Positions 1 to 64,000 of a DNA stretch of 64,000 bases are shown here, piece by piece. Each line of letters starts with the position of its first letter. The first letter of the stretch is position 1. This DNA comes from Candidatus Accumulibacter appositus (lineage in GTDB: Bacteria > Pseudomonadota > Gammaproteobacteria > Burkholderiales > Rhodocyclaceae): contig JEMX01000009.1 in the NCBI GenBank assembly GCA_000585055.1, forward strand, positions 225 through 64,224, given 5' to 3'. Below the pieces are notes generated by a model. The model was given only the letters and a program-made list of their open reading frames with translations, did not search any database and was not told where the DNA came from. The translations under genes and the position numbers were made by a program.

Positions 1-1
1 G

Positions 2-79
2 TTCCTGCGGATTGCGTCCCTTGTGGTTGGCGATGCGATCCGCCGTGGCGACCTGACGCTTGATGGGCCAGCAGAGTAG
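2..79 (+). CDS. C-terminal end of an unidentified gene entering from the left edge
   Basis: An open frame runs from the first bases of the window to a TAG at 77-79 and gives about 25 residues ending ...GDLTLDGPAE. The start lies outside the window. The composition is plausible for coding sequence, but no motif identifies a family, and so short a frame could be open by chance. Confidence 0.25.
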   Translation, partial: FLRIASLVVGDAIRRGDLTLDGPAE

Positions 80-145
80 GGGCGGCCAGCCATCATTCGT
101 CGCCGTCCAGGCCTCCATGGCACAAGCTGTCTGAGTACAGCGCCG

Positions 146-408
146 TCAATTGCGATAGCGTAGCCTGTACCTCTTCTCCAGATTGGTCATCATGTGGGAA
201 ACCTGCTCATCCAGATCGCTGGCCAGGTCGAATAGATAGGCAACCTGGCTGCGCGATACCGCGTTGATGACGGCGAAAAGTCGAAGCAGCCGTTCGGCGC
301 AATTTCTTCCCGTACGTCCGGTCAAGGCGCTAGTCCGGTCAAGGCGCTATACCGGCCGTCCGCGCCATGCGGCGCCAACGGCCGCTTTGGCCGAGGACCC
401 GCCGGACA
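146..408 (-). pseudogene. Unidentified gene remnant with a frameshifting 17-bp tandem duplication
   Basis: On the minus strand a frame ending with TGA at 146-148 encodes a plausible helical C-terminus (residues such as AERLLRLFAVINAVSR then DLDEQVSHMMTNLEKR). The frame breaks at a perfect 17-bp direct repeat (316-332 and 333-349). Removing one copy joins it to an upstream open frame reaching about 408, roughly 82 codons in total. No start codon or family is recognised. It looks like the tail of a decayed gene. The short conserved-looking frame and the duplication are seen directly; the pseudogene status is inferred. Confidence 0.35.
316..349. repeat. 17-bp perfect tandem duplication
   Basis: Two adjacent identical 17-bp units, 316-332 and 333-349. 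The duplication shifts the frame of the gene remnant that covers it. It is one of several short tandem duplications in this window. Confidence 0.85.
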
Positions 409-562
409 TCAGATCTCCGTGACCGTCAGCTTTATGATCAGTAAGCCGCCATCGTTGATGATAAATGCATCAGACGGGTCTGGGTCGACAAGCGACGGCC
501 AGTCAATGATGGTTGACGGGCGGCAATCGCCGCTGCCTGGCACAATGGCTCGCAAGCCGCGC

Positions 563-1969
563 TCAGAGCGCATTGCTAATCGCGGCAATGGCCCGCACGA
601 TGTCCGCAGCGTCAGTCGCGCAGCTGCAGACCGAAACCCGCATGCAGCGCCGTCCCCGCCAAGTGGTGCAGGCGAAGTGGGCCTCGCCTGAAGCGACGAT
701 GCGCGCGGTGACGGCTTCGGTGCGGCGATCGTGATCCTCTTCGCTGGCCCCGGGCGACGGATCCGGAAAGCGCAGCAGACCCTGGTTGATATGGGGCACA
801 TGCAGGACTTCGACCCCCGGCAGTTTGCCGGCGCCGGTGACCAGCGCGTGGGCGTGCTGGCAGCATTCGGCAACCATCTGCGCGATCCCCTGGCGACCAA
901 GGCTGGCGATCGCGGCGTAGGTGGCAAAGCCGCGCCCGCGGCGGGAGTATTCCGGATTCCAGTCGACCTGGTCGCGGGCCACGGCGGAGTGATCGAGATA
1001 GGCCGCGTGGTGCGCCATCGAGCGGTAGTGGGCTGCGCGATTGGCGACAAAGGCGAAGCCGGAATCGTAGGGGACATTGAGCCATTTGTGACCGTCGGTG
1101 GCCCAGGAATCGGCGTTCTCGACACCCTTGGTGAAGTGGCGGTACTCGGGACTGGCCGCCGCCCAAAGTCCGAAAGCGCCGTCGACATGCACCCAGGCAT
1201 CGAACTCGCGGGCGACCGGGATGATCTCGTCGTAGGGGTCGAAGGAGCCGGTGTTGAGGTCGCCGGCCTGGAGGAGGACGATGTGGGCGGCGGCGGGCGC
1301 ACTGGCCAGCGCTGCACGCAAGGGCCCGGCACGCAGCTGGCCGTTGTTGTCGGTGGCGATGTCGATGACGCAGTCGCGCCCCAGCCCCAGCAGGCGCACG
1401 GCGCGTTCGATGGTGCCGTGGCGTTGGTCGCCGCTCAGCACCCGGATGGGCGGCGCGCCGATCAATCCCCGCTGCTCGACGTCCCAGCCCTTGGCTGCGA
1501 GGACTGCATTGCGGGCGGCGGCGAGACACGTGACGTGCGCCATCTGGCAGCCGGTGACGAGGGCAAAGCTGGCGCTGGACGGCAGGTGGAGGAGATCGAG
1601 CAGCCAGCGACCACACACTTCCTCGACCACTGCGGCGGCCGGAGCGACGGCGAACATGCCGGCATTCTGGTCCCAGGTGGAGGTCAGCCAGTCTGCTGCC
1701 AGCGAGGCGGGCAACTTGCCGCCGATCACCCACGAGAAGAAGCGCCCGCCGCTGCTGTGAGTTAGGCCGCCGGCAACATCGCGCACCAGTCGATCAACGA
1801 CGGCCAGCGGGTCGACCGGGCCGGCAGGCAGGGGCTTGCCGAGGCGCGCGCGCAGCTCCTCGAGGCTGGCTGTGGCTGCGACCGGAGCTTCTGGCAATGC
1901 CTCCAGATAGGCGAGGGCGTGATCGAGTGTCTGCCGGAGCAACTGCGGGTAAGCGGATTCCGATTTCAT
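563..1969 (-). CDS. PLP-dependent group II decarboxylase (aromatic-L-amino-acid decarboxylase type)
   Basis: 468 residues, the usual length for the group II pyridoxal-dependent decarboxylase family (glutamate, histidine and aromatic amino acid decarboxylases). The PLP-binding lysine is Lys295 in the motif ATDGHKWLNVPYD. An upstream HVDGAFGLW motif (about 261-269) supplies the aspartate that pairs with the pyridine nitrogen. The protein is expected to be cytosolic and to decarboxylate an amino acid or amino-acid-like substrate, which cannot be told from sequence alone. A purine-rich AGAGAGAG stretch just upstream of the ATG is a plausible ribosome site. A copy of repeat A lies about 11 bp upstream of the start, so its hairpins would be in the leader. 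No operon partner is visible. Confidence 0.85.
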   Translation of the reverse strand: MKSESAYPQLLRQTLDHALAYLEALPEAPVAATASLEELRARLGKPLPAGPVDPLAVVDRLVRDVAGGLTHSSGGRFFSWVIGGKLPASLAADWLTSTWDQNAGMFAVAPAAAVVEEVCGRWLLDLLHLPSSASFALVTGCQMAHVTCLAAARNAVLAAKGWDVEQRGLIGAPPIRVLSGDQRHGTIERAVRLLGLGRDCVIDIATDNNGQLRAGPLRAALASAPAAAHIVLLQAGDLNTGSFDPYDEIIPVAREFDAWVHVDGAFGLWAAASPEYRHFTKGVENADSWATDGHKWLNVPYDSGFAFVANRAAHYRSMAHHAAYLDHSAVARDQVDWNPEYSRRGRGFATYAAIASLGRQGIAQMVAECCQHAHALVTGAGKLPGVEVLHVPHINQGLLRFPDPSPGASEEDHDRRTEAVTARIVASGEAHFACTTWRGRRCMRVSVCSCATDAADIVRAIAAISNAL

Positions 1970-1980
1970 GCTGCTCTCTC

Positions 1981-2184
1981 TTTACTGTGAACGTCGCGTA
2001 CGCGACTCGCGAACCTCCCTTCTCCCCTTGCGGGAGAAGGGCCTGGGGGTGAGACGGGGAATTCAGGGAGCATCCTCCCTGGCCGTCGAACGATTCCGGC
2101 GTGCAAGCCGGAATGCGCACTGCAAGTGGAGGGGACGGTCATGACTTCCATGATTCGGGGTGTCTCCACGTGTCATGACCGTTA
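1981..2184. repeat. Repeat A copy 1, interrupted by repeat B
   Basis: Repeat A is an interspersed element of about 126 bp with three inverted repeats: hairpin 1 (GTCGCG/CGCGAC), hairpin 2 (CCCTTCTCCC/GGGAGAAGGG), and an outer pair ACGGTCATGAC ... GTCATGACCGT. In this copy a block of about 70 bp (2050-2120), also found at 50384-50456, sits between hairpin 2 and the last pair, so the copy is composite. It fills much of the 448-bp gap between the divergent decarboxylase and ATPase genes. The rest of the gap (2185-2417) shows nothing definite. Confidence 0.8.
2050..2120. repeat. Repeat B copy 1 (nested in repeat A)
   Basis: A block of about 70 bp containing TTCAGGGAGCAT, then CGAACGATTCCGGCGTG and CAAGCCGGAATG. 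CATTCCGG/CCGGAATG-like arms form a small inverted repeat. A clear second copy is at 50384-50456 and a partial copy at about 5266-5310. Being flanked on both sides by repeat A sequence suggests insertion into it. Confidence 0.65.
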
Positions 2185-2417
2185 GAAAGACCAGGGCCGC
2201 GAGTTCTGTGGCAGTGCTTGGCCTGGCAGTATAGGCACGCCTGTCCGTCGAGATCCATCTCTGTGTTCCGGCTGTACCACTGTCTGTCTGCGGTCGGCCG
2301 CGCAAAACGGGTAATGACCTGGCTCTGAGATGGGATAATTGCGCATGCGCGACGGCAACATTTTTCTGCGGGCGTTCCACCCCCGCAACCCCGAGCGCGA
2401 GTCCGACAGAGAGCTGC

Positions 2418-4898
2418 ATGATGACGCATCATCAGGAGACGACCCTGCCTGCCGACCAGCATCGCATCCCACTTGAAGCATTGCAGCAGCGCCTGCACTG
2501 CACAGGGGAGGGGCTGAGTGCGGCGGAGGCCGCGCAACGCCTGCTCGAGTTCGGCAGCAATGAACTACGCGTGCGCAAGGAGACGCCCGAAATCGTCAAG
2601 TTCCTGCGCCAGTTCGGCAACTTCTTCGCGCTGCTGCTCATCGTTGGCTCGGCACTGGCGTTCTTTGCCGATTACCTGCAGCCGGGCGAAGGCAACTTCT
2701 ACATTGGCGTCGCGCTGCTGGCGGTGGTCCTGCTCAATGCGCTGTTCACCTATCTTCAGGAGCAGCAAAGCGAACGCATCATGGAGAGCTTTCGCAACAT
2801 GCTGCCGTCGATGATCAGCGTGCAGCGCGATGGCCAGCTAGCGCGCATCGAGGCACGACTGGTGGTGCCGGGCGATGTAATCGTGCTCGAAGAGGGCGAT
2901 CGGGTGCCGGCCGACGGGCGATTGATCGAGGTGAATCAGCTCAAGGTCGACCACGCTTCCCTGACCGGCGAGAGCGAACCACAGCTGCGCAAAGTGGCTT
3001 GCACCCACGACAAGCTGATGGAGAGTCGCAACATGGTGTTCTCCGGCACGCTGGTGCAAAGCGGCAACGGCCGCGCGCTGGTATACGGCACCGGCATGAA
3101 CACGCAGATCGGCCAGATCGTGCAAGTCACCAAGGAGGCGGGCACGGTGGAGACGCCGATCCGCAAGGAGCTGCACCATTTCATTCGCGTCATCTCCACC
3201 ATTGCCATTGCGCTCGGCCTGCTGTTCTTCGCACTCAGCGTGCTGCTCGGCAACCCCTTCATCGGCAGTCTGATCTTCGCCATCGGCATCATTGTCGCCA
3301 ACGTCCCGGAAGGTCTCTTGCCGACGGTGACGCTGGCGCTGACCATGGCCTCCAAACGCATGGCGAAGAAGAATGCGCTGATCAAGAACCTGGAAGCAGT
3401 CGAAACGCTGGGTTCGACCACCGTCATCTGTACCGACAAGACCGGCACCATCACCCAGAACCGGATGCGGGTCGCTACGCTGGTGCTGGGCGAAGACGAA
3501 TGGTCGGCCGATCAGAGTGGCCTCTCGCAAGTGGAAGGCTTTGCCGAGGCCTGGGCTGCCATGGTGCTGTGCAACAACGCCCGCCTGACCGACGATCACT
3601 ATCTGGGCGATCCGACCGAGGGCGCCCTGCTGCTTCTGGCGCAGGCCTTGCAGCCTATCGGCGATCTGGCGGCGCGCTTCCCGCGCGTACACGAAAGTCC
3701 GTTCGACTCGGCCACGAAACGCATGATCACCACACACCACGGCGGGAATGGTCAGCATGCTCAGGATCGTCACCATGCTCAGCCCAATGTCGCCTACATG
3801 AAGGGTGCGCCGGAGATCGTATTCGATAAATGCACGCACCGTTTGCGGCACGGCGAGCGGATCGAATTTGATGCCGCGGCGCGTCGCAAGGCACTGGAAC
3901 TCTACGAAGTACTGGCGGCGCGTGGCGAACGGGTGCTGGCGCTGGCCTGCAAGGCGACCGACGCCGATGCCGCCAGCGAGGAGGATTTCGTCTATTTGGG
4001 ATTGGTGGGCATGCTCGATCCGCCACGCCCGGAGATCGCCGAGGCGATCGACAGGTGCCGCAGCGCAGGCATCCGCGTGTTCATGGTCACCGGTGACTAT
4101 CCCACCACTGCCGAGTCCATCGCCCGTCAGGTCGGCCTGTTCACCGGCGACGGCCGGGTGGTCGTGGGAGAGGACTTGCTGGCAATGAGCGAGCAGGAAA
4201 TCTCCGTTCTGCTGGATAGTCGCGAGCTGGTGTTCGCACGTTCCACGCCTCTGCAGAAGCTTCAGATCGTCAAGGGATTGCAGAAAAAGGGCGAGATCGT
4301 TACCGTCACCGGCGATGGTGTGAACGATGCCCCGGCCTTGAAGAACGCCAACATGGGCGTGGCGATGGGCCTGTCCGGTACCGAGGTGGCGAAAGAGGCG
4401 GCGGACATGGTGCTGATGGACGACAACTTCGCCACCATCGTGCAGGCCGTCGAGGAGGGGCGCACCATCTTCGCCAACATCAAGAAATTCATTGCCTACG
4501 TCCTGACCAGCAACGTCCCCGAGATACTGCCCTTCATCGCTTTCGTGGCCATCGACGCGCCGCTGGCGCTGACCGTGGTGCTGATCCTGACCATCGATCT
4601 GGGCACCGACATCCTGCCAGCCCTGGGGCTGGGACGCGAACTGCCGGAAGAGGACGTGATGAAACAGCCCCCGCGCCGCCGTGACGAAAGACTGCTCACC
4701 TGGCCGCTGCTGGGTATGAGCTACGGCATCATCGGCATGCTGCAGGCCGCCGCCGGATTCTTCGCCTTTTTCGTCGTCCTGGAGCGGGGCGGCTGGGTGT
4801 GGGGCGCCGAGTTGCCGACTTCCAGCCTGCTCTATCAGACGGCCGTCACTTCCTTCTTTGCGGCCGTGGTGATCTGCCAGGTGGCGGATGTGTGGTGA
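2418..4898 (+). CDS. P-type cation ATPase, Na,K/H,K-ATPase-like (type IIC), truncated by frameshift
   Basis: 826 residues before an early stop. The order is cation-ATPase N-terminal domain, M1-M2, actuator with LTGES (about 178), M3-M4 with VANVPEGLLPTVT, phosphorylation motif CTDKTGT (Asp340), nucleotide-binding domain, hinge TGDGVNDAPAL, then M5-M6 with TSNVPEILPF and DLGTDILPALGLG. The M4 and M6 signatures match eukaryotic Na,K-ATPases rather than bacterial Ca or Mg pumps, so Na+/K+ or related transport is inferred. A 26-bp tandem duplication at 4866-4917 shifts the frame, and translation ends at 4898 before the last membrane helices. The restored protein would be 914 residues, ending at 5188. 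Whether the break is real or an assembly error cannot be told here. Confidence 0.88.
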   Translation: MMTHHQETTLPADQHRIPLEALQQRLHCTGEGLSAAEAAQRLLEFGSNELRVRKETPEIVKFLRQFGNFFALLLIVGSALAFFADYLQPGEGNFYIGVALLAVVLLNALFTYLQEQQSERIMESFRNMLPSMISVQRDGQLARIEARLVVPGDVIVLEEGDRVPADGRLIEVNQLKVDHASLTGESEPQLRKVACTHDKLMESRNMVFSGTLVQSGNGRALVYGTGMNTQIGQIVQVTKEAGTVETPIRKELHHFIRVISTIAIALGLLFFALSVLLGNPFIGSLIFAIGIIVANVPEGLLPTVTLALTMASKRMAKKNALIKNLEAVETLGSTTVICTDKTGTITQNRMRVATLVLGEDEWSADQSGLSQVEGFAEAWAAMVLCNNARLTDDHYLGDPTEGALLLLAQALQPIGDLAARFPRVHESPFDSATKRMITTHHGGNGQHAQDRHHAQPNVAYMKGAPEIVFDKCTHRLRHGERIEFDAAARRKALELYEVLAARGERVLALACKATDADAASEEDFVYLGLVGMLDPPRPEIAEAIDRCRSAGIRVFMVTGDYPTTAESIARQVGLFTGDGRVVVGEDLLAMSEQEISVLLDSRELVFARSTPLQKLQIVKGLQKKGEIVTVTGDGVNDAPALKNANMGVAMGLSGTEVAKEAADMVLMDDNFATIVQAVEEGRTIFANIKKFIAYVLTSNVPEILPFIAFVAIDAPLALTVVLILTIDLGTDILPALGLGRELPEEDVMKQPPRRRDERLLTWPLLGMSYGIIGMLQAAAGFFAFFVVLERGGWVWGAELPTSSLLYQTAVTSFFAAVVICQVADVW

Positions 4899-4917
4899 TC
4901 TGCCAGGTGGCGGATGT
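4866..4917. repeat. 26-bp tandem duplication that breaks the ATPase frame
   Basis: Two adjacent identical 26-bp units, 4866-4891 and 4892-4917. Because 26 is not a multiple of 3, the second copy shifts the frame. Deleting one unit restores a continuous reading frame through 5188. Confidence 0.95.
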
Positions 4918-5188
4918 GCTGATCTGCCGCACGCGCCGGCAGAGCATCCTGTCCGCCGGCATCTTCCGCAACAAACTGATCTGGGTGGGGATCGCGGTTG
5001 AACTGGGACTGCTCGCGGCGATCTCGCAGATCGAGTTCCTGCAGCCATTTTTCGGCACCGCGCCGATAGGCTGGTTCGAGATCTCGCTGGCTTTGCCGTT
5101 CGCCGCTGCGATCCTCTTGGGTGACGAGTCGAGGCGCTGGCTGATCCGGCGTGACAACCGCTTTGTGCGGCGCTGGCTGACCTGGTAG
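4893..5188 (+). pseudogene. Displaced C-terminal part of the P-type ATPase
   Basis: This frame carries the missing C-terminus of the upstream ATPase. It contains two or three membrane segments (around GIAVELGLLAAI and SLALPFAAAILLG) and ends RRWLTW at 5188, as expected for the last helices of the cation-ATPase C-terminal domain. It has no credible start of its own. It would be rejoined if one of the 26-bp units were absent. Confidence 0.8.
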
Positions 5189-5265
5189 CCGCGTGCTGCA
5201 CAGCTCGGCTTTGCTTCGTGAATGCTTCAAGGGCACTATCCGCGTGCTGCCTGGGTCGAAGGGAC

Positions 5266-5312
5266 TTCGTCCGCCGAACGACTCCGGAGTGCAAGCCGGT
5301 ATGGACATGAAG
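5266..5312. repeat. Partial repeat B
   Basis: Contains CCGAACGACTCCGGAGTG followed by CAAGCCGGTATG, closely related to repeat B at 2050-2120 and 50384-50456. It lies between the ATPase remnant and msrB. Confidence 0.5.
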
Positions 5313-5341
5313 CCTCACCGCCGCCTATCGAGGAGAAGCGA

Positions 5342-5788
5342 ATGAAATCCTACAAGAAGACCGCTGCCGCCATTGCCGCCCTGACTCCGGAACAGTTTCG
5401 GGTGACGCAGCAAAGTGGCACCGAGCGACCAGGAACGGGCGAGTATCTTCACAATACCGAGCCTGGCATCTACGTGGATGTCGTCTCGGGCGAACCGCTG
5501 TTCGCCTCGTCCGAGATGTTCGAGTCGGGTTGTGGCTGGCCCAGTTTCGCCAGACCCATCGAGCCCGCGCATATCAAGGAGCTGAAGGATGTCGGCCACG
5601 GCATGGTGCGCACCGAAGTCCGCTCGGCTCATGGCGACAGCCACCTCGGACACGTTTTTACGGACGGCCCCAGGGATCGCGGTGGCCTGCGCTACTGCAT
5701 CAACTCGGCGTCGTTGCGCTTCATCCATCGCCATGACATGGAAGCGGCAGGCTATGGCGAGTACCTTGATCAAGTGGAGGGCAAGTAA
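5342..5788 (+). CDS. msrB: Peptide methionine-R-sulfoxide reductase MsrB
   Basis: 148 residues. Reduces the R epimer of methionine sulfoxide in proteins using thioredoxin. The family signatures are visible: ESGCGWPSF, then GHVFTDGP, and the catalytic Cys in [11 protein letters not shown]. The two CxxC zinc motifs of the zinc-binding MsrB subclass are absent. The ATG at 5342 follows a strong GAGGAGAAG ribosome site; a longer upstream frame from 5222 would run through repeat B and is rejected. The stop overlaps the msrA start by one base (TAATG), so the two genes are probably translationally coupled as an oxidative-repair pair. Confidence 0.95.
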
Positions 5789-6291
5789 TGGCAAAGGAAC
5801 GCGCTGTTCTGGCGGGTGGCTGCTTTTGGGGCATGCAGGATCTGATCCGTGGATTGCCGGGGGTTGAGGCTACCCGGGTGGGCTACACCGGCGGCGACGT
5901 TGCCCACGCCACCTACCGCAATCACGGCACGCACGCGGAGGGCATCGAGATTCTGTTCGATCCGGAGCGGATTTCGTATCGCCGCCTCCTGGAGTTCTTT
6001 TTCCAGATACACGACCCGACCACCCGCAACCGGCAAGGCAATGACTTGGGCCCGTCCTATCGCTCGGCGATCTACTACATTGACGAGGTGCAGAAGCAGG
6101 TTGCGCTCGACACCATCGCCGATGTCAATGCCTCGGGCCTATGGCCGGGCAAGGTGGTCACGGAGCTCGAAGCGGTGGGTGATTTCTGGGAGGCCGAGCC
6201 CGAGCATCAGGATTACCTTGAGCGTCTGCCCAACGGCTACACCTGCCATTTTCCGCGTCCAGAATGGGTGCTGCCACGGCGCGCTGAGTGA
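5788..6291 (+). CDS. msrA: Peptide methionine-S-sulfoxide reductase MsrA
   Basis: 167 residues. Reduces the S epimer of methionine sulfoxide. The N-terminal GGCFWGMQ motif holds the catalytic cysteine (about residue 11). The conserved VGYTGGD, the [11 protein letters not shown] block and the [19 protein letters not shown] block are present. The start codon overlaps the msrB stop by one base. The length is typical of short MsrA forms. Confidence 0.95.
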
Positions 6292-6298
6292 ACGAGTG

Positions 6299-6325
6299 AA
6301 CGGTCATGACTTTCATGAATGGCCG
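6299..6325. repeat. Fragment of repeat A
   Basis: Only the left arm of the third inverted repeat (ACGGTCATGACTTTCATGA) is present, followed by unrelated sequence. It is a decayed or partial copy in the 150-bp gap after msrA. Confidence 0.5.
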
Positions 6326-6441
6326 GCGATCCCGATGTGGCGAGCGCCGACCTGCCAGGGGCACGCAGTTGTGCGAACTGCCGCGCGCCAATCATCGCTA
6401 ACCGCCGCCAGTTCTCCCTCCTTTTCGAGTGACACCTCCTG

Positions 6442-6900
6442 ATGACCGCGACAACCGATCAAATCCTTGAGCAATGGCAGAAGAAACTCAGCTTCCTTCC
6501 CTACAACCGCGAGCTCGATTTGCGCTTCGGCGAGCTGACCGAGCGCGGTTGCGTGTTGCGCCTTCCCTATCGGAAGGAACTGATTGGTGATCCGGAAAGC
6601 GGTGCCCTGCATGTCGGTGCGATCGCGGCGCTGGTCGATACCACTTTCGGCTACGCGGTCCATAGTCGGCTCAGCGAGCGACGCGGTTTCGCCACCCTTG
6701 ATCTGCGTATCGAGCATCTGCAACGTTCCACTGCCGGGCAGGACATTCTTTGCATCGGCGACTGTCACAAACTCACCGCCACTATCGCCTTCGTCAGGGG
6801 GAGCGTATACCACGATGACCCGAACGCGGCGATTGCCACTGCCGTCGGCATCTACATGTTTACCGGCGGCGTCACTCCCATGGAGACAGAGGGAAACTGA
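6442..6900 (+). CDS. PaaI-family (hotdog-fold) acyl-CoA thioesterase
   Basis: 152 residues of the hotdog thioesterase superfamily, PaaI-like subgroup. The pattern GALHVGAIAALVDTTFGYAV (about 53-72) is the usual central-helix motif, followed by the strand ATLDLRIEHLQRS. It should hydrolyse acyl-CoA or aryl-CoA thioesters; the substrate is unknown. It abuts a second thioesterase gene with no gap (TGA then ATG), so the two are presumably cotranscribed and may act as a pair. Confidence 0.8.
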   Translation: MTATTDQILEQWQKKLSFLPYNRELDLRFGELTERGCVLRLPYRKELIGDPESGALHVGAIAALVDTTFGYAVHSRLSERRGFATLDLRIEHLQRSTAGQDILCIGDCHKLTATIAFVRGSVYHDDPNAAIATAVGIYMFTGGVTPMETEGN

Positions 6901-7335
6901 ATGCGACTGTCCGACGCGGTGCGCGATGCGCGCGAACACGACGACTGGGATCGCCTGATCCGCGCCATACCCTTCGCAGTCTTTCTGCGCGTACGCATGG
7001 AAGTCAAAGGCGATTGCCTGACCTGTACGCTGCCGGGCCACGAGCGGCTGGTGGGCAACCAACGCCTACCGGCTCTGCATGGCGGCGCGACTGCCGGCTT
7101 CATGGAGTGTGCGGCGATCCTGTTCTTGCTCTGGCATCGGGATTCCGAGGCCATCCCCAAGACCGTCGATTTCACAATCGACTATCTGCGCAGCGGCAAG
7201 CTGCGGGATACCCATGCCACCATGCAGATGGTCAAGCTCGGCAGCCGCGTGGCCAATATCCGCGTCACCGCCTATCAGGCCGACCCAGAGAAACCGATCG
7301 CCGTCGGCTATGGTAATTTCCTGTTGCCGTCCTGA
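6901..7335 (+). CDS. Second PaaI-family thioesterase
   Basis: 144 residues with the hotdog signature LPALHGGATAGFMECAAI (about 57-74) and the strand KTVDFTIDYLRSGK. It directly follows the other thioesterase, starting on the base after its stop. Sequence divergence between the two suggests different substrates or a heteromeric enzyme. A dehydrogenase gene follows 45 bp later. Confidence 0.8.
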   Translation: MRLSDAVRDAREHDDWDRLIRAIPFAVFLRVRMEVKGDCLTCTLPGHERLVGNQRLPALHGGATAGFMECAAILFLLWHRDSEAIPKTVDFTIDYLRSGKLRDTHATMQMVKLGSRVANIRVTAYQADPEKPIAVGYGNFLLPS

Positions 7336-7380
7336 GGTCTTGGACGGCCCGCGAGGAAGGTCCAACACACGGAGGGCATC

Positions 7381-8457
7381 ATGAGCAGCCATAGAATTGC
7401 CGTCATCGCTGGCGACGGCATCGGCAAGGAAGTCATGCCGGAAGGCCTGCGCGTGCTCGCTGCGGCGGCCGACAAGTTCGACCTCGATCTGCAGTTCACG
7501 ACGATTGACTGGGCCAACTGCGACTACTACCTGCAGCACGGCGAGATGATGCCCGCCGACTGGTTCGAGCAACTTAGAGGCTTTGACGCCATCTATTTCG
7601 GCGCCGCCGGTTGGCCGGACAAGGTTCCTGACCATATCTCCCTGTGGGGCTCGCTGCTCAAATTCAGGCGCAGCTTCGACCAGTACGTGAACCTGCGCCC
7701 CGTTCGCCTGATGCCTGGCGTGCCTTGCCCGCTGGCAGGCCGCAAGGTCGGCGACATCGATTTCTACGTGGTTCGCGAAAACACCGAAGGAGAGTACTCG
7801 GCGGTCGGTGGGCGGATGTTCGAAGGCACGGAACGAGAAACCGTGCTGCAGGAATCGATCTTTACCCGCAAGGGAGTGGATCGCATCCTGAAGTACGCCT
7901 TCGAGCTGGCGCAGCGGCGCCCGAGGAAGCACCTGACTTCGGCCACCAAGTCGAACGGCATCGCCATCAGCATGCCCTACTGGGACGAGCGGGTCGAAGC
8001 GATGGCGGCGAGCTACCCGCAGGTGCACTGCGACAAGTACCACATCGACATCCTCTGCGCCCGCTTCGTGCTCAGTCCGGAGCGCTTCGACGTGGTCGTG
8101 GCTTCCAATCTCTTCGGCGACATTCTTTCCGACCTCGGCCCAGCCTGTGCCGGCACTATCGGCATCGCGCCCTCGGCCAATCTCAATCCCGAGCGCGACT
8201 TTCCCTCGTTGTTCGAACCGGTTCACGGTTCCGCGCCGGACATCTACGGGCGCAATATCGCCAACCCGATCGGCATGATCTGGTGCGGGGCGATGATGCT
8301 CGACTTCCTGGGGCAGGGCGATGCCGGCCATAGCGCTGCACACGATGCCATTCTGCGCGCCATCGAAAGCGTGCTCGTGGCAGGCCCGCGGACCCCGGAC
8401 ATGGGCGGTACCGCCAGCACCAGCGAGCTTGGACGGGCCGTTGTCGGCGCGCTTTGA
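7381..8457 (+). CDS. Tartrate dehydrogenase / D-malate dehydrogenase family
   Basis: 358 residues of the isocitrate/isopropylmalate dehydrogenase family, tartrate dehydrogenase branch (TtuC/DmlA-like). It begins with IAVIAGDGIGKEV, carries VRENTEGEYSAVGG (substrate loop), YHIDILCARFV and the cofactor loop FEPVHGSAPDIYGRNIANP. It is expected to oxidise D-malate or tartrate with NAD+ and a divalent metal. A good ribosome site (ACGGAGG) precedes the ATG. Position after the thioesterases is consistent with a small carboxylic-acid utilisation operon, but the pathway is inferred. Confidence 0.88.
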   Translation: MSSHRIAVIAGDGIGKEVMPEGLRVLAAAADKFDLDLQFTTIDWANCDYYLQHGEMMPADWFEQLRGFDAIYFGAAGWPDKVPDHISLWGSLLKFRRSFDQYVNLRPVRLMPGVPCPLAGRKVGDIDFYVVRENTEGEYSAVGGRMFEGTERETVLQESIFTRKGVDRILKYAFELAQRRPRKHLTSATKSNGIAISMPYWDERVEAMAASYPQVHCDKYHIDILCARFVLSPERFDVVVASNLFGDILSDLGPACAGTIGIAPSANLNPERDFPSLFEPVHGSAPDIYGRNIANPIGMIWCGAMMLDFLGQGDAGHSAAHDAILRAIESVLVAGPRTPDMGGTASTSELGRAVVGAL

Positions 8458-8894
8458 TTCGAGCGCGAGCCCGAACGGGCAGCCTGAACGGCCAGGTGGA
8501 TCGGCACCGGCTGCAAGCGGGACGGGCTTCGGATGAGCGCATGTTGAGGCGCTGTCGGGACCCCGTTCGCGATTGACGCCACTTCATGGGCACTCGTATA
8601 CTCTCTTCGCGGCTGTTGAATTTTCCATTTCTCATGCGCGATGAGTGTTCCGCATGAATCCCGGGTCGGCATCCGGATAGGACAGATGTCGGCGCGTCGT
8701 GCCGCATGGCGCCAAGCCGCAGGGCGACGGCAGTCGCCTATTCATGCGAAATCACGCCAATTCGGCTTGTCCCGATCGTGAGATCTTGCGACAAGCGTAG
8801 CGATTCCTTGCGTTGCTGGCGGCTTCTTGCCGCTGCGCGTCAGGTCCGCGTCCGACTACCACGACAGTCGCAACAACACAGGAGGTTTTACGGC
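8458..8894. other. 437-bp non-coding gap with a candidate promoter
   Basis: No convincing gene was found. The gap holds a good sigma-70-like promoter (8573-8602) and a leader of about 280 bases before the SH3-domain gene. A longer frame upstream of the SH3 gene start lacks a ribosome site and reads through this leader. Confidence 0.5.
8573..8602 (+). promoter_or_regulatory. Candidate sigma-70 promoter
   Basis: TTGACG (-35), an 18-bp spacer and TATACT (-10). It is oriented toward the SH3-domain gene. Confidence 0.5.
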
Positions 8895-9353
8895 ATGGTT
8901 TTGAAGCGCGCTGCGATACGTTTCTTCTCGATAGCCTGCTTTTGCATGGCACTTATTCAGTCACCCGCGCTGGCACGCGACATGGTCAGCATCAAGGGCT
9001 CAATCGTGAACATGCGCTCGGGACCCAGTACCCGATCCGAAATTCTGTGGGAACTCAAGCGGGGATACCCGTTGCAGGTGCTCAAGCGCAAGGGCAGCTG
9101 GCTGCAGGTGCGTGACTTCGAAAACGACAAGGGATGGGTGGCAAAGTCTCTCACCAACCGCAAGCCACACTATATCGTCAAGGCGTCGGTGGCCAATATG
9201 CGCAGTGGCCCGGGCACCCGTTATCGCATCATCGGCAAGTCCGAACGCTACGATCTGCTGCGCACCCGCAGCGCCAAGGCCGATTGGGTGCAGGTCGAAC
9301 GTTCCGATGGCGTCAAGGGCTGGGTGGCGAAACGCCTTCTGTGGGGTTGGTAA
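8895..9353 (+). CDS. Exported protein with two bacterial SH3 domains
   Basis: 152 residues. A strong ribosome site (GGAGG, 8881-8885) precedes the ATG. The N-terminal 28 residues form a classical signal peptide ending SPALA. Two SH3b repeats follow, each with the NMRSGP[SG]T signature and a GWVAK ending (about 40-90 and 100-148). Bacterial SH3 proteins usually bind peptidoglycan or other envelope ligands in the periplasm. No catalytic domain is present, so a binding or anchoring role is inferred. Confidence 0.82.
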   Translation: MVLKRAAIRFFSIACFCMALIQSPALARDMVSIKGSIVNMRSGPSTRSEILWELKRGYPLQVLKRKGSWLQVRDFENDKGWVAKSLTNRKPHYIVKASVANMRSGPGTRYRIIGKSERYDLLRTRSAKADWVQVERSDGVKGWVAKRLLWGW

Positions 9354-9409
9354 GGCCCACCAGCCGACTGCGCAGGCTGTCCCTGTGCGACAAGCGCCCG
9401 CCCTACGCA

Positions 9410-10324
9410 CTAACCGGCTTGTGTTTGCCGCAGCGCCTTCCCTGCCGCCTTATGCACCAGTCGGCTTAGAGAGTCTAGCGCCGACGACGTAATCCGCCAG
9501 CGATGCCAGAACAGTGGAACATCCAGGCAACGCGGCGCAGCGAGTTCAACGAGTTGCCCCGCTTTCAGGTGCGCCTCGGCCAGCTGCTCCGGGATCATTC
9601 CCCAGGTCATGCCGCGCAGCACCGCTTCACCGAAAGATCGGGTGGTGGGTAGGTAGTGCGTCGGCGGCTTGATGACGGCATCGGTCAGCTGTGCCAAAAA
9701 CGCCTGCTGCAGGGCATCCTTCTTGTTGAACCTCAACATCGGTGCAGCGTTCAGTGACTCGGCATTGATTCCTGCGGAGAAGTGCCGTTCGACATATGAC
9801 GGCGAAGCCAGGGCCAGATAGCGCATCACGCCGAGCGCTTCGACCCGGCAGCCCTGAATCGCCTTGGCATTGGCACTGACGCCAGCCATCACGGTGCCTT
9901 CGCGCAGCAACAGCACCGAGTGATCCTGATCCTCGACCCGGAGATCAAGCGTAATGGTCGTGCTCGCGGCCAGATCATCGAACACCTCAAGAAACCAGCT
10001 GTCGAGAGAGTCGGCGTTGATCACCATCGGGATGCGCACGCTGAATGGGGTGCCGGCGTCGGTATCGACCACGCCCAGTGCCGAGAGCGCCTCGGATTCC
10101 AGAAGGGCAAGCTCTTCCGCGTAGCGTAGCAGGGGGCGTCCGGCGGCCGTTGCCTGGCAGGGCGTGGAGCGCTGGATCAGTACCTGCCCCATGCGTTCCT
10201 CCAGCAACTTGATCCGCTGACTGATTGCCGATGGGGTTACGTTCAACTTTCGTGCAGCCAAGTCGAAACTGCCTTCGCGGATGGCTTCGGCGAAGGCAGC
10301 CAATTGCGCGTTGTCGATCTTCAT
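9410..10324 (-). CDS. argP: LysR-family regulator ArgP
   Basis: 304 residues. It has an N-terminal LysR helix-turn-helix (ARKLNVTPSAISQRIKLLEE, about 24-43) and a C-terminal substrate-binding domain. Sequence and context match ArgP (IciA), which activates the arginine/lysine exporter gene argO in response to basic amino acids. argO is divergent from it, as in enterobacteria and many betaproteobacteria. A copy of repeat A fills most of the shared intergenic region, directly upstream of this start codon. Confidence 0.9.
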   Translation of the reverse strand: MKIDNAQLAAFAEAIREGSFDLAARKLNVTPSAISQRIKLLEERMGQVLIQRSTPCQATAAGRPLLRYAEELALLESEALSALGVVDTDAGTPFSVRIPMVINADSLDSWFLEVFDDLAASTTITLDLRVEDQDHSVLLLREGTVMAGVSANAKAIQGCRVEALGVMRYLALASPSYVERHFSAGINAESLNAAPMLRFNKKDALQQAFLAQLTDAVIKPPTHYLPTTRSFGEAVLRGMTWGMIPEQLAEAHLKAGQLVELAAPRCLDVPLFWHRWRITSSALDSLSRLVHKAAGKALRQTQAG

Positions 10325-10330
10325 GGGTGA

Positions 10331-10454
10331 ATGTGAAAGTCGCGCAAGCGACTCACGACGCTCCCTTCTCCCCTCGCGGGAGAAGGGTTGGGGAAGAGGG
10401 GGAAACGGCCATGACTTACATGACTTGGGGTGTTTCCAGGTTTCATGGCCGTTA
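10331..10454. repeat. Repeat A copy 2, in the argP-argO intergenic region
   Basis: Full-length copy with all three inverted repeats (GTCGCG/CGCAAGCGAC, CCCTTCTCCC/GGGAGAAGGG, ACGGCCATGAC/TTCATGGCCGT). It starts 7 bp from the argP start codon and ends about 90 bp before argO, within the divergent regulatory region. Confidence 0.85.
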
Positions 10455-10543
10455 AAAAAACTAATGAATAGTTAGGAAGTTTAACTGTATTTGTTTTGTG
10501 GCGCACCATAAGCTGACCCCATGGCCAACTTCACTGACAAATC

Positions 10544-11143
10544 ATGCCCACAGACCTGATTGCCGGATTCCTGTCCGGTGCCGTCCTCATTGTCGCCATT
10601 GGTGCCCAGAACTCTTACGTGCTTCGCCAAGGTATCCGACGCGAGCATGTCCTGCCACTGGTGCTTTTCTGCGCCAGCGCCGACGCCCTGCTGATCGTGG
10701 CCGGCGTTGCCGGGCTGGGGGCGCTGATCCAGGCCCAGCCAGGCTTGCTCGGCCTGGCGCGCTACGGCGGTGCGGCGTTTTTGCTTGCCTACGGACTGGC
10801 ATCTGCGCAGCGTGCCTGGAAACCACAACAACTGGTCCTCGGCGCCGGGACCCGCTTGCCGCTCGGTGTGGCCATGGCCACCTGCCTTGGCTTTACCTTT
10901 CTGAATCCGCATGTCTATCTGGATACGGTGATTCTTCTCGGCGCGCTGGCCAGCCAGAGAGAAGAAGGACGATGGATTTTTGCCGCGGGAGCTGCTGGCG
11001 CGAGCTTTGTCTGGTTCTTTGCGCTCGGTTACGGGGCGCGTTTTCTGGCGCCGCTGTTCGCCAAACCTCTCTCCTGGCGCATCCTCGATTCAATGATCAG
11101 CATGACGATGCTTGGGCTCGGGAGTCTGTTGATTCTGGAGTAG
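10544..11143 (+). CDS. argO: LysE/ArgO-family amino acid exporter
   Basis: 199 residues, about six membrane helices. The N-terminal SGAVLIVAIGAQNSYVLRQG is typical of LysE/ArgO, and the internal FTFLNPHVYLDTVILLGA is the family's conserved Asn-Pro motif. It exports arginine and/or lysine across the inner membrane. It is divergent from argP, its expected activator. Confidence 0.9.
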   Translation: MPTDLIAGFLSGAVLIVAIGAQNSYVLRQGIRREHVLPLVLFCASADALLIVAGVAGLGALIQAQPGLLGLARYGGAAFLLAYGLASAQRAWKPQQLVLGAGTRLPLGVAMATCLGFTFLNPHVYLDTVILLGALASQREEGRWIFAAGAAGASFVWFFALGYGARFLAPLFAKPLSWRILDSMISMTMLGLGSLLILE

Positions 11144-11263
11144 CCGCCTGGCAATGCTTGGCGGATCCTTGCTTCACTTGGCGTCTGTGTACGCCGGAGC
11201 CTGGGCAAGCGCTTGACGAGAATTTCCCTTGCCGGATCTTCGGGCTTGCCTTTTTATCCAAGG

Positions 11264-11279
11264 CTGTATAAAAATACAG
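11264..11279 (+). promoter_or_regulatory. LexA (SOS) box
   Basis: CTGTATAAAAATACAG fits the CTGT-N8-ACAG consensus exactly. It lies 25 bp before the lexA start and overlaps the expected promoter, consistent with autoregulation and SOS control of the lexA-imuA-imuB operon. Confidence 0.9.
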
Positions 11280-11303
11280 TCCTGACGACAGGAGCTCACG
11301 ATC

Positions 11304-11915
11304 ATGACCAGAGGTGCATCGCTTACCCCGCGACAACAGGAAATTCTCGACTTCATTCGTAACACACTGGAAATCCTCGGCGCGCCACCGACTCGGGCGG
11401 AAATCGCCAGTGCCTTCGGATTCGCCTCGCACAATGCTGCTGAGGAGCACCTCAAGGCGCTTGCCAAGAAAGGCATCATCGTGCTTGAACCCGGTTCGGC
11501 ACGTGGTATCCGCCTGGTCGAGCAACTCGGTTTGCCGCTGATCGGCAGTGTGGCTGCCGGCAGTCCGATTCTGGCGGTGGAAAACGTACAGTGCCGTTAT
11601 ACGGTCGATGCCAGTCTGTTCAAGCCGCGTGCCGACTTTCTCTTGCGCGTGCGCGGCCTGTCGATGATCAACGCCGGCATTCTGGACGGGGATCTGCTCG
11701 CCGTGCATCGCAGTAGCGAAGTACGCAACGGCCAGATTGTCGTTGCCCGGCTCGATGACGAGGTGACGGTCAAGCGTTTTCGCCGGCAGGGAGGGACGGT
11801 CGAACTGATCGCCGAGAATCCCGATTTCGAACCGATCGTCGTCGATTCGGAAGCGCAAAAATTGGCTATCGAAGGCATCGCTGTCGGCGTGATCCGCGGC
11901 AGCGAGACGATGTGA
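11304..11915 (+). CDS. lexA: LexA repressor
   Basis: 203 residues. An N-terminal winged helix ([16 protein letters not shown], about 8-23) is followed by the S24 peptidase domain. The Ala-Gly self-cleavage site is in SVAAGSP (about 85). The catalytic serine is in [10 protein letters not shown] and the lysine in EVTVKRF. LexA represses SOS genes until RecA filaments trigger its self-cleavage. It is the first gene of an SOS mutagenesis operon: its stop overlaps the imuA GTG. Confidence 0.96.
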
Positions 11916-12685
11916 GTGCCGCTTGGCCTCTTTTCACTTGCCAGCCGTCCGGCCTTCCATACTTCCCAATGTCTGCCATGTCTTCATCGCTAACGCTTTC
12001 GCAAGTTCTTGATCGCCCCGATGTCTGGCGCGGCGATACGCTGGCCAGAGCACCCTTGCCCGGAGTGCCGACGGGCTTTGCCGAACTTGACCGGGAGCTG
12101 CCCGGCGGCGGCTGGCCGCGTGGCGGCTTGACCGAAATCCTGCCCTTGCGTCGGGGTATTGGCGAATTGAGTCTGCTATTGCCAGCACTGGCGCGGCTGT
12201 CGAGCGACGAACTTGCCTGGCTCGTCTGTGTGGCCTCGCCGCATCCGCTGCATGCGCCAGCACTGCACGAATCCGGCATTGATTTATCGCGCCTGCTGGT
12301 GGCCAGCGCGCCCGGTCGGGATAGCGCCTGGGTCTGTGAGCGCTCACTCGCGACTGATGGCGTTGGTGCAGTGGTCGCCTGGCTGCCGGAAATACAGACC
12401 AGCACACTGCGCCGGCTACAGCTTGCTGCCGAGAGCAGTCGCACTCTACTGTTCGTTTTTCGTCCGCCAGCCTGTGCCAGTCAATCCTCGCCGGCGCCGC
12501 TGCGTCTGGCCCTCGAAGGCGAGGGGGAAAAACTGATCGTTCGTCTTCTCAAGCGCCGTGGCAGCGCGCAGTCAGCGTCCCTGCCGATTAGCATTCAACG
12601 CCCGCTGCGCCGGCATCATGCTCTGGCTTGCCCTGTACCTGCCACGTCTGCCGCTCGAAGTCTTTCCCAGCCTGCCGTCGCCTAA
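11912..12685 (+). CDS. imuA: ImuA, translesion-synthesis accessory protein
   Basis: Up to 257 residues from a GTG overlapping the lexA stop; an ATG at 11978, just before [17 protein letters not shown], is a likely alternative start. The protein is a RecA/SulA-like ImuA with the family's [20 protein letters not shown] region (about 50-69, a degenerate P-loop area). In lexA-imuA-imuB(-dnaE2) cassettes, ImuA works with ImuB and DnaE2 in damage-induced mutagenesis. The imuB start lies inside the imuA 3' end. dnaE2 is not in this window. Confidence 0.88.
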
Positions 12686-13448
12686 AGCCATCGTCAGCCG
12701 TGAACGTGTCGTCATTGCTGACGCGGTGGCGAATTCGGCTGGCGTGATTCCTGGGCTGCGCTTGTCCGAGGCGTGGGCTTTCGTGCCCACACTGGCCGTA
12801 CAGCAGCGCGACCTCGCGCGTGAGCAGCTGGCCCTGACCGGGCTCGCCTGTTGGGCCGGCGGCTTCACCTCGGAAATCTGCTGCCTGCCACCCCAGACAC
12901 TGCTGCTGGAAGTGGCTGCATCCTTGCGTCTTTTCGGCGGCGCCACGGCGCTCTTCGAGCGCATTGTCAGCGGCTGCGCCGAACAGGGCTTTGCTCCGCA
13001 AGCGGCACTGGCGCCCACGCCGCTCGCTGCGCAGTGGCTGGCCCTTGCCGGCGACCATGAGCCCTGTCTCGATATCGGTGAGTTGCCGCTGCGGCTTGGC
13101 AGACTGCCGCTGGCGGTTCTCGACTTCTCGCCGCAGAAGCAGGCCCGGCTCGGCAGTTTTGGCGCGCGTCTGCTCGCTGAGGTGCTTGCTCTGCCGCGCG
13201 CCGGCCTGGCACGACGACTCGGCAGCGGTTTTGTCGCTGACCTGGCGCGTGCGCTCGGTGAGTTACCGGATCCGCGGACGCGCTTTGCCTTTCCGGAGCG
13301 TTTTGTCGAGCGACTGGAACTGCCGACGCGGACGGACAATGCGCTTGCTCTCGGTTTTGCCGGGCGCCGCCTGATCGCCAGCCTGTGTGGCTGGCGGGAT
13401 CGCCAGCCTGTGTGGCTGGCTGGCGGCGCGCGCCGAGGGGGTCAGTGA
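12618..13448 (+). CDS. imuB: ImuB, Y-family polymerase-like protein, truncated by frameshift
   Basis: This is the N-terminal 276 codons. It begins [16 protein letters not shown], as ImuB proteins do, and covers the Y-family polymerase palm/finger region, which in ImuB lacks catalytic acidic residues. A 25-bp duplication at 13373-13426 shifts the frame and translation ends at 13448. The remainder continues in another frame to 14127. The restored protein would be about 494 residues, normal for ImuB. ImuB bridges ImuA, DnaE2 and the beta clamp; a truncated version should lack the C-terminal interaction region. Confidence 0.88.
   Translation: MLWLALYLPRLPLEVFPSLPSPKAIVSRERVVIADAVANSAGVIPGLRLSEAWAFVPTLAVQQRDLAREQLALTGLACWAGGFTSEICCLPPQTLLLEVAASLRLFGGATALFERIVSGCAEQGFAPQAALAPTPLAAQWLALAGDHEPCLDIGELPLRLGRLPLAVLDFSPQKQARLGSFGARLLAEVLALPRAGLARRLGSGFVADLARALGELPDPRTRFAFPERFVERLELPTRTDNALALGFAGRRLIASLCGWRDRQPVWLAGGARRGGQ
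13373..13426. repeat. 25-bp tandem duplication that breaks imuB
   Basis: The unit at 13373-13397 is repeated from 13398, the second copy carrying 4 extra bases (CTGG) before its last CGG. Removing 13373-13397 gives one continuous ImuB frame reading ...RRLIASLCGWLAARAEG.... Confidence 0.93.
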
Positions 13449-14127
13449 ATGCCGCTTCGAGTTTGCCCACGAACGCGCCACGAGGCAGCGATCGAGCACG
13501 GTTCTGAGTCTCGCTTTCAGCACCGCCACGCGCGACTGCGAACGGATTGTCCGGCTACTCATGGAGCGCCTGCAGCGGCTTGAACTACCCGCTGCTGTCG
13601 AGTCAGTCAGCTTGCGGGCCGAGGCAATGGAGGCGCTGGCAGGACGCACGAACAGCCTATTCGGCTTGCGCAGCGAGGGCGCTGGCGGTGATTCGCTGGG
13701 CGCGCTGGTCGAGCACCTGCAGGCGCGCCTGGGGCACGGCCGCGTGCATGCGCTTGCGGCCGTGGCCGAGCACCGCCCGGAGAACGCCTCGCGACGAGTC
13801 AAGCCTGTGCTGCTGGCCGGAGAGAGAACAGCAGCGAAATTGTTTGCCGCTCCGGATCTGTCGGAGAAAACGCCTGGCCCTCGTCCTCTATGGCTTCTGG
13901 CCAGCCCGCTGGCCTTGCGCGAAATGGCCGGTCGGCCGCAGTGTGGGGGGGCCTTGCGTCTGCTTGCCGGGCCGGAGCGCATCGAGAGTGGCTGGTGGGA
14001 TGCTGCCGAGCCCGATGCGCTTGGCGATGTGCGTCGCGACTACTTCGTTGCCATTTCCATGCGCAACGAATGGCTGTGGATCTTTCGTAGCCGGGCAGGG
14101 TGGTTTTTGCATGGCGTGTTTGCCTGA
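13399..14127 (+). pseudogene. imuB: Displaced C-terminal part of imuB
   Basis: About 240 codons continuing ImuB after the frameshift. It includes the little-finger-like region (LLMERLQRLELPAAVESVSL) and the typical ImuB tail, in which GPERIESGWWD is followed by RRDYFVA and the C-terminal LWIFR...WFLHGVFA. It has no credible start site of its own. It belongs to the gene starting at 12618. Confidence 0.85.
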
Positions 14128-14215
14128 AAGCGTCCGATTTGACTGGTGCTTTCTGATCCCCCTTTTTATACTGTGACTATTGTCGAAATCGACCATTTAC
14201 CCGCGGAGCCTGAGC

Positions 14216-14617
14216 ATGGAGTACACCCTTAGCGGCTTGTTACCGAAGGAGCTGCTGATCGATCTACCCGAAATCGATGTTCAGCACGAGGAGATCTTTC
14301 GCCGTATCGAGATGCTCAAGAGTTCATCCTTTGGCAGCAAACCCACATCCCTGGGCGAGTTTCACAGCCTGCTCGACTATCTGGAGTGGCATTTTGCCAG
14401 CGAAGAGCGCGTTGCGCGCCAGCTCGGCGTTGACTTTGCCGATCATGCCCGAATCCACGACGAGAACCTGCGTACGCTACGCAAGGCGCTCGCCGCCGTG
14501 CAGGATGGTTCGCAGGATGTTCACTCCTTCCTGCGGTATACCGAATACTGGTTCGAACGTCATATCTCCGACGAAGACAAGCCCTTCGCCGCCAGGCTGC
14601 GGGCGCGTACTGTCTGA
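14216..14617 (+). CDS. Bacteriohemerythrin
   Basis: 133 residues from the ATG at 14216; a TTG 36 bp upstream is less likely. It is a single hemerythrin domain with the diiron ligands recognisable in order: DVQHEEIF, WHFASEE, HARIHDEN and HISDEDK. Such proteins bind O2 reversibly and may sense, store or deliver it; the role here is unknown. It stands alone between imuB and pgi. Confidence 0.85.
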   Translation: MEYTLSGLLPKELLIDLPEIDVQHEEIFRRIEMLKSSSFGSKPTSLGEFHSLLDYLEWHFASEERVARQLGVDFADHARIHDENLRTLRKALAAVQDGSQDVHSFLRYTEYWFERHISDEDKPFAARLRARTV

Positions 14618-14869
14618 GCTCTTGCGCTGCTCGCGGTCTGTCGTCGTCAATCTGCGCGGCGACGCTCCGCTGCCAGCGAATATGCTTTTCGAGAATGCCC
14701 GTAAACAGTCCCGTGCAGTGCCGTTGACAGTCGTTTTTGCAGCCTTCGCCGCGCATTCTTTTTTGCGTTCTATCGAGCATTCTGGCAAGCTAATAAGCGG
14801 AACAGCATATGTTGTCATATTTCATTGCACGCCCCTTTAATCGGCCATTTGTAGATGGCCTGACCACTC

Positions 14870-14921
14870 CTTGATGAGCTCGTACCGACCATGAACTTGA
14901 TGAGCTCGTACCGACCATGAA
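14870..14921. repeat. 26-bp tandem duplication over the pgi start
   Basis: Two perfect adjacent 26-bp units, 14870-14895 and 14896-14921. Each contains an ATGAA. The upstream ATG (14891) opens a nine-codon reading frame whose TGA overlaps the pgi ATG (ATGA), so the duplication has created an upstream mini-ORF at the pgi start. Confidence 0.93.
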
Positions 14922-16551
14922 CATTACCTCCTCAGCCGCCTGGAAGGCCATTGAAGCGCACCGGCAGTCGCTCTCGCCCGTGCATCTCAGAAAACTCTTT
15001 GCAAATGATCCGAATCGCGTCGCCGCACTGTCGCTAAGCTTTGAGGGCCTCCTTTTCGACTACTCGAAGCAGCGTATGGATTCAGCGACGCTGCCCCTGT
15101 TGGTCGAGCTGACCAAAGAAGTCGGACTTGCCGAAGCGACGACCCGGATGTTCAGCGGCGAGAAGATCAACGCCAGCGAAGATCGTTCGGTGCTGCATGT
15201 CGCCTTGCGGCGATCGGGCGCTCCGTTTCCTAGTGCCGACTTCGACGTCATGGCCGAGGTTTTGCCGACGCGTCGGCGCATGGCCGCTTTTGCCGAGCGT
15301 ATTCGTGCTGGCGAGGCGCTTGGTTTTACCGGCCAGCCGATTCGCACAGTCGTCAACATCGGCATCGGTGGCTCCGACCTCGGACCAAAGATGCTCGCTT
15401 ACGCGCTGCGTTCAATCTCGCATCCAGCGCTTGCCGTGCATTATGTCTCCAACCTCGATAGCGCCCAGCTGGCGCCGCTCCTGCAAACGCTTGATCCGCG
15501 CACGACGCTTTTTCTGGTGGCCAGCAAGACCTTCACCACTCAGGAAACGATGCTCAATGCGCAAACTGCGCGCAACTGGCTGGTGGCCAACCTCGGTGAT
15601 GCCGCCGCCGTCGCGCAGCATTTTGCTGCCTTGACGGCCAAGCCCGAGCGGGCGCTTGACTTCGGGATCGACGAGGACTCGGTTTTTCCTCTCTGGGACT
15701 GGGTCGGTGGTCGTTTTTCGCTGTGGTCGGCGGTTGGTCTGGCGTTGATGATCGCCATCGGTCCGCAGGCCTATGCTGAACTGCTGGCCGGTGCCGAGCG
15801 CATGGACGAGCATTTCCGCAGCGCGCCCTTCGAGAGCAACCTGCCTGTGGTGATGGCACTGATCGGGATCTGGAACACCAACTTCCTCGGGGCGACCACC
15901 AACGCCGTGTTGCCCTACAACGAGTCTCTGCGCTACTTCCCGTCCTTCCTACAGCAACTCGAGATGGAGAGCAACGGCAAGTCCGTCGGGATTGATGGCC
16001 AGCCACTCGCGCATGCTTCGAATCCCATCGTCTGGGGGGAGCTCGGCAACAATGGCCAGCACGCGTTCTTCCAGCTTCTCCATCAGGGTGGGCGATTGGT
16101 GCCCTGCGATTTCATTGCTGCCGTGCGTTCGGATTACCCCTTGCCCGGGCATCAGGAGGCGCTGCTCGCCAACTGTTTCGCACAGAGCGCGGCGCTGGCA
16201 TTCGGCAAGACCGAGGATGAGGCACGCAGCGAACTGAGCGGCACCCTGTCGCCCGAGAAGCTTGCGGAACTCCTGCCGCACAAGGTTTTTTCTGGCAATC
16301 AGCCGTCGTCCACGCTGTTGATGTCGCGGCTTGACCCGCAAACGCTCGGTGCCCTGGTGGCACTCTACGAACACAAGGTGTTTGTGCAGGGCGCCATCTG
16401 GGGGCTCAATTCCTTCGACCAGTGGGGCGTCGAGCTTGGCAAGGCGGTGGCCAACAGCATTCTGCCTGCGGTGAGCGACGAACAGCTGGCGACAACACTC
16501 GACGCATCAACGCAAGGGCTGCTGGCCTTTACTCGGCAGCATATTGCCTGA
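14917..16551 (+). CDS. pgi: Glucose-6-phosphate isomerase
   Basis: 544 residues, the standard bacterial PGI length. It has VVNIGIGGSDLGPKM (about 146-160), SKTFTTQET, the catalytic-loop region FDQWGVELGKAVAN near the C-terminus, and MESNGKSV. It interconverts glucose-6-phosphate and fructose-6-phosphate. It heads a glycogen-metabolism cluster (pgi, pgm, glgC, glgA) on the same strand, with gaps of 54, 87 and 20 bp. The start lies in the second copy of a 26-bp duplication. Confidence 0.97.
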   Translation: MNITSSAAWKAIEAHRQSLSPVHLRKLFANDPNRVAALSLSFEGLLFDYSKQRMDSATLPLLVELTKEVGLAEATTRMFSGEKINASEDRSVLHVALRRSGAPFPSADFDVMAEVLPTRRRMAAFAERIRAGEALGFTGQPIRTVVNIGIGGSDLGPKMLAYALRSISHPALAVHYVSNLDSAQLAPLLQTLDPRTTLFLVASKTFTTQETMLNAQTARNWLVANLGDAAAVAQHFAALTAKPERALDFGIDEDSVFPLWDWVGGRFSLWSAVGLALMIAIGPQAYAELLAGAERMDEHFRSAPFESNLPVVMALIGIWNTNFLGATTNAVLPYNESLRYFPSFLQQLEMESNGKSVGIDGQPLAHASNPIVWGELGNNGQHAFFQLLHQGGRLVPCDFIAAVRSDYPLPGHQEALLANCFAQSAALAFGKTEDEARSELSGTLSPEKLAELLPHKVFSGNQPSSTLLMSRLDPQTLGALVALYEHKVFVQGAIWGLNSFDQWGVELGKAVANSILPAVSDEQLATTLDASTQGLLAFTRQHIA

Positions 16552-18249
<1,698 letters not shown>

Positions 18250-18336
18250 GAAGAGGTGACGCGTGGTGCGCGTGCGTACTTACACCCGGTGGCGCCGCCG
18301 GAGGCGATGAATCAAGCTCGAAAAGGGGATAAGAAA

Positions 18337-19605
18337 ATGGTTGACCGGAAGACATTTCAATTGTCACGCAAGGCAATTGCCTTGGTTCTTGCTGGCGGGC
18401 GCGGCAGCAGATTGCACGAACTGACTGACCGGCGCGCCAAACCGGCGGTTCATTTCGGCGGCAAGTTCCGGATCATCGACTTTGCTTTGTCGAACTGCGT
18501 CAATTCGCAGTTTCGACGCATTGGTGTGGTGACGCAGTACAAGTCGCACAGCCTGCTACGCCACTTGCAGCGTGGCTGGAGTTTTCTGCACGGCGAAGTC
18601 AACGAGTTCGTTGACCTGCTTCCGGCGCAGCAACGAATAGATGAGGAGTCCTGGTATCGGGGCACTGCCGACGCGGTATTCCAGAACATCGACATTCTCG
18701 AGACCTATTCACCGCCCCCCGAGTACGTCGTCATTCTGGCCGGTGACCACGTTTACAAGATGAATTACGGCGTCATGCTAGTAGACCACGTCGAGAGCGG
18801 TGCCGAATGCACCGTCGCCTGCATCGAGGTGCCGCGCAAGGAAGCCAGTGGTTTTGGTATTGTTGCCGTCGATGAGAGCGGCATGATCACCGACTTCATC
18901 GAAAAGCCGGCCGACCCACCGTCGATGCCGGGCAATCCGGAGATGTCCCTTTGCAGCATGGGGGTCTACGTTTTCAATGCCAAGTATCTGTATGCCGAAC
19001 TGGCACGTGATATCGGCGACGAGACATCCAATCACGATTTCGGCAAGGACATCATTCCACGCGCCGTGGCTAGTCGCTGCGCAGTCGCACACGCGTTCTC
19101 GCGCAGCTGTGTCATGGCTCCCGATGAACCGTTCAGGGAGCACTACTGGCGTGACGCCGGGACGATTGATGCCTATTGGGACGCCAACATCGATCTTACC
19201 GGCACCGTGCCGGCGCTGAATCTCTATGACAGCAACTGGCCAGTGTGGACCTATCAAGAGCAGTTGCCGCCGGCAAAATTCGTGCACAATCATCTCGATC
19301 GGCGCGGCACAGCCATCGAGTCCACGGTTTCCAGCGGCTGTATTGTTTCCGGAGAAATCAACCGTTCGCTCCTGTTCTCGAGTGCCCGTGTCCATTCCTA
19401 CGCGCGGGTGAACCTGTCGGTGTTGCTTCCCGATACGGTCATTGGATCGCGCGCCCGTCTGAGTCGCTGCGTGGTGGACCGTGCGTGTCAGATTCCGCCG
19501 GGCTTGGTTGTTGGTGAAGATCCGGAAGACGATGCGCGTCGTTTCCGGTATACCGAGAGCGGCATTACGCTGATTACCCAAAAAATGCTCGATCGACTCA
19601 ACTGA
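18337..19605 (+). CDS. glgC: Glucose-1-phosphate adenylyltransferase
   Basis: 422 residues from the ATG at 18337, which follows AAAAGGGGA; an upstream in-frame extension to 18256 lacks a ribosome site. It has the nucleotide-binding [20 protein letters not shown], the substrate motif [25 protein letters not shown]-like [11 protein letters not shown], and a C-terminal left-handed beta-helix region. It makes ADP-glucose, the committed step of bacterial glycogen synthesis, and is usually allosterically controlled. It is followed 20 bp later by glgA. Confidence 0.97.
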
Positions 19606-19625
19606 CACGGCCGGCTCGATAGTCC

Positions 19626-21068
19626 GTGCGCATCCTGCACGTTGCCGCGGAGATCTACCCGCTGGTCAAGACCGGCGGCCTCGCCGATGTCGTGGCCGCC
19701 TTGCCGGTCGCGCTGGCAGCGCGTGGACTCGACGTGCGCGTCCTCTTGCCCGGGATGCCCACCATTCTCAACGGTGTGACCGATCTCAAGCGAGTGATTC
19801 GCATTGGTCCGGCCTTCGGCGCCGCGGTCATCACCCTGCGTCTTGGCCGCCTGCCCGATAGCGGCTTGCTGGCCTACGTCATCGATGCCCCGTTTCTTTA
19901 CCGGCGCGACGGTAACCCCTACCTCGGCCCGGACGGTTGCGACTGGCGCGACAACCATCGACGCTTTGCGCTCCTCGGCTGGGTCGCGGCACACCTCGCT
20001 GCCGGAGAGCTTGATCGACACTGGCGGCCGGAAGTCGTGCACGCGCACGACTGGCACGCGGGGCTGGCGCCAGCCTACATTGCCCAGAATCCGGCACTGA
20101 CCACGGCTACCGTCTTCACCATCCACAATCTCTCCTTTCGTGGCCTGTTCCCTCTCGACTATCACCACGACCTGGGCCTGCAGATTTCCGGCGCCAATCA
20201 GAGCGGCATCGAATTTCATGGGCAGTTGTCGTTCATGAAGGCTGCGCTGGTACATGCGAAACGCGTCAACGCGGTCAGCCCGACCTATGCTCGAGAAATC
20301 TGCACGCAGGAATTCGGTTGGGGACTGGACGGCGTGCTGCGTGGTCGGGGCAACGATCTTTCCGGGATTCTCAATGGTGTCGACTATTCGGTCTGGGATG
20401 CCAGCAGCAACCCCGCCCTGGCCAGGAACTACAGTCCCGAGCGTTTGCGCGGCAAGATGGTCTGCAAGCTCCGACTACAAAAGGACCTCGGTTTCGCTCC
20501 CCGTGCCAAGGCGCCGCTGTTCGCGATCGTCAGTCGATTGACTTCTCAAAAAGGCATGGATCTGGTCCTCGGTGCCTTGCCGACGCTGTTGGCCGAGGGC
20601 GCGCAACTGGTCGTCATCGGCAGTGGCGAGGCGGATATCGAGGCCGCTTTCAGAGCTGCTGCAACGGCTCATCCCGCCGCCGTGTCGGTCCATCTCGGCT
20701 ACGACGAGGCGCTGTCACACCGCATTATGGCTGGCGCCGATATCCTGCTCGTTCCTTCGCGTTTCGAGCCTTGCGGCCTGACGCAGCTCTACGCCCTGCG
20801 CTATGGCACCTTGCCACTGGTGCGGCGAGTCGGCGGTCTGGCCGACACGGTGATCGATACCACTCCCGAGACCCTCAAGGCAGGTATCGCCAACGGTTTC
20901 TCTTTTGAGGATTCCAGTAGCCGCAAGCTGGCCGCACGTATCAGCAAGGCCTGCGGGTTCTACCGCGATGCCGCGACGTGGCAGCACCTGCAGCAGTACG
21001 GCATGGCGCAGAATTTTTCCTGGGACGATTCGGCAATGCGCTACGAGGCGCTGTATCGAAGCATCTGA
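19626..21068 (+). CDS. glgA: Glycogen synthase (ADP-glucose)
   Basis: 480 residues, GTG start. It is a GT5 glycosyltransferase with the N-terminal [21 protein letters not shown] (KTGGL ADP-glucose motif), [22 protein letters not shown] and, in the C-terminal half, [20 protein letters not shown] with the catalytic Glu. It adds glucose from ADP-glucose to growing glycogen. Glycogen is a central storage polymer of polyphosphate-accumulating organisms. No branching enzyme or phosphorylase gene is present in the window. Confidence 0.97.
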
Positions 21069-21334
21069 AGAGTCAGAAACGCGTCCAAAGCGGGCTCCTC
21101 GTCGAGCAGGTCGAACGGTTCTCGCCCTGTACGCAGCCTGACTGCACCGAGCAGCATCAGCGTTGCTGCTGTCGGCAAAGCCGAGCCGGCACTATAATCG
21201 CGGCAGTAGCTGCCAAGATCCTTGCTCTGTGTCGACGGCTCTGCCGTCTGACGCGCACAGTGGCAAGATGCCTGCCGCCAGGGTGAGCATCGGCGGCCGC
21301 AATTTCCTGAACCAAACTCCCACAGGAGAGCTCC

Positions 21335-22579
21335 TTGTCTTTTGATCATTGTCTTATCCGGCCGTTTGCCGGCCTCCGTCCGCGCAGCGAAGAGGCGGCA
21401 GCTGTTGCCGCCCCCCCTTATGATGTTCTCTCCAGCGACGAGGCCCGTGCGGCGGCCAGCGGCAAGCCCCTGTCCTTCCTGCACGTCTCCAAGGCCGAGA
21501 TCGACCTGCCGCCGGAGATCGACCACTTTGCTCCGGAGGTGTATGCCCAGTCGGTGAAAACCTTTCAGCGCCTGATCGACGATGGCGTCCTGTGCCGAGA
21601 CCCGCGTGCGTGTTATTACGCCTACCGGCTGGTGATGGGCGAACATGCCCAACTCGGACTGGTGGCCGCTGCTTCGATCGCCGCCTACGACAGCAACCGT
21701 ATCCGCAAGCATGAGTTCACTCGCCCGGACAAGGAAGACGACCGCGTTCGGCAGATTGAAGCGCTGAATGCACAAACCGGTCCCGTGCTGCTGGTCAATG
21801 GCGACGACGAGACGCTTGAGCGTTTGCTCCGGCAGGCTAGCGAAAGCGTGCCAGTTGCCGATGTGACCGTCGACAACGGTATCAGGCACAGCCTGTGGAT
21901 GATCGACGACGAGGAGAGCATTCGGCGTATCAGTGCGCTCGTTGAAGCGATGCCTGCGCTGTACATCGCCGACGGCCATCATCGCTCGGCGGCGGCCTCG
22001 CGAGTGGCGGCGGCTCGGCGTGGACAGGCCGGCGCAGCCGATAGCGCCGAATATTTTCTGGCGGTGGTTTTCCCCGCCTCGCAGATGCGGATCCTGGACT
22101 ACAACCGTGTTGTGCGCGACCTTAATGGTTTGAGTGAGGAAGCTTTTCTGGCGGCTGTTGGCGAGCGCTATCGCGTCCTGCCGTCGGCCAGCCCGGTGCG
22201 GCCGGAGCGTAGCGGCGTCTGCGGCATGTATCTTGGTGGTCGCTGGTATCGCCTGGAGCTGCTGCCTGGTCTGCTTCCCTCGGATGATCCCGTCCGGCGG
22301 GTCGACGTTTCAGTGCTGGCCGAGCAAATCCTTGCTCCGGTGCTGGCAATCACCGACCTGCGCCGCGATACGCGCATCGATTTCGTTGGCGGTATGCGCG
22401 GCCTGGGCGAACTCGAACGACGGGTGAATAGTGGCGAAATGGCGGTCGCCTTTGCGCTCTATCCGACGCAGATGGCCGACCTGATGGCGGTGGCCGACGC
22501 CGGTGAGGTGATGCCGCCCAAGTCGACGTGGTTCGAACCGAAACTCGCTGACGGACTGGTGTCGCACGTTCTGGATTGA
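21335..22579 (+). CDS. DUF1015-family protein (SerK-like)
   Basis: 414 residues, TTG start behind an AGGAGAG site. It belongs to the DUF1015 family, whose archaeal members include a free-serine kinase (SerK). Conserved features are the N-terminal RPFAGLRPR...AAPPYDVLSSDEA, FTRPDKEDDR and IADGHHRSAAASR (about 210-222). It is presumed to be a cytosolic kinase or phosphotransfer enzyme; activity in bacteria is not established from sequence. It is followed by the convergent selD gene. Confidence 0.8.
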   Translation: MSFDHCLIRPFAGLRPRSEEAAAVAAPPYDVLSSDEARAAASGKPLSFLHVSKAEIDLPPEIDHFAPEVYAQSVKTFQRLIDDGVLCRDPRACYYAYRLVMGEHAQLGLVAAASIAAYDSNRIRKHEFTRPDKEDDRVRQIEALNAQTGPVLLVNGDDETLERLLRQASESVPVADVTVDNGIRHSLWMIDDEESIRRISALVEAMPALYIADGHHRSAAASRVAAARRGQAGAADSAEYFLAVVFPASQMRILDYNRVVRDLNGLSEEAFLAAVGERYRVLPSASPVRPERSGVCGMYLGGRWYRLELLPGLLPSDDPVRRVDVSVLAEQILAPVLAITDLRRDTRIDFVGGMRGLGELERRVNSGEMAVAFALYPTQMADLMAVADAGEVMPPKSTWFEPKLADGLVSHVLD

Positions 22580-22650
22580 CTGTCGCGGCGAAGCGCGCCT
22601 GACACAAGTAGCTCGGGCGCGTGCTGAATGGCTTGTGTGGGGTGTGGGCT

Positions 22651-23793
22651 TTAGCCGGCCAAGGTCTTGCTCTTGACGACGGAAACCTGTGCTTTTCCGG
22701 CGCTCAGCTCACCGATAACCGTCGCGTGGTCGAAGCCTTCCTGCAGGAAAGTCGACAGGACTTCGGTGACCACTTCCGGCGCGCAGGCGATCAGCAGGCC
22801 GCCGCTGGTCTGGGGATCGGTAAGCAGCGCCTGTTCAACGGCAGTCAGATGCTTTGTCGGTCGTGCCACGTAACCGCCATAGCTCGCCCAGTTGCGATCC
22901 GAGGCGCCGGTGATGCAGCCTTTTTCTGCATAATCGAGCGCATTGGCCAGCATCGGCAAGGCGGCGCAATCGATCACCGCGGAGACCTGCGATGCCTGGC
23001 AGATTTCCACCAGATGACCCAGCAGCCCGAAGCCTGTCACGTCGGTCATCGCATGCACGCCGGCCAGGCAGGCGAGCGCCCGTCCGGGTGTGTTCAGCTG
23101 CGTCGTCGAAGCGATCATCGCGGCGTAGTGGCTTTCCGAAAGCAGGCCTTTTTTGAGCGCCGCACTATAGAAGCCGACGCCCAATCCCTTGCCGAGAATC
23201 AGTTTGTCACCGGGTCGGGCACCCGAGTTGCGCTTGAGGTTGTCGGGGTGCACCAGACCTATGGCGACGAGACCGTAAATCGGTTCGAGTGAGTCAATGC
23301 TGTGGCCTCCGGCGATCGGAATACCGGCTTTGGCACAGATCGATTCACCGCCTTCGAGGATACGTTTGATCGTATCGAGCGGCAGTTTGTTGACCGGCAT
23401 GCCGACGATCGCCAGCGCCAGCAGAGGCATGCCACCCATGGCATAGACGTCGGACAGGGCGTTGGTCGCCGCGATGCAGCCGAAGTCGAAGGGGTCATCG
23501 ACAATCGGCATGAAGAAATCGGTGGTCGCCACCAGGGCCTGGTCGGCGTTGAGCTGGTAAACGGCTGCGTCATCGCTGGTCTCGATGCCCACCAGCAGTT
23601 GCTTGGGGACAATGGCCGGAGCGGTCTTGGCGAGGATCTCTTCGAGCACATTCGGAGCGATCTTGCATCCGCAGCCGCCGCCGTGTGCAAACTGCGTCAG
23701 TTTGAGCGGCTCGGTGGCAACGAGTTGCGGAGTTGCGGGATCGCCGGTGCTGGATTTTTTTTTGGTCATGGTGCTGGATTTTTTTTTGGTCAT
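22651..23793 (-). CDS. selD: Selenide, water dikinase
   Basis: 380 residues. Makes selenophosphate from selenide and ATP for selenocysteine or selenouridine synthesis. The catalytic pair is in GGGCGCK (Cys41 and Lys44); this is the cysteine form, not selenocysteine. SDDAAVY, TDFFMPIVDDPFDFG and GGHSIDSLEP are conserved. The first 16 residues are an exact 8-residue repeat (MTKKKSST twice) caused by an in-frame 24-bp tandem duplication, so the ATG at 23769 may be the ancestral start. It lies downstream of copZ on the same strand. Confidence 0.95.
   Translation of the reverse strand: MTKKKSSTMTKKKSSTGDPATPQLVATEPLKLTQFAHGGGCGCKIAPNVLEEILAKTAPAIVPKQLLVGIETSDDAAVYQLNADQALVATTDFFMPIVDDPFDFGCIAATNALSDVYAMGGMPLLALAIVGMPVNKLPLDTIKRILEGGESICAKAGIPIAGGHSIDSLEPIYGLVAIGLVHPDNLKRNSGARPGDKLILGKGLGVGFYSAALKKGLLSESHYAAMIASTTQLNTPGRALACLAGVHAMTDVTGFGLLGHLVEICQASQVSAVIDCAALPMLANALDYAEKGCITGASDRNWASYGGYVARPTKHLTAVEQALLTDPQTSGGLLIACAPEVVTEVLSTFLQEGFDHATVIGELSAGKAQVSVVKSKTLAG
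23746..23793. repeat. 24-bp in-frame tandem duplication at the selD start
   Basis: Two perfect 24-bp units, 23746-23769 and 23770-23793. They duplicate the start codon and the lysine-rich N-terminus of SelD without shifting the frame. Confidence 0.93.
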
Positions 23794-23863
23794 GATAGTC
23801 CGGTAGGGGGCTGGGGGGGGGTCAAGGGGGTGGTGCGAGCTAAGCCTCTACCGGGGAGGCCTT

Positions 23864-24070
23864 TCAGCTGCTTGCAAAGCCCGCCTCATTGATTGCCGCA
23901 GCGAAGTCGGCGCGGCTCGCCAACGTCGGGTCGTAGCTGATTCTGGCCCGGCCCGCCTCCAGCGACACCTCGACCTGGCCAACTCCGGGCAGGCGTTCGA
24001 GGACTGCGCTGACACTTTTGACACAGGCCTGGCAGTGCATTCCGAGCACGCCAATGTCTATCGTTTCCAT
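23864..24070 (-). CDS. copZ: Copper chaperone CopZ (heavy-metal-associated domain)
   Basis: 68 residues forming a single HMA domain with the metal site GMHCQAC (about 10-16). Such proteins carry Cu(I) to P-type ATPases. The gene sits 86 bp downstream of the copper ATPase gene on the same strand. A decapeptide-length G-rich tract separates it from selD. Confidence 0.9.
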   Translation of the reverse strand: METIDIGVLGMHCQACVKSVSAVLERLPGVGQVEVSLEAGRARISYDPTLASRADFAAAINEAGFASS

Positions 24071-24156
24071 CTCGCTTCCTGTTCATGTTATCGGGGCCGT
24101 TGCTCGCCGATGCTTGTCGCAGTCAGCCTCGCTTCCATCATCGGCTGCGTCAGAGA

Positions 24157-26592
24157 TCAGCTGCGGCCCGCACGCCAACGCTTGAGGAGCAGCGAGTTGG
24201 AGACCACCGAGACCGAACTCATCGCCATTGCGGCGCCGGCAATGACCGGGTTGAGCATGCCCAGCGCGGCCAGCGGTATGCCTAGCACGTTGTAGATAAA
24301 GGCAGAGAAGAGATTCTGCCTGATTTTGCGTAGGGTCGCACGGGAAAGAAGGATGGCGTCGGCAATTCCGTTGAGGTCGCCACGCACCAAGGTCACGTCG
24401 GCTGCCTCGATGGCGGCGTCCGATCCGGCGCCGATGGCGAAGCTGACATCGGCCGCCGCCAGCGCCGGCGCGTCGTTGATGCCGTCGCCGACCATGGCCA
24501 CGACAGCGCCGCCGGCCTTCAGCGCATTGATCGCCGCAGCTTTTTCGCCGGGAAGTATGCCGGCCCGGAAATCCTCGATTCCCGCTTCGTCAGCGATCGC
24601 CGCGGCGGTCGCCGTGTGGTCGCCGGTGAGCATCACCACCCGGATACCCATGCCTTTGAGCCGGGCTACGGCGGCGCCCGAGGTCGATCGCAAGGGGTCG
24701 GCGATGGCCAGCAATGCCAGAGCGGCCTCGCTGCCCCTCCGGCCGCTTTCGCTAGTACCGCCGCCGGAGCTCTGTTCGCTCAGTACCACGACCGTCTTGC
24801 CCGTGCGCTGCAGGCTGTCGATCTGTTCGCGCGGCAAGCTCATGCCGACGAATTCGCTGGGAGAAGCGAGGCGCAGCAGGCGCCCGCCAACCCGGCCTTC
24901 CACCCCGCGGCCGGGGAGGGCACGGAAATTGGTCAGACTTGCCAGCGTCAGCCGGCTGGTTTGGGCATGCCGCAGGATGGCCTTGGCCAAGGGATGCTCG
25001 GAACCCTGTTCGAGAGCTGCTGCCAGTGCCAGGGCCTCGTCAGCCGACACGGCCAGCGGCAGCAGGTCGGTGAGCACCGGCTCGCCGCGGGTCAGTGTGC
25101 CGGTCTTGTCGACTGCCAGCACGCTGATCTTCTCTGCATGTTCCAGCGCTTCGGCATTCTTGACCAGGATTCCCTCGGCGGCACCGCGTCCGGTGGCGAC
25201 CATGATTGCCGTCGGCGTCGCCAGCCCGAGGGCGCAAGGGCAGGCAATCACCAGTACCGCCACGGCATTGACCAGGGCGGCGCTGAAGTCGCCGCCAAAC
25301 GACCACCAGCCAAGCAGGGTGCACAGCGCAATGGCGCAGACGACGGGCACGAAAACCGCCGAGATGCGGTCGGCGAGTCGTTGCACGGGCGCTTTTGATC
25401 CCTGGGCTTCGGCGACCATGCGGATGATTCCGGCGAGCAGGGTGTGCTCGCCGACGCCGCTGGCTCGGCAGCGCAGCATGCCCTCGCCGTTGCCCGTGGC
25501 CGCGAAGACGCGTGCTCCCGGCTGCTTGGCCACCGGCATGCTTTCGCCAGTGAGCATCGCTTCATTGACCGACGATGCCCCGTCAATGACTTCGCCATCG
25601 ACCGGCAGGCTTTCACCCGGGCGGACGAGAAAGATATCACCGGGAATGAGCAGCGCGGCATCGAGTTCGATGAGCTTGCCGTCGCGCTCGACGCGCGCGG
25701 TTTTCGGCTGCAGGCGAACGAGCGCTTCGATGGCGTCAGTGGTTCTCGCCTTGGCGCGTGCTTCGAGCACTTTGCCAAGCAGTACCAAGGTGATCACCGC
25801 CGCCGAAGCCTCGAAATAGACGTGTAGATGGGCCGCGCCCGCGACGGTGACGAAGAGGCTGAAACCATAGGCCATGCTGGTTCCCAGGGCGACCAGCAGG
25901 TCCATGTTCGCGCCGCCACCGCGCAAGGCTTTCCACGCGCCAGCGTAGAAACGCCAGCCGATCCAGAACTGTACCGGGGTCGCCAGTCCGAGTTGCAGCC
26001 AGCGCGGCAGAGGATCCTGGTGAGCTGGTGCGCTGCCATCGAACATGGTCAGCATCTGTGCGACCAAGGGCAGGGTCAGCGCGGCAGCGATCCAGAAGCG
26101 GCGCAGTTCAGCCTGTTCGGCGGCCAGTTTTCTGGCCTTCTCGTCGCTGCGCGAGCGATCGTCGGCGAGCCGGCCGGCAAAGCCGGCGCGCTCGACAGTG
26201 GCCAGCAGCAGCGCTAGATCGACCATGCCTGGCGTATAGCGGACCGTCGCCCGCTCGGTCGCCAGGTTGACCGCCGCCTCGACTCCCGGCAGACGGTTGA
26301 GGAGCTTTTCAAGGCGCGTCGAGCAGGCGGCGCAGGTCATGCCCTCGATGGCCAGTTCGCTGGCCTGTTGCGGCACGCTGAAACCGGCTTTCTCGATTGC
26401 GGCGACGACCTCTTTCGGCGAGCTGGCGCCCGCTGAAAGATCGACCTGGGCGCGTTCGCTGGCCAGGTTGACGCTAGCCATGACGCCGGGCAGGCGGTTC
26501 AGGACTTTCTCGATGCGCGTCGCGCAGGCGGCGCAAGTCATGCCGGCGATCGGCAGATCGAGGTGCGGTGAGTTCTTCTCTTGTTCGCTCAT
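24157..26592 (-). CDS. copA: Cu(I)-translocating P1B-type ATPase (CopA/CcoI type)
   Basis: 811 residues. Two N-terminal HMA domains carry [10 protein letters not shown] and [10 protein letters not shown]. Eight membrane helices are expected, with the CPC transport site in [14 protein letters not shown], phosphorylation motif DKTGTLTRG, and hinge [10 protein letters not shown]. It exports Cu(I) to the periplasm. Adjacent copZ suggests copper tolerance. The TauE/SafE-like and hemN-fnr genes next to it match the ccoI neighbourhood of cbb3 oxidase assembly, so a CcoI role is equally possible; ccoS and the ccoNOP structural genes are not seen. Confidence 0.93.
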
Positions 26593-26638
26593 GGCAATGG
26601 CAGCGGTAGGGGGGCGAGGGACGGCATCACTTGGCCAA

Positions 26639-27319
26639 TCAGGAACTGCCCGTCACGATGCGCGCCAGAGCGATCAGGCCCCAGACGCCAAAGCCGAGAA
26701 TCAGCATCCCGGAGGCGACGCGTAGCGTGCGATTGCGTGCATAGGCCTGCAGGCGCGTGGCAAGCAGACCCGCCAGCAGCAGATTGGGCAGGGTGCCGGC
26801 GCCGAACGCAAGCATCAGCCCGGCACCGTGCACTGCCGAACCGCTGGTCAAAGCGGTGGCCAGTGCGCTGTACACCAGGCCGCAGGGCAACCAGCCCCAG
26901 AGCAGGCCGAGTGGAAAAGCCTGCGCCATGCTCCGTGCGGGCAGGAAATGCCGGGTCAGCGGTTGCAGATGGCGCCACAGCTTCTGGCCGAAGCGCTCGG
27001 TAAACGCCAGCGCTCTGGTCAGGCCCATCAGGTAGAGCCCGAGGGCGATGAGCATCAGGTTGGCGAGCAGGAAGAGGGCGTTGCGCAGCGGTAGCTGCCC
27101 GGACAAGGCCAGGCTCGCTTCGCCGAGCGAACCGGCGATGGCCCCGGCCGCAGCATAGCTGATGATTCGTCCGGCGTTGTAGGCGAGGTGCAGCGAGGCA
27201 CGTGCGGGACCGCCCATCGACAGCGCGCCGACGATGCCGCCGCACATGACGACGCAGTGCGTTCCCCCCAGCAGGCCGATCAAGAGCAGGGCGAGATAAG
27301 TCGATTCTGGCATTGGCAT
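26639..27319 (-). CDS. TauE/SafE-like (DsbD_2/UreH-like) membrane protein
   Basis: 226 residues, six or so membrane helices. It begins with a [12 protein letters not shown] segment (about 19-30), typical of the DsbD_2/cytochrome-c-biogenesis-like transmembrane proteins found between ccoS and hemN in many proteobacteria. It contains paired cysteines and GWLPCGLVY (about 137-145). It likely handles copper or thiol redox during oxidase maturation; this is inferred from context. Repeat A copy 3 begins 1 bp upstream of its start codon, and no good ribosome site is seen there. Confidence 0.75.
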
Positions 27320-27320
27320 T

Positions 27321-27394
27321 AGTGCGAAAGTCGCGCAAGCGACTCACGAAGCGCCCTTCTCCCCTCGCGGGAGAAGGGCGGTGGAAGAGGGGGC
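27321..27394. repeat. Repeat A copy 3 (truncated)
   Basis: Hairpins 1 and 2 are present; the third inverted repeat is missing. It begins immediately upstream of the TauE/SafE-like start codon. Confidence 0.8.
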
Positions 27395-27501
27395 GGGTCG
27401 CAGGACGAGCGCGAACGCCGAAATGAAAAAGGAGGGATTCTACTCCCTCCATCTCTGCGTTCGCCTGCAGCTCAGCCGTGAGGGGGAATCCGGTGCAGGC
27501 T

Positions 27502-28899
27502 TCAGATCACTTTCGAGTAGCGGGTACGCTGTCGGTCGGCACGCAGATAGCGGTCGAAAACCATCGAAATTGCGCGTACCAGCATCCGGCCTTTCGGGAG
27601 AACGGTGATCCAGCGGTCGTCGATGCGCACTAGCCCGGCATCGACCATCTCGCGCAGATCTTCGAGCTCGGTGGCGAAATGCTTTCTGAACTCGATCAGA
27701 TGAGCAATTTCAATCGACTCGATGGACAACTCGAAATGACACATCAGCGATTGAATGATCGACCGCCGCAAGAGGTCGTCGGCGTTCAGTTCGATACCGC
27801 GATAGACGGGCAGGGTGCCGCTGTCGAGCAGGTCATAGTACTCGTCGAGCGTTTTCACGTTCTGACTGTAGGTCGGCCCGACCTTACCGATCGACGAGAT
27901 GCCGAAGGCCAGCAGGTCGCAGTCCGAATGGGTCGAATAGCCCTGGAAGTTGCGATGCAGGCGACCCTGGCGCTGGGCCGTTGCCAGTTCATCGTCGGGT
28001 TTGGCGAAGTGGTCCATGCCAATATACACATAGCCGGCTTCGGTCATCTTGCGGATGGCCAGGGAAAGAATCTGCAGGCGCGCGTCGGCGCTCGGCATAT
28101 CCACGTCCAGGATGCGTCGCTGCGGCTTGAACAGGCTCGGCAAGTGCGCGTAGTTGTAGATCGATACGCGATCTGGGCTGGCGGCAATGACCCGGTCCAG
28201 GGTGCGACTGAAGCCGATCACGGTCTGTTTGGGCAGGCCGTAGATCAGGTCGACGCTGATCGATTTGAAGCCGCTGGCGCGCGCCGCGTTGATTACCGAC
28301 AGGGTCTCTTCCTCGCTCTGGATTCTATTTACGGCCTGCTGGACGGCCGGGTCGAAGTCCTGGACGCCGACGCTCATGCGATTGAAGCCCAGTTCGGCGA
28401 GCAGTTCGACGGTTGCGCGATCGACTTTGCGCGGGTCGACTTCGATCGAGTACTCGCCATCGTCGATCAAGGTGAAGTGCTGGCGTGTTGCCGCCATCAG
28501 CTGCCGCATTTCATCGTGCGAAAGGAAGGTCGGCGTGCCGCCACCCCAGTGCAGCTGCACCACTTCGTGATCGCCTCCTTCAAGATAGCTGCTTTGCAGC
28601 GCCAGCTCTCGCGCCAGATACTTCAGGTATTTGGCTGAGCGACCATGGTCCTTGGTGATGATCTTGTTGCAGGCACAGTAGTAACAGATGGTGTTGCAGA
28701 ACGGAATGTGGAAGTACAATGACAACTGCCGGCTGACGGCACCGATGTTGCGCTTGCCGAGCCACAGCTGGTACGCATCCGGGCCAAAGGCCTCGACAAA
28801 GCGATCCGCTGTCGGGTAGGACGTGTAGCGGGGGCCATTGATGTCGAAGCGGCGAATGATCTGCGGATCAAAAACAAGGTTTTCTGCGACAGAGTTCAT
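27502..28899 (-). CDS. hemN: Oxygen-independent coproporphyrinogen III dehydrogenase
   Basis: 465 residues from the ATG at 28899; a longer frame to 28968 would run into the FNR box and is rejected. Radical-SAM enzyme with the cluster motif FCNTICYYCACNK. It has RYTSYPTADRF near the N-terminus and the C-terminal HemN domain. It converts coproporphyrinogen III to protoporphyrinogen IX without O2. It is divergent from fnr, with an FNR box between them, so induction under oxygen limitation is expected. Confidence 0.95.
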   Translation of the reverse strand: MNSVAENLVFDPQIIRRFDINGPRYTSYPTADRFVEAFGPDAYQLWLGKRNIGAVSRQLSLYFHIPFCNTICYYCACNKIITKDHGRSAKYLKYLARELALQSSYLEGGDHEVVQLHWGGGTPTFLSHDEMRQLMAATRQHFTLIDDGEYSIEVDPRKVDRATVELLAELGFNRMSVGVQDFDPAVQQAVNRIQSEEETLSVINAARASGFKSISVDLIYGLPKQTVIGFSRTLDRVIAASPDRVSIYNYAHLPSLFKPQRRILDVDMPSADARLQILSLAIRKMTEAGYVYIGMDHFAKPDDELATAQRQGRLHRNFQGYSTHSDCDLLAFGISSIGKVGPTYSQNVKTLDEYYDLLDSGTLPVYRGIELNADDLLRRSIIQSLMCHFELSIESIEIAHLIEFRKHFATELEDLREMVDAGLVRIDDRWITVLPKGRMLVRAISMVFDRYLRADRQRTRYSKVI

Positions 28900-28954
28900 G
28901 TTTCCACTACATTGTTGGTTGCGTGCATTATCGGATTGCCCTGAGGTAATCGGG

Positions 28955-28968
28955 TTGACGTGGATCAA
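28955..28968. promoter_or_regulatory. FNR box in the hemN/fnr intergenic region
   Basis: TTGACGTGGATCAA matches the TTGAT-N4-ATCAA consensus with one mismatch. It is 55 bp upstream of hemN and 27 bp upstream of fnr, so it may activate hemN and repress fnr. Confidence 0.75.
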
Positions 28969-28995
28969 ACGCGGGGTTTAGTGAAAAGGACGCCG

Positions 28996-29739
28996 ATGTC
29001 GACGAAGGATGCGACCGTGAGGCTCGCCTTTGAGGTTGTGAAGACCGCTTGTTCGAACTGCAACCTGCGCGAGCTCTGCCTGCCTATTGGCCTCGAAGCA
29101 GACGAACTGAGGAAGCTGGACGAGCTGGTTTCGACGCGCAGACGGCTCAAGCGTGGCGACTACCTGTACCGTGTGGGCCAGGAATTCGAGTCCATCTACG
29201 CGGTCCGCAGCGGTTTTTTCAAGACCGACGTGTTGATCGAGGACGGTCGCGATCAGGTCACCGGTTTTCAGATGACTGGTGAGTTGCTCGGCCTGGACGG
29301 GATCAGCAGCGAAGTGCATACCTGCAACGCCATTGCTCTCGAGGACAGCGAAGTCTGCGCCATTCCCTTTTCGCATCTCGAAGGCTTGTCGCGGCAGATT
29401 CACACCCTGCAGCACCACTTTCATCAGGTGATGAGCCGCGAGATCGTTCGTGATCACGGGGTGATGATGTTGCTCGGCACGATGCGCGCCGAGGAACGCC
29501 TGGCGGCCTTCCTGCTTAATCTTTCGCAGCGCTTCAAGGCGCGTGGCTACTCGCCGGCCGAATTCAACCTGCGTATGTCGCGTGACGAAATTGGCAGCTA
29601 TCTCGGCCTCAAGCTGGAAACCGTCAGCCGTGCCTTTTCGCGCTTTCAGGACGAAGGCCTGCTTTCCGTCCACCAGAGAAAAATCCGCATTCTCAACACC
29701 GCCGGCCTGAAGAAACTGATGTCCCATCAACGCGTTTGA
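28996..29739 (+). CDS. fnr: FNR/Anr-type oxygen-sensing regulator
   Basis: 247 residues from the ATG at 28996. It has the four [4Fe-4S] cysteines expected of FNR (Cys19, Cys22, Cys28 and Cys110), a cyclic-nucleotide-binding fold, and a Crp-family helix-turn-helix (MSRDEIGSYLGLKLETVSRA). The E-T-V-S-R recognition residues are those used to read TTGAT half-sites. It controls microaerobic and denitrification genes; matching boxes are present upstream of hemN, the hemerythrin operon and nirS in this window. Confidence 0.96.
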   Translation: MSTKDATVRLAFEVVKTACSNCNLRELCLPIGLEADELRKLDELVSTRRRLKRGDYLYRVGQEFESIYAVRSGFFKTDVLIEDGRDQVTGFQMTGELLGLDGISSEVHTCNAIALEDSEVCAIPFSHLEGLSRQIHTLQHHFHQVMSREIVRDHGVMMLLGTMRAEERLAAFLLNLSQRFKARGYSPAEFNLRMSRDEIGSYLGLKLETVSRAFSRFQDEGLLSVHQRKIRILNTAGLKKLMSHQRV

Positions 29740-29774
29740 GGCGGTGCAAGAGGTGCCTTTCCTTGCTTGCTGCT

Positions 29775-30170
29775 TCAAGGGATCCACGCCAGCGGGCCGA
29801 GCGCGTTGCGGCTGACAGCGACGGCGACGATGTAGGCAAAGGCCAGTAGCGCGGCGATGAAGAAGATCGCTCGCTGGCTTTGGCTGCGGCCGCGCTTCAA
29901 GGCCATGGTCCCGCAGCCGATGTAGATCAGCAGGCCGATCAGTTTGGCGGTCAACCAGGTGGCCGCGAAGGGATACTGAGCGCTGATCACGGCCATGGCG
30001 ATGGCGCTGGCCAGCAGGACGGTATCCACGATATGGGGCAGGACGCGTACCAGCGGTTGCTGCAGGCGCGGTGATTTGCCGAGCATCCAGAGCCCGCGCA
30101 CGAAGAACCCTGCGCCGCTCAGCACGACGCAGCCGATATGCAGGTATTTCAGAGTCAGATAGGTACTCAT
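29775..30170 (-). CDS. SirB2-family membrane protein
   Basis: 131 residues, four predicted membrane helices. Begins MSTYLTLKYLHIGCVVLSGA, as SirB2-like proteins do (named for a Salmonella invasion regulator locus, function unclear). Its start overlaps the stop of the upstream membrane-protein gene by one base (TAATG), so the two are probably cotranslated. Confidence 0.75.
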   Translation of the reverse strand: MSTYLTLKYLHIGCVVLSGAGFFVRGLWMLGKSPRLQQPLVRVLPHIVDTVLLASAIAMAVISAQYPFAATWLTAKLIGLLIYIGCGTMALKRGRSQSQRAIFFIAALLAFAYIVAVAVSRNALGPLAWIP

Positions 30171-31492
30171 TACCGGGCTGCCGCTGCCGCAGCGGAAGTG
30201 AGTGTCAGGGTTTCTACGATCTTCAACCGCTGCCGGCGGTAGAAGGCGACCGCGGCCAGCAGGTTGCGCAGCAGCCAGGCATTGGCCAGCAACAGCGCCA
30301 ATCCAGCGGGATAAGTGAGCCACTCTGGCCAGAGCACGGCTGCCAGCAGGAGCGCCACGGCGACGAAGTGTGCCTGCATCTGCCGGTCGAGCTGGGCCCC
30401 GGCGATGACCTTGTTCATGTTCGGAGGAAGCACGCGCCCGCGCCCGAGATTCTGCAGGTGTGACCAGACCAGGAAAGGCACGATCTTGTAAAGCATGCCG
30501 ATCATTACCGACATGAAGCCGCCGAACAGCGCCAGGACGCCGCACAGCAGCGGCCACTCGGAGCGCTCGCCAAGGGGCGGCCAACTGCTTGCCGCAAGCC
30601 ACAGCGAGCAGGCGGCCAACGTGCTTAGCATCGCCACGCGCCAATAATGCTGGGTGGCGTCGAAACGGGCACGCTTGCTGCGGCTTTGCAGCTGAAGTGT
30701 CAGCGCCGCGAAAGCGGCGACGGTGAGCACCGCCAGCGCCGCGAGCCAGGGTGACGACCATTGCCAGCCGGCGATATCGACGCTACTCCACAGCAACAAT
30801 AGCGCGAAAAGCGACCAGGAAAAGCGGCGCGTGAACCACTCTGGGTAGGCTGGCGTCATCTGGAACATCGGTACTACGACGAAAGCGACGGCAGCTAGAA
30901 GAACGACACTCCAGCCGATGAAACCCCAGCCGAGATGGATCGACGTCAGCTGCATCAGTGGCAAGGCCAGCGCGCCGTCGAGAGCCACGGCCAGCAGCAT
31001 GCCGAGGCACACGGTCACCGCCAAGCCAATCAAGGACAGTTTCAGACCCAGAATGGTCGGGTTGGTCGAAGGCACGCCATACAAGGCGTGCCCGGCGCCA
31101 AAAATGAACAGTGCGACGCCGCAGCCAATAGACAATGCGGCCAGCTCGAATAGCAGCGGCTGGTAGCTCAGGAAGCCCGCCGCCAACAGCAGCGCGCCAG
31201 CGGCGACTGCCAGGTGAACCAGGGTGGCCAGGAGCTGCGGTCGCGAGATGTTTGCGCCGGCGACCACCGGAAGGATCTGGAGCATCGCGCCGAGCATCAC
31301 CTGCAGCATGAAGCCGACGGTGATCAGGTGCGTCAGCGCCAGAGCGGCCCCGGTCCAGCGTGAGGCGAATAGCTCGGGACCACTCCACAACACAAGCAGG
31401 GCGGCGAGGACGGCAAACAGCGGTGCAGTCAGAAAAAAACGAAGTGGCGCGGCGAGCGGGGGAGCCTGATCGAAGGATAGCAGCGCCTGCAT
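30170..31492 (-). CDS. Polytopic membrane protein, NnrS/oxidase-subunit-I-like
   Basis: 440 residues, about 12 hydrophobic helices. Histidines in the contexts LALTHLITVGFM and SIHLGWGFIGW suggest heme or metal ligands, as in heme-copper oxidase subunit I and NnrS-like proteins. The family assignment is tentative. It lies in the run hemerythrin, DUF2249, this gene, SirB2 (transcription order), headed by an FNR box, pointing to NO or O2 metabolism. Repeat A copy 4 directly abuts the start codon, and no ribosome site is visible in it. Confidence 0.6.
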   Translation of the reverse strand: MQALLSFDQAPPLAAPLRFFLTAPLFAVLAALLVLWSGPELFASRWTGAALALTHLITVGFMLQVMLGAMLQILPVVAGANISRPQLLATLVHLAVAAGALLLAAGFLSYQPLLFELAALSIGCGVALFIFGAGHALYGVPSTNPTILGLKLSLIGLAVTVCLGMLLAVALDGALALPLMQLTSIHLGWGFIGWSVVLLAAVAFVVVPMFQMTPAYPEWFTRRFSWSLFALLLLWSSVDIAGWQWSSPWLAALAVLTVAAFAALTLQLQSRSKRARFDATQHYWRVAMLSTLAACSLWLAASSWPPLGERSEWPLLCGVLALFGGFMSVMIGMLYKIVPFLVWSHLQNLGRGRVLPPNMNKVIAGAQLDRQMQAHFVAVALLLAAVLWPEWLTYPAGLALLLANAWLLRNLLAAVAFYRRQRLKIVETLTLTSAAAAAAR

Positions 31493-31619
31493 TACCGTGA
31501 AAGTCGCGTAAGCGACTCACGAACCTTCCTTCTCCCCCCGCGGGAGAAGGGCCGGGGGAAGAGGGGGGGCCGGTCATGACTTTCATCATTTGGGGTGTCT
31601 CGGCATGTCATGATCGTTA
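31492..31619. repeat. Repeat A copy 4
   Basis: Full-length copy. Its left end touches the membrane-protein start codon and its right end (GTTA) supplies the stop codon of the DUF2249 gene, so the element exactly fills the gap between two cotranscribed genes. Confidence 0.85.
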
Positions 31620-31865
31620 CGGCGCTTGATGTTGGATCAGGACTTCCACCGTGCCGTCAGCTCGGCGCTCGCTCTTCCAGGTGAAACCGTTGAGTTGGAG
31701 AGCCCTGTACAGCGGGTAAGGCTCACGCGGCAGGAGCACCAGCAGTCTTTCCGAGGTCGCAAGCTTGTCGAGTGCTTCCATGGTGCGAACCATTGGTTCC
31801 GGTGGCTCCAGGTCGCGGGCGTCAAGGAGGATGGGGGGCTGGCTGTCGCTTTCCATCTGCATCAT
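31617..31865 (-). CDS. DUF2249 domain protein
   Basis: 82 residues, a small TusA-like fold family (DUF2249), often found beside hemerythrins and denitrification genes. LDARDLEPPEPM and LLVLLPREPYPLYRAL are typical. Its ATG overlaps the hemerythrin stop by 4 bp (ATGA), and its own stop codon lies in the end of repeat A copy 4. Confidence 0.8.
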   Translation of the reverse strand: MMQMESDSQPPILLDARDLEPPEPMVRTMEALDKLATSERLLVLLPREPYPLYRALQLNGFTWKSERRADGTVEVLIQHQAP

Positions 31866-32323
31866 GCGGGCGTTTTTGCCTGACCAGCGAGCTGCTTCTG
31901 CAGTTGTGGCAGCAGCGCATCCAGCTGGTCGGCCAATTGCTGGTCACACATCGGATACAGGATGTTTTCTTCCTTGACATTGTGTTGCTGGATCATGATC
32001 AACAGGGTCTCGGCGTTGCCGCTGTAGTCCTCCACATCGCGCTCGGCCAGGGCGGTTTCCGCCGCGGCCAATAGCTGCCGCATTTGCATGTGCTCGCTAC
32101 GCATGACCTGCGTTGGCCCCTGATACATGCCGGTGCGCTTCTCAAAGAGGGGGAAGAGAATCGCTTCCTCGGCCTCGAAATGATTCAGCAGAGCGTCTCG
32201 CAAGCGTGGAAACTCCGTCTGTGCCAGTTCCCAGTCCTCGTCTGCCACAGCCTTCTCGATCGCAGCCAGAAAGTCATCGCAAGAGCGATGATCCTGGGTC
32301 ATCAATTCGCTGATCTCGTGCAT
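31862..32323 (-). CDS. Hemerythrin (HHE cation-binding) domain protein
   Basis: 153 residues from the ATG at 32323, which has a GAGG site 7-8 bp upstream. The longer frame to 32425 would place the FNR box inside the coding region, so the shorter form is preferred. HHE ligands appear as TQDHRSCDD, NHFEAEEAILFP, SEHMQMR and QQHNVKEENILYP. Such proteins bind a diiron centre and are linked to O2/NO sensing or iron-sulfur repair. It leads an FNR-controlled operon with DUF2249 and two membrane proteins. Confidence 0.85.
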   Translation of the reverse strand: MHEISELMTQDHRSCDDFLAAIEKAVADEDWELAQTEFPRLRDALLNHFEAEEAILFPLFEKRTGMYQGPTQVMRSEHMQMRQLLAAAETALAERDVEDYSGNAETLLIMIQQHNVKEENILYPMCDQQLADQLDALLPQLQKQLAGQAKTPA

Positions 32324-32378
32324 GAGATGCCTCGCAAAATTAGTGGTGCCATTGTCGGCCGCTGCAGCACCGCTAGCG

Positions 32379-32392
32379 TTGATCGACATCAA
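32379..32392 (-). promoter_or_regulatory. Perfect FNR box upstream of the hemerythrin operon
   Basis: TTGATCGACATCAA is an exact TTGAT-N4-ATCAA match, 56 bp upstream of the chosen start. That position fits class II activation at about -41.5. The rest of the 382-bp gap (32324-32705) has no gene. Confidence 0.88.
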
Positions 32393-32669
32393 ACAATGTT
32401 TTTCAAGGTGTCGTGCCTTGAACACACGACCTGATTTGCCCCGAAGGGCTCGCCAATGCAGGCATCGGCTGATGACAGTAGATTTCCTGCCCGCCCTTAG
32501 GCGGCGATGCGGCGAAAAAGTTCGCGGTCGTCTGTTCTTTTGGCTGACTACCTTTGCGGGAAATCGCTTTCACCGCCAGGATGCCGGCTTTCTCCGGGTT
32601 GCAACTTGGTCGAAAGCCGGCCTGTCGTTTGACTTCCGTCAAGATTGGTGTGACCTTTGTTGCCTATAG

Positions 32670-32684
32670 TCAATTGTCAATTGA
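32670..32684. promoter_or_regulatory. Inverted repeat upstream of the universal stress gene
   Basis: TCAATTGTCAATTGA is a 7-bp perfect inverted repeat with a 1-base centre, 21 bp before the ATG. It could be an operator; the regulator is unknown. Confidence 0.4.
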
Positions 32685-32705
32685 CGTCACTGTGGAGGAA
32701 GCGCC

Positions 32706-33149
32706 ATGTTCAAGCACATCCTTGTTCCTGCGGATGGATCAGATCTTTCAAAGGAAACGGCTCGGCGCGCGGTTTCGTTCGCCAAGGAGGCCGGAGCGCG
32801 CATTACCGCTTTTTTCGCCAAGCCGGAATACCCGGTCAGCTACTACGGCGAAGGCGCGCTGATCGATCCGACCACACCCGAGAAATTTGCCGAACTTGCC
32901 GAGCAGCAAGCGCAGCAAGTCCTTGACTTCGTCGCCGACCTGGGGAAGGAGGCTGGCGTCCCGGTCGACAAGTTCTCGCTGACCAGTGACATTCCTTACG
33001 AGGCGATCATCGACGCGGCGACGCAATCAGGCTGTGATCTGATCTTCATGGCCTCGCATGGCCGCCGGGGAATCAGCGCCTTGTTGCTCGGCAGCGAGAC
33101 CCACAAGGTGCTCACGCACTCGACCATTCCCGTTCTCGTCTATCGCTGA
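32706..33149 (+). CDS. Universal stress protein (UspA family)
   Basis: 147 residues with a single Usp domain. It begins MFKHILVPADGSDLS, and the ATP-binding motif near the C-terminus is MASHGRRGISALLLGSETHK (G-2X-G-9X-G-S/T). It probably binds ATP and helps survival under energy or redox stress. The preceding AGGAAG is a good ribosome site. It lies close to the FNR-linked group, but no FNR box is seen upstream. Confidence 0.9.
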   Translation: MFKHILVPADGSDLSKETARRAVSFAKEAGARITAFFAKPEYPVSYYGEGALIDPTTPEKFAELAEQQAQQVLDFVADLGKEAGVPVDKFSLTSDIPYEAIIDAATQSGCDLIFMASHGRRGISALLLGSETHKVLTHSTIPVLVYR

Positions 33150-33293
33150 TCGCCGCGCGTCATCGCCTGGTTCGCAAGTGCGCTGGGCAAGTGCTGCTTT
33201 GGCCCGACGCGACCGCCGTGGGCGCAGTGTGGCAAAATGCCTTGGATGCTTGCACGCCCGCTGGTCAAATGTGACTGGCGGCGAAAGGGGGCT

Positions 33294-33968
33294 ATGAGCA
33301 TGCGGTGCTTCGCGAAAGTAGTCGGCTGGCGATACCGGGGGCTGCTTGTCGCTCTTTGCCTGGCCACCGGCGGTACCGCTGTCGAAGCGGTCGATGTCGG
33401 CTTGGCTGGCGTATTTCCCGGCAAGGCGCTACTGACCATCGACGGCGGTGCTCCGCAAACGGTGGCTGTCGGCACGGAAACCAGCGAAGGCGTTCGGGTA
33501 CTGGCCGTCGACCGTGAAACGGCAACCATCGAGAGCGAGGGAAAGAAGCGTATCCTGCGCGTTGGGCAGAACGTGGTCTCAAGTTCTTCGGCGCAGGACA
33601 GTCGCAGGGCGGTACTGACGGCTGACGGCAACGGTCATTTCCTGACCACCGGGAACATCAACGGAAGGAGCGTTCGTTTTCTGGTCGATACCGGCGCCAC
33701 GATGGTCTCGCTCGGCGCCAGTGATGCGCGGCGGATCGGCATTGACGCCAGCAAGGGCCAGCCGGCGATAGTGAACACTGCGAATGGTCAAGCACGCGTT
33801 TCTCGAGTACAGCTGAACAGCGTTCGTGTTGGCGAAATCGTCCTGCACGGTATTGATGCGTTGGTGCATCAGCAGGACATGCCGTTCGTGTTGCTCGGCA
33901 TGACTTTCTTGAATCGTATGGAAATGCAGCGTGACGGTCAGACAATGACCCTCAGAAAGCGCTACTAG
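33294..33968 (+). CDS. Retropepsin-like aspartic protease (TIGR02281 type)
   Basis: 224 residues from the ATG at 33294 (ribosome site AAAGGGGG). An N-terminal signal or anchor segment (about 14-30) is followed by a clan AA protease domain: the active site is FLVDTGATMVSLG and the flap-side segment ends VLLGMTFLNRME. Single-domain bacterial retropepsins are probably periplasmic and act as dimers. The biological substrate is unknown. A small gene follows 12 bp later. Confidence 0.8.
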   Translation: MSMRCFAKVVGWRYRGLLVALCLATGGTAVEAVDVGLAGVFPGKALLTIDGGAPQTVAVGTETSEGVRVLAVDRETATIESEGKKRILRVGQNVVSSSSAQDSRRAVLTADGNGHFLTTGNINGRSVRFLVDTGATMVSLGASDARRIGIDASKGQPAIVNTANGQARVSRVQLNSVRVGEIVLHGIDALVHQQDMPFVLLGMTFLNRMEMQRDGQTMTLRKRY

Positions 33969-33980
33969 GAGGAGTCGATA

Positions 33981-34271
33981 ATGCGTCCGCGCAACGAAGA
34001 AGCAAGCATGCTGAGCCGTGAGCTCGATATCCTGATGGGCGAGCGGCAGAGGCTGCTGGAAGTCGTCGGTGCCGCCGCCGCACTGATCGCGTCGCTTGAC
34101 AGCCGCGCGCTGCCACCGACGGCGGTGAAGTCGGCAGATTTGGTGGCGACATCGATCAACGCCTTGTCGGACGAGACCCTGCGCGACGCGCTGGCGGCCG
34201 TGCGCGCAGAGATCGAGGACGGCGAGCCGGACGACGGCGAGCGGGAAGGCGAGCGTGTCGTCAGCCATTGA
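33981..34271 (+). CDS. Small conserved-looking hypothetical protein
   Basis: 96 residues behind a strong AGGAGG site. Acidic and helical, with an N-terminal coiled-coil-like segment (LSRELDILMGERQRLLEVVG) and an Asp/Glu/Gly-rich tail. No family is recognised. It overlaps the next gene's GTG by 17 bp and follows the protease gene, so the three are likely one operon. Confidence 0.65.
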   Translation: MRPRNEEASMLSRELDILMGERQRLLEVVGAAAALIASLDSRALPPTAVKSADLVATSINALSDETLRDALAAVRAEIEDGEPDDGEREGERVVSH

Positions 34272-34899
34272 GGCCTTGCCGGGTGCTACAACAGAGGCAG
34301 GTGACAAGGCCGTCGATCTGGATCAAGTACGGCAGGTCTTGTCTGTCGCGCCGGCGCGCACACCCTGTGTCCTCGAAGACGGCGTTGGCGACGAAGAGCT
34401 GCTGCCGGCTGCGGTGCTTTTTCCGATTGTTCAACGCAATGGCGAACCAACGGTATTGCTGACGCAGCGTACGGCGCATTTGCGCGATCATCCGGGGCAG
34501 ATCAGTTTTCCGGGCGGGCGTTGCGAAGCAAGCGATCCCTCTCCTGCCGATACGGCGCTGCGCGAGACCAGCGAGGAAATCGGCCTGTCGTCGGCGCAGG
34601 TCGAAATCATTGGTTATCTACCCGAGTACCGTACTGCGACCGGTTTCCGTGTCACGCCGGTCGTGGCTATGGTGACGCCACCTTTCGATTTGCAGCTCGA
34701 CGCTTTCGAGGTGGCAGAAGCGTTTGAGGTGCCTTTATCCTTCCTGATGAATCCTGCCAATCACCAGCAGCATTCGCTCCACTACCGCGGCAAGCTGCGT
34801 CACTACTACGCGATGCCCTACGGCGATTACTTCATCTGGGGTGCCACCGCGGGGATCATCATGTCCCTCTATCGCGCCCTCGAAATCGCTGCCCGCTAA
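34255..34899 (+). CDS. NUDIX hydrolase, CoA pyrophosphatase type
   Basis: 214 residues from a GTG inside the upstream gene. It shows the UPF0035/CoA pyrophosphatase signature LLTQRTAHLRDHPGQISFPG and the NUDIX box GGRC...ALRETSEEIGL. It is expected to split CoA or oxidised CoA into 3',5'-ADP and phosphopantetheine, a housecleaning role (NudL-like). The start is set by overlap; an internal ATG would remove conserved sequence. Confidence 0.88.
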   Translation: MSSAIEALPGATTEAGDKAVDLDQVRQVLSVAPARTPCVLEDGVGDEELLPAAVLFPIVQRNGEPTVLLTQRTAHLRDHPGQISFPGGRCEASDPSPADTALRETSEEIGLSSAQVEIIGYLPEYRTATGFRVTPVVAMVTPPFDLQLDAFEVAEAFEVPLSFLMNPANHQQHSLHYRGKLRHYYAMPYGDYFIWGATAGIIMSLYRALEIAAR

Positions 34900-35015
34900 C
34901 GATCCTGCCTGAAGGAACGCCCGACATCCTGAAAGGCATGCCCGTCCTCTCTTTGCCGGTCTTTCTCCCACGCCGGTAGCAAGGAATTACGTGAGATGCT
35001 TGCGCGGCTATCGTG

Positions 35016-35480
35016 CTAATCGAGAACCAGCGCGACTTTCTGGAGAAACTGTTCCACCTTCTTCCGGTCAGGGACCGCGCCGAGCGCCAGGTGGAGTTGA
35101 CCGAAGTGCTGCCGCAGTTCGTCCAGCGTTTCCGATTTCTCGATTTTTGCTGCCAGAGCGCGTGCATCTGCACCCAGCAACTCGTGCAAGGTGCGAATGA
35201 CGTAGCTCTTGGCAAGGCTGATGTCCTCGTCGGGCAGTGCTGTCGGAAGGGCGGCGCCGGTGGACGCCGACAGCTGCCGAACGAAGCCGCCGTTGAGCAA
35301 CTGTGCGAGGTGCTGCTGGCCCTCCGCCGGTGAGGTGCATAGGGCCAGCAACTGTTCCCCTGTTCGCTGCCCATCGATCATGATCAGCATTGTTCTTACG
35401 CGTGACGGCAAGCGGCGAGCGCGGGTGGAGATCTCGTCCAGGCCCTTCGCTGTCTTGATGAATACAGACGATAGTTCCAT
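35016..35480 (-). CDS. Hypothetical protein
   Basis: 154 residues from the ATG at 35480. The N-terminal part reads KGLDEISTRARRLPSRVRTMLIMIDGQRTGEQLLALC, like the small response-regulator-associated or winged-helix modules of betaproteobacteria; the C-terminal half is helical (KIEKSETLDELRQHFGQLH). No catalytic motif. Function unknown. It is convergent with the NUDIX gene. Confidence 0.65.
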   Translation of the reverse strand: MELSSVFIKTAKGLDEISTRARRLPSRVRTMLIMIDGQRTGEQLLALCTSPAEGQQHLAQLLNGGFVRQLSASTGAALPTALPDEDISLAKSYVIRTLHELLGADARALAAKIEKSETLDELRQHFGQLHLALGAVPDRKKVEQFLQKVALVLD

Positions 35481-36016
35481 GCTGAAAAGCCTTTTGGAAG
35501 CGCTTGGAGCGATTTTGCGAGAAGGGTCGCGTTTCTGCAAGCCCTCGCATACCTGTGGTAATGTCCTCGTTTGACTACCCAGTCGTCGCCAGCCGTCAGG
35601 CGTTCGCGATGTCGCTCACGCAAGATTTCGCCACGAGCCTCCCAGATGAGACGCTTTTCCCTGCTTGCCGTCCTGCCGCTTGAGCAGCTGCGGTCACTGC
35701 TCGTCTGGAACCGGAATGTTGTCGCGCGCTATGTGACGATGGGATTTGGATAGTTCGCGCACTATTATACGGACATTTCGGCAGGCGCTTGGCATGAGCG
35801 ACCAGGTCCTGATGCGCCCATCGCTTTCTTTGCCGCTCCGCGCCAGAGGAGGCGCGATCGAGAAATCGGCGACTCGGGAAGCTTCGCACGGCCAAGCTTT
35901 GCTATCATTGGCTGGCTACCTTTGCGGGTCACCGCTGCTGCTTTCCCCGTTGTCGGCAGTCTTGAGGGTGCGTTGTGCGGTTGGCGAACGCAAAGCGAGT
36001 GGAAGTGTGATGATGC
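35481..36016. other. 536-bp gap without a recognisable gene
   Basis: Several short frames on both strands lack ribosome sites and any motif. The right end borders a gene fragment resembling the C-terminus of cobD. The region may hold decayed sequence. Confidence 0.5.
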
Positions 36017-36223
36017 TTGCGTATCCTGCTGGGCGGCGCTGCGGGGGCGCACGGGGTGCGCCCTGGCCTGCCCTCAGCGAATCGCGAGGACGCCGGCCAT
36101 GCCGACAGCGGTGTCGGTGACGAAGCAGAAGTGGATTTCATGGAGAGTGCCGTCGGTCTGATTGGGCGTGCGCTACTACTGTGGTTGTTGTTGTTTGGGC
36201 TTGCCAATCTGGTAGGCGGTTGA
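36017..36223 (+). pseudogene. Remnant resembling the C-terminus of cobD/cbiB
   Basis: About 68 codons ending AVGLIGRALLLWLLLFGLAN before the stop. The order LLGG, a GDEAEVDF-like acidic segment and a final membrane helix matches the tail of adenosylcobinamide-phosphate synthase CobD/CbiB as I recall it. An in-frame TGA lies just upstream, and no start or upstream homologous part is seen. The call is inferred and needs a database check. Confidence 0.4.
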
Positions 36224-36247
36224 TCGATTATTTACAGGAGTTTCTTC

Positions 36248-37429
36248 ATGAGCAGAGAAGTCGTTGTACTAAGCGCAGCCCGTTCGGCCATTGGCACCTT
36301 TGGTGGTTCACTGGCCAACATGGAGCCGCACGAACTGGCCGGCATCGTAATGAAAGAGTCGATCGCCCGCTCGGGTGTCGACCCTCAGCAGATCAACTAC
36401 GTCACCGTCGGCAACTGTATTCCGACCGATTCACGTTTTGCCTATGTCGCGCGAGTGGCGTCGATCCAGGCTGGCCTGCCAATGGATTCGGTGGCGATGG
36501 CGGTCAACCGTCTGTGTGCCTCTGGTCTGCAGGGCATTGTCAGCACCGCCCAGAACATCCTGCTCGGCGATTCCGATTACGGTGTCGGCGGCGGTGTTGA
36601 AGTCATGTCGCGCGCTGCCTACATGCTGACGGCGATGCGTTCCGGGGCACGTATGGGCGACGCCAAGGCGATCGACATGATGGTGGCGACGCTCAACGAC
36701 CCCTTCGGTGTCGGTCACATGGGTGTGACTGCCGAGAACCTTGCCAAGAAGTGGGATATCAGCCGCGATGAGCAGGATGCACTGGCCGTGGAGTCGCACC
36801 GGCGTGCCGCGGCGGCCGTCGCTGAAGGCCGCTTCAAGTCGCAAATCGTGCCGATTGTGATGAAGACCCGCAAGGGCGAGGTGACCTTCGATACCGACGA
36901 GCACATCAAGTCGACGACGACCATGGAGACGCTGGCCAAGATGAAGCCCGCTTTCGCCAAGGACGGTACCGTGACCGCCGGCAACGCGTCGGGTATCAAC
37001 GACGGCGCCGCATTTATGGTGTTGGCTGCTGCAGATGTCGCCGCTGCGGCGGGCCAGAAGCCGATCGCTCGTCTGGTTGCCTACGCCGTCGCCGGTGTGC
37101 CGAATGAGATCATGGGCGAAGGTCCGATCCCGGCCAGTAAGCTGGTACTCAAGAAGGCGGGCCTGACGCTCGATCAGATGGACGTTATCGAGTCGAACGA
37201 AGCTTTTGCGGCACAGGCCATCGCCGTCAACAAGGCTCTCGGCCTCGATCCGGTCAAGACCAACCCCAACGGCGGCGCCATTGCTCTCGGCCACCCGGTC
37301 GGTTGCTCGGGCGCTTTCATCGCCACCAAGGCGATCTACGAGTTGCAGCGCACTGGCGGCAAGTACGCGCTGGTTACTATGTGTATTGGTGGCGGCCAGG
37401 GCATCGCGGTCATTTTCGAACGCGCTTGA
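36248..37429 (+). CDS. phaA: Acetyl-CoA C-acetyltransferase (thiolase, PhaA/BktB type)
   Basis: 393 residues, standard biosynthetic thiolase length. Catalytic residues are recognisable: nucleophilic Cys in NRLCASGLQG (about Cys90), His in GGAIALGHPVGCSGA, and the second Cys in TMCIGGGQG. It condenses acyl-CoA with acetyl-CoA, feeding polyhydroxyalkanoate synthesis. The ribosome site CAGGAG precedes the ATG. No phaB or phaC is adjacent, so whether it is PhaA or the BktB paralogue is uncertain. Confidence 0.9.
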   Translation: MSREVVVLSAARSAIGTFGGSLANMEPHELAGIVMKESIARSGVDPQQINYVTVGNCIPTDSRFAYVARVASIQAGLPMDSVAMAVNRLCASGLQGIVSTAQNILLGDSDYGVGGGVEVMSRAAYMLTAMRSGARMGDAKAIDMMVATLNDPFGVGHMGVTAENLAKKWDISRDEQDALAVESHRRAAAAVAEGRFKSQIVPIVMKTRKGEVTFDTDEHIKSTTTMETLAKMKPAFAKDGTVTAGNASGINDGAAFMVLAAADVAAAAGQKPIARLVAYAVAGVPNEIMGEGPIPASKLVLKKAGLTLDQMDVIESNEAFAAQAIAVNKALGLDPVKTNPNGGAIALGHPVGCSGAFIATKAIYELQRTGGKYALVTMCIGGGQGIAVIFERA

Positions 37430-37448
37430 TCGCAGTCTGCAGTCCCTT

Positions 37449-37574
37449 TTACCGCGAGAGTCGCGCAGGCGACTCACGCGACTCCCTTCTCCCCTCTGCG
37501 GGAGAAGGGCCGGGGGAAGAGAGGGCGGTCATGACCTACATGACTTGGGGTGTCCCTTCGTGTCATGGCCGTTA
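37449..37574. repeat. Repeat A copy 5
   Basis: Full-length copy lying between the convergent thiolase and bioD genes, 20 bp after the thiolase stop. It is the only full copy with no nearby minus-strand start codon other than copy 6. Confidence 0.85.
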
Positions 37575-37591
37575 GGCGCTTCAGAAAGCAG

Positions 37592-37625
37592 AAAAGCCCG
37601 GCCGTTTTGCGGTCGGGCTTTTTTT
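37592..37625. terminator. Bidirectional-looking intrinsic terminator
   Basis: AAAAGCCCGGCCG, loop TTTTG, CGGTCGGGC, then a T run. The A run on the other side would let it also serve the convergent bioD transcript. Confidence 0.85.
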
Positions 37626-37658
37626 GCGCTGTTCGTGGCGCTTCGATCGCCTTACTCG

Positions 37659-38357
37659 TCACTTGCCTTGCTGTGGAAGGCGCAGCCCCAGGGCCGCTTG
37701 CTCCGGTGTCGTGCCGTGTTCGACGACGCCGAGCAGGGGCGCCGCGAGCCGCTCTTGCAGGGCTGCCAGATTTTCGCTGAAGCGCGACATTTCCGGGTCG
37801 ATGCGATTCGCTACCCAGCCTGCCAGGGGCAGGCTGCGTGCGGCGATGGCCTGTTGCGTGAGCAGCGCGTGATTGATGCAGCCAAGGCGCATGCCGACGA
37901 CCAGGATTAGTGGCAGCTGCAAGACTGCTGCCAGATCGGCGGCGTCGGACCCTGGCCCCAGCGGAACGCAGAAACCGCCGACACCCTCGACCAGCACCGC
38001 GTCAGCGAGAGCCTGCAGCTGCGCGAAAGTGGCAATGATGTGCGGCAATTCGATGCGCCGGCCTTCCTCCTCGGCGGCGATGTGCGGTGCGATTGCCGCC
38101 TTGAAGCCATAAGGATTGACCAGTTCCAGCGGCGGCTGCAGCGACGATGCCGCGAGCAGGCGGTCGACGTCGTCGTTGCGCCCGTTGTCGTCGAAACCGG
38201 CAGCAACCGGTTTCATCGCCACCGCGCTCAGCCCGGCACGGCGCAGCGCATGCAATAGTGCGCAGCAGACAAAGGTTTTGCCAATTTCAGTGTCGGTTCC
38301 GGTGACGAACCAGGCGGGCTTGTGTTGCGTGGAACCAGCTTGCATGTTCACTCTCAT
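37659..38357 (-). CDS. bioD: Dethiobiotin synthetase
   Basis: 232 residues from the ATG at 38357, which overlaps the bioC stop (ATGA). P-loop FVTGTDTEIGKTFV (about 17-30), KPVAAG and VEGVGGF are the family signatures. It closes the ureido ring of dethiobiotin with ATP and CO2. It is the last gene of a tight bioA-F-H-C-D operon. Confidence 0.95.
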   Translation of the reverse strand: MRVNMQAGSTQHKPAWFVTGTDTEIGKTFVCCALLHALRRAGLSAVAMKPVAAGFDDNGRNDDVDRLLAASSLQPPLELVNPYGFKAAIAPHIAAEEEGRRIELPHIIATFAQLQALADAVLVEGVGGFCVPLGPGSDAADLAAVLQLPLILVVGMRLGCINHALLTQQAIAARSLPLAGWVANRIDPEMSRFSENLAALQERLAAPLLGVVEHGTTPEQAALGLRLPQQGK

Positions 38358-39124
38358 TTCCTGGCGTAGGCAAGAATGACGTCGTAACGGGCCGGCAGGC
38401 CGGCGGATGTGCGGTATTGCTCGTAGGCGGCCTGTACCCTCTGCCAAGCATTACGGCCGAGCAAGCCGCTGCGCGCGCCTTCACCAACCGAGTTGGCGCC
38501 GATTCCTTTGACCGCCCGCAGCAGGGTCTTAAGATCCGGGTAGTGCATATTGATCGTCTGCCGTCGCAGCCTGACTTCGGCGAAGCCGGCCAGCGTCAGT
38601 GCCGCGCCGATGGTCTCTGGCTCGCTGAAGCTCAGGGTGTGGCGGTGGCGGTCGATGCCGGTGAAGGCCGCGCGCAGTTCGGAAAAGGTCTCCGGACCGA
38701 GCGTGCTCAGCGCCAGTTGCCCACCGGGACGCAGAACGCGCTGCGCTTCGGCAAATACTTTGCCGTTATCGCACCATTGCACGGTCAGGTTCGACCACCA
38801 GGTCGAGAAGCTTTCGGCGCGGCAGGGCAGCGCTTCGATGTCGGCGGCCAGGCAGCTATCGGCATCCTTGCGCGCGACGGCCAGCATCGTCGTCGCAAAG
38901 TCGACCGCGGTGATGTTGGCGCTCGGCCAGCGTGCGCGCAGCAGGCGGCAACCAAAGCCCGTTCCACAGCCGGCATCGATGATCGTAGCGGGTTCGGGAA
39001 GCGGTGCGAAATCGGCCAACAGCTGCTCGCCGACCTGGCGCTGCAGGAGGGCTGCGTCGTCGTAGGAAGCGGCGGCACGCGCGAAGGATTCGCGAACGCG
39101 CGGCTTAGGGGGTAACAGGGGCAT
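38354..39124 (-). CDS. bioC: Malonyl-ACP O-methyltransferase BioC
   Basis: 256 residues of a class I SAM methyltransferase. SAM-binding motif IIDAGCGTGFGCRLL (about 48-62), and the N-terminal VRESFARAAASYDDAALLQ typical of BioC. It methylates malonyl-ACP so that fatty-acid synthesis can build the pimeloyl chain. It overlaps bioH upstream (20 bp) and bioD downstream (4 bp). Confidence 0.94.
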   Translation of the reverse strand: MPLLPPKPRVRESFARAAASYDDAALLQRQVGEQLLADFAPLPEPATIIDAGCGTGFGCRLLRARWPSANITAVDFATTMLAVARKDADSCLAADIEALPCRAESFSTWWSNLTVQWCDNGKVFAEAQRVLRPGGQLALSTLGPETFSELRAAFTGIDRHRHTLSFSEPETIGAALTLAGFAEVRLRRQTINMHYPDLKTLLRAVKGIGANSVGEGARSGLLGRNAWQRVQAAYEQYRTSAGLPARYDVILAYARK

Positions 39125-39887
39125 GACAGAAGTCGTCCAGCAGTCGCGCGAAGCGATCCGGGTTGGCCAGAAATGGGGCGTGCCCGGCGGTATCGAAAAT
39201 GTCCAGTTGCGCGTCCGCCAGTTGTTCCTGCAGGTAAGCTGCCGCGGCGACCGGGTTCAGCGGGTCCTGGCGACCGTGGATCAGCAGGCTGCGGGTGGCA
39301 ATGGTCGGCAGCAGTGGCCGTAGATCGACCTCGCGCAAGCATTCCAGGCCGTGGTGCAGTGCTCTACTGTCAGGCAGGGGCGCTTTTCGCAGACCGGCGA
39401 GGAGCGTACGGGTGATCGCTCGTGCCTTGGCGTCGCCCTGGCTGAGGAGAGCAAGAAAACGCTGCAGGGTTTGTTGCGGCTGCGCTGCCACGCTGGCTGA
39501 AAAGCCGTCGAGGAGGGCCGGCGTTTGCGCTGTCTGCCAGTCGCTGCGCTGTACGAAACTGGGCGTGCTGCCGACCAGCACCAGCCCGGACACCCGTTCG
39601 GGCGCCAGCAGCGCGGCGCGCATGGCCAGCAGGCCGCCGAGTGACCAGCCGCAGAGGGTGACTTGCTCGGGCAGCGCGTCGAGCAGCGCCTGCGCCGTCG
39701 CCGAGAAGTCGGGGAGCGCCGCGTGCGGGTCGCCGGCAGCGGGGTTCTGGCCGTAGCCAGGCAAGTCCACCAAGTGTACGCGGCAATTGCGTGACAGGCG
39801 CTCGAGCAAGGGTTGCCAGACCCAGCTGCCCAGCCCCCAGCCGTGGATCAAGGCCAGATCCGGGCCGCTGCCGACGGCAGTGCTCAT
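39105..39887 (-). CDS. bioH: Pimeloyl-ACP methyl ester carboxylesterase BioH
   Basis: 260 residues of the alpha/beta hydrolase fold. LIHGWGLGSWVW (oxyanion region), nucleophile elbow CGWSLGG, the catalytic Asp in HGRQDPLNP and His in DTAGHAPF are visible. It removes the methyl ester that ends pimeloyl-ACP elongation. The ATG at 39887 overlaps the bioF stop by 4 bp; a longer upstream frame lies inside bioF. Confidence 0.94.
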   Translation of the reverse strand: MSTAVGSGPDLALIHGWGLGSWVWQPLLERLSRNCRVHLVDLPGYGQNPAAGDPHAALPDFSATAQALLDALPEQVTLCGWSLGGLLAMRAALLAPERVSGLVLVGSTPSFVQRSDWQTAQTPALLDGFSASVAAQPQQTLQRFLALLSQGDAKARAITRTLLAGLRKAPLPDSRALHHGLECLREVDLRPLLPTIATRSLLIHGRQDPLNPVAAAAYLQEQLADAQLDIFDTAGHAPFLANPDRFARLLDDFCHAPVTP

Positions 39888-41038
39888 GCCAGTTCCCGCA
39901 GCGCGTCGACCAGTTGCGCAAGCTGTTCGGCCGTGTGGCTGGCGGTCAGTGATACCCGCAGGCGTGCGGTCCCGGTGGGCACTGTCGGCGGTCGGATCGC
40001 CGGCACCCACAGGCCGCGCTCATAGAGCGCGCTGGCGATGCGCAGGGCCGCGTGGTTGTCGCCGATGATCACCGCTTGGATCGCTGTCGGCGACGGCAAC
40101 AGGCGCCAGCGTGTGTCGGCCAGTCCGTCGCGTAACTGCGCAATGAGTTGTCCCAGCCGACGCCGCCGCTCATCTCCGTCGGCGATCAACGCCAGGCTGG
40201 CGAGCAGTGCGCAGGCTGTCGCCGGGCTGCTGGCAGTGGTGAAGATGTAGGTACGGGATCTCTGTTCCAGCCAATCGATGACCGTCGAGTCGCCAGCCAC
40301 GAAAGCGCCGGCCGCGCCGGCCGCCTTGCCGAGGGTGCCCATGTATAGTAGGCGGCGGGCGGCGGGTAGCTGGAAATGCGCGATACTGCCACGGCCCTGC
40401 GCACCGAGGACGCCGAAGCCGTGCGCGTCGTCGATCACCAGCCAGGCATCGAAGCGTTCGGCGAGGTCCAGAAGTCCGGGCAGGGGCGCCAGATCACCGT
40501 CCATGCTGAATACCGCGTCGCTGAGAATCAGCTTGCGGCGCGCCGGGCTGGCGGCAAGCAGGCGTTCGAGCGCCGCCAGGTCGGCGTGCGGGTAGCGCTG
40601 GCTGTCGGCGCGCGAGAGCTGCACGGCGTCGATCAGCGAGGCGTGGTTGAGACGGTCGGCAAAGACCGCGTCCTGGCGCCCGACCAGGGCCGGAACGATT
40701 CCCAGATTGGCCATGTAGCCGGTCGAGAAGAGCAGGGCGCGGGCAAAGCCCGTGAAATCGGCGAGCTTCTGCTCGAGGGTGGCATGCGGTGTCAGGTGGC
40801 CGCTGACCAGATGCGAGGCACCGCTACCGACGCCCCAGTTTCTGGCACCGACGCAGGCCGCCTCGATCAGCGCCGGGTCGTTGGCCAGGCCCAGGTAATC
40901 GTTGCTGCAAAAGCTGATCAGCGAGCGGCCATCGACGTTCGCTTGCGGACCGCAGGGAAGGTCCAGGGTGCGGCGCTGGCGTCTGAGGCCGGCTGCTTGC
41001 AGGGCGTCGAGTTCGCTTTGCAGCTCGTCCCAGATCAT
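39884..41038 (-). CDS. bioF: 8-amino-7-oxononanoate synthase
   Basis: 384 residues, PLP-dependent alpha-oxoamine synthase. CSNDYLGL, GVGSGASHLVSGH, DDAHGFGVLG and the PLP lysine in MGTLGKAAGAAG are present. It condenses pimeloyl-ACP with alanine. Its ATG overlaps the bioA stop (ATGA). Confidence 0.95.
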   Translation of the reverse strand: MIWDELQSELDALQAAGLRRQRRTLDLPCGPQANVDGRSLISFCSNDYLGLANDPALIEAACVGARNWGVGSGASHLVSGHLTPHATLEQKLADFTGFARALLFSTGYMANLGIVPALVGRQDAVFADRLNHASLIDAVQLSRADSQRYPHADLAALERLLAASPARRKLILSDAVFSMDGDLAPLPGLLDLAERFDAWLVIDDAHGFGVLGAQGRGSIAHFQLPAARRLLYMGTLGKAAGAAGAFVAGDSTVIDWLEQRSRTYIFTTASSPATACALLASLALIADGDERRRRLGQLIAQLRDGLADTRWRLLPSPTAIQAVIIGDNHAALRIASALYERGLWVPAIRPPTVPTGTARLRVSLTASHTAEQLAQLVDALRELA

Positions 41039-42366
41039 GGGTGCAGCGCGCTGTCCAGTGCGCTGATCGCGCCCGCGACGAGGAATTCGCACTCCGCGTG
41101 GCTGATCACGTAGGGTGGCATGAAATAGATCGTGTTGCCGATCGGTCTCAGGAGGATTTCCCTGGTCAGCGCCTGTCGGTAGAAGCGCTCGGAGAATTGC
41201 GCATCGTCGCTGAGCACGTCGAAAGCGGCGATCATGCCGCGCTGGCGGAGATGCTGCACGCGCGGGTGATCGGCCAGCGGTTTAAGGCAGTTGGCGAGAT
41301 GCGCGCCGAGTGTTCGATTGGCTGCGATGACCTGGTCCTCGGCGAAGATGTCGAGCGTCGCCAGGGCCGCCCGGCAGGCCAACGCGTTGCCGGTGTAGGA
41401 GTGCGAATGCAGAAAGCCGCGGCTGATGCGGTCGTCGTAGAAGGCGGCATAGACCGTGTCGGTGGTGAGCACCATCGATAGCGGCAGGTAGCCACCGGAA
41501 ATGCCTTTCGAGAGACACAGGAAGTCGGGCCGGATGCCGGCCTGCTCGTGGGCAAAGAAAGTGCCGCTGCGACCACAGCCGACGGCGATCTCGTCGCAGA
41601 TCAGGTGCACCTGGTAGCGGTCGCACAGGGCGCGGGCCAGGCGCAGGTACTCCGGGTCGTACATGGCCATGCCGCTGGCACACTGGATGAGCGGCTCGAC
41701 GATCAGGGCTGCGATGCGCGGGTGATGCTCGTCGAGATGACGCTCGAGCGCCGCCGCGGCGCGCTGGGCGACGTCAAGCGCGCTTTCTCCGTCTTGCGCC
41801 AGGCGTGCGTCGGGCGTCGGCACGGTGCTCGCCGGACGAATCAGCGGCGCGTAGGCGTCCTTGAACAAGGCAACATCGGTCACTGCCAGCGCGCCGACCG
41901 TCTCGCCGTGATAACTGCCGCGCAGGCAGAGGAATTCCTGTTTATCGGCATGGCCGCGGTTACGCCACGAGTGAAACGACATCTTGAGCGCTATTTCGGT
42001 CGCCGAAGCGCCGTCGGAAGCGTAGAAGCAATGCCCGAGCGCGCCATCGGTCAGCGCTGACAGGCGCTCGGAAAGTTCGACCACCGGCTGGTGCGTGCAG
42101 CCGGCAAGGATTACGTGTTCGAGTTGCTCGAGTTGCTCGCGCAGCGCGGCGTTGATGCGCGGATTGCAGTGACCGAAGAGATTGACCCACCAAGAGCTGA
42201 TCCCGTCCAGGTAGCGCCGGCCATCGAAGTCGTGCAGCCAGACGCCCTTGCCGCTGGCAATGGGAATCATCGGCAGGGCGCTGTCGCCGTCCGCGTGCTG
42301 CTTCATCTGGGTGCACGGGTGCCAGACGGCGGCCAGGCTGCGCTGCAGCAGATCGCTATTGCTCAT
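41035..42366 (-). CDS. bioA: Adenosylmethionine-8-amino-7-oxononanoate aminotransferase
   Basis: 443 residues, class III PLP aminotransferase. WHPCTQM near the N-terminus (about 15-21), ISSWWVNLFGH, GSYHGETVGAL, CDEIAVGCGRSG and the PLP lysine in CLSKGISGGYLPLS identify BioA. It transfers the amino group of SAM to make 7,8-diaminopelargonate. It is the first gene of the bio operon, 20 bp after the DUF2863 gene on the same strand, so it might be cotranscribed with that gene. bioB is not in the window. Confidence 0.96.
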   Translation of the reverse strand: MSNSDLLQRSLAAVWHPCTQMKQHADGDSALPMIPIASGKGVWLHDFDGRRYLDGISSWWVNLFGHCNPRINAALREQLEQLEHVILAGCTHQPVVELSERLSALTDGALGHCFYASDGASATEIALKMSFHSWRNRGHADKQEFLCLRGSYHGETVGALAVTDVALFKDAYAPLIRPASTVPTPDARLAQDGESALDVAQRAAAALERHLDEHHPRIAALIVEPLIQCASGMAMYDPEYLRLARALCDRYQVHLICDEIAVGCGRSGTFFAHEQAGIRPDFLCLSKGISGGYLPLSMVLTTDTVYAAFYDDRISRGFLHSHSYTGNALACRAALATLDIFAEDQVIAANRTLGAHLANCLKPLADHPRVQHLRQRGMIAAFDVLSDDAQFSERFYRQALTREILLRPIGNTIYFMPPYVISHAECEFLVAGAISALDSALHP

Positions 42367-42386
42367 GTGCGTTTGCCTGCCGCCGT

Positions 42387-43562
42387 TCAGTGCAGCGTTT
42401 GTGAGGGAGAGTCGTCCTGCTCGGGCATCTCGGCATGGACCGTTTCACCCTCGCTATTGGGATACAGCGGTGCGCCGCAGTCGTCGCAGAACTCATAGGG
42501 GAACTGCTGGTCGAGGACGGTGACTTCCTTGAGGCCGGTCTTGCGTAGTACGCCCTCGATTTCTCCGGCGACGTCCGTGGTTTCGTCTTCGATACCCAGT
42601 AAAGGCCAGACCACGCCGTGGTAGATGACGTCCTCGTCGCGCGGGCCAAAGCCGATCCGGTATTCCTCAAGCCGCTTGTCGTGGAAAGCGCCGACGATGG
42701 CGCGCAGATTGTCGGCTGAGTCAGCAAGTGTCGCCTGCAGGAAGGCCACCGAAGCATTCAGCGAGTAAGGGCGCGAGGCGCTGTCGGCGGCGCGACAGGC
42801 CGCGTGGTAGGCGTCGGCGAGCAGTGGTTGATAGGCACAACCGGTCAGCAGCGGTTCCAGGCAGGGGGCGCCCTGACGCAGCCACTCCTTGAGGGCCGCC
42901 TCACGAGTGCTCTTGTCTGCCTCGTTCCAGCGGAAAAGGGGTAGGCCACGTGGCACCGCGAGCGCACCGACCAGGTAACGGGTGTCGGAGAGAAAGCGGT
43001 TTGTTTCCGGCATGCTGGAGGCGTCGACGCCGAGATCGCAGCCGGCGAGCGCCGCGGCGCCAAGTTTCTGCAGCAGTTGCCAGGTGTCGACAAAGCTGTG
43101 CGGTAGCTGGTCCGGGCTATACAGGTAATCGGCAAGCGCGACGCGGGCGCCGGCGGCAAATACGTGCGCTCCGAGCTGGACCTTTAAGGTCTGCAGGAGG
43201 CTCTGTGGAATTTGCGTCGCGGGAATCGAGAAGCGCGACCAGCCGAGTACCGGGACGGCAATTAGCAGGATGTCGAAATCCTGGCCACGATCGAGCATGG
43301 TGCACGATTCCGCCTGTGACTCGACGATGTCGGCGAGATCGTCATGGGCCATCGCGTGCGTGTCGAAGAGGCGATCCAGCGAGGCGTTCAGGTCCTCCTC
43401 GGCACCATCGTGCAGCAGCCGGTCGACCAGGTCGGCCAGGCGCTTTTGCCAGAACAGGTCTTCGAGCTTGCTGCCGGATTCGGCCAGACCGATGGCCAGG
43501 CGGCCGAGTTCTGTGGCGTCAGCTGAAATACGCTTGCGGGAGGAGAAGCGGTTGCGTTTCAT
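42387..43562 (-). CDS. DUF2863-like protein
   Basis: 391 residues. Starts with a basic segment, then a long helical alpha/beta region; the C-terminus has EFCDDCGAPLYPNSEGE, a possible metal-binding CxxC. It resembles the betaproteobacterial DUF2863 family; I assign this from memory of the family, with moderate certainty. It is upstream of bioA. Function unknown. Confidence 0.6.
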   Translation of the reverse strand: MKRNRFSSRKRISADATELGRLAIGLAESGSKLEDLFWQKRLADLVDRLLHDGAEEDLNASLDRLFDTHAMAHDDLADIVESQAESCTMLDRGQDFDILLIAVPVLGWSRFSIPATQIPQSLLQTLKVQLGAHVFAAGARVALADYLYSPDQLPHSFVDTWQLLQKLGAAALAGCDLGVDASSMPETNRFLSDTRYLVGALAVPRGLPLFRWNEADKSTREAALKEWLRQGAPCLEPLLTGCAYQPLLADAYHAACRAADSASRPYSLNASVAFLQATLADSADNLRAIVGAFHDKRLEEYRIGFGPRDEDVIYHGVVWPLLGIEDETTDVAGEIEGVLRKTGLKEVTVLDQQFPYEFCDDCGAPLYPNSEGETVHAEMPEQDDSPSQTLH

Positions 43563-43636
43563 GGTCGGGAGCCTGCGGCAGAGTCAATCCGCCATTGTAG
43601 CAAGCTGGCGAGCCCGAGCGTCCGAGCGCGTGCATC

Positions 43637-43762
43637 TTACCGTGAAAGTCGCGTGCGCGACTCACGCACCTCCCTTCTCCCCTTGCGGGAGAAGGGCCGG
43701 GAGAAGAGGGGAACGGTCATGGCTTTCATGATTTAGGGTGTCTGCACGTGTCGTGACCGTTA
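43637..43762. repeat. Repeat A copy 6
   Basis: Full-length copy, 74 bp upstream of the DUF2863 start. It shows TTACCGTGAAAGTCGCG at its left end, as in copy 4, and the CCGTTA right end. Confidence 0.85.
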
Positions 43763-43857
43763 GTGCCCGTTCGTGCATTTGCGCGTCGGGCAGCGCGAAG
43801 CTCGCCTGCCGCCGCGCAAGGGCGCTGCCCACGCGACGCCGACAGGCGTCGGCAGCC

Positions 43858-44331
43858 TCAGGCGATGCGCAGCTGCGCCAACGATGCGAACGCAGCCTGG
43901 TTGCCGATGTCCGGGGTAATGACAAGTTCGAGGACGTTGACCGCGGCAAGCTCGACACGATGGTCTTCGTTCTGGCTATTGGCCCCGTCCGGGCTGAAGT
44001 TCCATTGCTGCCGGACAATGTCGCGGAACGACTGTCCGCCATCGACCGAGCAGCGCAGAACGTACTCCTGGGTACGCTGTACCGAGGATTCGACGAAAGA
44101 CAGCCAGATCCTGCGCAGCGTCTGCGGCTGTGCAAAGAGCAGGCGGATGGTCTGCTTGCCCGGAGCTGAGGCACGCCAGCCGTTGCCGGTGCCTGGCACT
44201 AGGGCGGACTCGATGGGATGAGCCGCGTCTTCCGAGCTGATTTCGACCTCGGCCAGGTCTTCGAGATTGAGCCAGTCCCCACTCGGCGACGCGCCGACCT
44301 GCTGGACATCGGAGATTACTCGCTTGCGCAT
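43858..44331 (-). CDS. Hypothetical protein, discoidin/XRCC1-N-like beta domain
   Basis: 157 residues from the ATG at 44331; a GTG at 44361 is an alternative. The fold looks like a jelly-roll (LNLEDLAEVEISSED, then RLLFAQPQTLRRIWLSFVE, and YVLRCSVDGGQSFRDIVRQQWNFSPDGA split by loops), similar to F5/8-type or XRCC1-N carbohydrate/ligand-binding domains. No signal peptide. It is next to the DUF2934 gene. Function unknown. Confidence 0.6.
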   Translation of the reverse strand: MRKRVISDVQQVGASPSGDWLNLEDLAEVEISSEDAAHPIESALVPGTGNGWRASAPGKQTIRLLFAQPQTLRRIWLSFVESSVQRTQEYVLRCSVDGGQSFRDIVRQQWNFSPDGANSQNEDHRVELAAVNVLELVITPDIGNQAAFASLAQLRIA

Positions 44332-44409
44332 GGGCAGAAACCCTTCATCAGTGACCGGCACTCCGCGACGCGGAGGCCGTAAAGCGAGATCTTCGCCGCT
44401 ACGCTGGTA

Positions 44410-44814
44410 TTACGTTTCCCCGAGTCGTCCGGCGACCTCTCGTTCGGCCTCTATCCAGTACTGCGCGGACGAGCCTTGAAAACCGTCATTCTCGGCGATG
44501 AAGTAAGCCGCCGACTGGATCATGCAGTAACGTTCTTCAGCGCTCGGCTTTTCTGCCACTGGCGCGGCGGGAGTGGCCGGCGCTGTTGCGACGGGCTGTG
44601 GGCTACTCGTGGCAGCGGCGCTGGCTGCCGCCGCCGAGGTCTTCTTTGCCGCTGGTTTCGTCGTCGCAGCAGCTGTAGCTTTCGCAGCCGCAGACGGCTT
44701 GGCGGCGGCCGGCTTGGTCGCCGCGGCAGCGGCTAATGTCGTTGTCTTGGTCGCCGCCGTCTTCCTGGCGGCTGGTTTTTTCTTGGTCGTGCTTGTCGTG
44801 GTTTCTTCAGCCAT
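44410..44814 (-). CDS. DUF2934 protein with Lys/Ala-rich histone-H1-like N-terminus
   Basis: 134 residues. The first 85 or so are low-complexity Ala/Lys/Thr/Pro, like histone H1 tails, and could bind nucleic acid. The last 45 form a DUF2934 domain (RYCMIQSAAYFIAE, then DGFQGSSAQYWIEAERE). Function of the domain is unknown. It lies 78 bp upstream of the preceding hypothetical gene on the same strand. Confidence 0.8.
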   Translation of the reverse strand: MAEETTTSTTKKKPAARKTAATKTTTLAAAAATKPAAAKPSAAAKATAAATTKPAAKKTSAAAASAAATSSPQPVATAPATPAAPVAEKPSAEERYCMIQSAAYFIAENDGFQGSSAQYWIEAEREVAGRLGET

Positions 44815-44964
44815 GATCGATCCCTTGTGTTCTTTCGATGTCAGTATGGTTGGTGCATAGAGCGGGCACGTGAGCGGCTCTGCCGCCCCGCAGGTACCCC
44901 GGCAGGATAGAAAAATCGGCGCTTCCGGTCAAGGCAAATAACTATCTTCAAGGAGTGGTCACCA

Positions 44965-45060
44965 CCCGCGCCACGAATTGGTGAAGGCGTCGCGAATCAG
45001 CCCGCGCCGCGAATCGGTACAGGCGTCGCGAATCAGCCCGCGCCGCGAATCAGCGCCACC
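44965..45060. repeat. 36-bp tandem duplications at the end of the SNF2 gene
   Basis: Units 44965-45000 and 45001-45036 are near-identical (a few substitutions), and a third partial unit begins at 45037. They contain the last codons and stop of the helicase gene, so the C-terminal sequence IRGAG-stop is repeated beyond the true stop. Confidence 0.85.
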
Positions 45061-48000
45061 AGATCCTCGGTCGAGGGCAGGGCACTGGCTTCGCCTTCTT
45101 CCAGGATGCTCTCGGCGAGCGCGCGCTTGTCGTGGTGCAGCTCGACGATGCGTTCCTCGACGCTGCCCTGGGTGACCAGGCGATAGACGGTCACCGGCCG
45201 CAGTTGCCCGATGCGATGCGCGCGACCCATGGCCTGGTCTTCGGTGGCCGGGTTCCACCACGGATCGGTGATGACCACGTAGTCGGCAGCCGTCAGGTTG
45301 AGCCCGAAGCCACCGGCTTTGAGGCTGATCAGGAAGAGGTCGCCTTCCCCCGCCTGGAAAGCCGCGACGCGCCGCGTACGTTCAGCGGCGGGGGTGGCGC
45401 CATCGAGGTACTGATAGGCAATTCCGCTTGCGTCCAGCTGTTCGCGTAACATCGCAAGAAAGTCCACGAACTGACTGAAAACAAGCGCCTTATGTCCATT
45501 TGAAACCAGCTCCGCTGCGAGTTCCGTGAAGGCCTGCACCTTGGCGCCGACAATGCCCAGTTCGGGGCTGCACAGGCGTGGGTCGCAGGCGGCGCGACGC
45601 AGACGGGTCAGCTGGGCGAGGATGTTGAAGCGCGCCTGCGCCTGCGGCGCGCTGTCGAGGCTGGCGTCAATTTCCTTTGCGGCCTCGCGACGCAGTGCTT
45701 CGTAGTGTGCCGCTTCCGCGGCTTCCGGGGTTACCGTCAGGATCAGCTCGGTGCGTGCCGGCAGCTCTTGCAGGACTTCGGACTTGCTTCGCCGCAGAAC
45801 GAAGGGGCCGACCAGCCGCTTGAGGACGTGCTGTGCCTCGCGATCCCGGTTACGCTCGATCGGGCCGGCGAAGCGCTCGTCGAAGCGGCGGCTGCTGCCG
45901 AGCAGGCCGGGATTGGCGAAGCGCATGATCGACCACAGATCGGACAGCCGATTTTCGACCGGGGTGCCGGTCAGCGCCAGGCGGAAGTCGGCGTCCAGGG
46001 CGAAGACCGCCTGCGAGCGCTTGGCAGCGGCATTCTTGATGGCCTGCGCCTCGTCGGCGATGAGGGTGTGCCAAGTGCGCCCGGCGAAACGCTCCTGGGC
46101 CAGTTGCAACAGGGTGTAGGAGACGATCAGCAGGTCCTGCGGGCCGGCCTTGGCGACCAATTCCTCGCGTTCGTTGTCGCTCGCTTCGCTATAGACGCGG
46201 ACATTCAGACTGGGCGCGAAGCGCAGGGTTTCGGCCAGCCAGTTGCCGCAGACCGAAGTGGGCGCAATGACCAGCGCAGCGCCGCCGGCTGCGCGTTCGA
46301 GAAGCACGCCGAGCGCCTGCAGGGTCTTGCCGAGGCCCATGTCGTCGGCCAGGCAGCCGCCGACGCCGGCAGTCGCCAGGCGGACTGCCCACTGGTAGCC
46401 GTCTTCCTGATACGGCCGCAGGCTGGCCTGCAGCAGGCTGGGGAGTTTCGGCGTCAGGGCCTGCGCCTGGCGCAGGCGGTCGATGACCTGGCGGAAGTCC
46501 CTGCCGGCCTCGAGTTCGGTGCCGTCGAGGATCTCGTCGAGCCAGGCGGCGGCGATGGTCGGCACCTTGCCACCGTTCTTGTCGGCTTCCAGCACCGCCG
46601 CCAGATCGCTCAGTTTCTGCTTCAGCGAGCGCGTCAGGGCTGCGTACACGCCGTCTCCCATGGGCACGAAACGGCTCTGGCCGCGGGCCGCGGCGATCAG
46701 GGTTTCCAGTTGCAGCACCAGCCCCTCGTCGAGCCGTGCCTGTCCGGCGAGTCGGAACCAGTCGCGTTCGCGGCTGATCTTTATGCCGAGCTGGCGGCTG
46801 TCGAGGGTGAGCACGCGAACGCTCTTACCCTTGGGCCAGTCCACCGCGGCAATTGCCGGCAAGCTCGGCAGTGCTTCCACCGCCGCCAATGCCTCCTCAG
46901 GGTCTTCGATCAGCCACTCGTTGCCGCAGCTGCCGCGCTCGCCGCTGTCGAGGAAGGGCAGGGCGTCGAGTACCGAGTCCAGATGCTGGCGCTCGCTGTT
47001 CAGGTCGCGCTCGGTGCCGACCGTTTCGCTGCCGCGAACCGCCATCAGGCGCAGTCTGCCGGTGGCGGCCGGCAGGCGCGGCCCGTCCGGACCGAGCGGA
47101 GCGACCACCAGGCGCAGCGAGAGAGCATCGCCGAGCGGCGACAGTTCGGCGCGCAGCCGCGAGTCACAGCTCACCTGCCGGGTTGCCTGTGCCGAATCGG
47201 CATGAACGTGGAAATGTGCGGCCAGTGCGTGCAGGGTCTTGGCCAACTCGGCCTGCGCATTCGGTGCCTCGGCGGGCACCGAAAAGCGACCCGAGACGAG
47301 CTGTGCGGCCTGTTGCTGGGCGCTGGAAAAACGAACCAGGCGCAGGCGCTGCGGGCCATCGACGACGAGCGTGATCAGCCGCAGCGCTTCCGTTTCACGA
47401 CGCTCGTCGGCGTCCTGTGCATAGTGGGAATGGGCCGCAGGCGGCGCCCGTAGCGGCGGTTCGACGCGCATCACGAAGCGCCCGTCCTGGCGGATTACTT
47501 CGAGTTCCGGCGCCGCTTCGCTGAGCTCTACGAACTGCTCTGGCGCACCTGGCAGGATGATGTAGGGGTGTCCGGGCAGCGCCGCGATTGCCGCTGCCAG
47601 ATCGATGCGGTAGCGATTGCGATAGCCATGTTCGAGGCGAACGGCGCGCGCGATCTTGGCGTCAGCACTTGCCAGCTGCTGGTTGCCGGCAATTCTCGCC
47701 AGGCTCATCGGCCGCGGCCGGCCCCAGCCGCGTTGGCTGCGCTTCTGTTCGTGCGGGTGGATGGCAAGCAGCTCACCGCGGCCGCCGATCTCGAGTTCCC
47801 ACAGCACGCGCATCGCTTCGCCGTTGCCGGGGGCCGCCTGACCGCCGCCCAGCGATTGCAGCGCCAAGAGAATTTCCTGCCATTGCTGGCCGCTGTCGGC
47901 GATGAAGAAGCGCTCGGGGGGCGCGCGCCCTTCGAGTACCGCCTGACTGCCGTCGAGAATGCGCAGCAGGGTGTGCATTTGGCAGCGCTTCAGCTCTTGC

Positions 48001-49244
48001 CGCAGGAGATCGATCGGTGCGCGCCACTCGACCGCGGCGGCTTGCGGGTTCTTTTCGGAAACTGTTTCGCGGCCCAGCCAGGCGGCGAGCAGCACCGCCC
48101 AGAGTGAGTCGAGCGGCCAGCGCACCTCGAGGTCGCGGGTCGGCCTGAACGCCGCCCGTTCGAGCGGCGCCTTGCCGAGGCGAACGTCGATGGCGTGCAC
48201 CCAGCGTCCCCAGCTGGCGTAGGGGCTGGGGGAACGCTTGCCGGACTCCCCGATGCAGAATTTGCGCGCTACTTCGAGATGCCTGGGTGTCGCCTGGGCG
48301 AGCAGTGACAAGGGATAGAACCAGGCGATGCTGTCTGGCAGGAGATGTTTGCTGGCGCCGCCGAGCTCGCTCTTGCACTGCTTGAGCGCCGCTTCGAAGG
48401 CCGCCTGCCCGGCGCTCCACTGGCCATCGATGACCAGCAGCGCGGCACGAATCGCAGCGCTTTGACCCTCGCCAAGTCCGTTCAGCGCGGCTTCCAGCAG
48501 GTCGCTATCACCGCGTTGCATGGCCAGGTCGCCGAGGACCAGTCGCAGCTCTGTGCTTAGGGCTTCGCGATCGCGGGCCAACTCTTCGACTGCCCAATCG
48601 GCGACCGGCAGGTACTCGGGCGAAGCGAAGATGCAGACGCTGGCGATCGCCTGGTAAGCGAGGCGCGCCCGCCAGATGGGTTCAATGCCCTGGAAGCTCG
48701 GTCCGTCAAAGGGCCGGATGAGGGCCTGGTCGAGAATGACAGTCCAGTCCATCGCGCGGGACAGGAGGCCCTTGATGTGCGACAGCTCTTCGCTGGCTGC
48801 GCCCGACAGGAACTTGGCGCGAACGTAGGCAACGGTCGTCGGCACACTGCCGGTTGGCCAGGAGTAGGCCGATCTGGCCGGGTCAAAGCGGTCCAGTTCG
48901 GCGATCAGGCGGGCCAGCGAGTCGCCCTGGCTGGTTGCCAGCAATTGCCTGTAAAGCGCTGTGCGCAAGCTGTCGACGAGACGAAAAGTGGACGCCCGCG
49001 AGGCCTCGTCGATCAGCAGGCCGTTTTCACGGAGCTCTTGGCTGGCAGTCTTGACGTCGCCGACGGTAAAGGCTTTGCCCGAGCCGCAGCGGAGTCCGCT
49101 CAGCGACAGCAGGCGATGCAGGTCGGTGTTGGTGCGAAAAGTCCACAGCAGCGCGCTGGCTAGTGCGACCTTGTGCACGTCCGGCGTCAGCCCGTGGTGG
49201 TCGAGCTTTTCGAGGGCGGCGGCGTTCAAGGCAGGTTTGTTCAT
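45033..49244 (-). CDS. SNF2-family helicase (DEAD/DEAH-like)
   Basis: 1403 residues from the ATG at 49244. The long N-terminal region (about 950 residues) is unassigned in detail; the C-terminal third is a Swi2/Snf2 ATPase. Walker A DDMGLGKTLQALG (about 965), DEAQ box (about 1065), motif III LALTGTPVENRLSDLWS, and in RecA domain 2 FSQFVDFLAMLREQL, SLKAGGFGLNLTAAD and GRAHRIGQ. Such proteins remodel protein-DNA complexes, as RapA does for RNA polymerase. The stop lies in a 36-bp tandem array. Confidence 0.93.
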   Translation of the reverse strand: MNKPALNAAALEKLDHHGLTPDVHKVALASALLWTFRTNTDLHRLLSLSGLRCGSGKAFTVGDVKTASQELRENGLLIDEASRASTFRLVDSLRTALYRQLLATSQGDSLARLIAELDRFDPARSAYSWPTGSVPTTVAYVRAKFLSGAASEELSHIKGLLSRAMDWTVILDQALIRPFDGPSFQGIEPIWRARLAYQAIASVCIFASPEYLPVADWAVEELARDREALSTELRLVLGDLAMQRGDSDLLEAALNGLGEGQSAAIRAALLVIDGQWSAGQAAFEAALKQCKSELGGASKHLLPDSIAWFYPLSLLAQATPRHLEVARKFCIGESGKRSPSPYASWGRWVHAIDVRLGKAPLERAAFRPTRDLEVRWPLDSLWAVLLAAWLGRETVSEKNPQAAAVEWRAPIDLLRQELKRCQMHTLLRILDGSQAVLEGRAPPERFFIADSGQQWQEILLALQSLGGGQAAPGNGEAMRVLWELEIGGRGELLAIHPHEQKRSQRGWGRPRPMSLARIAGNQQLASADAKIARAVRLEHGYRNRYRIDLAAAIAALPGHPYIILPGAPEQFVELSEAAPELEVIRQDGRFVMRVEPPLRAPPAAHSHYAQDADERRETEALRLITLVVDGPQRLRLVRFSSAQQQAAQLVSGRFSVPAEAPNAQAELAKTLHALAAHFHVHADSAQATRQVSCDSRLRAELSPLGDALSLRLVVAPLGPDGPRLPAATGRLRLMAVRGSETVGTERDLNSERQHLDSVLDALPFLDSGERGSCGNEWLIEDPEEALAAVEALPSLPAIAAVDWPKGKSVRVLTLDSRQLGIKISRERDWFRLAGQARLDEGLVLQLETLIAAARGQSRFVPMGDGVYAALTRSLKQKLSDLAAVLEADKNGGKVPTIAAAWLDEILDGTELEAGRDFRQVIDRLRQAQALTPKLPSLLQASLRPYQEDGYQWAVRLATAGVGGCLADDMGLGKTLQALGVLLERAAGGAALVIAPTSVCGNWLAETLRFAPSLNVRVYSEASDNEREELVAKAGPQDLLIVSYTLLQLAQERFAGRTWHTLIADEAQAIKNAAAKRSQAVFALDADFRLALTGTPVENRLSDLWSIMRFANPGLLGSSRRFDERFAGPIERNRDREAQHVLKRLVGPFVLRRSKSEVLQELPARTELILTVTPEAAEAAHYEALRREAAKEIDASLDSAPQAQARFNILAQLTRLRRAACDPRLCSPELGIVGAKVQAFTELAAELVSNGHKALVFSQFVDFLAMLREQLDASGIAYQYLDGATPAAERTRRVAAFQAGEGDLFLISLKAGGFGLNLTAADYVVITDPWWNPATEDQAMGRAHRIGQLRPVTVYRLVTQGSVEERIVELHHDKRALAESILEEGEASALPSTEDLVALIRGAG

Positions 49245-49326
49245 TGGCGGGCGAAGGCGGGAAGGAGAATGCTGGAAAGAGCGTGGCAATGTCGGCCGAC
49301 GGCGTGGAGAATCAGGCTACCGCGGG

Positions 49327-50361
49327 TCAGTGGCTGCGGGTCAGCAGCATCGCGTCGCCGTAGCTGAAGAAGCGGTAGCGTTCGGCAATTGCGTGTCGAT
49401 AGGCGCCACGAATGGCGTCGAGGCCGGCGAACGCCGAAACCAGCATCAGCAGGGTCGACTTCGGTAGGTGAAAATTGGTGATCAAGCGGTCCACCACCCG
49501 GAACTCGTAGCCGGGGGTGATGAAGATGTCGGTCTCGGCGGGACCGGCGTGCAGTTCCCCGTGCTGCGCGGCTGCTTCGAGGGCGCGCAGACTGGTCGTT
49601 CCGACGGCGACGACCTTGCCGCCACGGGCGCGGGTGCGGGCGATGGCGGCGATGGTTGCCGGCGGAATTTCGAAGCGCTCGGCGTGCATGCGGTGTTCGG
49701 CGACGTGATGCACGCGCACCGGCTGAAAAGTGCCGGCGCCGACGTGCAGCGTCAGCCACGCAACTTCGACGCTGCACTGTGCGAGTCGCGCGAGCAGCGC
49801 CTCGTCGAAATGTAGGCCAGCCGTTGGGGCTGCGACAGCGCCGGGCTGGCGCGCGAATACGGTCTGATAGCGGGCTTCGTCGTCGGCGCTGGCGGGGTGC
49901 GCGATATAGGGCGGCAACGGCAAGCGGCCGTGTCGTTCGATCAGCGTCCATAGGTCGCCGTCCTCGGCCAGTCGCAGCGCGAAAAACTCGCCCTGTGCGC
50001 CGCTACGGCCGTCGACGATCAGGGTGATCGCCTCTTCGAGAACAATCCGGCTGCCGGCTTTTGGCGACTTGCTGGCCCGAATCTGCGCCACGGCGTGGCG
50101 AGAATCGACGATGCGCTCGATCAACACCTCGATCTGGCCGCCGCTTTCCTTGCGGCCGCGGAGGCGCGCCCGGATCACCCGCGTATCGTTGAAAACCAGC
50201 AGGTCGCCGGCAGAAAGCAGCGTCGGGAGGGCAGTGAAGCGCCGATCGCTGAGTGTGCCGTCGCTGACCTGCAGCAGGCGGCTGGCGCTGCGTTCGCCAG
50301 TCGGGTGCTGGGCGATCAGCTCGCCCGGCAGGTCGAAGTCAAAGTCATCAAGGGTGAGCAT
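49327..50361 (-). CDS. queA: tRNA preQ1(34) S-adenosylmethionine ribosyltransferase-isomerase
   Basis: 344 residues. Begins [20 protein letters not shown], with [30 protein letters not shown] and [13 protein letters not shown], the standard QueA signatures. It transfers the ribosyl moiety of SAM to preQ1 in tRNA to form epoxyqueuosine. tgt is not seen in the window. Confidence 0.96.
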
Positions 50362-50383
50362 GGGCGTCTTGCGGTACTTAGCG

Positions 50384-50456
50384 GTGAGACGGGAAATTCA
50401 GGGAGCATGCTCCCCGCTCGGCGAACGATTCCGGCGTGGAAACCGGCATCCGCACG
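50384..50456. repeat. Repeat B copy 2
   Basis: Close match to the block at 2050-2120 (GAGACGGG, TTCAGGGAGCAT, CGAACGATTCCGGCGTGG, CCGGCATCCGCAC), here standing alone upstream of queA. Confidence 0.65.
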
Positions 50457-50601
50457 GCTAGGAGGCGGCTGGCCACGGAAAAGCCGTTGCACGACTAATG
50501 GCTGCGGAACTCGTTGCTGGCCGGGTCATTTTGCAGCTTGTCGGCGGCCGGAGAATCAGCGATAATCCGCAGCTCTTCTGGCCCACGCACTTCGGGCCGA
50601 A

Positions 50602-50685
50602 GCCGAGATGGCGGAATCGGTAGACGCAGCGGACTCAAAATCCGCCGATGGTGACATCGTGGGGGTTCGATTCCCCCTCTCGGCA
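50602..50685 (+). tRNA. tRNA-Leu (anticodon CAA)
   Basis: A class II tRNA of 84 nt with a long variable arm. Acceptor stem GCCGAGA pairs with TCTCGGC; the anticodon loop is CTCAAAA, giving CAA (reads UUG). The T arm has GGGTTCGATTCCC-like sequence. The 3' CCA is not encoded. No integrase or duplicated tRNA end is seen nearby. Confidence 0.95.
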
Positions 50686-50692
50686 CGAAATG

Positions 50693-50716
50693 AAACCCGC
50701 AGAAATGCGGGTTTGT
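50693..50716 (+). terminator. Intrinsic terminator after tRNA-Leu
   Basis: AAACCCGC, loop AGAAAT, GCGGGTTT, then GTCTTTTG. Short GC stem followed by a T-rich stretch. Confidence 0.75.
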
Positions 50717-50894
50717 CTTTTGTTTCAAGCATTTGCAGGGAAGCCTTTGTTGGTCAATGGGGCGCATGTTACCGCAAATAAGTGCCTTTTCCGGCTTCCT
50801 TTACGCCAAAATTCTGTCTTGAATCAAGCTGCGGGGAGGGGCGCTGTGAGCCCACAGCTCCTGCAACCTCAAGACTCCCAAACGACTGCGCGTA

Positions 50895-51797
50895 ATGGCT
50901 GAACCTGCCGTGCCGCCATCGCCTCTTGGCGCCTGGTGGCTTGCCATTCGACCGAAGACGCTGACGGTCGCCGTCGCGCCGCTGGTCGTTGGCCATGCGC
51001 TCGCCTGGGCGCAGACCGGCTCGCTGCTCTGGCAGCCGGCATTGCTTGCCCTGCTGGCGGCATTGCTGATCCAAATCGGCACCAATCTGCACAACGACGT
51101 CGGTGATTTCGAGCGCGGCAGTGATCGACCCGATCGCGTTGGGCCACCGCGGGTGACGGCCATGGGCTGGTTGTCGCCCGCCGCCGTACGGCGCGCAGCG
51201 TGGCTGGCCTTGGCCCTGGCCTTCAACTTCGGCATTTATCTCGCCTACCACGGCGGTTGGCCGATCGTCGTCATCGGGCTGACCTCCTTGCTCGCTGCCT
51301 GGGCCTATACCAACGGACCATGGCCAATCGCCTATCGGCCGCTCGGCGAACTGTTCGTTGTGCTTTTCTTCGGGTTGGTGGCCGTTGGTGGCAGCTACTA
51401 CCTGCAGACCCTGTCGATCAGCCCGGCCGCTCTTCTCGCCGGGGGGATGCTCGGGCTGTTCGCGGCAGCGGTGATCACGGTCAACAACTACCGCGATCTG
51501 GATACCGATCGGCAGGCCGGCAAGCGCACCCTGGCCGTCGTCGTCGGTCGGCGGGCGACGCAGTGGGTCTATGCGGCGGAAATGCTGCTGCCACTGCTGC
51601 TCTTGCCATGTCTGGCGCTTGTCGCCGGGCGCGGCCCCTGGCTGGCACTGCCGCTACTGGTAGTGCCACCGGCTCTGCAGCTACTGCAACGCTTTCGGCG
51701 TGAGCCTGCGGGTCCTGTGTTCAACCAGTTGCTGGCCAGCACAGCCCGCTTGCAGTTCGTCTACGCGCTTCTCCTGGCCCTGGCGATCGTTGCCTGA
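50895..51797 (+). CDS. menA: 1,4-dihydroxy-2-naphthoate polyprenyltransferase (MenA)
   Basis: 300 residues of the UbiA prenyltransferase family with about eight or nine membrane helices. First Asp-rich motif NLHNDVGDFERGSDRPDRVG and second motif NNYRDLDTDRQAGKRTLAV are MenA-like rather than UbiA-like. It attaches the prenyl tail to DHNA in menaquinone synthesis. No other men genes are in the window. It is convergent with cobA. Confidence 0.88.
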   Translation: MAEPAVPPSPLGAWWLAIRPKTLTVAVAPLVVGHALAWAQTGSLLWQPALLALLAALLIQIGTNLHNDVGDFERGSDRPDRVGPPRVTAMGWLSPAAVRRAAWLALALAFNFGIYLAYHGGWPIVVIGLTSLLAAWAYTNGPWPIAYRPLGELFVVLFFGLVAVGGSYYLQTLSISPAALLAGGMLGLFAAAVITVNNYRDLDTDRQAGKRTLAVVVGRRATQWVYAAEMLLPLLLLPCLALVAGRGPWLALPLLVVPPALQLLQRFRREPAGPVFNQLLASTARLQFVYALLLALAIVA

Positions 51798-51848
51798 GGC
51801 TGCGCCGCGGGCGGGCCCGGGACGGCAGTGGGGCTGCGCGGGGCGGCT

Positions 51849-52631
51849 TCAGGTGCCGCTGCCTGACGGCGGCTGGAACCAGGCCAGCTTCTCCTGCAGG
51901 CGAACCACGGTGCCAACGATGATCAGCGCGGGTGAGCCGATTCCGGCCGCTTCGACACGTTCCGGCAGGCTTGCCAGGTCGGCGGTCAACACCCGCTGCC
52001 GGCGAGTCGTGCCGTGCTGTACCACCGCGGCCGGATGGCTGGCCGGCAGGCCGTGGGCGATCATCTGGCGGCATATTTCGGCGAGCCCGCCAACCCCCAT
52101 GTAGAAGACGACGGTCAGCTTCGGGCGTGCCAAGGCCGGCCAGTCGAGATTGATCGTGCCGTCCTTGAGGTGGCCCGTCGCGAAGGCCACCGCCTGGGCA
52201 TGATCGCGATGTGTCAGCGGGATACCGCTGTACGCCGCGCAGCCTGCGGCGGCGGTTACTCCCGGAACGACCTCGAAAGGAATGCCGGACTCGACGAGCG
52301 TTTCGATTTCTTCACCACCGCGCCCGAAAACGAAGGGGTCGCCGCCCTTGAGGCGGACGACCATTCTGCCGGCCCGTGCCAGGCGCACCAGCAGTTGATT
52401 GAGTTGCTCCTGCGGTACGGTGTGATTGGAGCTTTTCTTGCCGACGTAGATTTTCTCGGCGTCCGCACGTGCCAGTTCGAGCACGCCGTCGGCAATCAGA
52501 TGATCGTAGACGATGGCGTCCGCTTCGCCGATCAGCCGTGCGGCGCGCAGGGTGAGCAGATCGAGGTCTCCGGGCCCGCTGCCGACGATGTAGACGGTTC
52601 CGACTGGCGGGGAGGAGTGCGTTGGCATCAT
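51849..52631 (-). CDS. cobA: Uroporphyrinogen-III C-methyltransferase
   Basis: 260 residues from the first of two adjacent ATGs. [37 protein letters not shown] and the [22 protein letters not shown] segments (quoted here only in part as motifs) define SUMT enzymes. It makes precorrin-2 for siroheme, cobalamin and heme d1. Position divergent from nirS fits supply of heme d1, the cofactor of the cd1 nitrite reductase. Confidence 0.94.
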
Positions 52632-52730
52632 TCCTTGTCTTCCGGTTTTTGGCTGAGGTGCAAGCATAAGCGCCCGTCGCCTTGCTTTTCAACTCGGACG
52701 GGACGATATGCTTTCTCCAACCGATGATAT

Positions 52731-52744
52731 TTGATGGAGGTCAA
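52731..52744 (+). promoter_or_regulatory. FNR-family box upstream of nirS
   Basis: TTGATGGAGGTCAA differs from TTGAT-N4-ATCAA at one base. It lies 97 bp before the nirS ATG and may be read by FNR or by a DNR/NNR-type regulator. Confidence 0.7.
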
Positions 52745-52786
52745 GGAACAGACCTATGCAGGCATGTCATCCTGCCCCCAGTCTGA

Positions 52787-54511
<1,725 letters not shown>

Positions 54512-54535
54512 TCACTACCGATTTGCCTGATCTGA

Positions 54536-54568
54536 ACCGGGGGGCCGCGGCCCCCCGGTTTTTTTTTG
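54536..54568 (+). terminator. Strong intrinsic terminator after nirS
   Basis: ACCGGGGGGCCGCGGCCCCCCGGT: a nearly perfect GC stem followed by a run of T residues. Confidence 0.92.
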
Positions 54569-54620
54569 GCTCGATTGCCGGCATAATTCCCGGCACCTCA
54601 ACTGCCACAAGGAGTCAAGG

Positions 54621-54953
54621 ATGAAAGTGCCAGTTCTATTGCTAGCGACTGCCATGTGTTCGCCGCTGGCGGTCGCTGCACCGCCGCCGGTCGACCCGGC
54701 GATGCTCGAGCTCGCCGACCAGAGCCGTTGTCTGGGATGTCACGACGTCGAGGTGACGGTACGCGGCCCCGCGTGGCGCGATGTCGCCAAACGCTATCGC
54801 GGCAAACCCGAAGTCGAGGAAGTGCTGGTGGAAAAGGTCTACACAGGCGGCGGCGGCGTCTGGGGTAAGGACTACATGTCGTCCAACAAGCGCGCCGGCA
54901 AGGAGAATATCCGCATCCTGGTGAAGTGGATTCTCACCCTGCCGGATTCCTGA
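54621..54953 (+). CDS. Small periplasmic c-type cytochrome (c551-like)
   Basis: 110 residues. Signal peptide (about 1-20) and one heme site CLGCH (about 38-42). YTGGGGVWG and the following DYMSSN, probably with the axial Met, match the cytochrome c551/c552 class that donates electrons to NirS. It lies 110 bp after nirS, beyond the terminator, with its own ribosome site (AAGGAG). Confidence 0.88.
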   Translation: MKVPVLLLATAMCSPLAVAAPPPVDPAMLELADQSRCLGCHDVEVTVRGPAWRDVAKRYRGKPEVEEVLVEKVYTGGGGVWGKDYMSSNKRAGKENIRILVKWILTLPDS

Positions 54954-54968
54954 TTTGCGGCGTCTGGC

Positions 54969-55796
54969 CTACAAGGGCGTGTCGTTGGCGCGTGCCCTGA
55001 GCAGATCAATGATCATTGCCGATACTTGCTCGATCGAGCGGTGGGTGACGTCAATCACCGGCCAGTTGCGCGCCACGAACAGGCGACGCGCGTCCTGCAC
55101 CTCCTTGCGCAGCGAGCTGAAGTCGTTGTACTGACTGTCTTCGTTGTCCCATGCCCGCAAGCGCGCGGAGCGGATGCGCGCGAGCCGCGTCGGGTCTACC
55201 GTCAGCCCGACGATCAGCGGGCCCTTCGCTTTCAACAGCCCCATTGGCGGCTGCGAAAACGGCACCAGAGGAACGTTGGCGGCCTTGATGCCGCGTGAGG
55301 CCAGGTACATGCAGGTTGGCGTCTTGGTTGCCCGCGAGACGCCGACGACGATCACGTCGGCGCCGTCGAGATCTTCGCTGGCAATGCCGTCGTCGTGGGC
55401 CAGGGTGTATTTCATGGCCTCGATGCGGCGGTAGTAGTCTTCGTCGAAGGCGTCGCCAGAACTGTTGTGGAACTGTACGGCAGCGCTGGAGTACTCGGCG
55501 AGGTTGGCGATCAGCGGTTCGAGGGCAAACTGGCAGGGGACGAGCAGACGGCCGCAGCCTTCTTCGAGTGCCTGACGGACGTCGGTGTGGCTGATGCTGT
55601 GCAGGACATAGCCCGGCGATTGCGCGACCTCGCCAAGAATCTCGGGCACCTGCCCCAGGTGACGGACCATCTTCCACAGCCGGCGCTGGATTTCCAGCCC
55701 TTCGAGCTGCGCGACCGCATTACGCGCCAGCAACTCGACCAGTTCGCCCGAGGCGTGCGAGACGAGGTGCAATACGAGGGTTTTGCTCACGGCCAT
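54969..55796 (-). CDS. ppsR: Phosphoenolpyruvate synthase regulatory protein
   Basis: 275 residues, DUF299/PSRP family. GVSRATKTPTCMYLA (about 152-166) is the phosphate-binding loop. It is a bifunctional kinase and pyrophosphorylase that inactivates and reactivates PEP synthase by ADP-dependent threonine phosphorylation. ppsA is not in the window. It is convergent with the c551-like gene. Confidence 0.92.
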   Translation of the reverse strand: MAVSKTLVLHLVSHASGELVELLARNAVAQLEGLEIQRRLWKMVRHLGQVPEILGEVAQSPGYVLHSISHTDVRQALEEGCGRLLVPCQFALEPLIANLAEYSSAAVQFHNSSGDAFDEDYYRRIEAMKYTLAHDDGIASEDLDGADVIVVGVSRATKTPTCMYLASRGIKAANVPLVPFSQPPMGLLKAKGPLIVGLTVDPTRLARIRSARLRAWDNEDSQYNDFSSLRKEVQDARRLFVARNWPVIDVTHRSIEQVSAMIIDLLRARANDTPL

Positions 55797-55806
55797 CCTT
55801 TACCAG

Positions 55807-56559
55807 TCAGCGGTGGTGACCGCCGTCGAGGCGCAGCACGGTGCCGTTGATCATTACGTTCTTGAGTACGTGCAGGACCAGCATCGCGAACTCGGCAGGG
55901 TCGCCGAAGCGATGCGGAAATGGGATCTGGTGCGCCAGCCGCGAATCGAGGTTCTTTTCCATGGCGAACAGCGTCGGCGTGCCGAACAGCCCGGGCGCGA
56001 CGCCGACGACGCGAATACCCAGCGGACCGAGTTCGCGTGCCGCCGGCAGGATCATGCTCACGACGCCGCCCTTGGACGCCGAATAAGCCGCTTCGCCGCT
56101 CTGCCCGTCGTAGGCGGCGACCGATGCGGTCGACAGGATGACGCCGCGTTCGCCGTTGGAGCGCGGCTGCAGGCGCGCCATATCGGCGGCGGCGAGGCGC
56201 ATCATGTTGAAGGTCGAGATCAGGTTGACTTCGACGAGCTGACGGAAGTCCTCCAGCGGCATCGGGCCATTGACACCCACCGTCGGTTCCGAGTGCCCGC
56301 GGCCGACGCAGTGCACCAGCACGCGCGCCGCGCCGTGCGCATCGCGCGCCGTCGCCAGGGCATTCTCCGCCGCCTGCGAATTGGCGACATCGCAGGGAAT
56401 GGCCAGGCCACCGATCTCGTCGGCAACCTTCTGCACGCCGACGGCGTCGATGTCGATTACCGCCACCTTGGCTCCCGCCTCGGCGAGATAACGCGCCGTT
56501 TCCGCGCCCAAGCCCGATGCTGCGCCGGTGACCACTGCCGGACACGCCCAAAGATCCAT
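55807..56559 (-). CDS. Short-chain dehydrogenase/reductase
   Basis: 250 residues, classical SDR: cofactor motif VVTGAASGLGAETARYL (TGxxxGxG), catalytic Ser in STASVAAY and YSASKGG (Tyr-x-x-x-Lys). C-terminal features (APGLFGTP, GTVLRLDGGHH) resemble type II 3-hydroxyacyl-CoA dehydrogenases. Likely role in fatty or branched-chain acyl-CoA oxidation; substrate not certain. It ends 11 bp before ppsR's start on the same strand. Confidence 0.85.
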   Translation of the reverse strand: MDLWACPAVVTGAASGLGAETARYLAEAGAKVAVIDIDAVGVQKVADEIGGLAIPCDVANSQAAENALATARDAHGAARVLVHCVGRGHSEPTVGVNGPMPLEDFRQLVEVNLISTFNMMRLAAADMARLQPRSNGERGVILSTASVAAYDGQSGEAAYSASKGGVVSMILPAARELGPLGIRVVGVAPGLFGTPTLFAMEKNLDSRLAHQIPFPHRFGDPAEFAMLVLHVLKNVMINGTVLRLDGGHHR

Positions 56560-56809
56560 TTTCTGCCTCCTCGTTCCACCGGCATCCGCTGCCGAAGCAA
56601 GCGCGCATTATGGGCCGTGCCCGCGCCGGGTGCAAACTGCCGGGCGGGCCGCAAATCGGCAGCTTTGCTGCTGCTCGGAGGCGCTTCTTCGGATAGAATC
56701 GCCCTCTTGGCGGCCACTTCGCTGCCGACCCCCCGGAAGGCGCCGAATCGCCGCGCCACCGACCCGAACCTGACTCGAACTTAACGCCAACCTAAGCGAT
56801 TCCCGCATC

Positions 56810-57151
56810 ATGCCCGCGCTTCCTGCCCTCGCCCTTCTCCTTCTCGTCGCTGCTCCTCTGGCCATCGCCGAGCCCGTCCCCCCGGTCGCGGCCCCGTCGC
56901 CCGAGCGCCAGAGGGCGCTGGTTCACCTCGTCCGCCAGGACTGCGGCTCCTGCCACGGCATGACCCTGCAGGGCGGCCTCGGGCCGGCCCTGACGCCCGC
57001 GGCGCTGCGCGAAAGGCCGGCTGATTCCCTGGTCGCCACCATCTACGGCGGCCGCCCGGGAACCCCGATGCCGCCCTGGCACCGCTTCCTCAGCGAGGCC
57101 GAGGCCACCTGGATCGTGCAGCAGTTGCTGCTTGGCTTTCCGGAAGAGTAG
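56810..57151 (+). CDS. nirC: Cytochrome c55X-like protein (NirC type)
   Basis: 113 residues. N-terminal signal peptide (about 1-20), heme motif CGSCHG, then GGLGPAL and GRPGTPMPPW with the axial Met. This pattern matches NirC (cytochrome c55X) of denitrification clusters. NirC can reduce NirS and help heme d1 maturation. It is separated from nirS by ppsR and the SDR gene on the other strand. Confidence 0.82.
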   Translation: MPALPALALLLLVAAPLAIAEPVPPVAAPSPERQRALVHLVRQDCGSCHGMTLQGGLGPALTPAALRERPADSLVATIYGGRPGTPMPPWHRFLSEAEATWIVQQLLLGFPEE

Positions 57152-57319
57152 CTGCGCCGCAGGTGCCTCCTCGATATTCAACGGCATGGAACCAGAAGCA
57201 AGCGGGAAACGGAGGCTCCATTTCAGCGCTTCACAGCTGTCGGTTTTTTTTACACGCCGCTTGTCGTCAGAGCCCGCGAAACCACGAAGAACTCCACTAA
57301 AGCATACGCATATAACTTC

Positions 57320-57337
57320 TGGTACGAAAAATGCTTG
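57320..57337 (+). promoter_or_regulatory. Candidate sigma-54 promoter of the PEP-CTERM gene
   Basis: TGGTACGAAAAATGCTTG has GG (57321-57322) and GC (57333-57334) with the exact 10-base spacing of -24/-12 elements. It lies 69 bp upstream of the ATG. Published work on Zoogloea-type floc formers links PEP-CTERM genes to RpoN and PrsK/PrsR. Confidence 0.6.
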
Positions 57338-57405
57338 CACCGTCCAGCAGGAGGCTCGCTAGTTTGCGACTATCCAATCCTACGAACATTCTGGAGGAAC
57401 AAGTC

Positions 57406-58455
57406 ATGAAGCATCGTTTTCTACATCTGGCAGTGGCGGCGGCCGTTTGCGCCCTGGGTAGCTCCGCGCATGCAGCCCTGGTGCCCGCGGGCATCTTCAA
57501 TGGTAACGTTGGCTTGAGTGTCGATGGCATCGGCAGCAACAGCACGCCGGTTGGCTCGGTGCAAGCCGACATTCCGGTCGGCGCTACGGTTCTGCAGGCC
57601 TACCTCTACAGCGCCGGGACACCCTTCCCGTGGTACTCCGACAGTCCAACGACGCTCGCCGCGTACAATGGCGCCGGCATCACTCTCGACGGTAATGCCA
57701 TCACCAACTTTGACACGCTCGTCGGTGCCACCAGCACCTTGCGGCCTGATATTGGCCAGTGGTTCACCGGGCGCGCCGATGTGACTTCGCTGGTGCAGTC
57801 GTTGGTCACCGGCGCTGTCAGCAACAACTTCTCGTGGCAAGTGGGTGAGGGCTCGCTGAACAATCGTATCGACGGCGAAGTGCTGGCCATCGTCTATTCG
57901 CACCCTTCGCTACCGGTGGGCAGCGTCGCCTTGCTGAACGGCGGACAGGACACCGCCGGAGAAACCACCACGGTCAACCTGGGAGCGCCGCTCTCCGATC
58001 CGACGGCTCCGGGATTTGCGGCGGAGTTGGGGTTTGCCATCTCGTTCAGTTGCTGCAACCAGGCGTCCACCGTGTCGGTAAACGGTAGCCCGGTGACGAG
58101 CAATGCCGGCAATAATGACGATGGGTTGGCTGTTGCGGATGGCTCATTGATCACCGTCGGTGGCCTTGGTGACCCGGCAGCGAACTCGCAGAGCTACGCC
58201 AACGATCGCGAAAAATACAACTTGGCACCGTTCTTCAACACTGGCGATACGTCGTTCTCGATCTTCACGAGAAATGCCACCGGCGACGACAACATTTTCT
58301 TCGCCAGCCTGTATCTCACCGGAAACATTCGCGACGTGAACCCGCCGGACCCGAACCCGATGCCGGAACCGGCTACCTACGCCTTGATGCTTGCTGCGCT
58401 TGGCATGCTGGGGTTCCGGGGACAGCGCAGGAAGGAGCACGACGCAGCGGTTTGA
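57406..58455 (+). CDS. PEP-CTERM sorting-domain protein
   Basis: 349 residues. Signal peptide (about 1-23), then a beta-rich exported domain of unknown fold with few cysteines. The C-terminus has the exosortase signal: MPEPATYALMLAALGMLGF followed by the basic tail RGQRRK. Such proteins are processed by exosortase and archaeosortase-like enzymes and usually end up in exopolysaccharide or biofilm matrix, relevant to floc growth. Ribosome site GGAGGAA. A candidate sigma-54 promoter precedes it. Confidence 0.9.
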   Translation: MKHRFLHLAVAAAVCALGSSAHAALVPAGIFNGNVGLSVDGIGSNSTPVGSVQADIPVGATVLQAYLYSAGTPFPWYSDSPTTLAAYNGAGITLDGNAITNFDTLVGATSTLRPDIGQWFTGRADVTSLVQSLVTGAVSNNFSWQVGEGSLNNRIDGEVLAIVYSHPSLPVGSVALLNGGQDTAGETTTVNLGAPLSDPTAPGFAAELGFAISFSCCNQASTVSVNGSPVTSNAGNNDDGLAVADGSLITVGGLGDPAANSQSYANDREKYNLAPFFNTGDTSFSIFTRNATGDDNIFFASLYLTGNIRDVNPPDPNPMPEPATYALMLAALGMLGFRGQRRKEHDAAV

Positions 58456-58480
58456 TTCGCTTGCTACAGGCTTCGAACGA

Positions 58481-58507
58481 GACCCCGCTTCGGCGGGGTT
58501 TTCTTTT
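58481..58507 (+). terminator. Intrinsic terminator after the PEP-CTERM gene
   Basis: ACCCCGC, loop TTCG, GCGGGGT, then TTTCTTTT. Confidence 0.88.
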
Positions 58508-58569
58508 GGTGCCCCCGGCAGGGCGGGCTCCTGCCGCGCAGTTGCGATCTCTCCCAAGGAATGGCCCGC

Positions 58570-58779
58570 ATGAATTTCTCCGATGTCCTCAAGGCACTCA
58601 ACCAGGCATCGGCCTTCGAGCTGTAGCGCATGCGCGTGGCGATCGACCGGGTGCTCGAACAGCCGCACTGGCTGGACTCGATTCGCTCACGGCTGCGCGT
58701 TGGGCAGAGCGTCACCTATGCCGTGCGTGCCGGGGTGGCGGCCGGAAACCCGCAATTGGCTGGACCCATGCCAGTGAAA
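58570..58779 (+). pseudogene. Gene remnant with an internal amber codon
   Basis: A frame opens at ATG 58570 (MNFSDVLKALNQASAFEL), meets TAG at 58624-58626, and continues in the same frame as RMRVAIDRVLEQPHWLDSIR and RLRVGQSVTY before losing coding character near 58780. The continuity across a single stop suggests one small protein inactivated by a nonsense change and then truncated. No family is assigned. It lies between the PEP-CTERM gene and the DGR. Confidence 0.5.
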
Positions 58780-58909
58780 TCTTGCCGCAGGCGCTGTGGC
58801 AGCTGCCACTTCTGGGGGAGGGGATGCGTCAAGGGTCAAGCGAGGGCGGCGCGAATTTTTTGCGTCACACCTGGGCTTCGTCCTTCAGCCCAGCAGGCGG
58901 CAGCCAGGG

Positions 58910-59812
58910 TCACGCCTCCGGCGCACCCCCCGCTGCTGGCGGCAGGCGCTCCGCGCCCGCCGCCTGGCCGGTGGACCTCAGGGAAAAGCGGAACCCCAGG
59001 GAGCGGGAGCGGAGGTCGCGGGGCCTCAGGATGCGGTACGCGGAGCGCAGCCACCCGGCCCCGTCGAGCCACGAGCCGCCGCGCACGACGCGGGGGGCTT
59101 CGTCCTCCTCGGGGCCGCGCGGGTTTTCGTGCAGTTCGCCGTCGTACTGCCGCGGCCCGTCCGCGCACCACTCCCAGACGTTTCCGTGCATTTCGTACAG
59201 CCCCCAGTCGTTGGGGGCAAAGGATTTGACCGGCACCGTCTTTTCCCGGTAAAGGCCCTTCTCGCCGCCATCATAGGGATCATTGCCGTCGTAATTGGCC
59301 TGCGCCGGGCTGATCGTCGCGCCGAAGCTGAACGGCGTCTCGCTCCCGGCACGGCAGGCGTATTCCCATTCCGCCTCGGTCGGCAGTTCGAGTGTCACGC
59401 CCGACAACATCGCCTGCGCTTTTCCGAGGAAAGCTTGCACGTCGTCCCAGTTCACCAGCTCGACCGGATTCAAGCGGTCGTCCTTGAAGTGGCTCGGGTT
59501 GTGCCCCATCACCGCCTGCCACAGTGCCTGCGTGCACGCCGTGTCGGCCAGCCAGTAGCCGGCCGTCAGGCGCACCCGGTGGCGCGGCCCTTCGTCAGCG
59601 AATCGTTCGGCCTCATTTTCCGGCGAGCCCATCCAGGACTCGCCCGGCTCGATCCAGCGAAAACACTGCACGACGCCGGCGATCTCGACCTTGACCCACA
59701 GGCCGTGCTCGTCGTCGCCCCAGGCCGAGGCACAGGGCAGCGGCAGCACCGGCGGGCGACGCAGCGCCTCGGGAGGAAACGGCGGTTCAGAGGAAAGGCT
59801 GGCGCTGGCCAT
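58910..59812 (-). CDS. DGR target protein 1 (formylglycine-generating-enzyme fold)
   Basis: 300 residues from the ATG at 59812; the frame is open to 60118, through the template repeat, and ATG 60004 is another possible start. An N-terminal Pro-rich stretch precedes an FGE-sulfatase (C-type-lectin-like) domain: RWIEPGESWMGSP, ADTACTQALWQAVMGHNPSH, LPTEAEWEYACRAG, NDWGLYEMHGNVWEWCADG and RVVRGGSW. The variable repeat covers residues of about 238-279, near the C-terminus, as is usual. The active-site Cys pair of true formylglycine-generating enzymes is not present at the expected place, so a ligand-binding role is inferred. It is the last gene of the DGR. Confidence 0.85.
   Translation of the reverse strand: MASASLSSEPPFPPEALRRPPVLPLPCASAWGDDEHGLWVKVEIAGVVQCFRWIEPGESWMGSPENEAERFADEGPRHRVRLTAGYWLADTACTQALWQAVMGHNPSHFKDDRLNPVELVNWDDVQAFLGKAQAMLSGVTLELPTEAEWEYACRAGSETPFSFGATISPAQANYDGNDPYDGGEKGLYREKTVPVKSFAPNDWGLYEMHGNVWEWCADGPRQYDGELHENPRGPEEDEAPRVVRGGSWLDGAGWLRSAYRILRPRDLRSRSLGFRFSLRSTGQAAGAERLPPAAGGAPEA
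58941..58961 (-). other. Hairpin just downstream of variable repeat 1
   Basis: Nine-base stem with a GGA loop on the coding strand (GGCGGGCGC-GGA-GCGCCTGCC, one G-T pair), 15 bp past the end of the variable repeat. The core GGCGC-GGA-GCGCC also follows variable repeat 2 (61868-61880) but not the template. DGRs often need such a hairpin for retrohoming; the same bases also encode a conserved AGAERL, so the function is uncertain. Confidence 0.45.
58977..59100 (-). repeat. DGR variable repeat 1 (VR1)
   Basis: 124 bp aligned without gaps to the template at 60009-60132. I count 18 differences, all at coding-strand adenines of the template. Codons hit include AAC to CTC, AAC to GAC, AGG to TGG and AAC to ATC. 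Confidence 0.96.
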
Positions 59813-60008
59813 CGGAGTGGGGCAAGGCCCGGAAGGTGTTGCAGGGGCCGAAAGCGGCGGCCCGGGAGGCTGTCGGCGCCGGCATCCACCGCTTGCGCCT
59901 ACCGGCGCCCCGGGCGCCTTGCAGTTCGCCGACGCGATTAGCGGCGCCGGCAGGATGTCGCATCTGGTCCATGATCGTCGGCAAATCCATGCCTCTGCTG
60001 TCATCGAG
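59813..60008 (-). other. Region between TR and target 1
   Basis: Open in two minus-strand frames. One continues into target 1 (Pro-rich: QPPGPPLSAPATPSGPCPTP); another gives 67 codons from ATG 59993 ending in a stop near 59787 (begins MDLPTIMDQMRHPAG). Neither start has a clear ribosome site. It may be the 3' part of the DGR template RNA, which usually extends past the TR. Confidence 0.4.
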
Positions 60009-60132
60009 CTCAGGGAAAAGCGGAACCCCTGGTTGTGGTTGCGGTTGTCGCGGTGCCTCTGGTTGCGGTACGCGGAGCGCAGCCTCCTGGCTTCGTTGTT
60101 CCACGAGCCGCCGCGCACGACGCGGGGGGCTT
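60009..60132 (-). repeat. DGR template repeat (TR)
   Basis: 124 bp on the minus strand, starting 16 bp after the reverse transcriptase stop. Adenine-rich codons (six AAC, plus CAG, CAC, AGG, GAC, GAA) stand at the positions that vary in both targets, giving an Asn-rich virtual peptide (NNEARRLRSAYRNQRHRD, then NRNHNQGF). It supplies the RNA that is reverse-transcribed with adenine infidelity. The 3' ends of TR and VRs diverge directly after CCCTGAG on the coding strand (initiation-of-mutagenic-homology region). Confidence 0.96.
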
Positions 60133-60148
60133 TTTGTTTTGCTGATGC

Positions 60149-61177
60149 TCATCCCGAAGCCGTACTATACACCGCGCAGTTCCCGCCAGCCGCCAGCAGG
60201 CGCCGGCGAAAATCGAGGCTCTGGCAGCCGCACAGCGTCGCCAGGGCGAGATCGGCGGCGCGCTGCAAGTCGGTTTCGCTGACGATGGCCGCCGCCGCGG
60301 CGCGGTCGATGCGCTGCGTCGCAGCGCGAAAGCGGGCCAGCTTGCGGGGACTTGCCAGCACCACCCCCTGGCGGACGCGAAAGCCGCAGAACTGCATGCC
60401 GGCGTTGCTTGGCGCGATGCGCACCCGTGCCTTGAGGCGCAGGCCGCGTTCTTCCTGCAAATGAGTGCTGAGCGCGGCCAGGCTGCGCTCAGCGTCCTGC
60501 CGGCTGTCGCAGGCCCAGAAGATATCGTCCATGTAACGTACGACTTGGCCGCAGCCCGGGTGCGCGAGCAGCAGCCGGTCAGCGCTGTCAAGGTAGGCGT
60601 TGGCGAAATGCTGCGAGGTCAGCGCGCCGATGGGCAAACCTCGTCCCGGTCCACTGGTCGTCCCGGACTCGATAATGCGCGCCAGCAAACGCAGAAAGCG
60701 CGCTCCCTTGAAGCGCCGCGCGAGCAGTTCGAGCAGGAGGTCGTGGCGGATCGACGGGAAATAAGCGTCGACATCGACCTGGACGAAGATCGGCCAGGCG
60801 CGCAGGGCGCGCTGCACTGCCGCCACGGCGGCATGCACGCCCTTGCCGGGTCGGCAGGCGTAGCAGCCGTCGACCAACATGCGCTCGAAGCGTGCTTCGG
60901 CAAGGTTGAGAATCGCGTGATGCAGCACGCGGTCGGCAAAGCACGCGGCGTGGATGGTGCGCCGTTTGGGGTCGTGGATGACAAAGGCGCTGGCCCGTCC
61001 GGCCGGAGCGCGCTCGCCGAGTATGGCGTCGGCCAGCTCGTCAAGGTGGTGCTCCAGACGGGCGAGAAAACGCGCCACTGCCGGCCGTCCGGCCTTGCCG
61101 CGCGCAGCCTTCCAGGTCGCCAGAGCGAGGTTCTGCCGGTCGGCCAAAGCTTCCAGCGTGATCGCCTGACGGTGCAC
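60149..61177 (-). CDS. DGR reverse transcriptase
   Basis: 342 residues from the GTG at 61177, 10 bp after the HRDC gene; upstream open frame to 61420 overlaps that gene and has no conserved sequence. RT motifs in order: DPKRRTIHAACFADRVLHHA, YACRPGKGVHAAV, VQVDVDAYFPSIRHD (first catalytic Asp), GLPIGALTSQHFANAYL and catalytic YMDD (215-218). The IGxxxSQ form of motif 4 is characteristic of DGR reverse transcriptases rather than group II introns or retrons. No maturase domain. It copies TR RNA to mutagenised cDNA that replaces the VRs. Confidence 0.96.
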   Translation of the reverse strand: MHRQAITLEALADRQNLALATWKAARGKAGRPAVARFLARLEHHLDELADAILGERAPAGRASAFVIHDPKRRTIHAACFADRVLHHAILNLAEARFERMLVDGCYACRPGKGVHAAVAAVQRALRAWPIFVQVDVDAYFPSIRHDLLLELLARRFKGARFLRLLARIIESGTTSGPGRGLPIGALTSQHFANAYLDSADRLLLAHPGCGQVVRYMDDIFWACDSRQDAERSLAALSTHLQEERGLRLKARVRIAPSNAGMQFCGFRVRQGVVLASPRKLARFRAATQRIDRAAAAAIVSETDLQRAADLALATLCGCQSLDFRRRLLAAGGNCAVYSTASG

Positions 61178-61187
61178 GTTTCGCCGC

Positions 61188-61658
61188 CTAGGCCGGCGCC
61201 AGGGCCTGTTGCAGGACGGCGAGAAAGCGCTCGGCGTAACGTTCCAGTCGCGCCGGACCAACGCCGTCGATGGCTCCGAGCGCTTCGAGCGTGCGCACCC
61301 GTCCGCGCACCATGTTGGCCAGCTGCTCGTTGGTGAACACCGCGTACTGCGCCACCGCCTCGCTCTCGGCGATGCTCTTGCGCAAGGCTCGCAACTGCAC
61401 GAAGACCGCGAAATCGGCATCGTTCAAGACCTCGCGATAATCGATCCGGCGAGCGCTGCCCTGATCGGCCTTCAAGGCGTCTGGCAGCGGGCCAGGGCCG
61501 GGCGCCAGACTGACGCAGATCGCCCAGAACGACGCTTCGCCGGCGGCCACCAGCTGGCGCTCGACGCTGAGCACGCGACTGGCGGCGAGCAGCTGGTTGA
61601 GTTCGGCCTCGGCGGCGCCCGGATTGCACGCCGGAATGGCGAAAAAGCGGTAACTCAT
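61188..61658 (-). CDS. DGR accessory protein with HRDC domain
   Basis: 156 residues from the ATG at 61658 (AAAGGA upstream). The N-terminal half starts MSYRFFAIPACNPGAAEAEL and has RVLSVERQLVAAGEASFWAI; the C-terminal half (about 78-152) is a helical HRDC domain (LRALRKSIAESEAVAQYAVF, EQLANMV, LEALGAIDGVGPARLERYAE). HRDC proteins are a recognised alternative to the Avd accessory factor in DGRs and may bind RNA or cDNA. It sits between target 2 and the RT gene, 36 bp and 10 bp away. Confidence 0.88.
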   Translation of the reverse strand: MSYRFFAIPACNPGAAEAELNQLLAASRVLSVERQLVAAGEASFWAICVSLAPGPGPLPDALKADQGSARRIDYREVLNDADFAVFVQLRALRKSIAESEAVAQYAVFTNEQLANMVRGRVRTLEALGAIDGVGPARLERYAERFLAVLQQALAPA

Positions 61659-61694
61659 CACTGCAAATCCTTTTTCAAAACGCCTGCCGCTGGC

Positions 61695-64000
61695 CTATTT
61701 CTTTTTGCCAGGGGAGCGTCGGAAAGCGCCGCCGAGCTTTTCGAGCAGTTTGTCGACGCCGCTTCGCGGCGGTTCGGCAGCCGCCGAACCGCCGTGGCCT
61801 TGCCGTCCCGGCAAGGCCGGTAAATCCTGCGGCCCCTCCGGGGCCTCCGACCGCTTCTCGTGCCGGAGGCGCTCCGCGCCCGCCGCTTGACCGGCGGACC
61901 TCAGGGAAAAGCGGAACCCCAGGTAGAGGGAGCGGTAGACGCGGGGCCACTGGTCGCGGTACGCGGAGCGCAGCCTCCCGGCAGCGTAGAACCACGAGCC
62001 GCCGCGCACGACGCGGGGGGCTTCCCTGTCCTCCGGGCCGCGCGGGTTCTCGTGCAGTTCGCCGTCGTACGGCCGCTGCCCGTCCGCACACCATTCATCA
62101 ACGTTGCCGTGCATTTCATACAGCCCCCAGTCGTTGGGCGCAAAGGATTTGACCGGCACCGTCTTGTTCCGGCTAAGGCCTTTGGCGCCGCCATCATAGG
62201 GACGATCGCCGTTGTAATTGGCCTGCGCCGGGGTGATCGTCGCGCCGAAGCTGAACGGCGTCTCGCTCCCGGCACGGCAGGCGTATTCCCATTCCGCCTC
62301 GGTGGGCAGGTCGACCTTTACCCCTGGCAGCATCCCCTGCGCTTTTTCGAGGAAGGCTTGCACGTCGTCCCAGTTCACCTGCTCGACGGGATTCAGAGGG
62401 GCGTCCTTGAAGTGGCTCGGGTTGCGCCCCATTACCGCCTGCCACAATGCCTGCGTGCACGCCGTGTCGGCCAGCCAGTAGCCAGCCGTCAGGCGCACCC
62501 GGTGGCGCGGCCCTTCGTCGCTATGGCGCTCCGCCTCGTTGTCTGGCGAACCCATCGAGAATTCCCCTGGCTCGATCCAGCGAAAACGCTGCACGACGCC
62601 GGCGAAGTCTACGTCGAGGTAGAGGCCGTGGCGGTCGCGTGCCATCGCCTTTGCCCAGGCTGGGCGCGGCGTCCGGACGAAGCGATAGCTGCGGCCGGCG
62701 CTATAGAGCGAGATACTGCTCAGCTCGGTGGCAAGTCCGACCGGCAGTGGCAGCGGGATGTCGCCGGCTTCGATCCAGCTATTCCGCCGGCCAGCCGCGG
62801 GGCTGCTTTCGCAGACGACGCCGCCCTGGTAGAGAATGCCCGGCCAGCGAACAGCTTCGTCCGGCGCCGGGTGTAAAAAGAAGCGATCGTCCTGCTGCTG
62901 CAGCCAGCAGCGGCGCTCTGCCATTCCTTGCCGGCCCGCGTTTCGCGCTGCAGCGATGTCGGCAGCCTGGAAGCCGTCTGGAATCTCGCTGTTGCCGGTC
63001 AAGGCCCAGAGCGGCGCAAGCAGCGTGGAATTCGCTTCTACCCAGCCGCTATCCTTTCCATGGCGGTAGAGCAGGTCACGGGCGTAGTCGGGGGCATCGC
63101 CGGGCGTGTCCTGCGGATGAGCGGCGAAACGGGCAAACCACTTTTCTGCCTGCTTCACCGGCGCTTCGAATTCCGGGCTCCTGGCGAGCTCGGGCGGCAC
63201 GTGCGCCCGCCAGATCAGCAGCTCCGCATTCTCGGTCGAACGCCCGCGCCAGGCGTGCGCGTACAAGGTGCGGCGCAGGATTTCCTGTTGCTCGGCGGGA
63301 CCGATCTCCTTCTGGAAGCGATCGCGGTAGGTGGCGACGTGGTCCGGCGCTATCTCGCAGAAACGGTAACCTGCCGCCACCACCGGTGCGTAGGACCAGA
63401 CGATGGCTTCCAATCCGGGCTCGGCGGCGGATGCCGGGCTTATGCTGCGCAAGGAACGCAGCAGACCGGGTTCGACGCGTACGCAGCAGGCGATGCGCGC
63501 AAGCAGGGTTTCCCGCAGATGCGCCGTGTTGGCCGAGTTCACCGCCCCTTGCGGCCGGACCGGGCGCATGCCGTGCTCGCCATTGAGGCAGTGCACGCGG
63601 CCGTGCCGTGCTGCTTCTTCCGGGACCAGGCTCGGCGACATGGGTACCCAGGCGACGGGTGGTGTCCCGTGTTCGGCCAGACCTTGCATAAAGGTTTGCC
63701 ACGCTTGCGCCTTGCCGGGGTCGCCGGCGAGTAGTCCAAGGTCACCGAGCAGCAGCACCTGTGTGCCGGGAGCGGGCAGGGGGATCGGGCGCCGGGTGGC
63801 AACTGCCCGGCCGCGCCCGCGTTGCACCGAGAGAGTGACGAAGGGCGACTCGTTGACCACCCACAGGCTCAGGTTGCCATCACCATGCCGGCGGGACACT
63901 TCGCGCCAGAGTTGAGCGTAGTCTTTCTCGTAGGGCAGCAGGCGGTCGGCGATATCGATGACCACCAGCAGTTCGCCGCCCCAGTGGGTCAGGCGACGTC
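61695..64000 (-). CDS. DGR target protein 2 (vWA-like N-terminus plus FGE fold), 5' end outside window
   Basis: At least 767 codons; the frame is open past 64000, so the start is missing. N-terminal part seen here begins with THWGGELLVVIDIADRLLPY and LSLWVVNESPFVTL, resembling a von Willebrand A-like fold without a full DxSxS metal site. A helical middle region follows, then an FGE-sulfatase domain: RWIEPGEFSMGSP, LPTEAEWEYACRAG, NDWGLYEMHGNVDEWCADG. Variable repeat 2 lies about 67 residues before the C-terminus, which ends in a basic tail (RRSPGKKK). The FGE part is nearly identical to target 1. vWA-FGE architecture is known from NTP-dependent conflict systems with MoxR ATPases; that link is inferred. 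Confidence 0.85.
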   Translation of the reverse strand, partial: RRLTHWGGELLVVIDIADRLLPYEKDYAQLWREVSRRHGDGNLSLWVVNESPFVTLSVQRGRGRAVATRRPIPLPAPGTQVLLLGDLGLLAGDPGKAQAWQTFMQGLAEHGTPPVAWVPMSPSLVPEEAARHGRVHCLNGEHGMRPVRPQGAVNSANTAHLRETLLARIACCVRVEPGLLRSLRSISPASAAEPGLEAIVWSYAPVVAAGYRFCEIAPDHVATYRDRFQKEIGPAEQQEILRRTLYAHAWRGRSTENAELLIWRAHVPPELARSPEFEAPVKQAEKWFARFAAHPQDTPGDAPDYARDLLYRHGKDSGWVEANSTLLAPLWALTGNSEIPDGFQAADIAAARNAGRQGMAERRCWLQQQDDRFFLHPAPDEAVRWPGILYQGGVVCESSPAAGRRNSWIEAGDIPLPLPVGLATELSSISLYSAGRSYRFVRTPRPAWAKAMARDRHGLYLDVDFAGVVQRFRWIEPGEFSMGSPDNEAERHSDEGPRHRVRLTAGYWLADTACTQALWQAVMGRNPSHFKDAPLNPVEQVNWDDVQAFLEKAQGMLPGVKVDLPTEAEWEYACRAGSETPFSFGATITPAQANYNGDRPYDGGAKGLSRNKTVPVKSFAPNDWGLYEMHGNVDEWCADGQRPYDGELHENPRGPEDREAPRVVRGGSWFYAAGRLRSAYRDQWPRVYRSLYLGFRFSLRSAGQAAGAERLRHEKRSEAPEGPQDLPALPGRQGHGGSAAAEPPRSGVDKLLEKLGGAFRRSPGKKK
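61868..61880 (-). other. Hairpin downstream of variable repeat 2
   Basis: GGCGC-GGA-GCGCC stem-loop, 19 bp past the end of VR2. It is the counterpart of the hairpin after VR1. Confidence 0.4.
61900..62023 (-). repeat. DGR variable repeat 2 (VR2)
   Basis: 124 bp, gap-free alignment with the template (60009-60132). I count 16 differences, all at coding-strand adenines of the template. The pattern is independent of VR1 (for example AAC to TTC and AAC to TAC at the first two variable codons). Confidence 0.96.

Follow-up and report, generated by a model that had tools for sequence, protein, structure and literature searches.

A diversity-generating retroelement with an HRDC accessory gene and two FGE-domain targets, probably diversifying sensors of a MoxR-centred conflict system in the Accumulibacter group

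The diversification of sensor proteins by diversity-generating retroelements (DGRs) has been put forward as an adaptive immunity of bacteria, an idea still awaiting tests, and Accumulibacter is listed as one of the organisms that carry several related DGRs (Dore et al. 2024; PMC10907252). In that paper, the clade 5A loci, including those of Thiohalocapsa (DGR 8) and Thiorhodococcus drewsii, carry a MoxR-like ATPase gene directly upstream of the target as well as adjoining effectors, and the target extension is said to be without predicted domains. In canonical MoxR-vWA(VMAP) ternary systems with a DGR, as outlined by Kaur et al. (2020; PMC7159879) and exemplified by plasmid pn2 of Nostoc sp. 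UHCC 0926, an ATPase gene is followed by a target carrying an FGE domain at its C-terminus, another FGE gene and the DGR reverse transcriptase (RT). The TvpA DGR of Treponema denticola (PMC4891356) combines an HRDC accessory gene touching the RT gene with an FGE/C-type-lectin-type variable protein (2y3c). Furthermore, the phage DGRs described by Guo et al. (2011; PMC3240598) carry a GC-rich target hairpin or cruciform with a purine-rich loop 3′ of the variable repeat (VR), which in BPP-1 is required for efficient homing.

The window analysed here, a stretch of 64,000 nucleotides from an Accumulibacter-group bacterium of wastewater, harbors at 58910-64000 on the minus strand a complete DGR, consisting of an RT cassette with two target proteins of its own (Table 1). 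Its layout matches that of clade 5A, with the MoxR gene directly upstream of the target and effectors adjoining in related loci, and we infer membership of this clade from the layout and from T. drewsii, the RT of which falls in the same 30-row clade of our RT tree as the window RT, rather than from the tree of Dore et al. The gene order of the canonical ternary systems is likewise shared, but the Nostoc locus encodes Avd, with no HRDC listed, as well as a VMAP-C protein and a target whose N-terminus is recognised by NCBIfam (SAV_2336_NTERM). The contact between the HRDC and RT genes and the type of variable protein are as in TvpA, whereas in the described T. denticola locus the accessory gene lies between the template repeat (TR) and the RT; here HRDC comes before the RT, and the locus also includes a MoxR gene.

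An earlier note on this DNA had described the TR, both VRs, HRDC, RT and both targets as a gene set in one direction with 16 bp between the RT stop and the template; all were found where it placed them, on the minus strand, and the 16 bp hold for the distance to the TR core. Its description of the element as complete with two targets stands for the parts, but target 2 runs past the window edge. Further along the minus strand lie the MoxR-type ATPase gene and a third gene, the system thus being cut by the window; neither these two genes nor the hairpins nor the vWA-like portion of target 2 had been noted before. The start of target 1 is most likely close to 59812, and not within the TR, where the longest open reading frame begins.

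Table 1. Features of the DGR locus in window coordinates.
Feature	Position	Strand	Basis or remark
Long target (target 2)	61695..63998; full gene (943 aa) to window-equivalent 64526	-	N-terminal extension and FGE domain with VR2
vWA-like region of target 2	63543..63998	-	Part of N-terminal extension; AlphaFold2, conserved Asp pair, hhalign
FGE-sulfatase (C-type-lectin-like) domain of target 2	61911..62579	-	Pfam; residues 650-872 of 943 aa
VR2	61897..62023	-	Repeat match to TR
GGA-triloop hairpin downstream of VR2	61795..61819	-	Hairpin scan; within coding sequence
Second hairpin after VR2	61767..61794	-	12-bp stem, 4-nt loop, not GGA
HRDC-domain accessory gene	61188..61661	-	Pfam HRDC, E 8.6e-17
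DGR reverse transcriptase	60149..61177	-	RVT_1, E 8.5e-14; GTG start inferred, alignment with relatives
TR	60006..60140 (127-nt core 60006-60132)	-	A-tolerant match to 60140
Short target (target 1)	58910..59812	-	Mostly FGE domain; start inferred
VR1	58974..59100	-	Repeat match to TR
GGA-triloop hairpin after VR1	58938..58964	-	12-bp stem, one G.T pair
Left copy of 200-bp direct repeat	58521..58719	+	Truncated gene start with TAG

The two VRs share one TR. Over the 127-nt core, VR1 and VR2 differ from the TR at 18 and 16 adenines, respectively, and each shows one further difference, C to G, at position 125 of the core, near the 3′ edge; the A-tolerant match extends a few bases past the core. 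With the edge position left out, the probability of all mismatches falling at A is 6e-16 for VR1 and 7e-14 for VR2. A repeat search tolerating template mismatches only at A yielded four matching segments, as against none when mismatches were tolerated only at C or only at G, and none in five shuffled copies; the four segments obtained with T are the same pairs read on the other strand. Both chance repeats and plain gene duplication are excluded as the origin of the pattern by the base control and the shuffles. Each target contains 16 rewritable codons, while no codon of the template is able to become a stop.

The RT reading frame is open, and its translation contains the motifs previously noted, as YMDD and IGALTSQ. 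The RT phylogeny, proposed earlier as a check, separates 55 DGR-type rows from two group II-like RTs that this genome also encodes (support: 100/100) and places the window RT in a supported HRDC-linked clade. The best PDB sequence match is 8ub7, the DGR RT of a Bordetella phage (E 1.4e-69; next match: E 5.8e-30). The tree position and the ranking of the PDB matches rule out a group II intron RT. No relative was confirmed when a single RT served as query in the search for related loci, and Avd was not found in L006 with an HMM built from five Avd sequences. As features of a DGR, the locus therefore harbors an RT of the DGR lineage, a TR/VR pair differing at template adenines, a C-type-lectin-like-fold target ending in a VR, an accessory gene in the form of HRDC and, at both targets, a downstream hairpin of variant form.

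Both targets contain FGE-sulfatase domains (Pfam), and the top fold matches for the long target of a relative include the Treponema variable protein 2y3c. The N-terminal extension of the long target looks like a divergent vWA domain, the usual partner of MoxR, with moderate support from a predicted structure (AlphaFold2 pLDDT of the vWA-like piece: 87.9), a conserved Asp pair and hhalign (E 6.6e-4 but probability 27%; another hhalign probability: 8%; with a single Nostoc sequence: E 0.26). Foldseek of this piece alone is equivocal, returning mixed Rossmann folds, vWA was not recognised in the extension by Pfam or NCBIfam, and a PDB sequence search with the extension gave nothing informative. 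The proposed domain contrasts with the clade 5A description, in which no domain is predicted for the extension. If this reading is true, loci described as variation would join one mechanism of variable sensor, vWA, MoxR and effector.

The ATPase encoded next to the long target is of the MoxR-type AAA+ kind (AAA_5: E 2.4e-17; bpMoxR: 34.1 bits, cut-off 27). The order MoxR, target extension, FGE, HRDC and RT is kept in 23/45 named loci, and relatives carry swappable effectors at the position of the third gene (TIR, DUF4062, trypsin-like, CHAT and others), with effector families in 10/10 of the upstream genes scanned. The third gene of the window locus (454 aa) matches no Pfam family at E 0.1, which speaks against a working defence system at this locus, and its multiple alignment is too divergent to be read past the closest rows; the edge of the island is 166 bp upstream of this gene. 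Since neither a VMAP nor an effector domain was found in its third component, we do not class the locus as a complete ternary system. In this genome the effector domain appears to have been lost or to be supplied from elsewhere.

Activity had previously been argued from two differently mutated VRs sharing one template; this argument is weak, but the activity itself is supported by a comparison of loci with intact and broken RTs, which serves as an activity test needing no population reads. Non-A sites differ between VR and TR at 30/2680 positions with intact RTs and at 40/950 with broken RTs, fewer in the former as continual retrohoming predicts, suggesting that rewriting goes on wherever the RT is intact. 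No non-A difference is found in 28 of the 38 targets with an intact RT, including both window targets (0/140 in the compared core), whereas the 14 targets of broken-RT loci average approximately 4%. Exceptions are L185, with 12/72 non-A differences though its RT looks intact, and L217, L053 and L214, with little drift though their RTs are broken. Two earlier versions, an ungapped count (intact 28/2705, broken 159/1106) and a local alignment over a wide span (intact 225/4818, broken 159/1892), were set aside because indels in broken loci inflate the former and the latter ran past the VR edge; all three versions agree in direction. It is improbable that the window DGR has recently fallen silent, with all parts present but homing stopped or no response driven any longer: related loci with decayed RTs exist, and the third gene, close to the island edge, is without the effector domain seen in related loci, but the open RT frame with YMDD and the absence of non-A drift in the window VRs argue against it.

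GGA-triloop hairpins are located directly 3′ of the VR in 37/56 targets, compared to 0.1 expected from shuffling, while the 19 targets without one include several loci with intact RTs. These counts derive from a scan of triloops only, allowing G.T pairs and one mismatch, which replaced a first scan (perfect Watson-Crick stems, loops of 3-8; 19/38 targets against 3.9 expected) that missed target 1 of the window. The phage hairpins in the described set have stems of 7-10 bp and GRNA tetraloops and lie at 4-34 bp from the VR (PMC3240598), whereas the stems here reach 17 bp, and two to four hairpins often occur in tandem. That these are terminators or general repeat elements with no part in homing is very unlikely. 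They are GC-rich stem-loops near gene ends, and GGA/TCC hairpins also occur away from any VR (window 35822-35854; L006:5602-5630). However, the target 2 hairpins sit within coding sequence, GGA is on the sense strand in 67 of the 79 triloop hairpins after VRs, and in eight DGR loci 35 such hairpins lie near target ends and one elsewhere, and 97,690 bp of other sequence from the genus contained none. The GGA-triloop hairpins would provide a DNA signature for targets of this DGR lineage, remote ones included, and a defined, testable recognition element. Neither they nor the broken-RT comparison were found in the available portions of Dore et al. (2024), to whose picture both, along with the vWA-like extension, are additions.

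The locus is likely an HRDC-linked DGR without Avd that diversifies sensors of a MoxR-centred conflict system. The RT, putatively helped by the HRDC protein, would copy the TR transcript and make errors at adenines, and the cDNA would replace the 3′ ends of the two FGE/C-type-lectin targets by retrohoming, guided by VR/TR identity and possibly by the hairpins directly downstream of each VR. The divergent vWA domain may link the MoxR ATPase to the variable sensor; in related loci this ATPase may act with the effector encoded upstream, and the target ligand may be foreign. We give even chances to a broader, joint proposal, in which Avd-less HRDC-DGRs are a mechanistic variant, their targets marked by often-tandem GGA-triloop DNA hairpins read by an HRDC-RT complex instead of Avd, while the long targets are cryptic vWA partners of MoxR, which would make the loci full ternary systems whose sensor rewrites itself. 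Elsewhere, DGR targets of the C-type-lectin-like kind bind surfaces, and the diversified proteins could serve attachment or self-recognition within aggregates and not defence, the DGR itself being real. We consider this improbable because the targets are linked to a MoxR ATPase and, in related loci, to domains of the TIR, trypsin-like, CHAT and DUF4062 types, which Dore et al. (PMC10907252) and Kaur et al. (PMC7159879) assign to conflict systems. The two rewritten proteins are probably sensors of a defence system, their immune role being putative.

The island is flanked by a 200-bp direct repeat, the copies of which are 93% identical. An Rfam search of window 50000-64000 returned one tRNA. The right repeat copy lies beyond the window with an intact gene (L006:8405-9006).

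The earlier note had claimed a complete DGR, with two targets, one TR, an RT and an HRDC accessory gene, and this was borne out by the repeats, the adenine-restricted divergence between them and Pfam matches to RVT_1, HRDC and FGE-sulfatase. Over a 127-nt core, 18/26 TR adenines are changed in VR1 and 16/26 in VR2, and each VR carries a single change at a non-A site, the identical C-to-G at core position 125, the point where TR/VR divergence starts. TR/VR pairs were recovered when mismatches were permitted at template A alone (or T, on the opposite strand), while no pairs were obtained with mismatches permitted at C alone or G alone, or in five shuffles. Seventeen A-bearing template codons were counted, the last of them lying at the repeat edge; none is stop-capable, and together they allow a protein diversity of ~10^13.4. 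The element is an additional member of an already described DGR lineage; the form of its hairpins and a probable vWA domain in target 2 make it a variant worth reporting.

Coordinates of the DGR, of two further DGRs in the source genome (G000) and of neighbouring features
Feature	Stretch	Position	Strand
DGR (target 2 - HRDC gene - RT - TR - target 1)	window	58910-64000	minus
VR2	window	61897-62023	minus
TR	window	60006-60132	minus
VR1	window	58974-59100	minus
Further GGA/TCC hairpin	window	35822-35854	
Further GGA/TCC hairpin	L006 (contig beyond window)	5602-5630	
Direct repeat, left copy	window	58521-58719	
Direct repeat, right copy	L006	8405-8604	
Second DGR, TR	L008 (G000:C45:1-18000)	7098-7228	
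Second DGR, VRs	L008	6829-6956; 12424-12552	
Second DGR, RT	L008	8069-9130	
Third DGR, TR	L007 (G000:C104)	1353-1442	
Third DGR, VR (within FGE gene)	L007	1016-1105	
Third DGR, RT and opposite-strand bAvd gene	L007		
PEP-CTERM protein gene	window	57331-58455	+
3473-aa open frame	L006	9221-19639	+
tRNA gene	window	50602-50685	+

TR and VR were compared in 32 loci by gapped alignment over the common core from GGSW to GFR, usually 93 nt, an RT being scored as intact where the tblastn match was unbroken across its catalytic part. In the 23 loci with an intact RT (38 targets counted, L177 and L185 being single-target loci; L055 and L187 each lose one target, and L201 and L213 their two, to a missing anchor), 553/854 A sites and 30/2680 non-A sites are changed, with no gaps. 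Twenty-eight of these targets have no non-A change, and 12 of the 30 such changes fall in L185. The eight loci with a broken RT (14 targets counted, L215 dropped), a call made from tblastn coverage, mostly on draft contigs, show changes at 163/283 A sites and 40/950 non-A sites, with eight gaps. The significance of the difference in non-A divergence (Fisher P 4e-8) is overstated since the loci are related, and the comparison is limited by the little drift seen in L217, L053 and L214. L199, cut by a contig end, was counted separately (3/73), while the VRs of the window show 0/140 non-A changes. VRs thus continue to match the TR at non-A sites for as long as the RT is intact, which agrees with the prediction of continual retrohoming.

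Hairpins were sought in 62 targets, 56 of which had the anchor and sufficient sequence; related and broken loci are represented among them, as are loci lacking an RT. A GGA-loop hairpin (score at least 8) is present within 140 nt past the GFR codons in 37/56 targets, against a shuffle expectation of 0.1, and GGA accounts for 67/79 triloop hairpins there and 0/2 in the equal-length upstream stretch. Eight whole loci (117,675 bp) hold 35 GGA/TCC hairpins near target ends, all with GGA on the sense strand, and one elsewhere, away from the TR. There are none in 97,690 bp taken from seven further stretches of the genus. Because 25 different inner arms occur among 41 hairpins from ten loci, with the closing pair always G-C or C-G, structure and loop rather than sequence seem to be kept. 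No GGA hairpins were seen in the examined targets of L187, L192, L194, L198, L202, L205 and L085, or in the Methylomonas-like loci L181 and L182, where three of four targets have a GGAT loop. Hairpins after VRs are as such already known: Guo et al. 2011 (PMC3240598) describe phage DGR hairpins of 7-10 bp with GRNA loops, 4-34 bp distant, and PMC5006420 one within an archaeal coding sequence. In a search of the DGR literature that left out many journals, no paper mentions triloops together with DGRs, and the GGA-triloop form is not described among the 15 of 457 matches listed. Paired or single FGE targets with GGA hairpins, some with extension and MoxR, also occur in L051, L052, L054, L056 and L058, where no RT match was found within the stretch examined; these are possibly remote targets or relics.

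Target 2 is 943 aa at full length, the remainder lying upstream of the window on the same strand, and is directly adjoined upstream by a same-strand gene for a MoxR-type AAA+ ATPase (AAA_5 E 2.4e-17; bpMoxR above cut-off). Its N-terminal extension has no Pfam or NCBIfam match but is quite probably a vWA domain. An AlphaFold2 model of the full target of the relative L174 (18 rows; mean pLDDT 70) contains an alpha/beta region mostly at pLDDT 84-94, with one poorer loop. Foldseek placed FGE-type folds on top, including the T. denticola variable protein, followed by weak matches to chain G of the NorQD complex (E 9.8e-3), which we take to be the vWA protein NorD although Foldseek does not state this, and to the CMG2 vWA domain (E 3.2e-2); unrelated folds such as HGPRT matched in the equally weak class. 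The model of the window's own 152 residues (pLDDT 87.9) matched mixed Rossmann-like folds, vWA included (best E 0.009). Six columns are invariant across 18 sequences, two of them Asp, located at or just past the ends of core strands 1 and 4 as read from the model; Kaur et al. (PMC7159879) place the metal-binding pair of vWA domains at those strand ends. Against a profile of eight SAV_2336-like N-termini from cyanobacteria and Methylosinus (the one run against NCBIfam was recognised; the preceding gene is annotated MoxR in 5/8, ATPase in 2/8 and hypothetical in 1/8), hhalign set the vWA core in register both for the domain (E 6.6e-4, probability 27%) and for the whole extension (E 4.3e-3, probability 8%), three unrelated control pairs giving E 0.1, 0.3 and 0.84.

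The order MoxR, target extension, FGE, HRDC, RT is seen in 23 of 45 loci obtained from a scan of named genomes. The ORF upstream of MoxR was sought at 23 named loci with MoxR, and all ten scanned for families have a match: TIR in three (one C-terminal), DUF4062 in two, SEFIR/TIR in one, Trypsin_2 in two (one below its cut-off), CHAT in one (just below its cut-off) and a phosphorylase with metallophosphatase in one; L174 has a further DUF4062. The equivalent 454-aa gene upstream of the window, on the same strand, overlaps the MoxR gene by 4 bp, has no assigned Pfam family and aligns to its closest relatives only downstream of their effector part. Neither Pfam nor tblastx against the effector parts of three relatives revealed an effector in this gene or the region upstream; the best tblastx match (41 aa, E 6e-4) lies on the opposite strand from the gene, and the island ends 166 bp upstream of it. 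Of all the evidence, the missing effector speaks most clearly against a complete defence system at this locus, for whose DGR we infer a defence role. Dore et al. 2024 (PMC10907252) describe a clade 5A with the same layout, report no predicted domains for the target extensions, and count Accumulibacter among the organisms that have several related DGRs.

RT matches (E <= 1e-5, distant RTs counted) occur in 21/28 genomes of the genus, the source genome included, and the nearest named RTs are those of Candidatus Accumulibacter contiguus (77%) and Accumulibacter MAGs; 115 records of a phage collection match, all at <60% identity. The named loci include Zoogloea, Methylomonas lenta, Thiothrix eikelboomii, Thiorhodococcus drewsii, Azospirillum brasilense, Defluviicoccus, Nitrosomonas and Elusimicrobia. 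An HRDC homologue precedes the RT in 44/45 (tblastn), the exception, L199, beginning at a contig end. An HMM built from five Avd sequences detected Avd in six (L206-L211), in reference loci and in both other DGRs of the source genome, with no match in L006. In a 57-row tree the window RT falls in a five-row set of Accumulibacter RTs (98/96), nested in a 39-row clade (100/99) in which HRDC occurs together with Avd in a Prosthecochloris locus and in L206-L211, and alone in the remaining branch of 32 rows, leaving aside the unscored viral row L094. The simplest reading is that HRDC was gained first and Avd then lost. The 218-contig source assembly, in which the window occupies G000:C9:225-64224, contains five RT matches, two of which belong to the further DGRs (C45 and C104), each with a divergently oriented bAvd gene; two others form a long branch of their own and are taken as group II-like. 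The C45 DGR has two NACHT-FGE targets with weak TIR/DUF4062 matches, and its bAvd gene lies on the opposite strand. A related RT in L084 (G169:C121; contig shared with L176) has a YMDH motif rather than YMDD, and the stretch examined yielded no TR/VR pair. In L202, L205 and L216 the long target has two FGE matches within one open frame.

The segment 58720-67079 (window-equivalent) is bounded by a 200-bp direct repeat (93%), the left copy being a truncated gene start and the right copy part of an intact gene. Eleven other genomes of the genus each carry one match to this gene. Of the four relatives examined, three (L227, L228 and L229) have it closely behind a cytochrome gene, with the island absent; in the fourth the neighbourhood is absent. 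Because of the flanking repeat and the island-free relatives with one gene copy, the island is most simply read as an insertion at a conserved place. The adjoining PEP-CTERM protein gene is unmatched in all 27 further genomes of the genus that were searched, a tRNA gene lies further to the left, and the 3473-aa open frame just past the island runs off the contig end.
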